Below are positions 1 through 64,000 of a stretch of DNA of 64,000 bases, piece after piece; position 1 is the stretch's first letter; every line of letters starts with the position of its first letter. The stretch is from Siphonodentalium dalli (taxonomy: Eukaryota; Mollusca; Scaphopoda; Gadilida; Siphonodentaliidae), in contig CP136069.1 in assembly GCA_032622095.1 (NCBI GenBank), forward strand, positions 105,366,278 to 105,430,277. The letters run 5' to 3'. Made by a program: the position numbers and the translations under genes. Under the pieces are notes generated by a model. The model worked only from the letters and a program-made list of their open reading frames with translations, made no database searches and had not been told where the DNA came from.

Positions 1-553
1 TGGTGAACTTAGCCATTTTTTGTATGAAAATGTGGCATCCTGCTATCTTGTGTTGAAATTCAATGAAATGGAGCTACTATTCAGAGTATCTGCCATCTAA
101 ACTAATTTGTTTGGCTTCCAACAAACATTAAAGTGGCAATAGTGATTCAAATTTGATGAAATTTCCATTGCTGACACTTAGACATTTTGCCATGTGTGTT
201 GGGTCATAAATTATTTGGAGATTTTTCTGACATTACTAGAGCAGCCTCTTGCACTCATTTATTGGTCATTTTGTTTATTTGGTCGTGTACTCTTTCATTC
301 ACCCCAAGTGTCATTTTTGAAGGGAGGGAGGGAGAGATAGAGTGAAATGACCCAAGGCCATAGTGTTTGTTTACCCTCAACTAGGGTATGGGATAAAAGG
401 ATCCCGTCTTATAGTGAGGCCTTCACTGGCCCGAGGAAACAGGGGTCTCGGGTTCCTGTCGGCAATCGGTCTGATGGTTTCGCCCAAATACGATGGCGAC
501 CGACAAAATCGCCACGTGTCTCGCGATACAAACAGCGCCAATTCTAATGCTGA
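1..553. other. Unique left flank, no recognisable gene
   Basis: This stretch is AT-rich, non-repetitive and unlike the satellite that fills the rest of the window. The first 320 bases have no long open frame and no RNA-gene, promoter or terminator signal that I can recognise. From about 350 the base composition becomes richer in G and C and short open frames appear; these are described separately. It could be intronic or intergenic DNA next to the array. It is the only anchor to non-satellite sequence on the left side. Confidence 0.6.
321..340. repeat. Short AGGG-type purine tract
   Basis: Three GGGAG-like repeats give a purine-only run interrupted only near its end, just before the compositional change at about 350. 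It is a small microsatellite-like tract. On the minus strand it would be a pyrimidine run. I see no further function. Confidence 0.5.
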
Positions 554-575
554 GGTTTCGGGGAGGGGCGTGTAG
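351..575 (+). pseudogene. Possible out-of-frame upstream part of the Arg/Asp-rich ORF
   Basis: An open frame runs from just after a TGA at 348-350 to a TAG at 573-575. Its second half (about 485-572) encodes an Asp/Arg/Asn/Ser-rich stretch, for example 'YDGDRQNRHVSRDTNSANSN', very like the composition of the ORF that follows in another frame from 554. The first half is not of that type. The simplest explanation is one coding region broken by a 1- or 2-base frame change near 572-575, either a mutation or an unrecognised splice junction. Another frame (347-547) is also open here, so the assignment is weak. I do not recognise the protein. Confidence 0.25.
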
Positions 576-1306
576 GGGCAAATAGGGCTACAAGCCCAGT
601 TGATTTCGACCTTGAACAGGATTTCCGCAATCTTCGCGTTGATCGTAACTCTCGACCATCACAGGGTCGTGATAGTAGAAATCGCGACCAGCCACAGCGA
701 CGCGATAGATCAAATGTTCATTCTCGTAGTGGTCGGCAACATAGCCCAGTAAACAGGGCTGTGGACAATCAAGGGAGGCGACAACAATCAAATAATGCCC
801 AACCCAATCAGCATGGCCAACACAACAGTGGGCGACGAGTTCAGGATACGCGTGATTTCAGGGATGATCTCGTACAGGATGGGTTTCCACAGGGACATTC
901 TCAGTTCCGTGATGATCATCCAAATAGCCGACCCAGATATAGAGTTCGGGATGGGTCGGATGATTATGATCGGTATGATGGGTTTCGTCGTGGCCGGTCT
1001 CCATCCGGTGATGACAGTACAAATAGGCGTCCCCGAAATAGAAATCGCGACGACTATAACAATCGCGCTGATTCAGATTTGGAGGACCGTCTGCCAGAAA
1101 GACAGGCCCAATTTGATGGCCGTCGTCCCCAAAACAATAATTATAATCATTGGGATCAGGAAAGGGGTCGGCCTGGCCCAGCCTTTCATATGGGCTGGGG
1201 TCTGCAAGATATCAGATTAAATGATAACAAACCTTTAGATGCAAACAACAATATGCCATTGAATGTCCTTATGGTGGTGTCAACATCCGTACCAAATTTC
1301 ATTTAG
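554..1306 (+). CDS. Arg/Asp/Asn/Gln-rich ORF fragment running into the satellite
   Basis: This frame is open for 250 codons from just after a TGA at 551-553 to a TAG at 1,304-1,306. No ATG lies in frame near its beginning. A GTG at 761 is the first alternative start, but that is not expected in a eukaryote, so an internal exon or a gene relic is more likely. The protein is strongly biased to Arg, Asp, Asn, Gln, Gly and Pro, with recurring RD/RN/DR pairs such as 'GRDSRNRDQPQRRDRS', and looks intrinsically disordered. There is no signal peptide, membrane segment or catalytic motif. Such low-complexity RD/RG-rich segments occur in RNA-binding proteins, but composition alone does not show function. 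The last 18 codons, from about 1,251, are satellite DNA read through, so the native 3' end is missing. Codon pattern and frame length suggest real coding ancestry; current function is doubtful. Confidence 0.4.
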   Translation, partial: GFGEGRVGANRATSPVDFDLEQDFRNLRVDRNSRPSQGRDSRNRDQPQRRDRSNVHSRSGRQHSPVNRAVDNQGRRQQSNNAQPNQHGQHNSGRRVQDTRDFRDDLVQDGFPQGHSQFRDDHPNSRPRYRVRDGSDDYDRYDGFRRGRSPSGDDSTNRRPRNRNRDDYNNRADSDLEDRLPERQAQFDGRRPQNNNYNHWDQERGRPGPAFHMGWGLQDIRLNDNKPLDANNNMPLNVLMVVSTSVPNFI

Positions 1307-4300
1307 ATCCCAGCAATACTGTTCCAAGTTATGACATGAACAGACATTGGACTGATGTACGAACACATTGACGGACGCTCGGACGGACAGATGTTTAAAC
1401 AGTATACCCCCTAATAATACCCACTGACATTTGAGCTGTTAACTTGGATGCGGCCATCGTCTGTATAGTTCCCAGTATCTGTATATTCTTAAATCCTGTC
1501 TAATCTGGAAGGGAAAAGAGAGAGACTAAAATAATGAAATACAAATCAGTGTGCAAAAACAAGAGATGGGGTATCGTCCGCTGAATACCACCTCGTGGCA
1601 TAGTGCCTAACATATAACCTATGACTGATATACTCAGACAGATGGACACCAAAATTAGTATTTTCAAATAAACAAAGATGATCGAACTATAGAACGAAAA
1701 ACCTAAACAAGACGATTGAACATATGCCATTGAATGTCCTTATGGTGGTGTCAACATCCGTACCAAATTTCATTTAGATCCGAGCAATACTGTTCAAGTT
1801 ATGACATGAACAGACATTGGACTGATGTACGAACACACGACGGACGCTCGGAGGGACAGATGTTTAAACAGTATACCCCCCTAATAATACCCACTGACAT
1901 TTGAGCTGTTATCTTGGATGCGGCCATCGTCTGTATAGTTCCCAGTATCTGTATATTCGTAAATTCTGTCTAATCTGGAAGGGAAAAGAGAGAGACTAAA
2001 ATAATGAAATACAAATCACGGTGCAAAAACAAGAGATGGGGTATCGTCCGCTGAATACCACCTTGTGGCATAGTGCCTAACATATAACCTATGACTGATA
2101 TACTCAGACAGATGGACACCAAAATTAGTATTTTCAAATAAACAAAGATGATCGAACTATAGAACGAAAAACCTAAACAAGACGATTGAACATATGCCAT
2201 TGAATGTCCTTATGGTAGTGTCAACATCCGTACCAAATTTCATTTAGATCCGAGCAATACTGTTCAAGTTATGACACGAACAGACATTGGACTGATGTAC
2301 GAACACACTCACGGTCGCTCGGACGGACAGATGTTTAAACAGTATACCCCACAAATAATACCCGCTGACATTTGAGCTGTTATCTTGGATGCGGCCATCG
2401 TCTGTATAGTTCCCAGTATCTGTATATTCTTAAATCCTGTCTAATCTGGAAGGGAAAAGAGAGAGACTAAAATAATGAAATACAAATCAAGGTGCAAAAA
2501 CAAGAGATGGGGTATCGTCCGCTGAATACCACCTTGTGGCATAGTGCCTAACATATAACCTATGACTGATATACTCAGACAGATGGACACCAAAATTAGT
2601 ATTTTCAAATAAACAAAGATGATCGAACTATAGAACGAAAAACCTAAACAAGACGATTGAACATATGCCATTGAATGTCCTTACGGTGGTGTCAACATTC
2701 ATACCAAATTTCATTTAGATTCGAGCAATACTGTTCCAAGTTATGACATGAACAGACATTGGACTGATGTACGAACACACTGACAGACGCTCGGACGGAC
2801 AGATGTTTAAACAGTATACCCCCCTAATAATACCCACTGACATTTGAGCTGTTATCATGGATGCGGCCTCAATCTGTATAGTTCCCAGTATCTGTATATT
2901 CTTAAATCCTGTCTAATCTGGAAGGGAAAAGAGAGAGACTAAAATAATGTAATACAAATCACGGAGCAAAAACAAGAGATGGGGTATCGTCCGCTGAATA
3001 CCACCTTGTGGCATAGTGCCTAACATATAACCTATGACTGATATATTCAGACAGATGGACACCAAAATTAGTATTTTCAAATAAACAAAGATGATCGAAC
3101 TATAGAACGAAAAACCTAAACAAGACGATTGAACATATGCCATTGAATGTCCTTACGGTGGTGTCAACATCTGTACCAAATTTCATTTAGATCCGAGCAA
3201 TACTGTTCCAAGTTATGACATGAACAGACATTGGACTGATGTACGAACACACTGACGGACGCTCGTCCGGACAGATGTTTAAACAGTATACCCCCCTAAT
3301 AATACCCACTGACATTTGAGCTGTTATCTTGGATGCGGCCATCGTCTGTATAGTTCCCAGTATCTGTATATTCTTAAATCCTGTCTAATCTGGAAGGGAA
3401 AAGAGAGAGACTAAAATAATGAAATCCAAATCATGGAGCAAAAACAAGAGATGGGGTATCGTCCGCTGAATACCAGCTTGTGGCATAGTGCCTAACATAT
3501 AACCTTTGACTGATATACTCAGACAGATGGACACCAAAATTAGTATTTTCAAATAAACAAAGATGATCGTACTATAGAACGAAAAACCTAAACAAGACGA
3601 TTGAACATATGCCATTGAATGTCCTTATGGTGGTGTCAAAATCCGTACCAACTTTCATTTAGATCTGAGCAATACTGTTCCAAGTTATGACATGAACAGA
3701 GATTGGACTGATGTACGAACACACTGACGGACGCTCGGACGGACAGATGTTTAAACAGTATACCCCCCATAATAATACCCACTGAATTTGAGCTGTTATC
3801 TTGGATGTGGCCATCGTCTGTATAGTTCCCAGTATCTGTATATTCTTAAATCCTGTCTAATCTGGAAGGGAAAAGAGAGAGACTAAAATAATGAAATACA
3901 AATCAGTGTGCAAAAACAAGAGATGGGGTATCGTCCGCTGAATGCCAACTTGTGGCATAGTGGCTAACATATAACTTATGACTGATATACTCAGACAGAT
4001 GGACATCAAAATTAGTATTTTCAAATAAACAAAGATGATCGTACTTTTGAACGAAAAACCTAAACAAGACGATTGAACATATGCCATTGAATGTCCTTAT
4101 GGTGGTGTCAACATCCGTACCAAATTTCATTTAGATCCGAGCAATACTGTTCCAAGTTATGACATGAACAGACATTGGACTGATGTACGAACACACTGAC
4201 GGACGCTCGGACGGACAGATGTTTAAACAGTATACCCCCCATAATAATACCCACTGAATTTGAGCTGTTATCTTGGATGTGGCCATCGTCTGTATAGTTC

Positions 4301-7300
4301 CCAGTATCTGTATATTCTTAAATCCTGTCTAATCTGGAAGGGAAACGAGAGAGACTAAAATAATGAAATACAAATCACGGTGCAAAAACAAGAGATGGGG
4401 TATCGTCCGCTGAATACCACCTTGTGGCATAGTGCCTAACATATAACCTATGACTGATATACTCAGACAGATGGACACCAAAATTAGTATTTTCAAATAA
4501 ACAAAGATGATCGAACTATAGAACGAAAAACCTAAACAAGACGATTGAACATATGCCATTGAATGTCCTTATGGTGGTGTCAACATCTGTACCAAATTTC
4601 ATTTAGATCCGAGCAATACTGTTCCAAGTTATGACACGAACAGACATTGGACTGATGTACGAACACACTGACAGACGCTCGGACGGACAGATGTTTAAAC
4701 AGTATACCCCCCTAATAATACCCACTGACATTTGAGCTGTTATCATGAATGCGGCCTTAATCTGTATTTGTTCCCAGTATCTGTATATTCTTAAATCCTG
4801 TCTAATCTGGAAGGGAAAAGAGAGAGACTAAAATAATGAAATACAAATCACGGTGCAAAAACAAGAGATGGGGTATCGTCCGCTGAATACCACCTTGTGG
4901 CATAGTGCCTAACATATAACCTATGACTGATATACTCAGACAGATGGACACCAAAATTAGTATTTTCAAATAAACAAAGATGATCGTACTATAGAACGAA
5001 AAACCTAAACAAGACGATTGAACATATGCCATTGAATGTCCTTATGGTGGTGTCAACATCCGTACCAAATTTCATTTAGATCTGAGCAATACTGTTCCAA
5101 GTTATGACATGAACAGAGATTGGACTGATGTACGAACACACTGACGGACGCTCGGACGGACAGATGTTTAAACAGTATACCCCCCATAATAATACCCACT
5201 GAATTTGAGCTGTTATCTTGGATGTGGCCATCGTCTGTATAGTTCCCAGTATCTTTATATTCTTAAATCCTGTCTAATCTGGAAGGGAAAAGAGAGAGAC
5301 TAAAATAATGAAATACAAATCAGTGTGCAAAAACAAGAGATGGGGTATCGTCCGCTGAATACCAACTTGTGGCATAGTGGCTAACATATAACTTATGACT
5401 GATATACTCAGACAGATGGACATCAAAATTAGTATTTTCAAATAAACAAAGATGATCGTACTTTTGAACGAAAAACCTAAACAAGACGATTGAACATATG
5501 CCATTGAATGTCCTTATGGTGGTGTCAACATCCGTACCAAATTTCATTTAGATCCGAGCAATACTGTTCCAAATAATGACATGAACAGACATTGGACTGA
5601 TGTACGAACACACTGACGGACGCTCGGACGGACAGATGTTTAATCAGTATACCCCCCTAATAATACCCACTGACATTTGAGCTGTTATCTTGGATGCGGC
5701 CATCGTCTGTATAGTTCCCAGTATCTGTATATTCTTAAATCCTGTCTAATCTGGAAGGGAAAAGAGAGAGACTAAAATAATGAAATACAAATCACGGTGC
5801 AAAAACAAGAGATGGGGTATCGTCCGCTGAATACCACCTTGTGGCATAGTGCCTAACATATAACCTATGTCTGATATACTCAGACAGATGGACACCAAAA
5901 TTAGTATTTTCAAATAAACAAAGATGATCGAACTATAGAACGAAAAACCTAAACAAGACGATTGAACATATGCCATTGAATGTCCTTATGGTGGTGTCAA
6001 CATCTGTACCAAATTTCATTTAGATCCGAGCAATACTGTTCCAAGTTATGACATGAACAGAGATTGGACTGATGTACGAACACACTGACGGACGCTCGGA
6101 CGGACAGATGTTTAAACAGTATACCCCCCATAATAATACCCACTGAATTTGAGCTGTTATCTTGGATGTGGCCATCGTCTGTATAGTTCCCAGTATCTGT
6201 ATATTCTTAAATCCTGTCTAATCTGGAAGGGAAAAGAGAGAGACTAAAATAATGAAATACAAATCAGTGTGCAAAAACAAGAGATGGGGTATCGTCCGCT
6301 GAATACCAACTTGTGGCATAGTGGCTAACATATAACTTATGACTGATATACTCAGACAGATGGACATCAAAATTAGTATTTTCAAATAAACAAAGATGAT
6401 CGTACTTTTGAACGAAAAACCTAAACAAGACGATTGAACATATGCCATTGAATGTCCTTATGGTGGTGTCAACATCCGTACCAAATTTCATTTAGATCCG
6501 AGCAATACTGTTCCAAGTTATGACATGAACAGACATTGGACTGATGTACGAACACACTGACGGACGCTCGGACGGACAGATGTTTAAACAGTATACCCCC
6601 CATAATAATACCCACTGAATTTGAACTGTTATCTTGGATGTGGCCATCGTCTGTATAGTTCCCAGTATCTGTATATTCTTAAATCCTGTCTAATCTGGAA
6701 GGGAAACGAGAGAGACTAAAATAATGAAATACAAATCACGGTGCAAAAACAAGAGATGGGGTATCGTCCGCTGAATACCACCTTGTGGCATAGTGCCTAA
6801 CATATAACCTATGACTGATATACTCAGACAGATGGACACCAAAATTAGTATTTTCAAATAAACAAAGATGATCGAACTATAGAACGAAAAACCTAAACAA
6901 GACGATTGAACATATGCCATTGAATGTCCTTATGGTGGTGTCAACATCTGTACCAAATTTCATTTAGATCCGAGCAATACTGTTCCAAGTTATGACACGA
7001 ACAGACATTGGACTGATGTACGAACACACTGACAGACGCTCGGACGGACAGATGTTTAAACAGTATACCCCCCTAATAATACCCACTGACATTTGAGCTG
7101 TTATCATGAATGCGGCCTTAATCTGTATTTGTTCCCAGTATCTGTATATTCTTAAATCCTGTCTAATCTGGAAGGGAAAAGAGAGAGACTAAAATAATGA
7201 AATACAAATCACGGTGCAAAAACAAGAGATTGGGTATCGTCCGCTGAATACCACCTTGTGGCATAGTGCCTAACATATAACCTATGACTGATATACTCAG

Positions 7301-9393
7301 ACAGATGGACACCAAAATTAGTATTTTCAAATAAACAAAGATGATCGAACTATAGAACGAAAAACCTAAACAAGACGATTGAACATATGCCATTGAATGT
7401 CCTTACGGTGGTGTCAACATCTGTACCAAATTTCATTTAGATCCGAGCAATACTGTTCCAAGTTATGACATGAACAGTCATTGGACTGATGTACGAACAC
7501 ACTGACGGACGCTCGTCCGGACAGATGTTTAAACAGTATACCCCCCTAATAATACCCACTGACATTTGAGCTGTTATCTTGGATGCGGCCATCGTCTGTA
7601 TAGTTCCCAGTATCTGTATATTCTTAAATCCTGTCTAATCTGGAAGGGAACAGAGAGAGACTAAAATAATGAAATCCAAATCATGGAGCAAAAACAAGAG
7701 ATGGGGTATCGTCCGCTGAATACCAGCTTGTGGCATAGTGCCTAACATATAACCTTTGACTGATATACTCAGACAGATGGACACCAAAATTAGTATTTTC
7801 AAATAAACAAAGATGATCGTACTATAGAACGAAAAACCTAAACAAGACGATTGAACATATGCCATTGAATGTCCTTATGGTGGTGTCAACATCCGTACCA
7901 AATTTCATTTAGATCTGAGCAATACTGTTCCAAGTTATGACATGAACAGAGATTGGACTGATGTACGAACACACTGACGGACGCTCGGACGGACAGATGT
8001 TTAAACAGTATACCCCCCATAATAATACCCACTGAATTTGAGCTGTTATCTTGGATGTGGCCATCGTCTGTATAGTTCCCAGTATCTTTATATTCTTAAA
8101 TCCTGTCTAATCTGGAAGGGAAAAGAGAGAGACTAAAATAATGAAATACAAATCAGTGTGCAAAAACAAGAGATGGGGTATCGTCCGCTGAATTCCAACT
8201 TGTGGCATAGTGGCTAACATATAAGTTATGACTGATATACTCAGACAGATGGACATCAAAATTAGTATTTTCAAATAAACAAAGATGATCGTACTTTTGA
8301 ACGAAAAACCTAAACAAGACGATTGAACATATGCCATTGAATGTCCTTATGGTGGTGTCAACATCCGTACCAAATTTCATTTAGATCCGAGCAATACTGT
8401 TCCAAATAATGACATGAACAGACATTGGACTGATGTACGAACACACTGACGGACGCTCGGACGGACAGATGTTTAATCAGTATACCCCCCTAATAATACC
8501 CACTGACATTTGAGCTGTTATCTTGGATGCGGCCATCGTCTGTATAGTTCCCAGTATCTGTATATTCTTAAATCCTGTCTAATCTGGAAGGGAAAAGAGA
8601 GAGACTAAAATAATGAAATACAAATCACGGTGCAAAAACAAGAGATGGGGTATCGTCCGCTGAATACCACCTTGTGGCATAGTGCCTAACATATAACCTA
8701 TGACTGATATACTCAGACAGATGGACACCAAAATTAGTATTTTCAAATAAACAAAGATGATCGAACTATAGAACGAAAAACCTAAACAAGACGATTGAAC
8801 ATATGCCATTGAATGTCCTTATGGTGGTGTCAACATCTGTACCAAATTTCATTTAGATCCGAGCAATACTGTTCCAAGTTATGACACGAACAGACATTGG
8901 ACTGATGTACGAACACACTGACAGACGCTCGGACGGACAGATGTTTAAACAGTATACCCCCCCTAATAATACCCACTGACATTTGAGCGGTTATCATGAA
9001 TGCAGCCTTAATCTGTATTTGTTCCCAGTATCTGTATATTCTTAAATCCTGTCTAATCTGGAAGGGAAAAGAGAGAGACTAAAATAATGAAATACAAATC
9101 ACGGTGCAAAAACAAGAGATTGGGTATCGTCCGCTGAATACCACCTTGTGGCATAGTGCCTAACATATAACCTATGACTGATATACTCAGACAGATGGAC
9201 ACCAAAATTAGTATTTTCAAATAAACAAAGATGATCGTACTATAGAACGAAAAACGTAAACAAGACGATTGAACATATGCCATTGAATGTCCTTATAGTG
9301 GTGTCAACATCTATACCAAATTTCATTTAGATCCGAGCAATACTGTTCCAAGTTATGACATGAACAGACATTGGACTGATGTACGAACACACT

Positions 9394-9436
9394 GACGGAC
9401 GCTCGGACGGACAGATGTTTAAACAGTATACCCCCC
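9394..9436. other. GGAC-rich segment and C-run of the monomer
   Basis: Two GACGGAC blocks separated by 'gctc' are followed by GTTTAAAC and 'gtata' plus a C-run of six. In the array the C-run (G-run in the right array) varies from 5 to 11 bases and explains most one- to three-base differences in monomer length. A recurrent sequence variant replaces the second GGAC block with GTCCGGAC, a perfect 8-base palindrome. Another variant deletes 12 bp of this segment. The combination resembles the tail of dispersed invertebrate repeats. Confidence 0.7.
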
Positions 9437-9524
9437 TAATAATACCCACTGACATTTGAGCTGTTATCTTGGATGCGGCCATCGTCTGTATAGTTCCCAG
9501 TATCTGTATATTCTTAAATCCTGT

Positions 9525-9755
9525 CTAATCTGGAAGGGAAAAGAGAGAGACTAAAATAATGAAATCCAAATCATGGAGCAAAAACAAGAGATGGGGTATC
9601 GTCCGCTGAATACCAGCTTGTGGCATAGTGCCTAACATATAACCTTTGACTGATATACTCAGACAGATGGACACCAAAATTAGTATTTTCAAATAAACAA
9701 AGATGATCGTACTATAGAACGAAAAACCTAAACAAGACGATTGAACATATGCCAT
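9525..9755 (-). other. 76-codon ORF carried by the monomer (probably passenger)
   Basis: This is the representative of a frame present at the same monomer position in all 129 units and intact in 122. It starts at ATG inside 'aatggcatatg' and ends at TAG. The peptide is about 76 residues and very hydrophobic: a segment around residues 15-44, rich in I, L, V, F and S, could span a membrane, and a second hydrophobic stretch lies near residues 60-75. It resembles no family I know. Subtype differences (G10R, S17T, Y15K, V36I or I37K, H56N, R61T or L, F72L, S73Y) are almost all amino-acid changing, while synonymous differences are rare. Coding selection would give the opposite pattern. No promoter or polyadenylation context is evident. 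I treat it as chance plus homogenisation, though a transcribed microprotein is not excluded. Confidence 0.6.
9530..9550 (-). other. Splice-acceptor-like motif at the end of the monomer ORF
   Basis: Read on the minus strand, a 19-base uninterrupted pyrimidine tract ends in CCAG directly before 'attagacagg'. It has the form of a strong eukaryotic 3' splice site and sits a few bases before the ORF stop. The same motif is found in nearly every monomer, on the plus strand in the right array. No matching donor is evident within the monomer. Whether it is used depends on transcription of the array, for which there is no direct evidence. Confidence 0.4.
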
Positions 9756-12700
9756 TGAATGTCCTTATGGTGGTGTCAACATCCGTACCAAATTTCATTT
9801 AGATCTGAGCAATACTGTTCCAAGTTATGACATGAACAGAGATTGGACTGATGTACGAACACACTGACGGACGCTCGGACGGACAGATGTTTAAACAGTA
9901 TACCCCCCATAATAATACCCACTGAATTTGAGCTGTTATCTTGGATGTGGCCATCGTCTGTATAGTTCCCAGTATCTGTATATTCTTAAATCCTGTCTAA
10001 TCTGGAAGGGAAAAGAGAGAGACTAAAATAATGAAATACAAATCAGTGTGCAAAAACAAGAGATGGGGTATCGTCCGCTGAATACCAACTTGTGGCATAG
10101 TGGCTAACATATAACTTATGACTGATATACTCAGACAGATGGACATCAAAATTAGTATTTTCAAATAAACAAAGATGATCGTACTTTTGAACGAAAAACC
10201 TAAACAAGACGATTGAACATATGCCATTGAATGTCCTTATGGTGGTGTCAACATCCGTACCAAATTTCATTTAGATCCGAGCAATACTGTTCCAAGTTAT
10301 GACATGAACAGACATTGGACTGATGTACGAACACACTGACGGACGCTCGGACGGACAGATGTTTAAACAGTATACCCCCCATAATAATACCCACTGAATT
10401 TGAGCTGTTATCTTGGATGTGGCCATCGTCTGTATAGTTCCCAGTATCTGTATATTCTTAAATCCTGTCTAATCTGGAAGGGAAAAGAGAGAGACTAAAA
10501 TAATGAAATACAAATCACGGTGCAAAAACAAGAGATTGGGTATCGTCCGCTGAATACCACCTTGTGGCATAGTGCCTAACATATAACCTATGACTGATAT
10601 ACTCAGACAGATGGACACCAAAATTAGTATTTTCAAATAAACAAAGATGATCGAACTATAGAACGAAAAACCTAAACAAGACGATTGAACATATGCCATT
10701 GAATGTCCTTACGGTGGTGTCAACATCTGTACCAAATTTCATTTAGATCCGAGCAATACTGTTCCAAGTTATGACATGAACAGACATTGGACTGATGTAC
10801 GAACACACTGACGGACGCTCGTCCGGACAGATGTTTAAACAGTATACCCCCCTAATAATACCCACTGACATTTGAGCTGTTATCTTGGATGCGGCCATCG
10901 TCTGTATAGTTCCCAGTATCTGTATATTCTTAAATCCTGTCTAATCTGGAAGGGAAAAGAGAGAGACTAAAATGATGAAATCCAAATCATGGAGCAAAAA
11001 CAAGAGATGGGGTATCGTCCGCTGAATACCAGCTTGTGGCATAGTGCCTAACATATAACCTTTGACTGATATACTCAGACAGATGGACACCAAAATTAGT
11101 ATTTTCAAATAAACAAAGATGATCGTACTATAGAACGAAAAACCTAAACAAGACGATTGAACATATGCCATTGAATGTCCTTATGGTGGTGTCAACATCC
11201 GTACCAAATTTCATTTAGATCTGAGCAATACTGTTCCAAGTTATGACATGAACAGAGATTGGACTGATGTACGAACACACTGACGGACGCTCGGACGGAC
11301 AGATGTTTAAACAGTATACCCCCCATAATACCCACTGAATTTGAGCTGTTATCTTGGATGTGGCCATCGTCTGTATAGTTCCCAGTATCTTTATATTCTT
11401 AAATCCTGTCTAATCTGGAAGGGAAAAGAGAGAGACTAAAATAATGAAATACAAATCAGTATGCAAAAACAAGAGATGGGGTATCGTCCGCTGAATACCA
11501 ACTTGTGGCATAGTGGCTAACATATAACTTATGACTGATATACTCAGACAGATGGACATCAAAATTAGTATTTTCAAATAAACAAAGATGATCGTACTTT
11601 TGAACGAAAAACCTAAACAAGACGATTGAACATATGCCATTGAATGTCCTTATGGTGGTGTCAACATCCGTACCAAATTTCATTTAGATCCGAGCAATAC
11701 TGTTCCAAGTTATGACATGAACAGACATTGGACTGATGTACGAACACACTGACGGACGCTCGGACGGACAGATGTTTAAACAGTATACCCCCCATAATAA
11801 TACCCACTGAATTTGAGCTGTTATCTTGGATGTGGCCATCGTCTGTATAGTTTCCAGTATCTGTATATTCTTAAATCCTGTCTAATCTGGAAGGGAAAAG
11901 AGAGAGACTAAAATAATGAAATACAAATCACGGTGCAAAAACAAGAGATTGGGTATCGTCCGCTGAATACCACCTTGTGGCATAGTGCCTAACATATAAC
12001 CTATGACTGATATACTCAGACAGATGGACACCAAAATTAGTATTTTCAAATAAACAAAGATGATCGAACTATAGAACGAAAAACCTAAACAAGACGATTG
12101 AACATATGCCATTGAATGTCCTTACGGTGGTGTCAACATCTGTACCAAATTTCATTTAGATCCGAGCAATACTGTTCCAAGTTATGACATGAACAGACAT
12201 TGGACTGATGTACGAACACACTGACGGACGCTCGTCCGGACAGATGTTTAAACAGTATACCCCCCTAATAATACCCACTGACATTTGAGCTGTTATCTTG
12301 GATGCGGCCATCGTCTGTATAGTTCCCAGTATCTGTATATTCTTAAATCCTGTCTAATCTGGAAGGGAAAAGAGAGAGACTAAAATAATGAAATCCAAAT
12401 CATGGAGCAAAAACAAGAGATGGGGTATCGTCCGCTGAATACCAGCTTGTGGCATAGTGCCTAACATATAACCTTTGACTGATATACTCAGACAGATGGA
12501 CACCAAAATTAGTATTTTCAAATAAACAAAGATGATCGTACTATAGAACGAAAAACCTAAACAAGACGATTGAACATATGCCATTGAATGTCCTTATGGT
12601 GGTGTCAACATCCGTACCAAATTTCATTTAGATCTGAGCAATACTGTTCCAAGTTATGACATGAACAGAGATTGGACTGATGTACGAACACACTGACGGA

Positions 12701-13297
12701 CGCTCGGACGGACAGATGTTTAAACAGTATACCCCCCATAATAATACCCACTGAATTTGAGCTGTTATCTTGGATGTGGCCATCGTCTGTATAGTTCCCA
12801 GTATCTTTATATTCTTAAATCCTGTCTAATCTGGAAGGGAAAAGAGAGAGACTAAAATAATGAAATACAAATCAGTGTGCAAAAACAAGAGATGGGGTAT
12901 CGTCCGCTGAATACCAACTTGTGGCATAGTGGCTAACATATAACTTATGACTGATATACTCAGACAGATGGACATCAAAATTAGTATTTTCAAATAAACA
13001 AAGATGATCGTACTTTTGAACGAAAAACCTAAACAAGACGATTGAACATATGCCATTGAATGTCCTTATGGTGGTGTCAACATCCGTACCAAATTTCATT
13101 TAGATCCGAGCAATACTGTTCCAAGTTATGACATGAACAGACATTGGACTGATGTACGAACACACTGACGGACGCTCGGACGGACAGATGTTTAAACAGT
13201 ATACCCCCCATAATAATACCCACTGAATTTGAGCTGTTATCTTGGATGTGGCCATCGTCTGTATAGTTCCCAGTATCTGTATATTCTTAAATCCTGT

Positions 13298-16200
13298 CTA
13301 ATCTGGAAGGGAAAAGAGAGAGACTAAAATAATGAAATACAAATCACGGTGCAAAAACAAGAGATGGGGTATCGTCCGCTGAATACCACCTTGTGGCATA
13401 GTGCCTAACATATAACCTATGACTGATATACTCAGACAGATGGACACCAAAATTAGTATTTTCAAATAAACAAAGATGATCGAACTATAGAACGAAAAAC
13501 CTAAACAAGACGATTGAACATATGCCATTGAATGTCCTTACGGTGGTGTCAACATTCGTACCAAATTTCATTTAGATCCGAGCAATACTGTTCCAAATAA
13601 TGACATGAACAGACATTGGACTGATGTACGAACACACTGACGGACGCTCGGACGGACAGATGTTTAATCAGTATACCCCCCTAATAATACCCACTGACAT
13701 TTGAGCTGTTATCTTGGATGCGGCCATCGTCTGTATAGTTCCCAGTATCTGTATATTCTTAAATCCTGTCTAATCTGGAAGGGAAAAGAGAGAGACTAAA
13801 ATAATGAAATACAAATCACGGTGCAAAAACAAGAGATGGGGTATCGTCCGCTGAATACCACCTTGTGGCATAGTGCCTAACATATAACCTATGACTGATA
13901 TACTCAGACAGATGGACACCAAAATTAGTATTTTCAAATAAACAAAGATGATCGAACTATAGAACGAAAAACCTAAACAAGACGATTGAACATATGCCAT
14001 TGAATGTCCTTATGGTGGTGTCAACTTCTGTACCAAATTTCATTTAGATCCGAGCAATACTGTTCCAAGTTATGACACGAACAGACATTGGACTGATGTA
14101 CGAACACACTGACAGACGCTCGGACGGACAGATGTTTAAACAGTATACCCCCCCTAATAATACCCACTGACATTTGAGCTGTTATCATGAATGCGGCCTT
14201 AATCTGTATTTGTTCCCAGTATCTGTATATTCTTAAATCCTGTCTAATCTGGAAGGGAAAAGAGAGAGACTAAAATAATGAAATACAAATCACGGTGCAA
14301 AAACAAGAGATTGGGTATCGTCCGCTGAATACCACCTTGTGGCATAGTGCCTAACATATAACCTATGACTGATATACTCAGACAGATGGACACCAAAATT
14401 AGTATTTTGAAATAAACAAAGATGATCGAACTATAGAACGAAAAACCTAAACAAGACGATTGAACATATGCCATTGAATGTCCTTATGGTGGTGTCAACA
14501 TCTGTACCAAATTTCATTTAGATCTGAGCAATACTGTTCCAAGTTATGACATGAACAGAGATTGGACTGATGTACGAACACACTGACGGACGCTCGGACG
14601 GACAGATGTTTAAACAGTATACCCCCCATAATAATACCCACTGAATTTGAGCTGTTATCTTGGATGTGGCCATCGTCTGTATAGTTCCCAGTATCTTTAT
14701 ATTCTTAAATCCTGTCTAATCTGGAAGGGAAAAGAGAGAGACTAAAATAATGAAATACAAATCAGTGTGCAAAAACAAGAGATGGGGTATCGTCCGCTGA
14801 ATACCAACTTGTGGCATAGTGGCTAACATATAACTTATGACTGATATACTCAGACAGATGGACATCAAAATTAGTATTTTCAAATAAACAAAGATGATCG
14901 TACTTTTGAACAAAAAACCTAAACAAGACGATTGAACATATGCCATTGAATGTCCTTATGGTGGTGTCAACATCCGTACCAAATTTCATTTAGATCCGAG
15001 CAATACTGTTCCAAGTTATGACATGAACAGACATTGGACTGATGTACGAACACACTGACGGACGCTCGGACGGACAGATGTTTAAACAGTATACCCCCCA
15101 TAATAATACCCACTGAATTTGAGCTGTTATCTTGGATGTGGCCATCGTCTGTATAGTTCCCAGTATCTGTATATTCTTAAATCCTGTCTAATCTGGAAGG
15201 GAAAAGAGAGAGACTAAAATAATGAAATACAAATCACGGTGCAAAAACAAGAGATGGGGTATCGTCCGCTGAATACCACCTTGTGGCATAGTGCCTAACA
15301 TATAACCTATGACTGATATACTCAGACAGATGGACACCAAAATTAGTATTTTCAAATAAACAAAGATGATCGAACTATAGAACGAAAAACCTAAACAAGA
15401 CGATTGAACATATGCCATTGAATGTCCTTACGGTGGTGTCAACATTCGTACCAAATTTCATTTAGATCCGAGCAATACTGTTCCAAATAATGACATGAAC
15501 AGACATTGGACTGATGTACGAACACACTGACGGACGCTCGGACGGACAGATGTTTAATCAGTATACCCCCCTAATAATACCCACTGACATTTGAGCTGTT
15601 ATCTTGGATGCGGCCATCGTCTGTATAGTTCCCAGTATCTGTATATTCTTAAATCCTGTCTAATCTGGAAGGGAAAAGAGAGAGACTAAAATAATGAAAT
15701 ACAAATCACGGTGCAAAAACAAGAGATGGGGTATCGTCCGCTGAATACCACCTTGTGGCATAGTGCCTAACATATAACCTATGACTGATATACTCAGACA
15801 GATGGACACCAAAATTAGTATTTTCAAATAAACAAAGATGATCGAACTATAGAACGAAAAACCTAAACAAGACGATTGAACATATGCCATTGAATGTCCT
15901 TATGGTGGTGTCAACATCTGTACCAAATTTCATTTAGATCCGAGCAATACTGTTCCAAGTTATGACACGAACAGACATTGGACTGATGTACGAACACACT
16001 GACAGACGCTCGGACGGACAGATGTTTAAACAGTATACCCCCCCTAATAATACCCACTGACATTTGAGCTGTTATCATGAATGCGGCCTTAATCTGTATT
16101 TGTTCCCAGTATCTGTATATTCTTAAATCCTGTCTAATCTGGAAGGGAAAAGAGAGAGACTAAAATAATGAAATACAAATCACGGTGCAAAAACAAGAGA

Positions 16201-19200
16201 TTGGGTATCGTCCGCTGAATACCACCTTGTGGCATAGTGCCTAACATATAACCTATGACTGATATACTCAGACAGATGGACACCAAAATTAGTATTTTCA
16301 AATAAACAAAGATGATCGTACTATAGAACGAAAAACGTAAACAAGACGATTGAACATATGCCATTGAATGTCCTTATAGTGGTGTCAACATCTGTACCAA
16401 ATTTCATTTAGATCCGAGCAATACTGTTCCAAGTTATGACATGAACAGACATTGGACTGATGTACGAACACACTGACGGACGCTCGTCCGGACAGATGTT
16501 TAAACAGTATACCCCCTAATAATACCCACTGACATTTGAGCTGTTATCTTGGATGCGGCCATCGTCTGTATAGTTCCCAGTATCTGTATATTCTTAAATC
16601 CTGTCTAATCTGGAAGGGAAAAGAGAGAGACTAAAATAATGAAATCCAAATCATGGAGCAAAAACAAGAGATGGGGTATCGTCCGCTGAATACCAGCTTG
16701 TGGCATAGTGCCTAACATATAACCTTTGACTGATATACTCAGACAGATGGACACCAAAATTAGTATTTTCAAATAAACAAAGATGATCGTACTATAGAAC
16801 GAAAAACCTAAACAAGACGATTGAACATATGCCATTGAATGTCCTTATGGTGGTGTCAACATCCGTACCAAATTTCATTTAGATCTGAGCAATACTGTTC
16901 CAAGTTATGACATGAACAGAGATTGGACTGATGTACGAACACACTGACGGACGCTCGGACGGACAGATGTTTAAACAGTATACCCCCCATAATAATACCC
17001 ACTGAATTTGAGCTGTTATCATGAATGCGGCCTTAATCTGTATTTGTTCCCAGTATCTGTATATTCTTAAATCCTGTCTAATCTGGAAGGGAAAAGAGAG
17101 AGACTAAAATAATGAAATCCAAATCATGGATCAAAAACAAGAGATTGGGTATCGTCCGCTGAATACCACCTTGTGGCATAGTGCCTAACATATAACCTAT
17201 GACTGATATACTCAGACAGATGGACACCAAAATTAGTATTTTCAAATAAACAAAGATGATCGTACTATAGAACGAAAAACGTAAACAAGACGATTGAACA
17301 TATGCCATTGAATGTCCTTATAGTGGTGTCAACATCTGTACCAAATTTCATTTAGATCCGAGCAATACTGTTCCAAGTTATGACATGAACAGACATTGGA
17401 CTGATGTACGAACACACTGACGGACGCTCGTCCGGACAGATGTTTAAACAGTATACCCCCTAATAATACCCACTGACATTTGAGCTGTTATCTTGGATGC
17501 GGCCATCGTCTGTATAGTTCCCAGTATCTGTATATTCTTAAATCCTGTCTAATCTGGAAGGGAAAAGAGAGAGACTAAAATAATGAAATCCAAATCATGG
17601 AGCAAAAACAAGAGATGGGGTATCGTCCGCTGAATACCAGCTTGTGGCATAGTGCCTAACATATAACCTTTGACTGATATACTCAGACAGATGGACACCA
17701 AAATTAGTATTTTCAAATAAACAAAGATGATCGTACTATAGAACGAAAAACCTAAACAAGACGATTGAACATATGCCATTGAATGTCCTTATGGTGGTGT
17801 CAACATCCGTACCAAATTTCATTTAGATCTGAGCAATACTGTTCCAAGTTATGACATGAACAGAGATTGGACTGATGTACGAACACACTGACGGACGCTC
17901 GGACGGACAGATGTTTAAACAGTATACCCCCCATAATAATACCCACTGAATTTGAGCTGTTATCTTGGATGTGGCCATCGTCTGTATAGTTCCCAGTATC
18001 TTTATATTCTTAAATCCTGTCTAATCTGGAAGGGAAAAGAGAGAGACTAAAATAATGAAATACAAATCAGTGTGCAAAAACAAGAGATGGGGTATCGTCC
18101 GCTGAATACCAACTTGTGGCATAGTGGCTAACATATAACTTATGACTGATATACTCAGACAGATGGACATCAAAATTAGTATTTTCAAATAAACAAAGAT
18201 GATCGTACTTTTGAACGAAAAACCTAAACAAGACTATTGAACATATGCCATTGAATGTCCTTATGGTGGTGTCAACATCCGTACCAAATTTCATTTAGAT
18301 CCGAGCAATACTGTTCCAAGTTATGACATGAACAGACATTGGACTGATGTACGAACACACTGACGGACGCTCGGACGGACAGATGTTTAAACAGTATACC
18401 CCCCATAATAATACCCACTGAATTTGAGCTGTTATCTTGGATGTGGCCATCGTCTGTATAGTTCCCAGTATCTGTATATTCTTAAATCCTGTCTAATCTG
18501 GAAGGGAAAAGAGAGAGACTAAAATAATGAAATACAAATCACGGTGCAAAAACAAGAGATGGGGTATCGTCCGCTGAATACCACCTTGTGGCATAGTGCC
18601 TAACATATAACCTATGACTGATATACTCAGACAGATGGACACCAAAATTAGTATTTTCAAATAAACAAAGATGATCGAACTATAGAACGAAAAACCTAAA
18701 CAAGACGATTGAACATATGCCATTGAATGTCCTTACGGTGGTGTCAACATTCGTACCAAATTTCATTTAGATCCGAGCAATACTGTTCCAAATAATGACA
18801 TGAACAGACATTGGACTGATGTACGAACACACTGACGGACGCTCGGACGGACAGATGTTTAATCAGTATACCCCCCTAATAATACCCACTGACATTTGAG
18901 CTGTTATCTTGGATGCGGCCATCGTCTGTATAGTTCCCAGTATCTGTATATTCTTAAATCCTGTCTAATCTGGAAGGGAAAAGAGAGAGACTAAAATAAT
19001 GAAATACAAATCACGGTGCAAAAACAAGAGATGGGGTATCGTCCGCTGAATACCACCTTGTGGCATAGTGCCTAACATATAACCTATGACTGATATACTC
19101 AGACAGATGGACACCAAAATTAGTATTTTCAAATAAACAAAGATGATCGAACTATAGAACGAAAAACCTAAACAAGACGATTGAACATATGCCATTGAGT

Positions 19201-19668
19201 GTCCTTATGGTGGTGTCAACATCTGTACCAAATTTCATTTAGATCCGAGCAATACTGTTCCAAGTTATGACACGAACAGACATTGGACTGATGTACGAAC
19301 ACACTGACAGACGCTCGGACGGACAGATGTTTAAACAGTATACCCCCCTAATAATACCCACTGACATTTGAGCTGTTATTATGAATGCGGCCTTAATCTG
19401 TATTTGTTCCCAGTATCTGTATATTCTTAAATCCTGTCTAATCTGGAAGGGAAAAGAGAGAGACTAAAATAATGAAATACAAATCACGGTGCAAAAACAA
19501 GAGATTGGGTATCGTCCGCTGAATACCACCTTGTGGCATAGTGCCTAACATATAACCTATGACTGATATACTCAGACAGATGGACACCAAAATTAGTATT
19601 TTCAAATAAACAAAGATGATCGTACTATAGAACGAAAAACGTAAACAAGACGATTGAACATATGCCAT
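13298..19668 (-). repeat. Nested 4-unit and 7-unit repeat block
   Basis: Two consecutive standard (GFSFYSS) units followed by a PNLL unit recur at 13,298, 15,188 and 18,493. That gives displacements of 1,890 bp (4 units) and 3,305 bp (7 units). Inside it, the RFSFYST/VKGYM pair at 16,134/16,605 is duplicated at 17,078/17,549 (944-bp period). The second RFSFYST copy carries VKGYM-type bases at its start ('aaatccaaatcatgga'), so it is chimeric. Confidence 0.6.
18021..18251 (-). other. Monomer ORF block with early stop
   Basis: A single change in the plus-strand word 'aagacgattg' (here 'aagactattg') turns codon 6 of the minus-strand frame into TAG. Otherwise the block is of the ISYMLATMPQV subtype. 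Confidence 0.85.
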
Positions 19669-21795
19669 TGAATGTCCTTATAGTGGTGTCAACATCTGTA
19701 CCAAATTTCATTTAGATCCGAGCAATACTGTTCCAAGTTATGACATGAACAGACATTGGACTGATGTACGAACACACTGACGGACGCTCGGACCGACAGA
19801 TGTTTAAACAGTATACCCCCCCTAATAATACCCACTGACATTTGAGCTGTTATCTTGGATGCGGCCATCGTCTGTATAGTTCCCAGTATCTGTTTACTCT
19901 TAAATCCTGTCTAATCTGGAAGGTAAAAGAGAGAGACTAAAATAATGAAATACAAATCACGGTGCAAAAACAAGAGATGGGGTATCGTCCGCTGAATACC
20001 ACCTTGTGGCATAGTGCCTAACATATAACCTATGATTGATATACTCAGACAGATGGACACCAAAATTAGTATTTTCAAATAAACAAAGATTATCGTACTT
20101 TTGAACGAAAAACCTAAACAAGACGATTGAACATATGCCATTGAATGTCCTTACGGTGGTGTCAACATCTGTACCAAATTTCATTTAGATCCGAGCAATA
20201 CTGTTCCAAGTTATGACATGAACAGACATTGGACTGATGTACGAACACACTGACGGACGCTCAGACGGACAGATGTTTAAACAGTATACCCCCCCTAATA
20301 ATACCCACTGACATTTGAGCTGTTATCATGGATGCGGCCTTAATCTGTATAGTTCCCAGTATCTGTATATTCTCAAATCCTTTCTAATCTGGAAGAGAAA
20401 AGAGAGAGACTAAAATAATGAAATACAAATCACGGTGCAAAAACAAGAGATGGGGTATCGTCCGCTGAATACCACCTTGTGGCATAGTGCCTAACATATA
20501 ACCTATGACTGATATACTCAGACAGATGGACACCAAAATTAGTATTTTCAAATAAACAAAGATGATCGAACTATAAAACGAAAAACCTAAACAAGATGAT
20601 TGAACATATGCCATTGAATGTCCTTATGGTGGTGTCAACATCCGTACCAAATTTCATTTAGATCCGAGCAATACTGTTCAAGTTATGACATGAACAGACA
20701 TTGGACTGATGTACGAACACACTGACGGACGCTCGGACGGACAGATGTTTAAACAGTATACCCCACTAATAATACCCGCTGACATTTGAGCTGTTATCTT
20801 GGATGCGGCCATCGTCTATAGTTCCCAGTATCTGTATATTCTTAAATTCTGTCTAATCTGGAAGGGAAAAGAGAGAGACTAAAATAATGAAATACAAATC
20901 AGTGTGCAAAAACAAGAGATGGGGTATCGTCCGCTGAATACCAACTTGTGGCATAGTGGCTAACATATAACTTATGACTGATATACTCAGACAGATGGAC
21001 ATCAAAATTAGTATTTTCAAATAAACAAAGATGATCGTACTTTTGAACGAAAAACATAAACAAGACGATTGAACATATGCCATTGAATGTCCTTATGGTG
21101 GTGTCAACATCCGTACCAAATTTCATTTAGATCCGAGCAATACTGTTCCAAGTTATGACATGAACAGACATTGGACTGATGTACGAACACACTGACGGAC
21201 GCTCGGACGGACATATGTTTAAACAGTATACCCCCATAATAATACCCACTGAATTTGAGCTGTTATCTTGGATGTGGCCATCGTCTGTATAGTTCCCAGT
21301 ATCTGTATATTCTTAAATCCTGTCTAATCTGGAAGGGAAAAAAGAGAGACTAAAATAATGAAATACAAATCAAGGTGCAAAAACAAGAGATGGGGTATCG
21401 TCCGCTGAATACCACCTTGTGGCATAGTGCCTAACATATAACCTATGACTGATATTCTCAGACAGATGGACACCAAAATTAGTATTTTCAAATAAACAAA
21501 GATGATCGAAATATAGAACGAAAAAGCTAAACAAGACGATTGAACATATGCCATTGAATGTCCTTACGGTGGTGTCAACATTCGTACCAAATTTCATTTA
21601 GATCCGAGCAATACTGTTCCAAGTTATGACATGAACAGACATTGGACTGATGTACGAACACACTGACAGACGCTCGGACGGACAGATGTTTAAACAGTTT
21701 CTCCCCCTAATAATATCCACTGACATTTGAGCTGTTATCATGGATGCGGCCTTAATCTGTATAGTTCCCAGTATCTGTATATTCTTAAATCCTGT

Positions 21796-22026
21796 CTAAT
21801 CTGGAAGGGAAAAGAGAGAGACTAAAATAATGAAATACAAATCACGGTGCCAAAACAAGAGATGGGGTATCGTCCGCTAAATACCACCTTGTGGCATAGT
21901 GCCTAACATATAACCTATGACTGATATACTCAGACAGATGGACACCAAAATTAGTATTTTCAAATAAACAAAGATGATCGAACTATAGAACGAAAAACCT
22001 AAACAAGACGATTGAACATATGCCAT
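21796..22026 (-). other. Monomer ORF block with internal stop
   Basis: The plus-strand word 'cgctgaatacc' reads 'cgctaaatacc' here, which makes a CAG codon TAG (21,877-21,879) about two thirds of the way through the minus-strand frame. The neighbouring 'gtgccaaaac' also differs from the array norm. Confidence 0.85.
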
Positions 22027-24902
22027 TGAATGTCCTTACGGTGGTGTCAACATCTGTACCAAATTTCATTTAGATCCGAGCAATACTGTTCCAAGTTATG
22101 ACACGAACAGACATTGGACTGATGTACGAACACACTGACACGTTCGGACGGACAGATGTTTAAACAGTATACCCCCCCTAATAATACCCACTGACATTTG
22201 AGCTGTTATCATGAATGCGGCCTTAATCTGTATTTGTTCCCAGTATCTGTATATTCTTAAATCCTGTCTAATCTGGAAGGGAAAAGAGAGAGACTAAAAT
22301 AATGAAATACAAATCACGGTGCAAAAACAAGAGATTGGGTATCGTCCGCTGAATACCACCTTGTGGCATAGTGCCTAACATATAACCTATGACTGATATA
22401 CTCAGACAGATGGACACCAAAATTAGTATTTTCAAATAAACAAAGATGATCGAACTATAAAACGAAAAACCTAAACAAGACGATTGAACATATGCCATTG
22501 AATGTCCTTATGGTGGTGTCAACATCCGTACCAAATTTCATTTAGATCCGAGCAATACTGTTCAAGTTATGACATGAACAGACATTGGACTGATGTACGA
22601 ACACACTGACGGACGCTCGGACGGACAGATGTTTAAACAGTATACCCCACTAATAATACCCGCTGACATTTGAGCTGTTATCTTGGATGCGGCCATCGAC
22701 TATAGTACCTAGTATCTGTATATTCTTAAATCCTGTCTAATCTGGAAGGGAAAAGAGAGAGACTAAAATAATGAAATACAAATCAAGGTGCAAAAACAAG
22801 AGATGGGGTATCGTCCGCTGAATACCACCTTGCGGCATAGTGCCTAACATATAACCTACGACTGATATACTCAGACAGATGGACACCAAAATTAGTATTT
22901 TCAAATAAATAAAGATGATCGAAATATAGAACGAAAAACCTAAACAAGACGATTGAACATATGCCATTGAATGTCCTTACGGCGGTGTCAACATTCGTAC
23001 CAAATTTCATTTAGATCCGAGCAATACTGTTCCAAGTTATGACATGAACAGACATTGGACTGATGTACGAACACACTGACGGACGCTCGGACGGACAGAT
23101 GTTTAAACAGTATACCCCCCCTAATAATATCCACTGACATTTGAGCTGTTATCATGGATGCGGCCTTAATCTGTATAGTTCCCAGTATCTGTATATTCTT
23201 AAATCCTGTCTAATCTGGAAGGGAAAAGAGAGAGACTAAAATAATGAAATACAAATCACGGTGCAAAAACAAGAGATGGGGTATCGTCCGCTGAATACCA
23301 CCTTGTGGCATAGTGCCTAACATATAACCTATGACTGATATACTCAGACAGATGGACACCAAAATTAGTATTTTCAAATAAACAAAGATGATCGAACTAT
23401 AGAACGAAAAACCTAAACAAGACGATTGAACATATGCCATTGAATGTCCTTACGGTGGTGTCAACATCTGTACCAAATTTCATTTAGATCCGAGCAATAC
23501 TGTTTCAAGTTATGACATGAACAGACATTGGACTGATGTACGAACACACTGACGGACGCTCGTCCGGACAGATGTTTAAACAGTATACCCCCCCTAATAA
23601 TACCCACTGACATTTGAGCTGTTATCTTGGATGCGGCCATCGTCTGTATAGTTCCCAGTATCTGTATATTCTTAAATCCTGTCTAATCTGGAAGGGAAAA
23701 GAGAGAGACTAAAATAATGAAATCCAAATCACGGAGCAAAAACAAGAGATGGGGTATCGTCCGCTGAATACCACCTTGTGGCATAGTGCCTAACATATAA
23801 CCTATGACTGATATACTCAGACAGATGGACACCAAAATTAGTATTTTCAAATAAACAAAGATGATCGAACTATAGAACGAAAAACCTAAACAAGACGATT
23901 GAACATATGCCATTGAATGTCCTTATGGTGGTGTCAACATCTGTACCAAATTTCATTTAGATCCGAGCAATACTGTTCCAAGTTATGACACGAACAGACA
24001 TTGGACTGATGTACGAACACACTGACGGACGCTCGGACGGACAGATGTTTAAACAGTATACTCCCCCTAATAATACCCACTGACATTTGAGCTGTTATCA
24101 TGAATGCGGCCTTAATCTGTATAGTTCCCAGTATCTGTATATTCTTAAATCCTGTCTAATCTGGAAGGGAAAAGAGAGAGACTAAAATAATGAAATACAA
24201 ATCACGGTGCAAAAACAAGAGATGGGGTATCGTCCGCTGAATACCACCTTGTGGCATAGTGCCTAACATATAACCTATGACTGATATACTCAGACAGATG
24301 GACACCAAAATTAGTATTTTCAAATAAACAAAGATGATCGAACTATAGAACGAAAAACCTAAACAAGACGATTGAACATATGCCATTGAATGTCCTTATG
24401 GTGGTGTCAACATCTGTACCAAATTTCATTTAGATCCGAGCAATACTGTTCCAAGTTATGACACGAACAGACATTGGACTGATGTACGAACACACTGACG
24501 GACGCTCGGACGGACAGATGTTTAAACAGTATACTCCCCCTAATAATACCCACTGACATTTGAGCTGTTATCATGAATGCGGCCTTAATCTGTATAGTTC
24601 CCAGTATCTGTATATTCTTAAATCCTGTCTAATCTGGAAGGGAAAAGAGAGAGACTAAAATAATGAAATACAAATCACGGTGCAAAAACAAGAGATGGGG
24701 TATCGTCCGCTGAATACCACCTTGTGGCATAGTGCCTAACATATAACCTATGACTGATATACTCAGACAGATGGACACCAAAATTAGTATTTTCAAATAA
24801 ACAAAGATGATCGTACTTTTGAACGAAAAACCTAAACAAGACGATTGAACATATGCCATTGAATGTCCTTATAGTGGTGTCAACATCTATACCAAATTTC
24901 AT

Positions 24903-27900
24903 TTAGATCCGAGCAATACTGTTCCAAGTTATGACATGAACAGACATTGGACTGATGTACGAAAACACTAACGGACGCTCGGACGGACATATGTTTAATC
25001 AGTATACCCCCTTAATAATACCCACTGACATTTGAGCTGTTATCTTGGATGCGGCCATCGTCTGTTTAGTTCCCAGTATCTGTATATTCTTAAATCCTGT
25101 CTAATCTGGAAGGGAAAAGAGAGAGACTAAAATAATGAAATACAAATCACGGTGCAAAAACAAGAGATGGGGTATCGTCCGCTGAATACCACCTTGTGGC
25201 ATAGTGCCTAACATATAACCTATGACTGATATACTCAGACAGATGGACACCAAAATTAGTATTTTCAAATAAACAAAGATGATCGAACTATAGAACGAAA
25301 AACCTAAACAAGACGATTGAACATATGCCATTGAATGTCCTTATGGTGGTGTCAACATCTGTACCAAATTTCATTTAGATCCGAGCAATACTGTTCCAAG
25401 TTATGACACGAACAGACATTGGACTGATGTACGAACACACTGACGGACGCTCGGACGGACAGATGTTTAAACAGTATACTCACCCTAATAATACCCACTG
25501 ACATTTGAGCTGTTATCATGAATGCGGCCTTAATCTGTATAGTTCCCAGTATCTGTATATTCTTAAATCCTGTCTAATCTGGAAGGGAAAAGAGAGAGAC
25601 TAAAATAATGAAATACAAATCACGGTGCAAAAACAAGAGATGGGGTATCGTCCGCTGAATACCACCTTGTGGCATAGTGCCTAACATATAACCTATGACT
25701 GATATACTCAGACAGATGGACACCAACATTAGTATTTTCAAATAAACAAAGATGATCGTACTATAGAACGAAAAACGTAAAGAAGACGATTGAACATATG
25801 CCATTGAATGTCCTTATAGTGGTGTCAACATCTGTACCAAATTTCATTTAGATCCGAGCAATACTGTTCCAAGTTATGACATGAACAGACATCGGACTGA
25901 TGTACGAACACACTGACGGACGCTCGGACCGACAAATGTTTAAACAGTATACCGCCCCCCTAATAATACCCACTGACATTTGAGCTGTTATCTTGGATGC
26001 GGCCATCGTCTGTATAGTTCCCAGTATCTGTTTACTCTTAAATCCTGTCTAATCTGGAAGGTAAAAGAGAGAGACTAAAATAATGAAATACAAATCACGG
26101 TGCAAAAACAAGAGATGGGGTATCGTCCGCTGAATACCACCTTGTGGCATAGTGCCTAACATATAACCTATGATTGATATACTCAGACAGATGGACACCA
26201 AAATTAGTATTTTCAAATAAACAAAGATGATCGTACTTTTGAACGAAAAACCTAAACAAGACGATTGAACATATGCCATTGAATGTCCTTACGGTGGTGT
26301 CAACATCTATACCAAATTTCATTTAGATCCGAGCAATACTGTTCCAAGTTATGACATGAACAGACATTGGACTGATGTACGAACACACTGACGGACGCTC
26401 AGACGGACAGATGTTTAAACAGTATACCCCCCCTAATAATACCCACTGACATTTGAGCTGTTATCATGGATGCGGCCTTAATCTGTATAGTTCCCAGTAT
26501 CTGTATATTCTTAAATCCTGTCTAATCTGGAAGGGAAAAGAGAGAGACTAAAATAATGAAATACAAATCACGGTGCAAAAACAAGAGATGGGGTATCGTC
26601 CGCTGAATACCACCTTGTGGCATAGTGCCTAACATATAACCTATGACTGATATACTCAGACAGATGGACACCAAAATTAGTATTTTCAAATAAACAAAGA
26701 TGATCGAACTATAAAACGAAAAACCTAAACAAGACGATTGAACATATGCCTTTGAATGTCCTTATGGTGGTGTCAACATCCGTACCAAATTTCATTTAGA
26801 TCCGAGCAATACTGTTCAAGTTATGACATGAACAGACATTGGACTGATGTACGAACACACTGACGGACGCTCGGACGGACAGATGTTTAAACAGTATACC
26901 CCACTAATAATACCCGCTGACATTTGAGCTGTTATCTTGGATGCGGCCATCGTCTATAGTTCCCAGTATCTGTATATTCTTAAATCCTGTCTAATCTGGA
27001 AGGGAAAAGAGAGAGACTAAAATAATGAAATACAAATCAAGGTGCAAAAACAAGAGATGGGGTATCGTCCGCTGAATACCACCTTGTGGCATAGTGCCTA
27101 ACATATAACCTATGACTGATATACTCAGACAGATGGACACCAAAATTAGTATTTTCAAATAAACAAAGATGATCGAAATATAGAACGAAAAACATAAACA
27201 AGACGATTGAACATATGCCATTGAATGTCCTTACGGTGGTGTCAACATTCGTACCAAATTTCATTTAGATCCGAGCAATACTGTTCCAAGTTATGACATG
27301 AACAGACATTGGACTGATGTACGAACACACTGACGGACGCTCGGACGGACAGATGTTTAAACAGTATACCCCCCCCCTAATAATATCCACTGACATTTGA
27401 GCTGTTATCATGGATGCGGCCTTAATCTGTATAGTTCCCAGTATCTGTATATTCTTAAATCCTGTCTAATCTGGAAGGGAAAAGAGAGAGACTAAAATAA
27501 TGAAATACAAATCACGGTGCAAAAACAAGAGATGGGGTATCGTCCGCTGAATACCACCTTGTGGCATAGTGCCTAACATATAACCTATGACTGATATACT
27601 CAGACAGATGGACACCAAAATTAGTATTTTCAAATAAACAAAGATGATCGAACTATAGAACGAAAAACCTAAACAAGACGATTGAACATATGCCATTGAA
27701 TGTCCTTATGGTGGTGTCAACATCTGTACCAAATTTCATTTAGATCCGAGCAATACTGTTCCAAGTTATGACATGAACAGACATTGGACTGATGTACGAA
27801 CACACTGACGGACGCCCGTCCGGACAGATGTTTAAACAGTATACCCCCCTAATAATACCCACTGACATTTGAGCTGTTATCTTGGATGCGGCCATCGTCT

Positions 27901-30900
27901 GTATAGTTCCCAGTATCTGTATATTCTTAAATCCTGTCTAATCTGGAAGGGAAAAGAGAGAGACTAAAATAATGAAATACAAATCACGGTGCAAAAACAA
28001 GAGAAGGGGTATCGTCCGCTGAATACCACCTTGTGGCATAGTGCCTAACATATAACCTATGACTGATATACTCAGACAGATGGACACCAAAATTAGTATT
28101 TTCAAATAAACAAAGATGATCGTACTATAGAACGAAAAACCTAAACAAGACGATTGAACATATGCCATTGAATGTCCTTATGGTGGTGTCAACATCCGTA
28201 CCAAATTTAATTTAGATCTGAGCAATACTGTTCCAAGTTATGACATGAACAGAGATTGGACTGATGTACGAACACACTGACAGACGCTCGGACGGACAGA
28301 TGTTTAAACAGTATACCCCCCATAATAATACCCACTGAATTTGAGCTGTTATCTTGGATGTGGCCATCATCTGTATAGTTCCCAGTATCTGTATATTCTT
28401 AAATCCTGTCTAATCTGGAAGGGAAAAGAGAGAGACTAAAATAATGAAATACAAATCACGGTGCAAAAACAAGAGATGGTGTATCGTCCGCTGAATACCA
28501 CCTTGTGGCATAGTGCCTAACATATAACCTATGACTGATATACTCAGACAGATGGACACCAAAATCAGTATTTTCAAATAAACAAAGATGATCGAACTAT
28601 AGAACGAAAAACCTAAACAAGACGATTGAACATATGCCATTGAATGTCCTTACAGTGGTGTCAACATTCGTACCAAATTTCATTTAGATCCGAGCAATAC
28701 TGTTCCAAGTTATGACATGAACAGACATTGGACTGATGTACGAAAACACTAACGGACGCTCGGACGGACATATGTTTAAACAGTATACCCCCCTAATAAT
28801 ACCCACTGACATTTGAGCTGTTATCTTGGATGCGGCCATCGTCTGTATAGTTCCCAGTATCTGTATATTCTTAAATCCTGTCTAATCTGGAAGGGATAAG
28901 AGAGAGACTAAAATAATGAAATACAAATCACGGTGCAAAAACAAGAGATGGGGTATCGTCCGCTGAATACCACCTTGTGGCATAGTGGCTAACATATAAC
29001 CTATGACTGATATACTCAGACAGATGGACACCAAAATTAGTATTTTCAAATAAACAAAGATGATCGAACTATAGAACGAAAAACCTAAACAAGACGATTG
29101 AACATATGCCATTGAATGTCCTTATGGTGGTGTCAACATCTGTACCAAATTTCATTTAGATCCGAGCAATACTGTTCCAAGTTATGACACGAACAGACAT
29201 TGGACTGATGTACGAACACACTGACGGACGCTCGGACGGACAGATGTTTAAACAGTTTACCCCCCTAATAATACCCACTGACATTTGAGCTGTTATCATG
29301 GATGCGGCCTTAATCTTTATAGTTCCCAGTATCTGTATATTCTTAAATCCTGTCTAATCTGGAAGGGAAAAGAGAGAGACTAAAATAATGAAATACAAAT
29401 CACGGTGCAAAAACAAGAGATGGGGTATCGTCCGCTGAATACCACCTTGTGGCATAGTGCCTAACATATAACCTATGACTGATATACTCAGACAGATGGA
29501 CACCAAAATTAGTATTTTCAAATAAACAAAGATGATCGAACTATAAAACGAAAAACCTAAACAAGACGATTGAACATATGCCATTGAATGTCCTTATGGT
29601 GGTGTCAACATCCGTACCAAATTTCATTTAGATCCGAGCAATACTGTTCAAGTTATGACATGAACAGACATTGGACTGATGTACGAACACACTGACGGAC
29701 GCTCGGACGGACAGATGTTTAAACAGTATACCCCACTAATAATACCCGCTGACATTTGAGCTGTTATCTTGGATGCGGCCATCGTCTATAGTTCCCAGTA
29801 TCTGTATATTCTTAAATCCTGTCTAATCTGGAAGGGAAAAGAGAGAGACTAAAATAATGAAATACAAATCAAGGTGCAAAAACAAGAGATGGGGTATCGT
29901 CCGCTGAATACCACCTTGTGGCATAGTGCCTAACATATAACCTATGACTGATATACTCAGACAGATGGACACCAAAATTAGTATTTTCAAATAAACAAAG
30001 ATGATCGAAATATAGAACGAAAAACATAAACAAGACGATTGAACATATGCCATTGAATGTCCTTACGGTGGTGTCAACATTCGTACCAAATTTCATTTAG
30101 ATCCGAGCAATACTGTTCCAAGTTATGACATGAACAGACATTGGACTGATGTACGAACACACTGACGGACGCTCGGACGGACAGATGTTTAAACAGTATA
30201 CCCCCCCCTAATAATATCCACTGACATTTGAGCTGTTATCATGGATGCGGCCTTAATCTGTATAGTTCCCAGTATCTGTATATTCTTAAATCCTGTCTAA
30301 TCTGGAAGGGAAAAGAGAGAGACTAAAATAATGAAATACAAATCACGGTGCAAAAACAAGAGATGGGGTATCGTCCGCTGAATACCACCTTGTGGCATAG
30401 TGCCTAACATATAACCTATGACTGATATACTCAGACAGATGGACACCAAAATTAGTATTTTCAAATAAACAAAGATGATCGAACTATAGAACGAAAAACC
30501 TAAACAAGACGATTGAACATATGCCATTGAATGTCCTTATGGTGGTGTCAACATCTGTACCAAATTTCATTTAGATCCGAGCAATACTGTTCCAAGTTAT
30601 GACATGAACAGACATTGGACTGATGTACGAACACACTGACGGACGCCCGTCCGGACAGATGTTTAAACAGTATACCCCCCTAATAATACCCACTGACATT
30701 TGAGCTGTTATCTTGGATGCGGCCATCGTCTGTATAGTTCCCAGTATCTGTATATTCTTAAATCCTGTCTAATCTGGAAGGGATAAGAGAGAGACTAAAA
30801 TAATGAAATACAAATCACGGTGCAAAAACAAGAGATGGGGTATCGTCCGCTGAATACCACCATGTGGCATAGTGCCTAACATATAACCTATGACTGATAT

Positions 30901-31500
30901 ACTCAGACAGATGGACACCAAAATTAGTATTTTCAAATAAACAAAGATGATCGAACTATAGAACGAAAAACCTAAACAAGACGATTGAACATATGCCATT
31001 GAATGTCCTTATGGTGGTGTCAACATCTGTACCAAATTTCATTTAGATCCGAGCAATACTGTTCCAAGTTATGACACGAACAGACATTGGACTGATGTAT
31101 GAACACACTGACGGACAGATGTTTAAACAGTATACCCCCCCCTAATAATACCCACTGACATTTGAGCTGTTATCATGAATGCGGCCTTAATCTGTATAGT
31201 TCCCAGTATCTGTATATTCTTAAATCCTGTCTAATCTGGAAGGGAAAAGAGAGAGACTAAAATAATGAAATACAAATCACGGTGCAAAAACAAGAGATGG
31301 GGTATCGTCCGCTGAATACCACATTGTTGCATAGTGCCTAACATATAACCTATGACTGATATACTCAGACAGATGGACACCAAAATTAGTATTTTCAAAT
31401 AAACAAAGATGATCGAACTATAGAACAAAAAACCTAAACAAGACGATTGAACATATGCCATTGAATGTCCTTACGGTGGTGTCAACATTCGTACCAAATT
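24903..31500 (-). repeat. Left copy of a 21-unit displaced duplication
   Basis: Fourteen consecutive monomers here match those at 34,818-41,416 in the same order, displaced by 9,915-9,917 bp (21 monomers). Shared rare markers include 'ttaatcagtatacccccttaa' type linkers near 25,000 and 34,920, the SSSLRF unit (25,574/35,489), the FYLPD unit (26,049/35,964), lost start codons (26,752/36,667), the HHLL unit (28,410/38,325) and the MQQ unit (31,231/41,148). One internal unit (27,938 versus 37,853) is of different subtype, as if replaced by conversion. Limits are approximate. Confidence 0.75.
26522..26752 (-). other. Monomer ORF block without start codon
   Basis: The start ATG on the minus strand is AAG here because the plus strand reads 'atgcctttgaatg' instead of 'atgccattgaatg'. 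The same lesion occurs at 36,665-36,667, 9,915 bp away, showing that the two were copied together. Confidence 0.85.
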
Positions 31501-31704
31501 TCATTTAGATCCGAGCAATATTGTTCCAAGTTATGACTTGAACAGAGATTGGACTGATGTACGAACACACTGACAGACGCTCGGACGGACAGATGTTTAA
31601 ACAGTATACCCCCCCCTAATAATACCCACTGACATTTGAGCTGTTATCATGGATGCGGCCTTAATCTGTATAGTTCCCAGTATCTGTATATTCTTAAATC
31701 CTGT

Positions 31705-34070
31705 CTAATCTGGAAGGGAAAAGAGAGAGACTAAAATAATGAAATACAAATCACGGTGCAAAAACAAGAGATGGGGTATCGTCCGCTGAATACCACCTTG
31801 TGGCATAGTGCCTAACATATAACCTATGACTGATATACTCAGACAGATGGACACCAAAATTAGTATTTTCAAATAAACAAAGATTATCGTACTATAGAAC
31901 GAAAAACCTAAACAAGACGATTGAACATATGCCATTGAATGTCCTTATAGTGGTGTCAACATCTGTACCAAATTTCATTTAGATCCGAGCAATACTGTTC
32001 CAAGTTATGACATGAATAGACATTGGACTGATGTACGAACACACTGACGGACGCTCGTCCGGACATATGTTTAAACAGTATACCCCCCCTAATAATACCC
32101 ACTGACATTTGAGCTGTTATCTTGGATGCGGCCATCGTCTGTATAGTTCCCAGTATCTGTATATTCTTAAATCCTGTCTAATCTGGAAGGGAAAAGAGAG
32201 AGACTAAAATAATGAAATACAAATCACGGTGCAAAAACAAGAGATGGTGTATCGTCCGCTGAATACCACCTTGTGGCATAGTGCCTAACATATAACCTAT
32301 GACTGATATACTCAGACAGATGGACACCAAAATTAGTATTTTCAAATAAACAAAGATGATCGAACTATAGAACGAAAAACCTAAACAAGACGATTGAACA
32401 TATGCCATTGAATGTCCTTACGGTGGTGTCAACATTCGTACCAAATTTCATTTAGATCCGAGCAATACTGTTCCAAGTTATGACATGAACAGACATTGGA
32501 CTGATGTACGAAAACACTAACGGACGCTCGGACGGACATATGTTTAATCAGTATACCCCCTTAATAATACCCACTGACATTTGAGCTGTTATCTTGGATG
32601 CGGCCATCGTCTGTTTAGTTCCCAGTATCTGTATATTCTTAAATCCTGTCTAATCTGGAAGGGAAAAGAGAGAGACTAAAATAATGAAATACAAATCACG
32701 GTGCAAAAACAAGAGATGGGGTATCGTCCGCTGAATACCACCTTGTGGCATAGTGCCTAACATATAACCTATGACTGATATACTCAGACAGATGGACACC
32801 AAAATTAGTATTTTCAAATAAACAAAGATGATCGAACTATAGAACGAAAAACCTAAACAAGACGATTGAACATATGCCATTGAATGTCCTTATGGTGGTG
32901 TCAACATCTGTACCAAATTTCATTTAGATCCGAGCAATACTGTTCCAAGTTATGACACGAACAGACATTGGACTGATGTACGAACACACTGACGGACGCT
33001 CGGACGGACAGATGTTTAAACAGTATACTCACCCTAATAATACCCACTGACATTTGAGCTGTTATCATGAATGCGGCCTTAATCTGTATAGTTCCCAGTA
33101 TCTGTATATTCTTAAATCCTGTCTAATCTGGAAGGGAAAAGAGAGAGACTAAAATAATGAAATACAAATCACGGTGCAAAAACAAGAGATGGGGTATCGT
33201 CCGCTGAATACCACCTTGTGGCATAGTGCCTAACATATAACCTATGACTGATATACTCAGACAGATGGACACCAACATTAGTATTTTCAAATAAACAAAG
33301 ATGATCGTACTATAGAACGAAAAACGTAAAGAAGACGATTGAACATATGCCATTGAATGTCCTTATAGTGGTGTCAACATCTGTACCAAATTTCATTTAG
33401 ATCCGAGCAATACTGTTCCAAGTTATGACATGAACAGACATCGGACTGATGTACGAACACAATGACGGACGCTCGGACCGACAAATGTTTAAACAGTATA
33501 CCGCCCCCCTAATAATACCCACTGACATTTGAGCTGTTATCTTGGATGCGGCCATCGTCTGTATAGTTCCCAGTATCTGTTTACTCTTAAATCCTGTCTA
33601 ATCTGGAAGGTAAAAGAGAGAGACTAAAATAATGAAATACAAATCACGGTGCAAAAACAAGAGATGGGGTATCGTCCGCTGAATACCACATTGTGGCATA
33701 GTGCCTAACATATAACCTATGATTGATATACTCAGACAGATGGACACCAAAATTAGTATTTTCAAATAAACAAAGATGATCGTACTTTTGAACGAAAAAC
33801 CTAAACAAGACGATTGAACATATGCCATTGAATGTCCTTACGGTGGTGTCAACATCTATACCAAATTTCATTTAGATCCGAGCAATACTGTTCCAAGTTA
33901 TGACATGAACAGACATTGGACTGATGTACGAACACACTGACGGACGCTCAGACGGACAGATGTTTAAACAGTATACCCCCCCTAATAATACCCACTGTCA
34001 TTTGAGCTGTTATCATGGATGCGGCCTTAATCTGTATAGTTCCCAGTATCTGTATATTCTTAAATCCTGT
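31705..34070 (-). repeat. 5-unit higher-order repeat, copy 1 (2,366 bp)
   Basis: The five units starting at 31,705, 32,178, 32,650, 33,123 and 33,598 are each matched exactly 2,366 bp later. Markers include the HHLL unit, the 'gaaaacactaacgg' linker, the 'tatactcaccc' linker, the SSSLRF unit and the FYLPD unit with 'gtttactctt' beside it. Confidence 0.85.
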
Positions 34071-36436
34071 CTAATCTGGAAGGGAAAAGAGAGAGACTAA
34101 AATAATGAAATACAAATCACGGTGCAAAAACAAGAGATGGGGTATCGTCCGCTGAATACCACCTTGTGGCATAGTGCCTAACATATAACCTATGACTGAT
34201 ATACTCAGACAGATGGACACCAAAATTAGTATTTTCAAATAAACAAAGATGATCGTACTATAGAACGAAAAACCTAAACAAGACGATTGAACATATGCCA
34301 TTGAATGTCCTTATAGTGGTGTCAACATCTGTACCAAATTTCATTTAGATCCGAGCAATACTGTTCCAAGTTATGACATGAATAGACATTGGACTGATGT
34401 ACGAACACACTGACGGACGCTCGTCCGGACATATGTTTAAACAGTATACCCCCCCTAATAATACCCACTGACATTTGAGCTGTTATCTTGGATGCGGCCA
34501 TCGTCTGTATAGTTCCCAGTATCTGTATATTCTTAAATCCTGTCTAATCTGGAAGGGAAAAGAGAGAGACTAAAATAATGAAATACAAATCACGGTGCAA
34601 AAACAAGAGATGGTGTATCGTCCGCTGAATACCACCTTGTGGCATAGTGCCTAACATATAACCTATGACTGATATACTCAGACAGATGGACACCAAAATT
34701 AGTATTTTCAAATAAACAAAGATGATCGAACTATAGAACGAAAAACCTAAACAAGACGATTGAACATATGCCATTGAATGTCCTTACGGTGGTGTCAACA
34801 TTCGTACCAAATTTCATTTAGATCCGAGCAATACTGTTCCAAGTTATGACATGAACAGACATTGGACTGATGTACGAAAACACTAACGGACGCTCGGACG
34901 GACATATGTTTAATCAGTATACCCCCTTAATAATACCCACTGACATTTGAGCTGTTATCTTGGATGCGGCCATCGTCTGTTTAGTTCCCAGTATCTGTAT
35001 ATTCTTAAATCCTGTCTAATCTGGAAGGGAAAAGAGAGAGACTAAAATAATGAAATACAAATCACGGTGCAAAAACAAGAGATGGGGTATCGTCCGCTGA
35101 ATACCACCTTGTGGCATAGTGCCTAACATATAACCTATGACTGATATACTCAGACAGATGGACACCAAAATTAGTATTTTCAAATAAACAAAGATGATCG
35201 AACTATAGAACGAAAAACCTAAACAAGACGATTGAACATATGCCATTGAATGTCCTTATGGTGGTGTCAACATCTGTACCAAATTTCATTTAGATCCGAG
35301 CAATACTGTTCCAAGTTATGACACGAACAGACATTGGACTGATGTACGAACACACTGACGGACGCTCGGACGGACAGATGTTTAAACAGTATACTCACCC
35401 TAATAATACCCACTGACATTTGAGCTGTTATCATGAATGCGGCCTTAATCTGTATAGTTCCCAGTATCTGTATATTCTTAAATCCTGTCTAATCTGGAAG
35501 GGAAAAGAGAGAGACTAAAATAATGAAATACAAATCACGGTGCAAAAACAAGAGATGGGGTATCGTCCGCTGAATACCACCTTGTGGCATAGTGCCTAAC
35601 ATATAACCTATGACTGATATACTCAGACAGATGGACACCAACATTAGTATTTTCAAATAAACAAAGATGATCGTACTATAGAACGAAAAACGTAAAGAAG
35701 ACGATTGAACATATGCCATTGAATGTCCTTATAGTGGTGTCAACATCTGTACCAAATTTCATTTAGATCCGAGCAATACTGTTCCAAGTTATGACATGAA
35801 CAGACATCGGACTGATGTACGAACACAATGACGGACGCTCGGACCGACAAATGTTTAAACAGTATACCGCCCCCCTAATAATACCCACTGACATTTGAGC
35901 TGTTATCTTGGATGCGGCCATCGTCTGTATAGTTCCCAGTATCTGTTTACTCTTAAATCCTGTCTAATCTGGAAGGTAAAAGAGAGAGACTAAAATAATG
36001 AAATACAAATCACGGTGCAAAAACAAGAGATGGGGTATCGTCCGCTGAATACCACCTTGTGGCATAGTGCCTAACATATAACCTATGATTGATATACTCA
36101 GACAGATGGACACCAAAATTAGTATTTTCAAATAAACAAAGATGATCGTACTTTTGAACGAAAAACCTAAACAAGACGATTGAACATATGCCATTGAATG
36201 TCCTTACGGTGGTGTCAACATCTATACCAAATTTCATTTAGATCCGAGCAATACTGTTCCAAGTTATGACATGAACAGACATTGGACTGATGTACGAACA
36301 CACTGACGGACGCTCAGACGGACAGATGTTTAAACAGTATACCCCCCCTAATAATACCCACTGACATTTGAGCTGTTATCATGGATGCGGCCTTAATCTG
36401 TATAGTTCCCAGTATCTGTATATTCTTAAATCCTGT
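34071..36436 (-). repeat. 5-unit higher-order repeat, copy 2 (2,366 bp)
   Basis: This is the second copy of the preceding block, directly adjacent, with units at 34,071, 34,544, 35,016, 35,489 and 35,964. Only scattered single-base differences are visible, for example QCG versus QGG in the FYLPD unit. A related partial version with the last three units lies at about 25,101-26,280. Confidence 0.85.
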
Positions 36437-36667
36437 CTAATCTGGAAGGGAAAAGAGAGAGACTAAAATAATGAAATACAAATCACGGTGCAAAAACAAG
36501 AGATGGGGTATCGTCCGCTGAATACCACCTTGTGGCATAGTGCCTAACATATAACCTATGACTGATATACTCAGACAGATGGACACCAAAATTAGTATTT
36601 TCAAATAAACAAAGATGATCGAACTATAAAACGAAAAACCTAAACAAGACGATTGAACATATGCCTT
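36437..36667 (-). other. Monomer ORF block without start codon
   Basis: It carries the same start-codon loss as 26,522-26,752 and is the duplicate of that monomer in the 9.9-kb displaced segment. Confidence 0.85.
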
Positions 36668-38796
36668 TGAATGTCCTTATGGTGGTGTCAACATCCGTAC
36701 CAAATTTCATTTAGATCCGAGCAATACTGTTCAAGTTATGACATGAACAGACATTGGACTGATGTACGAACACACTGACGGACGCTCGGACGGACAGATG
36801 TTTAAACAGTATACCCCACTAATAATACCCGCTGACATTTGAGCTGTTATCTTGGATGCGGCCATCGTCTATAGTTCCCAGTATCTGTATATTCTTAAAT
36901 CCTGTCTAATCTGGAAGGGAAAAGAGAGAGACTAAAATAATGAAATACAAATCAAGGTGCAAAAACAAGAGATGGGGTATCGTCCGCTGAATACCACCTT
37001 GTGGCATAGTGCCTAATATATAACCTATGACTGATATACTCAGACAGATGGACACCAAAATTAGTATTTTCAAATAAACAAAGATGATCGAAATATAGAA
37101 CGAAAAACATAAACAAGACGATTGAACATATGCCATTGAATGTCCTTACGGTGGTGTCAACATTCGTACCAAATTTCATTTAGATCCGAGCAATACTGTT
37201 CCAAGTTATGACATGAACAGACATTGGACTGATGTACGAACACACTGACGGACGCTCGGACGGACAGATGTTTAAACAGTATACCCCCCCCCTAATAATA
37301 TCCACTGACATTTGAGCTGTTATCATGGATGCGGCCTTAATCTGTATAGTTCCCAGTATCTGTATATTCTTAAATCCTGTCTAATCTGGAAGGGAAAAGA
37401 GAGAGACTAAAATAATGAAATACAAATCACGGTGCAAAAACAAGAGATGGGGTATCGTCCGCTGAATACCACCTTGTGGCATAGTGCCTAACATATAACC
37501 TATGACTGATATACTCAGACAGATGGACACCAAAATTAGTATTTTCAAATAAACAAAGATGATCGAACTATAGAACGAAAAACCTAAACAAGACGATTGA
37601 ACATATGCCATTGAACGTCCTTATGGTGGTGTCAACATCTGTACCAAATTTCATTTAGATCCGAGCAATACTGTTCCAAGTTATGACATGAACAGACATT
37701 GGACTGATGTACGAACACACTGACGGACGCCCGTCCGGACAGATGTTTAAACAGTATACCCCCCTAATAATACCCACTGACATTTGAGCTGTTATCTTGG
37801 ATGCGGCCATCGTCTGTATAGTTCCCAGTATCTGTATATTCTTAAATCCTGTCTAATCTGGAAGGGAAAAGAGAGAGACTAAAATAATGAAATCCAAATC
37901 ACAGAGCAAAAACAAGAGATGGGGTATCGTCCGCTGAATACCAGCTTGTGGCATAGTGCCTAACATATAACCTATGACTGATATACTCAGACAGATGGAC
38001 ACCAAAATTAGTATTTTCAAATAAACAAAGATGATCGAACTATAGAACGAAAAACCTAAACAAGACGATTGAACATATGCCATTGAATGTCCTTATGGTG
38101 GTGTCAACATCCGTACCAAATTTAATTTAGATCTGAGCAATACTGTTCCAAGTTATGACATGAACAGAGATTGGACTGATGTACGAACACACTGACAGAC
38201 GCTCGGACGGACAAATGTTTAAACAGTATACCCCCCATAATAATACCCACTGAATTTGAGCTGTTATCTTGGATGTGGCCATCATCTGTATAGTTCCCAG
38301 TATCTGTATATTCTTAAATCCTGTCTAATCTGGAAGGGAAAAGAGAGAGACTAAAATAATGAAATACAAATCACGGTGCAAAAACAAGAGATGGTGTATC
38401 GTCCGCTGAATACCACCTTGTGGCATAGTGCCTAACATATAACCTATGACTGATATACTCAGACAGATGGACACCAAAATCAGTATTTTCAAATAAACAA
38501 AGATGATCGAACTATAGAACGAAAAACCTAAACAAGACGATTGAACATATGCCATTGAATGTCCTTACAGTGGTGTCAACATTCGTACCAAATTTCATTT
38601 AGATCCGAGCAATACTGTTCCAAGTTATGACATGAACAGACATTGGACTGATGTACGAAAACACTAACGGACGCTCGGACGGACATATGTTTAATCAGTA
38701 TACCCCCCTAATAATACCCACTGACATTTGAGCTGTTATCTTGGATGCGGCCATCGTCTGTATAGTTCCCAGTATCTGTATATTCTTAAATCCTGT

Positions 38797-39029
38797 CTAA
38801 TCTGGAAGGGATAAGAGAGAGACTAAAATAATGAAATACAAATCACGGTGCAAAAACAAGAGATGGGGTATCGTCCGCTGAATACCACCTTGTGTGGCAT
38901 AGTGGCTAACATATAACCTATGACTGATATACTCAGACAGATGGACACCAAAATTAGTATTTTCAAATAAACAAAGATGATCGAACTATAGAACGAAAAA
39001 CCTAAACAAGACGATTGAACATATGCCAT
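38797..39029 (-). other. Monomer ORF block with 2-bp frameshift
   Basis: A 'tg' insertion gives 'cttgtgtggc' (near 38,889-38,897) in place of 'cttgtggc', shifting the minus-strand frame after about residue 47 and ending the peptide at 68 residues. The insertion lies in a short GT run, consistent with slippage. Confidence 0.85.
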
Positions 39030-42000
39030 TGAATGTCCTTATGGTGGTGTCAACATCTGTACCAAATTTCATTTAGATCCGAGCAATACTGTTCCAAGTT
39101 ATGACACGAACAGACATTGGACTGATGTACGAACACACTGACGGACGCTCGGACGGACAGATGTTTAAACAGTTTACCCCCCTAATAATACCCACTGACA
39201 TTTGAGCTGTTATCATGGATGCGGCCTTAATCTTTATAGTTCCCAGTATCTGTATATTCTTAAATCCTGTCTAATCTGGAAGGGAAAAGAGAGAGACTAA
39301 AATAATGAAATACAAATCACGGTGCAAAAACAAGAGATGGGGTATCGTCCGCTGAATACCACCTTGTGGCATAGTGCCTAACATATAACCTATGACTGAT
39401 ATACTCAGACAGATGGACACCAAAATTAGTATTTTCAAATAAACAAAGATGATCGAACTATAAAACGAAAAACCTAAACAAGACGATTGAACATATGCCA
39501 TTGAATGTCCTTATGGTGGTGTCAACATCCGTACCAAATTTCATTTAGATCCGAGCAATACTGTTCAAGTTATGACATGAACAGACATTGGACTGATGTA
39601 CGAACACACTGACGGACGCTCGGACGGACAGATGTTTAAACAGTATACCCCACTAATAATACCCGCTGACATTTGAGCTGTTATCTTGGATGCGGCCATC
39701 GACTATAGTTCCCAGTATCTGTATATTCTTAAATCCTGTCTAATCTGGAAGGGAAAAGAGAGAGACTAAAATAATGAAATACAAATCAAGGTGCAAAAAC
39801 AAGAGATGGGGTATCGTCCGCTGAATACCACCTTGTGGCATAGTGCCTAACATATAACCTATGACTGATATACTCAGACAGATGGACACCAAAATTAGTA
39901 TTTTCAAATAAACAAAGATGATCGAAATATAGAACGAAAAACATAAACAAGACGATTGAACATATGCCATTGAATGTCCTTACGGTGGTGTCAACATTCG
40001 TACCAAATTTCATTTAGATCCGAGCAATACTGTTCCAAGTTATGACATGAACAGACATTGGACTGATGTACGAACACACTGACGGACGCTCGGACGGACA
40101 GATGTTTAAACAGTATACCCCCCCTAATAATATCCACTGACATTTGAGCTGTTATCATGGATGCGGCCTTAATCTGTATAGTTCCCAGTATCTGTATATT
40201 CTTAAATCCTGTCTAATCTGGAAGGGAAAAGAGAGAGACTAAAATAATGAAATACAAATCACGGTGCAAAAACAAGAGATGGGGTATCGTCCGCTGAATA
40301 CCACCTTGTGGCATAGTGCCTAACATATAACCTATGACTGATATACTCAGACAGATGGACACCAAAATTAGTATTTTCAAATAAACAAAGATGATCGAAC
40401 TATAGAACGAAAAACCTAAACAAGACGATTGAACATATGCCATTGAATGTCCTTATGGTGGTGTCAACATCTGTACCAAATTTCATTTAGATCCGAGCAA
40501 TACTGTTCCAAGTTATGACATGAACAGACATTGGACTGATGTACGAACACACTGACGGACGCCCGTCCGGACAGATGTTTAAACAGTATACCCCCCTAAT
40601 AATACCCACTGACATTTGAGCTGTTATCTTGGATGCGGCCATCGTCTGTATAGTTCCCAGTATCTGTATATTCTTAAATCCTGTCTAATCTGGAAGGGAT
40701 AAGAGAGAGACTAAAATAATGAAATACAAATCACGGTGCAAAAACAAGAGATGGGGTATCGTCCGCTGAATACCACCTTGTGGCATAGTGCCTAACATAT
40801 AACCTATGACTGATATACTCAGACAGATGGACACCAAAATTAGTATTTTCAAATAAACAAAGATGATCGAACTATAGAACGAAAAACCTAAACAAGACGA
40901 TTGAACATATGCCATTGAATGTCCTTATGGTGGTGTCAACATCTGTACCAAATTTCATTTAGATCCGAGCAATACTGTTCCAAGTTATGACACGAACAGA
41001 CATTGGACTGATGTATGAACACACTGACGGACAGATGTTTAAACAGTATACCCCCCCCCTAATAATACCCACTGACATTTGAGCTGTTATCATGAATGCG
41101 GCCTTAATCTGTATAGTTCCCAGTATCTGTATATTCTTAAATCCTGTCTAATCTGGAAGGGAAAAGAGAGAGACTAAAATAATGAAATACAAATCACGGT
41201 GCAAAAACAAGAGATGGGGTATCGTCCGCTGAATACCACCTTGTTGCATAGTGCCTAACATATAACCTATGACTGATATACTCAGACAGATGGACACCAA
41301 AATTAGTATTTTCAAATAAACAAAGATGATCGAACTATAGAACAAAAAACCTAAGCAAGACGATTGAACATATGCCATTGAATGTCCTTACGGTGGTGTC
41401 AACATTCGTACCAAATTTCATTTAGATCCGAGCAATACTGTTCCAAGTAATGACATGAACAGACATTGGACTGATGTACGAACACACTGACGGACGCTCG
41501 GACGGACATATGTTTAATCAGTATACCCCCCTAATAATACCCACTGACATTTGAGCTGTTATCTTGGATGCGGCCATCGTCTGTATAGTTCCCAGTATCT
41601 GTATATTCTTAAATCCTGTCTAATCTGGAAGGGAAAAGAGAGAGACTAAAATAATGAAATACAAATCACGGTGCAAAAACAAGAGATGGGGTATCGTCCG
41701 CTGAATACCACCTTGTGGCATAGTGCCTAACATATAACCTATGACTGATATACTCAGACAGATGGACACCAAAATTAGTATTTTCAAATAAACAAAGATG
41801 ATCGAACTATAGAACGAAAAACCTAAACAAGACGATTGAACATATGCCATTGAATGTCCTTATGGTGGTGTCAACATCTGTACCAAATTTCATTTAGATC
41901 CGAGCAATACTGTTCCAAGTTATGACACTAACAGACATTGGACTGATGTACGAACACACTGACAGACGCTCGGACGGACCTATGTTTAAACAGTATACCC

Positions 42001-42799
42001 CCCCTAATAATACCCACTGACATTTGAGCTGTTATCATGAATGCGGCCTTAATCTGTATTTGTTCCCAGTATCTGTATATTCTTAAATCCTGTCTAATCT
42101 GGAAGGGAAAAGAGAGAGACTAAAATAATGAAATACAAATCACGGTGCAAAAACAAGAGATGGGGTATCGTCCGCTGAATACCACCTTGTGGCATAGTGC
42201 CTAACATATAACCTATGACTGATATACTCAGACAGATGGACACCAAAATTAGTATTTTCAAATAAACAAAGATGATCGTACTATAGAACGAAAAACGTAA
42301 ACAAGACGATTGAACATATGCCATTGAATGTCCTTATAGTGGTGTCAACATCTGTACCAAATTTCATTTAGATCCGAGCAATACTGTTCCAAGTTATGAC
42401 ATGAACAGACATCGGACTGATGTACGAACACACTGACGGACGCTCGGACCGACAGATGTTTAAACAGTATACCCCCCCCCTAATAATACCCACTGACATT
42501 TGAGCTGTTATCTTGGATGCGGCTATCGTCTGTATAGTTCCCAGTATCTGTATATTCTTAAATCCTGTCTAATCTGGAAGGGAAAAGAGAGAGACTAAAA
42601 TAATGAAATACAAATCACGGTGCAAAAACAAGAGATGGGGTATCGTCCGCTGAATACCACCTTGTGGCATAGTGCCTAACATATAACCTATGACTGATAT
42701 ACTCAGACAGATGGACACCAAAATTAGTATTTTCAAATAAACAAAGATGATCGAACTATAGAACGAAAAACCTAAACAAGACGATTGAACATATGCCAT
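39030..42799 (-). repeat. 8-unit higher-order repeat, copy 1 (3,770 bp)
   Basis: Eight units starting at 39,271, 39,740, 40,213, 40,685, 41,148, 41,620, 42,094 and 42,569 recur in identical subtype order 3,769-3,770 bp later. Diagnostic features are the 'cagtttaccccc' linker near 39,171, the YIS unit, the 'gcccgtccgg' linker, the SLLSLPD unit, the 12-bp GGAC deletion (41,026-41,034) and the MQQ unit. Confidence 0.9.
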
Positions 42800-45700
42800 T
42801 GAATGTCCTTATGGTGGTGTCAACATCTGTACCAAATTTCATTTAGATCCGAGCAATACTGTTCCAAGTTATGACACGAACAGACATTGGACTGATGTAC
42901 GAACACACTGACGGACGCTCGGACGGACAGATGTTTAAACAGTTTACCCCCCTAATAATACCCACTGACATTTGAGCTGTTATCATGGATGCGGCCTTAA
43001 TCTTTATAGTTCCCAGTATCTGTATATTCTTAAATCCTGTCTAATCTGGAAGGGAAAAGAGAGAGACTAAAATAATGAAATACAAATCACGGTGCAAAAA
43101 CAAGAGATGGGGTATCGTCCGCTGAATACCACCTTGTGGCATAGTGCCTAACATATAACCTATGACTGATATACTCAGACAGATGGACACCAAAATTAGT
43201 ATTTTCAAATAAACAAAGATGATCGAACTATAAAACGAAAAACCTAAACAAGACGATTGAACATATGCCATTGAATGTCCTTATGGTGGTGTCAACATCC
43301 GTACCAAATTTCATTTAGATCCGAGCAATACTGTTCAAGTTATGACATGAACAGACATTGGACTGATGTACGAACACACTGACGGACGCTCGGACGGACA
43401 GATGTTTAAACAGTATACCCCACTAATAATACCCGCTGACATTTGAGCTGTTATCTTGGATGCGGCCATCGACTATAGTTCCCAGTATCTGTATATTCTT
43501 AAATCCTGTCTAATCTGGAAGGGAAAAGAGAGAGACTAAAATAATGAAATACAAATCAAGGTGCAAAAACAAGAGATGGGGTATCGTCCGCTGAATACCA
43601 CCTTGTGGCATAGTGCCTAACATATAACCTATGACTGATATACTCAGACAGATGGACACCAAAATTAGTATTTTCAAATAAACAAAGATGATCGAAATAT
43701 AGAACGAAAAACATAAACAAGACGATTGAACATATGCCATTGAATGTCCTTACGGTGGTGTCAACATTCGTACCAAATTTCATTTAGATCCGAGCAATAC
43801 TGTTCCAAGTTATGACATGAACAGACATTGGACTGATGTACGAACACACTGACGGACGCTCGGACGGACAGATGTTTAAACAGTATACCCCCCCTAATAA
43901 TATCCACTGACATTTGAGCTGTTATCATGGATGCGGCCTTAATCTGTATAGTTCCCAGTATCTGTATATTCTTAAATCCTGTCTAATCTGGAAGGGAAAA
44001 GAGAGAGACTAAAATAATGAAATACAAATCACGGTGCAAAAACAAGAGATGGGGTATCGTCCGCTGAATACCACCTTGTGGCATAGTGCCTAACATATAA
44101 CCTATGACTGATATACTCAGACAGATGGACACCAAAATTAGTATTTTCAAATAAACAAAGATGATCGAACTATAGAACGAAAAACCTAAACAAGACGATT
44201 GAACATATGCCATTGAATGTCCTTATGGTGGTGTCAACATCTGTACCAAATTTCATTTAGATCCGAGCAATACTGTTCCAAGTTATGACATGAACAGACA
44301 TTGGACTGATGTACGAACACACTGACGGACGCCCGTCCGGACAGATGTTTAAACAGTATACCCCCCTAATAATACCCACTGACATTTGAGCTGTTATCTT
44401 GGATGCGGCCATCGTCTGTATAGTTCCCAGTATCTGTATATTCTTAAATCCTGTCTAATCTGGAAGGGATAAGAGAGAGACTAAAATAATGAAATACAAA
44501 TCACGGTGCAAAAACAAGAGATGGGGTATCGTCCGCTGAATACCACCTTGTGGCATAGTGCCTAACATATAACCTATGACTGATATACTCAGACAGATGG
44601 ACACCAAAATTAGTATTTTCAAATAAACAAAGATGATCGAACTATAGAACGAAAAACCTAAACAAGACGATTGAACATATGCCATTGAATGTCCTTATGG
44701 TGGTGTCAACATCTGTACCAAATTTCATTTAGATCCGAGCAATACTGTTCCAAGTTATGACACGAACAGACATTGGACTGATGTATGAACACACTGACGG
44801 ACAGATGTTTAAACAGTATACCCCCCCCTAATAATACCCACTGACATTTGAGCTGTTATCATGAATGCGGCCTTAATCTGTATAGTTCCCAGTATCTGTA
44901 TATTCTTAAATCCTGTCTAATCTGGAAGGGAAAAGAGAGAGACTAAAATAATGAAATACAAATCACGGTGCAAAAACAAGAGATGGGGTATCGTCCGCTG
45001 AATACCACCTTGTTGCATAGTGCCTAACATATAACCTATGACTGATATACTCAGACAGATGGACACCAAAATTAGTATTTTCAAATAAACAAAGATGATC
45101 GAACTATAGAACAAAAAACCTAAGCAAGACGATTGAACATATGCCATTGAATGTCCTTACGGTGGTGTCAACATTCGTACCAAATTTCATTTAGATCCGA
45201 GCAATACTGTTCCAAGTAATGACATGAACAGACATTGGACTGATGTACGAACACACTGACGGACGCTCGGACGGACATATGTTTAATCAGTATACCCCCC
45301 TAATAATACCCACTGACATTTGAGCTGTTATCTTGGATGCGGCCATCGTCTGTATAGTTCCCAGTATCTGTATATTCTTAAATCCTGTCTAATCTGGAAG
45401 GGAAAAGAGAGAGACTAAAATAATGAAATACAAATCACGGTGCAAAAACAAGAGATGGGGTATCGTCCGCTGAATACCACCTTGTGGCATAGTGCCTAAC
45501 ATATAACCTATGACTGATATACTCAGACAGATGGACACCAAAATTAGTATTTTCAAATAAACAAAGATGATCGAACTATAGAACGAAAAACCTAAACAAG
45601 ACGATTGAACATATGCCATTGAATGTCCTTATGGTGGTGTCAACATCTGTACCAAATTTCATTTAGATCCGAGCAATACTGTTCCAAGTTATGACACTAA

Positions 45701-46569
45701 CAGACATTGGACTGATGTACGAACACACTGACAGACGCTCGGACGGACCTATGTTTAAACAGTATACCCCCCCTAATAATACCCACTGACATTTGAGCTG
45801 TTATCATGAATGCGGCCTTAATCTGTATTTGTTCCCAGTATCTGTATATTCTTAAATCCTGTCTAATCTGGAAGGGAAAAGAGAGAGACTAAAATAATGA
45901 AATACAAATCACGGTGCAAAAACAAGAGATGGGGTATCGTCCGCTGAATACCACCTTGTGGCATAGTGCCTAACATATAACCTATGACTGATATACTCAG
46001 ACAGATGGACACCAAAATTAGTATTTTCAAATAAACAAAGATGATCGTACTATAGAACGAAAAACGTAAACAAGACGATTGAACATATGCCATTGAATGT
46101 CCTTATAGTGGTGTCAACATCTGTACCAAATTTCATTTAGATCCGAGCAATACTGTTCCAAGTTATGACATGAACAGACATCGGACTGATGTACGAACAC
46201 ACTGACGGACGCTCGGACCGACAGATGTTTAAACAGTATACCCCCCCCCCTAATAATACCCACTGACATTTGAGCTGTTATCTTGGATGCGGCTATCGTC
46301 TGTATAGTTCCCAGTATCTGTATATTCTTAAATCCTGTCTAATCTGGAAGGGAAAAGAGAGAGACTAAAATAATGAAATACAAATCACGGTGCAAAAACA
46401 AGAGATGGGGTATCGTCCGCTGAATACCACCTTGTGGCATAGTGCCTAACATATAACCTATGACTGATATACTCAGACAGATGGACACCAAAATTAGTAT
46501 TTTCAAATAAACAAAGATGATCGAACTATAGAACGAAAAACCTAAACAAGACGATTGAACATATGCCAT
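42800..46569 (-). repeat. 8-unit higher-order repeat, copy 2 (3,770 bp)
   Basis: This is the adjacent second copy, with units at 43,041, 43,510, 43,983, 44,455, 44,917, 45,389, 45,863 and 46,339. It is nearly identical to copy 1. C-run lengths are among the few differences: 9 at the end of the line near 42,480 versus 10 at 46,241-46,250. The pattern breaks just after 46,569. Confidence 0.9.
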
Positions 46570-47516
46570 TGAATGTCCTTATGGTGGTGTCAACATCTGT
46601 ACCAAATTTCATTTAGATCCGAGCAATACTGTTCCAAGTTATGACACGAACAGACATTGGACTGATGTACGAACACACTGACAGACGCTCGGACGGACCT
46701 ATGTTTAAACAGTATACCCCCCTAATAATACCCACTGACATTTGAGCTGTTATCATGAATGCGGCCTTAATCTGTATTTGTTCCCAGTATCTGTATATTC
46801 TTAAATCCTGTCTAATCTGGAAGGGAAAAGAGAGAGACTAAAATAATGAAATACAAATCACGGTGCAAAAACAAGAGATGGGGTATCGTCCGCTGAATAC
46901 CACCTTGTGGCATAGTGCCTAACATATAACCTATGACTGATATACTCAGACAGATGGACACCAAAATTAGTATTTTCAAATAAACAAAGATGATCGTACT
47001 ATAGAACGAAAAACGTAAACAAGACGATTGAACATATGCCATTGAATGTCCTTATAGTGGTGTCAACATCTGTAGCAAATTTCATTTAGATCCGAGCAAT
47101 ACTGTTCCAATTTATGACATGAACAGACATCGGACTGATGTACGAACACACTGACGGACGCTCGGACCGACAGATGTTTAAACAGTATACCCCCCCCTAA
47201 TAATACCCACTGACATTTGAGCTGTTATCTTGGATGCGGCCATCGTCTGTATAGTTCCCAGTATCTGTATACTCTTAAATCCTGTCTAATCTGGAAGGTA
47301 AAAGAGGGAGACTAAAATAATGAAATACAAATCACGGTGCAAAAACAAGAGATGGGGTATCGTCCGCTGAATACCACCTTGTGGCATAGTGCCTAACATA
47401 TAACCTATGACTGATATACTCAGACAGATGGACACCAAAATTAGTATTTTCAAATAAACAAAGATGATCGAACTATAGAACGAAAAACCTAAACAAGACG
47501 ATTGAACATATGCCAT

Positions 47517-47876
47517 TGAATGTCCTTATGGTGGTGTCAACATCTGTACCAAATTTCATTTAGATCCGAGCAATACTGTTCCAAGTTATGACACGAACAG
47601 ACATTGGACTGATGTACGAACACACTGACAGACGCTCGGACGGACCTATGTTTAAACAGTAAACCCCCCATAATAATACCCACTGAATTTGAGCTGTTAT
47701 CTTGGATGTGGCAATCGTCTGTATAGTTCCCAGTATCTGTATATTCTTAAATCCTGTCTAATCTGGAAGGGAAAAGAGAGAGACTAAAATAATGAAATAC
47801 AAATCACGGTGCAAAAACAAGAGATGGGGTATCGTCCGCTGAATACCACCTTGTGGCATAGTGCCTAACATATAAC
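47517..47876 (-). repeat. Truncated 360-bp monomer at the left island junction
   Basis: The last left monomer stops within the ORF half at 'gcctaacatataac', where an intact unit continues 'ctatgactg'. Only the C-terminal part of the ORF block remains (47,758-47,876). Its linker is a mosaic: the 'ggacctatg' word of one subtype is joined to the 'ataataatacccactgaatt' word of another. Confidence 0.9.
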
Positions 47877-48187
47877 GCCCTTACCAAAATGTCCTAGGAT
47901 ATCCAAGGAATTCCTAGGATATCCTAGGAATAAAAGCTTGGAAAAGTTAGGAAAATTCCTTGGAATTCCTAGGATATCCTAGGATTAGAGACCTTGGAAA
48001 AGCTGGGAAATCCTTGGGGCGGTATTGGCCCGTTTCAAGTTCGGAAAACCTTGGAATACCTCAGCAAATTAAACCGAGCTTATCCAAGGATTTCCAAGCT
48101 TTACAAAATCTTAATCATAACTTTACCAAGCTTTACCAAGGTTTCCAATCTAGCTTTACCTAGCTTTACCAAGGTTCCAGCCTAACT
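47877..48187 (+). repeat. Left inverted arm of the central island (311 bp)
   Basis: This non-satellite arm begins 'gcccttaccaaaatgtcc' and is reverse-complementary to 48,782-49,092. I find only two mismatches on reading it through: 'ccgagc' versus 'ccaagc', and 'ttaccaagc' versus 'ttacccagc'. It is dense in CCWWGG words (CCTAGG, CCAAGG, CCTTGG). Two small open frames (47,960-48,163 and 47,994-48,185) are mirrored in the other arm and show no coding character. Its inner edge lies in the 32-bp tandem repeat. Confidence 0.9.
47893..47928. repeat. CCWWGG words phased at 10 bp
   Basis: Four CCWWGG hexamers start at 47,893, 47,903, 47,913 and 47,923, separated by ATAT or AATT. The last two form the perfect 16-base palindrome CCTAGGATATCCTAGG, which occurs again at 47,968-47,983 and, in the other arm, at 48,986-49,001 and 49,041-49,056. 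The spacing equals about one helical turn. Confidence 0.85.
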
Positions 48188-48372
48188 TTACCTAGCTTTA
48201 CCAAGGTTCCAGCCTAGCTTTACCTAGCTTTACCAAGGTTCCAGCCTAGCTTTACCTAGCTTTAACAATCTTTACCAAGGTTCCAGCCTAGCTTTACCTA
48301 GCTTTACCAAGGTTCCAGCTCAGCTTTTCCAAGCTTTACCAAGGTTCCAGCCTAGCTTTTCCAAGCTTTACC
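48131..48372 (+). repeat. 32-bp tandem repeat with 10-bp subrepeat
   Basis: The word 'aaggttccag' recurs at 48,171, 48,203, 48,235, 48,277, 48,309 and 48,341. The steps are 32 bp, except one of 42 bp that contains an extra 10-bp subunit. Within each copy 'tagctttacc' is itself repeated, giving a 10-bp subperiod. Degenerate copies ('agctttaccaagctttacc') continue to about 48,472. Only the first copy falls in the mirrored arm; the rest lie in the spacer on the left side only. Confidence 0.8.
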
Positions 48373-48472
48373 AAGCTTTCCAACCTAACTTTACCAAGCT
48401 TTACCAAGGTTGTAAATGACCTTGGCCAAGGTTGTAACTCAGCTTTACCAAGCTTTACCAAGGTTGCAATTG

Positions 48473-48781
48473 TTTTGTATTTAAAAGGTTAAAATCTCTA
48501 ATGACACTGCAAAGGCTTCAACTTTGACAATATTATCATCATTAATGATACAATCTCTTGAAATTTACAAGTCATGAACCATGCCATATAATCATTCATG
48601 ATATTATTCATTCAAAGTTCACTTTTCAGTCAGAATTTTGTTATTCTATTTAGATTGAGATAAATGGTACCTTATACCCTGTAAAATGTATATAATAATA
48701 TTCACAGGTATATATTTATGGATCTGAGGTATTTGGAGTGTGATAAAACAGTTAAATTAGATAAATTAGCTGAGAATATAT
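48473..48781. other. AT-rich part of the palindrome spacer
   Basis: About 310 bp of unique AT-rich sequence separate the 32-bp repeat from the right arm. I see no open frame, RNA gene or terminal motif. A 12-base palindrome ATCATTAATGAT lies at 48,538-48,549. This is the only sequence near the centre that is single-copy in the window. Confidence 0.7.
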
Positions 48782-49092
48782 AGTTAGGCTGGAACCTTGG
48801 TAAAGCTAGGTAAAGCTAGATTGGAAACCTTGGTAAAGCTGGGTAAAGTTATGATTAAGATTTTGTAAAGCTTGGAAATCCTTGGATAAGCTTGGTTTAA
48901 TTTGCTGAGGTATTCCAAGGTTTTCCGAACTTGAAACGGGCCAATACCGCCCCAAGGATTTCCCAGCTTTTCCAAGGTCTCTAATCCTAGGATATCCTAG
49001 GAATTCCAAGGAATTTTCCTAACTTTTCCAAGCTTTTATTCCTAGGATATCCTAGGAATTCCTTGGATATCCTAGGACATTTTGGTAAGGGC
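48782..49092 (-). repeat. Right inverted arm of the central island (311 bp)
   Basis: It is the reverse complement of 47,877-48,187. It ends at 'gtaagggc' against 'gttatatgttaggcac' of the satellite, the exact mirror of the left junction. The satellite orientation flips across the island and there is no direct target duplication, so the island does not look like a simple transposon insertion. Confidence 0.9.
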
Positions 49093-50630
49093 GTTATATG
49101 TTAGGCACTATGCCACAAGGTGGTATTCAGCGGACGATACCCCATCTCTTGTTTTTGCACCGTGATTTGTATTTCATTATTTTAGTCTCTCTCTTTTCCC
49201 TTCCAGATTAGACAGGATTTAAGAATATACAGATACTGGGAACTATACAGACGATTGCCACATCCAAGATAACAGCTCAAATTCAGTGGGTATTATTATG
49301 GGGGGTTTACTGTTTAAACATAGGTCCGTCCGAGCGTCTGTCAGTGTGTTCGTACATCAGTCCAATGTCTGGTTGTGTCATAACTTGGAACATTATTGCT
49401 CGGATCTAAATGAAATTTGGTACAGATGTTGACACCACCATAAGGACATTCAATGGCATATGTTCAATCGTCTTGTTTAGGTTTTTCGTTCTATAGTTCG
49501 ATCATCTTTGTTTATTTGAAAATACTAATTTTGGTGTCCATCTGTCTGAGTATATCAGTCATAGGTTATATGTTAGGCACTATGCCACAAGGTGGTATTC
49601 AGCGGACGATACCCCATCTCTTGTTTTTGCACCGTGATTTGTATTTCATTATTTTAGTCTCCCTCTTTTACCTTCCAGATTAGACAGGATTTAAGAGTAT
49701 ACAGATACTGGGAACTATACAGACGATGGCCGCATCCAAGATAACAGCTCAAATGTCAGTGGGTATTATTAGGGGGGGTATACTGTTTAAACATCTGTCG
49801 GTCCGAGCGTCCGTCAGTGTGTTCGTACATCAGTCCGATGTCTGTTCATGTCATAAATTGGAACAGTATTGCTCGGATCTAAATGAAATTTGCTACAGAT
49901 GTTGACACCACTATAAGGACATTCAATGGCATATGTTCAATCGTCTTGTTTACGTTTTTCGTTCTATAGTACGATCATCTTTGTTTATTTGAAAATACTA
50001 ATTTTGGTGTCCATCTGTCTGAGTATATCAGTCATAGGTTATATGTTAGGCACTATGCCACAAGGTGGTATTCAGCGGACGATACCCCATCTCTTGTTTT
50101 TGCACCGTGATTTGTATTTCATTATTTTAGTCTCTCTCTTTTCCCTTCCAGATTAGACAGGATTTAAGAATATACAGATACTGGGAACAAATACAGATTA
50201 AGGCCGCATTCATGATAACAGCTCAAATGTCAGTGGGTATTATTAGGGGGGGTATACTGTTTAAACATAGGTCCGTCCGAGCGTCTGTCAGTGTGTTCGT
50301 ACATCAGTCCAATGTCTGTTCGTGTCATAACTTGGAACAGTATTGCTCGGATCTAAATGAAATTTGGTACAGATGTTGACACCACCATAAGGACATTCAA
50401 TGGCATATGTTCAATCGTCTTGTTTAGGTTTTTCGTTCTATAGTTCGATCATCTTTGTTTATTTGAAAATACTAATTTTGGTGTCCATCTGTCTGAGTAT
50501 ATCAGTCATAGGTTATATGTTAGGCACTATGCCACAAGGTGGTATTCAGCGGACGATACCCCATCTCTTGTTTTTGCACCGTGATTTGTATTTCATTATT
50601 TTAGTCTCTCTCTTTTCCCTTCCAGATTAG

Positions 50631-52052
50631 ACAGGATTTAAGAATATACAGATACTGGGAACAAATACAGATTATGGCCGCATCCAAGATAACAGCTCAA
50701 ATGTCAGTGGGTATTATTAGGGGGGGTATACTGTTTAAACATAGTTCCGTCCGAGCGTCTGTCAGTGTGTTCGTACATCAGTCCAATGTCTGTTCGTGTC
50801 ATAACTTGGAACAGTGTTGCTCGGTTCTAAATGAAATTTGGTACAGATGTTGACACCACCATAAGGACATTCAATGGCATATGTTCAATCGTCTTGTTTA
50901 GGTTTTTCGTTCTATAGTTCGATCATCTTTGTTTATTTGAAAATACTAATTTTGGTGTCCATCTGTCTGAGTATATCAGTCATATGTTATATGTTAGGCA
51001 CTATGCCACAAGGTGGTATTCAGCGGACGATACCCCATCTCTTGTTTTTGCACCGTGATTTGTATTTCATTATTTTAGTCTCTCTCTTTTCCCTTCCAGA
51101 TTAGACAGGATTTAAGAATATACAGATACTGGGAACTATACAGACGATGGCCGCATCCAAGATAACAGCTCAAATGTCAGTGGGTATTATTAGGGGGGGG
51201 GTATACTGTTTAAACATCTGTCGGTCCGAGCGTCCGTCAGTGTGTTCGTACATCAGTCCGATGTCTGTTCATGTCATAACTTGGAACAGTATTGCTCGGA
51301 TCTAAATGAAATTTGGTACAGATGTTGACACCACTATAAGGACATTCAATGGCATATGTTCAATCGTCTTGTTTACGTTTTTCGTTCTATAGTACGATCA
51401 TCTTTGTTTATTTGAAAATACTAATTTTGGTGTCCATCTGTCTGAGTATATCAGTCATAGGTTATATGTTAGGCACTATGCCACAAGGTGGTATTCAGCG
51501 GACGATACCCCATCTCTTGTTTTTGCACCGTGATTTGTATTTCATTATTTTAGTCTCTCTCTTTTCCCTTCCAGATTAGACAGGATTTAAGAATATACAG
51601 ATACTGGGAACAAATACAGATTAAGGCCGCATTCATGATAACAGCTCAAATGTCAGTGGGTATTATTAGGGGGGTATACTGTTTAAACATAGGTCCGTCC
51701 GAGCGTCTGTCAGTGTGTTCGTACATCAGTCCAATGTCTGTTCGTGTCATAACTTGGAACAGTATTGCTCGGATCTAAATGAAATTTGGTACAGATGTTG
51801 ACACCACCATAAGGACATTCAATGGCATATGTTCAATCGTCTTGTTTAGGTTTTTCGTTCTATAGTTCGATCATCTTTGTTTATTTGAAAATACTAATTT
51901 TGGTGTCCATCTGTCTGAGTATATCAGTCATAGGTTATATGTTAGGCACTATGCCACAAGGTGGTATTCAGCGGACGATACCCCATCTCTTGTTTTTGCA
52001 CCGTGATTTGTATTTCATTATTTTAGTCTCTCTCTTTTCCCTTCCAGATTAG
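50631..52052 (+). repeat. Three extra monomers relative to the mirrored left arm
   Basis: The left arm goes from the unit at 46,339 to RFSFYST (45,863) to standard (45,389). The right arm goes 50,400, 50,874, 51,349, 51,822, 52,299, 52,775. The marker 'gacactaacag' (45,695) pairs with 'ctgttagtgtc' (52,690), so 45,389 pairs with 52,775 and about 1,425 bp (three monomers) are extra on the right. Which three were added is ambiguous, because 51,349/51,822 and 52,299/52,775 are themselves near-duplicates. Confidence 0.6.
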
Positions 52053-52298
52053 ACAGGATTTAAGAATATACAGATACTGGGAACTATACAGACGATGGCC
52101 GCATCCAAGATAACAGCTCAAATGTCAGTGGGTATTATTAGGGGGGGGGGGTATACTGTTTAAACATCTGTCGGTCCGAGCGTCCGTCAGTGTGTTCGTA
52201 CATCAGTCCGATGTCTGTTCATGTCATAACTTGGAACAGTATTGCTCGGATCTAAATGAAATTTGGTACAGATGTTGACACCACTATAAGGACATTCA

Positions 52299-52697
52299 AT
52301 GGCATATGTTCAATCGTCTTGTTTACGTTTTTCGTTCTATAGTACGATCATCTTTGTTTATTTGAAAATACTAATTTTGGTGTCCATCTGTCTGAGTATA
52401 TCAGTCATAGGTTATATGTTAGGCACTATGCCACAAGGTGGTATTCAGCGGACGATACCCCATCTCTTGTTTTTGCACCGTGATTTGTATTTCATTATTT
52501 TAGTCTCTCTCTCTTTTCCCTTCCAGATTAGACAGGATTTAAGAATATACAGATACTGGGAACAAATACAGATTAAGGCCGCATTCATGATAACAGCTCA
52601 AATGTCAGTGGGTATTATTAGGGGGGGTATACTGTTTAAACATAGGTCCGTCCGAGCGTCTGTCAGTGTGTTCGTACATCAGTCCAATGTCTGTTAG
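52299..52697 (+). other. Monomer ORF extended by a CT insertion
   Basis: A 2-bp 'ct' gain in the pyrimidine tract near 52,504-52,514 shifts the frame before the normal stop. The frame then stays open through the linker to give 132 codons. This is slippage in a CT run, not a longer gene. Confidence 0.85.
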
Positions 52698-53005
52698 TGT
52701 CATAACTTGGAACAGTATTGCTCGGATCTAAATGAAATTTGGTACAGATGTTGACACCACCATAAGGACATTCAATGGCATATGTTCAATCGTCTTGTTT
52801 AGGTTTTTCGTTCTATAGTTCGATCATCTTTGTTTATTTGAAAATACTAATTTTGGTGTCCATCTGTCTGAGTATATCAGTCATAGGTTATATGTTAGGC
52901 ACTATGCCACAAGGTGGTATTCAGCGGACGATACCCCATCTCTTGTTTTTGCACCGTGATTTGTATTTCATTATTTTAGTCTCTCTCTTTTCCCTTCCAG
53001 ATTAG

Positions 53006-54411
53006 ACAGGATTTAAGAATATACAGATACTGGGAACTATACAGACGATGGCCGCATCCAAGATAACAGCTCAAATGTCAGTGGGTATTATTAGGGGGGT
53101 ATACTGATTAAACATCTGTCCGTCCGAGCGTCCGTCAGTGTGTTCGTACATCAGTCCAATGTCTGTTCATGTCATTACTTGGAACAGTATTGCTCGGATC
53201 TAAATGAAATTTGGTACGAATGTTGACACCACCGTAAGGACATTCAATGGCATATGTTCAATCGTCTTGTTTAGGTTTTTCGATCTATAGTTCGATCATC
53301 TTTGTTTATTTGAAAATACTAATTTTGGTGTCCATCTGTCTGAGTATATCAGTCATAGGTTATATGTTAGGCACTATGCCACAAGGTGGTATTCAGCGGA
53401 CGATACCCCATCTCTTGTTTTTGCACCGTGATTTGTATTTCATTATTTTAGTCTCTCTCTTTTCCCTTCCAGATTAGACAGGATTTAAGAATATACAGAT
53501 ACTGGGAACTATACAGACGATTGCCACATCAAAGATAACAGCTCAAATTCAGTGGGTATTATTATGGGGGGTTTACTGTTTAAACATCTGTCCGTCCAAG
53601 CGTCCGTCAGTGTGTTCGTACATCAGTCCAATCTCTGTTCATGTCATAACTTGGAACAGTATTGCTCGGATCTAAATGAAATTTGGTACGGATGTTGACA
53701 CCACCATAAGGACATTCAATGGCATATGATCAATCGTCTTGTTTAGGTTTTTCGTTCTATAGTACGATCATCTTTGTTTATTTGAAAATACTAATTTTGG
53801 TGTCCATCTGTCTGAGTATATCAGTCATAGGTTATATGTTAGGCACTATGCCACAAGGTGGTATTCAGCGGACGATACCCCATCTCTTGTTTTTGCACCG
53901 TGATTTGTATTTCATTATTTTAGTCTCTCTCTTTTCCCTTCCAGATTAGACAGGATTTAAGAATATACAGATACTGGGAACTATACAGATTAAGGCCGCA
54001 TTCATGATAACAGCTCAAATGTCAGTGGGTATTATTAGGGGGGGGTATACTGTTTAAACATCTGTCCGTCAGTGTGTTCATACATCAGTCCAATGTCTGT
54101 TCGTGTCATAACTTGGAACAGTATTGCTCGGATCTAAATGAAATTTGGTACAGATGTTGACACCACCATAAGGACATTCAATGGCATATGTTCAATCGTC
54201 TTGTTTAGGTTTTTCGTTCTATAGTTCGATCATCTTTGTTTATTTGAAAATACTAATTTTGGTGTCCATCTGTCTGAGTATATCAGTCATAGGTTATATG
54301 TTAGGCACTATGCCACAAGGTGGTATTCAGCGGACGATACCCCATCTCTTGTTTTTGCACCGTGATTTGTATTTCATTATTTTAGTCTCTCTCTTATCCC
54401 TTCCAGATTAG
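53006..54411 (+). repeat. 3-unit higher-order repeat, copy 1 (1,406 bp)
   Basis: Units at 53,247, 53,719 (with AYDQ at the ORF start) and 54,181 (SLLSLPD) recur 1,406 bp later. The repeat includes the 'gattgccacatc' linker and the 12-bp GGAC deletion at 54,062-54,070, which makes one unit about 10 bp short. Confidence 0.9.
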
Positions 54412-55817
54412 ACAGGATTTAAGAATATACAGATACTGGGAACTATACAGACGATGGCCGCATCCAAGATAACAGCTCAAATGTCAGTGGGTATTATTAG
54501 GGGGGTATACTGATTAAACATCTGTCCGTCCGAGCGTCCGTCAGTGTGTTCGTACATCAGTCCAATGTCTGTTCATGTCATTACTTGGAACAGTATTGCT
54601 CGGATCTAAATGAAATTTGGTACGAATGTTGACACCACCGTAAGGACATTCAATGGCATATGTTCAATCGTCTTGTTTAGGTTTTTCGTTCTATAGTTCG
54701 ATCATCTTTGTTTATTTGAAAATACTAATTTTGGTGTCCATCTGTCTGAGTATATCAGTCATAGGTTATATGTTAGGCACTATGCCACAAGGTGGTATTC
54801 AGCGGACGATACCCCATCTCTTGTTTTTGCACCGTGATTTGTATTTCATTATTTTAGTCTCTCTCTTTTCCCTTCCAGATTAGACAGGATTTAAGAATAT
54901 ACAGATACTGGGAACTATACAGACGATTGCCACATCCAAGATAACAGCTCAAATTCAGTGGGTATTATTATGGGGGGTTTACTGTTTAAACATCTGTCCG
55001 TCCAAGCGTCCGTCAGTGTGTTCGTACATCAGTCCAATCTCTGTTCATGTCATAACTTGGAACAGTATTGCTCGGATCTAAATGAAATTTGGTACGGATG
55101 TTGACACCACCATAAGGACATTCAATGGCATATGATCAATCGTCTTGTTTAGGTTTTTCGTTCTATAGTACGATCATCTTTGTTTATTTGAAAATACTAA
55201 TTTTGGTGTCCATCTGTCTGAGTATATCAGTCATAGGTTATATGTTAGGCACTATGCCACAAGGTGGTACTCAGCGGACGATACCCCATCTCTTGTTTTT
55301 GCACCGTGATTTGTATTTCATTATTTTAGTCTCTCTCTTTTCCCTTCCAGATTAGACAGGATTTAAGAATATACAGATACTGGGAACTATACAGATTAAG
55401 GCCGCATTCATGATAACAGCTCAAATGTCAGTGGGTATTATTAGGGGGGGGTATACTGTTTAAACATCTGTCCGTCAGTGTGTTCATACATCAGTCCAAT
55501 GTCTGTTCGTGTCATAACTTGGAACAGTATTGCTCGGATCTAAATGAAATTTGGTACAGATGTTGACACCACCATAAGGACATTCAATGGCATATGTTCA
55601 ATCGTCTTGTTTAGGTTTTTCGTTCTATAGTTCGATCATCTTTGTTTATTTGAAAATACTAATTTTGGTGTCCATCTGTCTGAGTATATCAGTCATAGGT
55701 TATATGTTAGGCACTATGCCACAAGGTGGTATTCAGTGGACGATACCCCATCTCTTGTTTTTGCACCGTGATTTGTATTTCATTATTTTAGTCTCTCTCT
55801 TATCCCTTCCAGATTAG
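54412..55817 (+). repeat. 3-unit higher-order repeat, copy 2 (1,406 bp)
   Basis: This is the adjacent second copy, with units at 54,653, 55,125 (AYDQ) and 55,587 (SLLSLPD) and the GGAC deletion at 55,468-55,476. Few single-base differences are present, for example 'ggtactcag' for 'ggtattcag' near 55,267. Confidence 0.9.
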
Positions 55818-56290
55818 ACAGGATTTAAGAATATACAGATACTGGGAACTATACAGACGATGGCCGCATCCAAGATAACAGCTCAAATGTTAGTGGGTAT
55901 TATTAGGGGGGGTATACTGTTTAAACATCTGTCCGGACGAGCGTCCGTCAGTGTGTTCGTACATCTGTCCAATGTCTGTTCATGTCATAACTTGGAACAG
56001 TATTGCTCGGATCTAAATGAAATTTGGTACAGATGTTGACACCACCATAAGGACATTCAATGGCATATGTTCAATCGTCTTGTTTAGGTTTTTCGTTCTA
56101 TAGTTCGATCATCTTTGTTTATTTGAAAATACTAATTTTGGTGTCCATCTGTCTGAGTACATCAGTCATAGGTTATATGTTAGGCACTATGCCACAAGGT
56201 GGTATTCACCGGACGATACCCCATCTCTTGTTTTTGCACCGTGATTTGTATTTCATTATTTTAGTCTCTCTCTTTTCCCTTCCAGATTAG

Positions 56291-59200
56291 ACAGGATTTA
56301 AGAATATACAGATACTGGGAACTATACAGATTAAGGCCGCATCCATGATAACAGCTCAAATGTCAGTGGGTATTATTAGGGGGGTATACTGTTTAAACAT
56401 CTGTCCGTCCGAGCGACCGTCAGTGTGTTCGTACATCAGTCCAATGTCTGTTCATGTCATAACTTGGAACAGTATTGCTCGGATCTAAATGAAATTTGGT
56501 ACAGATGTTGACACCACCGTAAGGACATTCAATGGCATATGTTCAATCGTCTTGTTTAGGTTTTTCGTTCAAAAGTACGATCATCTTTGTTTATTTGAAA
56601 ATACTAATTTTGGTGTCCATCTGTCTGAGTATATCAATCATAGGTTATATGTTAGGCACTATGCCACAAGGTGGTATTCAGCGGACGATACCCCATCTCT
56701 TTTTTTTGCACCGTGATTTGTATTTCATTATTTTAGTCTCTCTCTTTTACCTTCCAGATTAGACAGGATTTTAGAGTAAACAGATACTGGGAACTATACA
56801 GACGATGGCCGCATCCAAGATAACAGCTCAAATATCAGTGGGTATTATTAGGGGGGTATACTGTTTAAACATCTGTCGGTCCGAGCGTCCGTCAGTGTGT
56901 TCGTACATCAGTCCGATGTCTGTTCATGTCATAACTTGGAACAGTATTGCTCGGATCTAAATGAAATTTGGTACAGATGTTGACACCACTATAAGGACAT
57001 TCAATCGCATATGTTCAATCGTCTTGTTTACGTTTTTCGTTCTATAGTACGATCATCTTTGTTTATTTGAAAATACTAATTTTGGTGTCCATCTGTCTGA
57101 GTATATCAGTCATAGGTTATATGTTAGGCACTATGCCACAAGGTGGTATTCAGCGGACGATACCCAATCTCTTGTTTTTGCACCGTGATTTGTATTTCAT
57201 TATTTTAGTCTCTCTCTTTTCCCTTCCAGATTAGACAGGATTTAAGAATATACAGATACGGGGAACAAATACAGATTAAGGCCGCATTCATGATAACAGC
57301 TCAAATGTCAGTGGGTATTATTAGGGGGGGTATACTGTTTAAACATCTGTCCGTCCGAGCGTGTCAGTGTGTTCGTACATCAGTCCGATGTCTGTTCATG
57401 TCATAACTTGGAACAGTATTGCTCGGATCTAAATGAAATTTGGTACAGATGTTGACACCACCATAAGGACATTCAATGGCATATGTTCAATCGTCTTGTT
57501 TAGGTTTTTCGTTCTATAGTTCGATCATCTTTGTTTATTTGAAAATACTAATTTTGGTGTCCATCTGTCTGAGTATATCAGTCATAGGTTATATGTTAGG
57601 CACTATGCCACAAGGTGGTATTCAGCGGACGATACCCCATCTCTTGTTTTTGCACCGTGATTTGTATTTCATTATTTTAGTCTCTCTCTTTTCCCTTCCA
57701 GATTAGACAGGATTTAAGAATATACAGATACTGGGAACTATACAGACGATGGCCGCATCCAAGATAACAGCTCAAATGTCAGTGGGTATTATTAGGGGGG
57801 TATACTGATTAAACATCTGTCCGTCCGAGGGTCCGTCAGTGTGTTCGTACATCAGTCCAATGTCTGTTCATGTCATTATTTGGAACAGTATTGCTCGGAT
57901 CTAAATGAAATTTGGTACGAATGTTGACACCACCGTAAGGACATTCAATGGCATATGTTCAATCGTCTTGTTTAGGTTTTTCGTTCTATAGTTCGATCAT
58001 CTTTGTTTATTTGAAAATACTAATTTTGGTGTGCATCTGTCTGAGTATATCAGTCATAGGTTATATGTTAGGCACTATGCCACAAGGTGGTATTCAGCGG
58101 ACGATACCCCATCTCTTGTTTTTGCACCGTGATTTGTATTTCATTATTTTAGTCTCTCTCTTTTCCCTTCCAGATTAGACAGGATTTAAGAATATACAGA
58201 TACTGGGAACTATACAAACGATGGCCGCATCCAAGATAACAGCTCAAATGTCAGTGGGTATTATTAGGGGGGTATACTGATTAAACATCTGTCCGTCCGA
58301 GCGTCCGTCAGTGTGTTCGTACATCAGTCCAATGTCTGTTCATGTCATTATTTGGAACAGTATTGCTCGGATCTAAATGAAATTTGGTACGAATGTTGAC
58401 ACCACTATAAGGACATTCAATGGCATATGTTCAATCGTCTTGTTTAGGTTTTTCGTTCTATAGTTCGATCATCTTTGTTTATTTGAAAATACTAATTTTG
58501 GTGTCCATCTGTCTGAGTATATCAGTCATAGGTTATATGTTAGGCACTATGCCACAAGGTGGTATTCAGCGGACGATACCCCATCTCTTATTTTGGCACC
58601 GTGATTTGTATTTCATTATTTTAGTCTCTCTCTTTTCCCTTCCAGATTAGACAGGATTTAAGAATATACAGATACTGGGAACTATACAGATTAAGGCCGC
58701 ATCCATGATAACAGCTCAAATGTCAGTGGATATTATTAGGGGGGGTATACTGTTTAAACATCTGTCCGTCCGAGCGTCTGTCAGTGTGTTCGTACATCAG
58801 TCCAATGTCTGTTCATGTCATAACTTGGAACAGTATTGCTCGGATCTAAATGAAATTTGGTACGAATGTTGACACCACCTTAAGGACATTCAATGGCATA
58901 TGTTCAATCGTCTTGTTTAGGTTTTTCGTTCTATATTTCGATCATCTTTGTTTATTTGAAAATACTAATTTTGGTGTCCATCTGTCTGAGTATATCAGTC
59001 ATAGGTTATATGTTAGGCACTTTGCCACAAGGTGGTATTCAGCGGACGATACCCCATCTCTTGTTTTTGCACCTTGATTTGTATTTCATTATTTTAGTCT
59101 CTCTCTTTTCCCTTCCAGATTAGACAGGATTTAAGAATATACAGATACTGGGAACTATACAGACGATGGCCGCATCCAAGATAACAGCTCAAATGTCAGC

Positions 59201-59594
59201 GGGTATTATTAGTGGGGTATACTGTTTAAACATCTGTCCGTCCGAGCGTCCGTCAGTGTGTTCGTACATCAGTCCAATGTCTGTTCATGTCATAACGTGA
59301 ACAGTATTGCTCGGATCTAAATGAAATTTGGTACGGATGTTGACACCACCGTAAGGACATTCAATGGCATATGTTCAATCATCTTGTTTAGGTTTTTCGT
59401 TTTATAGTTCGATCATCTTTGTTTATTTGAAAATACTAATTTTGGTGTCCATCTGTCTGAGTATATCAGTCATAGGTTATATGTTAGGCACTATGCCACA
59501 AGCTGGTATTCAGCGGACGATACCCCATCTCTTGTTTTTGCACCGTGATTTGTATTTCATTATTTTAGTCTCTCTCTTTTCTCTTCCAGATTAG
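56291..59594 (+). repeat. 7-unit higher-order repeat, copy 1 (~3,304 bp)
   Basis: Units at 56,532 (KST, FYLPD), 57,004, 57,476, 57,948, 58,420 (FWHRD), 58,893 (YIS, LGTL) and 59,364 recur in the same order about 3,305 bp later. The linker word 'gatacggggaacaaatac' is shared at 57,255 and 60,560. Confidence 0.85.
57004..57234 (+). other. Monomer ORF block without start codon
   Basis: The start ATG reads ATC ('attcaatcgcatatg'). The equivalent unit in the next 7-unit copy (60,309) keeps ATG, so the change followed the duplication or was corrected in one copy. Confidence 0.85.
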
Positions 59595-62500
59595 ACAGGA
59601 TTTAAGAATATACAGATACTGGGAACTATACAGATTAAGGCTGCATCCATGATAACAGCTCAAATGTCAGTGGGTATTATTAGGGGGGATATACTGTTTA
59701 AACATCTGTCCGTCTGAGCGTCCGTCAGTGTGTTCGTACATCAGTCCAATGTCTGTTCATGTCATAACTTGAACAGTATTGCTCGGATCTAAATGAAATT
59801 TGGTACAGATGTTGACACCACCGTAAGGACATTCAATGGCATATGTTCAATCGTCTTGTTTAGGTTTTTCGTTCAAAAGTACGATCATCTTTGTTTATTT
59901 GAAAATACTAATTTTGGTGTCCATCTGTCTGAGTATATCAATCATAGGTTATATGTTAGGCACTATGCCACAAGGTGGTATTCAGCGGACGATACCCCAT
60001 CTCTTGTTTATGCACCGTGATTTGTATTTCATTATTTTAGTCTCTCTCTTTTACCTTCCAGATTAGACAGGATTTAAGAGTAAACAGATACTGGGAACTA
60101 TACAGACGATGGCCGCATCCAAGATAACAGCTCAAATGTCAGTGGGTATTATTAGGGGGGGTATACTGTTTAAACATCTGTCGGTCCGAGCGTCCGTCAG
60201 TGTGTTCGTACATCAGTCCGATGTCTGTTCATGTCATAACTTGGAACAGTATTGCTCGGATCTAAATGAAATTTGGTACAGATGTTGACACTACTATAAG
60301 GACATTCAATGGCATATGTTCAATCGTCTTGTTTACGTTTTTCGTTCTATAGTACGATCATCTTTGTTTATTTGAAAATACTAATTTTGGTGTCCATCTG
60401 TCTGAGTATATCAGTCATAGGTTATATGTTAGGCACTATGCCACAAGGTGGTATTCAGCGGACGATACCCAATCTCTTGTTTTTGCACCGTGATTTGTAT
60501 TTCATTATTTTAGTCTCTCTCTTTTCCCTTCCAGATTAGACAGGATTTAAGAATATACAGATACGGGGAACAAATACAGATTAAGGCCGCATTCATGATA
60601 ACAGCTCAAATGTCAGTGGGTATTATTAGGGGGGGTATACTGTTTAAACATCTGTCCGTCCGAGCGTGTCAGTGTGTTCGTACATCAGTCCGATGTCTGT
60701 TCATGTCATAACTTGGAACAGTATTGCTCGGATCTAAATGAAATTTGGTACAGATGTTGACACCACCATAAGGACATTCAATGGCATATGTTCAATCGTC
60801 TTGTTTAGGTTTTTCGTTCTATAGTTCGATCATCTTTGTTTATTTGAAAATACTAATTTTGGTGTCCATCTGTCTGAGTATATCAGTCATAGGTTATATG
60901 TTAGGCACTATGCCACAAGCTGGTATTCAGCGGACGATACCCCATCTCTTGTTTTTGCACCGTGATTTGTATTTCATTATTTTAGTCTCTCTCTTTTCCC
61001 TTCCAGATTAGACAGGATTTAAGAATATACAGATACTGGGAACTATAACAGACGATGGCCGCATCCAAGATAACAGCTCAAATGTCAGTGGGTATTATTA
61101 GGGGGGTATACTGATTAAACATATGTCCGTCCGAGCGTCCGTCAGTGTGTTCGTACATCAGTCCAATGTCTGTTCATGTCATTATTTGGAACAGTATTGC
61201 TCGGATCTAAATGAAATTTGGTACGAATGTTGACACCACCGTAAGGACATTCAATGGCATATGTTCAATCGTCTTGTTTAGGTTTTTCGTTCTATAGTTC
61301 GATCATCTTTGTTTATTTGAAAATACTAATTTTGGTGTCCATCTGTCTGAGTATATCAGTCATAGGTTATATGTTAGGCACTATGCCACAAGGTGGTATT
61401 CAGCGGACGATACCCCATCTCTTGTTTTTGCACCGTGATTTGTATTTCATTATTTTAGTCTCTCTCTTTTCCCTTCCAGATTAGACAGGATTTAAGAATA
61501 TACAGATACTGGGAACTATACAAACGATGGCCGCATCCAAGATAACAGCTCAAATGTCAGTGGGTATTATTAGGGGGGTATACTGATTAAACATCTGTCC
61601 GTCCGAGCGTCCGTCAGTGTGTTCGTACATCAGTCCAATGTCTGTTCATGTCATTATTTGGAACAGTATTGCTCGGATCTAAATGAAATTTGGTACGAAT
61701 GTTGACACCACCGTAAGGACATTCAATGGCATATGTTCAATCGTCTTGTTTAGGTTTTTCATTCTATAGTTCGATCATCTTTGTTTATTTGACAATACTA
61801 ATTTTGGTGTCCATCTGTCTGAGTATATCAGTCATAGGTTATATGTTAGGCACTATGCCACAAGGTGGTATTCAGCGGATGATACCCCATCTCTTATTTT
61901 GGCACTGTGATTTGTATTTCATTATTTTAGTCTCTCTCTTTTCCCTTCCAGATTAGACAGGATTTAAGAATATACAGATACTGGGAACTATACAGATTAA
62001 GGCCGCATCCATGATAACAGCTCAAATGTCAGTGGATATTATTAGGGGGGGTATACTGTTTAAACATCTGTCCGTCCGAGCGTCTGTCAGTGTGTTCGTA
62101 CATCAGTCCAATGTCTGTTCATGTCATAACTTGGAACAGTATTGCTCGGATCTAAATGAAATTTGGTACGAATGTTGACACCACCTTAAGGACATTCAAT
62201 GGCATATGTTCAATCGTCTTGTTTAGGTTTTTCGTTCTATATTTCGATCATCTTTGTTTATTTGAAAATACTAATTTTGGTGTCCATCTGTCTGAGTATA
62301 TCAGTCATAGGTTATATGTTAGGCACTTTGCCACAAGGTGGTATTCAGCGGACGATACCCCATCTCTTGTTTTTGCACCTTGATTTGTATTTCATTATTT
62401 TAGTTTCTCTCTTTTCCCTTCCAGATTAGACAGGATTTAAGAATATACAGATACTGGGAACTATACAGACGATGGCCGCATCCAAGATAACAGCTCAAAT

Positions 62501-62900
62501 GTCAGCGGGTATTATTAGTGGGGTATACTGTTTAAACATCTGTCCGTCCGAGCGTCCGTCAGTGTGTTCGTACATCAGTCCAATGTCTGTTCATGTCATA
62601 ACGTGAACAGTATTGCTCGGATCTAAATGAAATTTGGTACGGATGTTGACACCACCGTAAGGACATTCAATGGCATATGTTCAATCATCTTGTTTAGGTT
62701 TTTCGTTTTATAGTTCGATCATCTTTGTTTATTTGAAAATACTAATTTTGGTGTCCATCTGTCTGAGTATATCAGTCATAGGTTATATGTTAGGCACTAT
62801 GCCACAAGGTGGTATTCAGCGGACGATACCCCATCTCTTGTTTTTGCACCGTGATTTGTATTTCATTATTTTAGTCTCTCTCTTTTCCCTTCCAGATTAG
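59595..62900 (+). repeat. 7-unit higher-order repeat, copy 2 (~3,306 bp)
   Basis: This copy has units at 59,836, 60,309, 60,781, 61,254, 61,726, 62,199 and 62,670. The PQAGI variant is found at 59,364 and 60,781 but not at 57,476 or 62,670, so individual variants move between positions within the repeat. Confidence 0.85.
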
Positions 62901-64000
62901 ACAGGATTTAAGAATATACAGATACTGGGAACTATAACAGACGATGGCCGCATCCAAGATAACAGCTCAAATGTCAGTGGGTATTATTAGGGGGGTATAC
63001 TGATTAAACATATGTCCGTCCGAGCGTCCGTCAGTGTGTTCGTACATCAGTCCAATGTCTGTTCATGTCATTATTTGGAACAGTATTGCTCGGATCTAAA
63101 TGAAATTTGGTACGAATGTTGACACCACCGTAAGGACATTCAATGGCATATGTTCAATCGTCTTGTTTAGGTTTTTCGTTCTATAGTTCGATCATCTTTG
63201 TTTATTTGAAAATACTAATTTTGGTGTCCATCTGTCTGAGTATATCAGTCATAGGTTATATGTTAGGCACTATGCCACAAGGTGGTATTCAGCGGACGAT
63301 ACCCCATCTCTTGTTTTTGCACCGTGATTTGTATTTCATTATTTTAGTCTCTCTCTTTTCCCTTCCAGATTAGACAGGATTTAAGAATATACAGATACTG
63401 GGAACTATACAAACGATGGCCGCATCCAAGATAACAGCTCAAATGTCAGTGGGTATTATTAGGGGGGTATACTGATTAAACATCTGTCCGTCCGAGCGTC
63501 CGTCAGTGTGTTCGTACATCAGTCCAATGTCTGTTCATGTCATTATTTGGAACAGTATTGCTCGGATCTAAATGAAATTTGGTACGAATGTTGACACCAC
63601 CGTAAGGACATTCAATGGCATATGTTCAATCGTCTTGTTTAGGTTTTTCGTTCTATAGTTCGATCATCTTTGTTTATTTGACAATACTAATTTTGGTGTC
63701 CATCTGTCTGAGTATATCAGTCATAGGTTATATGTTAGGCACTATGCCACAAGGTGGTATTCAGCGGACGATACCCCATCTCTTATTTTGGCACTGTGAT
63801 TTGTATTTCATTATTTTAGTCTCTCTCTTTTCCCTTCCAGATTAGACAGGATTTAAGAATATACAGATACTGGGAACTATACAGATTAAGGCCGCATCCA
63901 TGATAACAGCTCAAATGTCAGTGGATATTATTAGGGGGGGTATACTGTTTAAACATCTGTCCGTCCGAGCGTCTGTCAGTGTGTTCGTACATCAGTCCAA
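61012..64000 (+). repeat. 4-unit higher-order repeat, period ~1,889 bp, open at window end
   Basis: The units at 60,781, 61,254 and 61,726 (TILIL, FWHCD) match those at 62,670, 63,143 and 63,615. A rare one-base insertion, 'actataacagacg', marks both copies at about 61,044 and 62,933. The second copy runs off the window. It overlaps the second 7-unit copy, so the 4-unit expansion is younger. Confidence 0.85.

Follow-up and report, generated by a model that had tools for sequence, protein, structure and literature searches.

The palindrome in the window (the whole 64,000-nt stretch that we analysed, C9:105366278-105430277) is most probably a fold-back inverted duplication that arose at a broken copy of a dispersed repeat. 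TRF detected a single satellite with a 472-bp monomer from 1251 to 47876 and again, in inverted orientation, from 49093 to the window end. The two arrays thus face each other across a 1,216-bp island, and the right array runs beyond the window to window-relative position 73990, a length of 24.9 kb with 52 full monomers and 334 bp. Monomers were counted from the island outward as L1, L2 and so on in the left arm and R1, R2 and so on in the right arm (Table 1). An earlier note on this DNA had described an array that reverses around a 1.2-kb island with a centre at 48,484.5, which is borne out by self-alignment, TRF and the inverted-repeat coordinates. The extent that it gave, 44,000-56,290, fits L8-R15 (44,102-56,171), but the palindrome is larger, with an outer mirrored block past the window. 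Its explanation, an inverted duplication of satellite plus island edge, is supported and can be specified, the edge being the 5' end of a dispersed repeat cut at about 906 bp. The outer flanks of the two arrays differ, with no mirroring in the stretches compared.

Table 1. Features of the palindrome (window positions; L and R, monomers of the left and right arms).
Feature	Position	Strand	Basis
Left satellite array, ~99 copies of the 472-bp monomer	1251..47876	-	TRF, segmentation
Outer mirrored block, L39-L47; its partner R43-R51 lies past the window at window-relative 68923-73181, with 20 differences over the 9 pairs	25220..29472	-	Order alignment
Shifted mirrored block, L3-L7 = R6-R9 and R11, 8 differences in 5 pairs	44574..46930	-	Monomer comparison
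Inner mirrored block, L1-L3, exactly in register with R1-R3 (5 differences over the 3 pairs)	46458..47876	-	Outward alignment, monomer comparison
First ~906 bp (5' end) of dispersed ~1.6-kb repeat, composed of edge, minisatellite (units of ~10/32 bp) and AT-rich core, and cut off at 48782	47877..48782	+	Genome copies, TRF
Probable original copy of the duplicated edge, covering ~311 bp from the repeat start and containing perfect palindromes of 22 and 18 bp	47877..48187	+	Alignment, palindrome scan
Single-copy spacer, 588-594 bp by joint placement	48188..48781	+	Alignment, native copies
Probable fold-back joint; 1 bp (A) compatible with both sides	48782..48782	.	Alignment, 20 native copies
Inverted edge copy	48782..49092	-	Alignment, genome search
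Right satellite array, inverted orientation	49093..64000 (to window-relative 73990)	+	TRF, segmentation, genome sequence past the window
Right arm from R16, mirror order lost, ~7-monomer arm-specific higher-order repeat (R18-R22 ~ R25-R29)	56172..64000	+	Monomer comparison

The island is a truncated dispersed repeat

The two island edges, 47877-48190 and 48779-49092, form a 314-nt inverted repeat with 99% identity and 588 nt between the copies. The genome (2.2 Gb, 9 contigs) was searched with the island, giving 262 first-look candidates of which 40 were scored. Among the matches listed, 41 places exceeded 760 bits and only the window's own spans query positions 1-1216; 38 of the 40 other places in this group stop at query position 906. 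Twenty of those 40 were fetched as native copies of the repeat. They are about 1.54-1.64 kb long with 85.7-97.4% identity to the copy L009, they start with CCCTTACCAAAATG and end with TTTTTGCAAGGG (each exact in 16 of 20), and their flanks diverge at the repeat boundary. Past the position of the joint all 20 share the same onward sequence, and there the window switches to the inverted edge. None of them contains the 314-bp inverted edge, and none directly adjoins satellite; in L009 a 154-bp piece of satellite lies at a distance of about 3.3 kb. Because every fetched native copy runs on and none has the inverted edge, the island is a repeat broken at about 906 bp and followed by its own first ~311 bp backwards. 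The spacer is a normal part of the dispersed repeat in the native copies, and at the joint the ~1.6-kb repeat has lost about 0.7 kb. The two satellite arms join the repeat at an identical base.

In the 14 of 20 copies whose two ends were both found by motif, no consistent target-site duplication or palindromic target was detected for the dispersed repeat. The means of the target test were 11.5 (inverted, own) versus 10.8 and 14.4 (direct, own) versus 10.8, the latter raised mostly by L027 (46), L010 (20) and L026 (19). Searches of four translations against Pfam gave nothing at its cut-offs, Rfam gave nothing of use for 46-51 kb, and a CENP-B-box-like motif had 0 matches on either strand. Exact patterns compared with viral and prokaryote contigs and phage records also returned nothing of use. 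Literature on the 472-bp satellite, on inverted or head-to-head arrays and on alpha-satellite inversions gave, at the level of titles, nothing further that was used; the same holds for the portions consulted of an oyster satellitome paper (PMC8268682).

We also examined the satellite elsewhere in the genome. The search scored 9 of 1600 first-look candidates and listed one strand per locus at six loci. Since this one-strand listing also missed the right arm of the window, eight stretches at the six loci were read directly. None of the eight contained both orientations, which were both found in the positive control (window 44-53 kb), and the island repeat was absent from these stretches, in which the arrays were partly read and the C6 locus has an unread gap. 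These loci and the native copies bear on a transposon origin, in which the palindrome would itself be a foldback-type element with satellite inside its terminal inverted repeats, as in the Tetris element of Drosophila virilis. Two inverted satellite arrays with a short middle part between them do resemble such an element, and the island edges are built from short subrepeats. The island nevertheless belongs to a dispersed ~1.6-kb repeat whose fetched copies have neither adjoining satellite nor the inverted edge, and the other satellite loci are one-directional and free of the island repeat in the stretches read. Satellite within long inverted ends at several loci, as expected of a foldback transposon, was seen for 0 of 20 fetched copies. 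The proposal that satellite was carried in a transposon is thereby largely refuted, and we regard it as very improbable.

Mirrored monomers in the two arms

The pairs L1/R1, L2/R2 and L3/R3 have 3, 1 and 1 differences, compared with a median of 17 for monomer pairs in a set of 127 monomers that leaves out L19 (946 bp, two unsplit monomers) and the end pieces L98 and R32. Aligned outward from the island, the arms show 3 differences along the 314-bp edge and another 3 within monomer 1. Monomers 2 and 3 have a single-base indel apiece, and differences climb steeply at monomer 4. Random monomer triplets with a sum of at most 5 differences were drawn 0 times in 200,000, under a null that ignores repeat order. 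In a scan that kept the order, 8 of 4600 adjacent triplets reached this value, all of them inside mirrored blocks or in L22-L26, part of a duplicate that the outer block has in the left arm. Local alignment of the monomer order gave a score of 25, and none of 500 shuffles exceeded 18. Three alleles common to L2 and R2 (window 47307/49662, 47111/49857 and 47075/49893) were carried by only these 2 of the 127 monomers, and two of the three stay exclusive to the pair when the whole right arm is added (148 monomers, 96 L and 52 R, without L19, L98 and R53). In the larger set, six alleles are confined to a single L and a single R monomer. Half of them join mirrored partners (L2/R2 twice, L40/R44), and the other half join L96/R16, L96/R24 and L60/R36, which are not mirrored.

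Farther out the mirrored order is shifted. R6, R7, R8, R9 and R11 differ from L3-L7 at 0, 2, 1, 4 and 1 positions, respectively. R9 is nearer to L61, L68 and L72 (2 differences) than to L6 (4). Treating L6 as a fusion of the R9 and R10 types was tried and rejected, as it left 4 differences and another pairing gave 3. About 20 kb from the centre, R43-R51 match L39-L47 with 4, 4, 0, 6, 1, 1, 1, 0 and 3 differences, at a net shift of about three monomers. An anchored order alignment picked L20-L26, and not L41-L47, for this outer block; its score was matched by 0 of 96 left-arm rotations and by 1 of 51 right-arm rotations (a tie). Within the left arm L20-L26 duplicates L41-L47, and R45-R51 have 14 differences from the former and 12 from the latter. 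L39-L47 is favoured as the partner because the allele shared by L40 and R44 is absent from all others of the 148 monomers. Between these blocks, mirror order is missing from about R16 to R42, and the closest left monomers to R15-R31 are 2-7 differences away. Altogether the mirrored blocks make up 17 of the 52 full monomers of the right arm (R1-R3, R6-R9, R11 and R43-R51), with at most 6 differences per pair.

Could an ordinary inversion or misinsertion have placed two arrays head to head without any copying? The identity of the whole arms at the mirror register is no better than elsewhere (96.37% for the 48,484.5 register, up to 96.73% for others), although this is explained by loss of the register after monomer 3. 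Such a meeting is contradicted by the mirrored private alleles, by the shared junction base and by collinear mirrored blocks close to either end of the right arm, and it is barely credible. The earlier note had claimed that rare single-base variants are mirrored on both sides and that the locus is not just two arrays placed head to head. The first claim is confirmed by the L1-L3/R1-R3 distances and the exclusive L2/R2 alleles, and the second is upheld by the random triplets, the order scan, the exclusive alleles and the outer block, which speak against the simple meeting.

Satellite palindromes are difficult to assemble, and an artefact of this kind might come from a chimeric fold-back read or from misjoining within the repeat. 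A simple read chimera would yield identical arms. The arms in the window differ by substitutions (three in R1), in their higher-order repeats and in their outer flanks, and are separated by a ~590-bp spacer. A simple read chimera is thus an unlikely source of the palindrome, an assembly misjoin would be an unlikely one as well, and we consider an artefact of either type improbable.

Divergence of the arms

The divergence is 0.35% and 0.34% in the two inner blocks and 0.47% in the outer block, counts in which L3 is used twice (against R3 and against R6). Such similar inner and outer values would be compatible with one event. The same inverted duplication could be older, with its arms kept alike by gene conversion, as in the palindromes of Y chromosomes, whose arms are kept near-identical in this way; this possibility would add to the fold-back explanation and not replace it. 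Identity is very high beside the centre, yet divergence at the centre (0.35%) and 20 kb from it (0.47%) is similarly low, and conversion confined to the centre is therefore without support. Conversion along the entire arms would be compatible with these values. On the whole we think a contribution of gene conversion unlikely.

Duplications within the arms were dated against the palindrome. L4-L10 and L12-L18 have 2 differences in 7 monomers (0.06%), and comparison of 13/3776 for the palindrome with 2/3304 for this pair gave p = 0.009. By these counts some left-arm duplications are younger than the palindrome. Right-arm duplications (8/2360) were indistinguishable in age from the palindrome by the test (p = 1).

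Proposed origin of the palindrome

We propose the following sequence of events. A ~1.6-kb repeat of the mobile-element type would have adjoined the left-oriented array with its first base next to L1. The missing remainder of the repeat next suggests a chromosome break, or the failure of a replication fork, at a point about 906 bp from the repeat start. The joint suggests a fold-back of the broken strand near position 311 of the repeat, from which outward synthesis was primed. Reverse copying of the repeat end and of no less than ~22 kb of satellite behind it would have followed. The observed product consists of inverted copies around the ~590-bp single-copy spacer. Local duplication and loss of monomers would subsequently have reworked each arm separately, an order of events that we infer from the pattern of the monomers; as a result of separate reworking, mirror order is left near the centre and at the far end, and the middle has arm-specific higher-order repeats.

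Fold-back priming at a broken end should leave inverted copies and a single-copy spacer and remove what lay past the break. Each of these features was found: the flanking copies are inverted, the spacer is present once and the sequence past the break is lost. The intact repeat copies point to this class of mechanism, and either a double-strand break or a failed fork fits as the start. As for short inverted homology, the fourth usual sign, the joint has an overlap of 1 bp, easily given by chance. Besides this small overlap, several observations count against a fold-back origin, namely the gap in mirror order at about R16-R42, the nearly equal fit of R45-R51 to L20-L26, the three of six one-L-one-R alleles that are not mirrored, and a spacer shorter than the human range given below. 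The palindrome is probably a structure without selected function.

The origin of head-to-head satellite arrays is seldom traceable, and here the break point is marked to the base. Two arms with a common start allow the rate and place of monomer turnover to be read against point mutation. Fold-back copying is an already known type of accident, and this locus is apparently a readable record of array rearrangement. More tentatively, one fold-back event may have reset both arms to a common start, with most right-arm monomers since rebuilt into arm-specific higher-order repeats, making the locus a natural clock of array reorganisation against mutation; we see this as plausible but somewhat short of an even chance. 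If true, the clock would show how much faster arrays reorganise than mutate and where they do so, here in the middle and not at the ends.

Comparison with known systems

The closest likeness is to fold-back duplications in humans, for which the sections consulted of one report (PMC3907307) describe inverted copies, a single-copy spacer from the break point, loss beyond the break and, in many cases, short inverted homology where the copies join. In that portion of the report, spacers were 766-70,466 bp in 21 of 21 sequenced junctions, compared with ~590 bp here, and inverted microhomology of 2-8 bp was present in 13 of 21, compared with the 1-bp overlap in the window. Unlike the human cases, the present duplication lies inside a satellite array of another organism, with about 22-25 kb copied. 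The macro-dyad symmetries of Tribolium (PMC13081366) similarly involve multi-kilobase inverted subarrays of one satellite and a short inversion site. According to the parts of the Tribolium madens paper that we used, such symmetries of satellite arrays are documented in that genus only, and their inversion sites are conserved over many arrays, with all three key elements in 3385 of 5764 TmSat2 arrays (PMC13081366). In contrast, recurrent conserved inversion sites were not encountered here (0 of 8 stretches), and the site in the window is the scar left where a dispersed repeat broke. With the Tetris element and its TIR-220 satellite, as presented in the sections consulted (PMC4079207), the palindrome shares inverted tandem-repeat arrays that flank a middle domain, and satellite arrays of up to 66 copies are described there; the island repeat differs in that its other fetched copies have no satellite and no long inverted ends.

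The left island edge contains 10 perfect palindromes of at least 8 bp, the longest of 22 and 18 bp, compared with a mean of 1.6 and a maximum of 7 in 300 shuffles. As single-stranded DNA it folds far better than its shuffles (z = -7.3, 0 of 100). These palindromes and the predicted folding may have promoted breakage or folding, and prove neither. The earlier note had added that such palindromes can extrude as cruciforms and so lead to more rearrangement. A spacer of ~590 bp makes cruciform extrusion of the long arms unlikely, and the 22- and 18-bp edge palindromes would be better candidates for cruciforms than the long arms.

Other satellite arrays and array edges

The same or a related satellite forms arrays at six other loci in this genome, with an identity to the satellite of 77-98% (pieces longer than 200 bp, among the matches listed). 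Within the portions read, each of the eight stretches fetched from these loci carries the satellite in a single orientation.

A stretch of about 5.06 kb directly adjoins the outer end of the right satellite array. Sequence comparison showed that its inverted ends are at least about 1.01 kb each and 99.2% identical, and by these ends the stretch appears foldback-like. At the edge of the left array, a 250-aa open frame that is rich in Arg, Asp, Asn and Gln resembles, by eye, a low-complexity retroelement protein; a Pfam search of this frame gave no match. The dispersed repeat is present twice in another fetched stretch (L027), where the copies are about 3.0 kb apart in identical orientation and direct repeats of about 25 bp flank one of the two.

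Positions of the features
Feature	Position	Remarks
Foldback-like stretch	G000:C9:105440268-105445324	
Its inverted ends	L049 3391-4400; L050 34-1047	fetched stretches at the right array's outer end
Open frame	554-1306 (window)	left flank into first satellite monomer
Other arrays (L055-L062)	C1:172.6 Mb, C2:87.4 Mb, C4:144.3 Mb, C6:122.9 Mb, C1:171.6 Mb, C2:81.9 Mb
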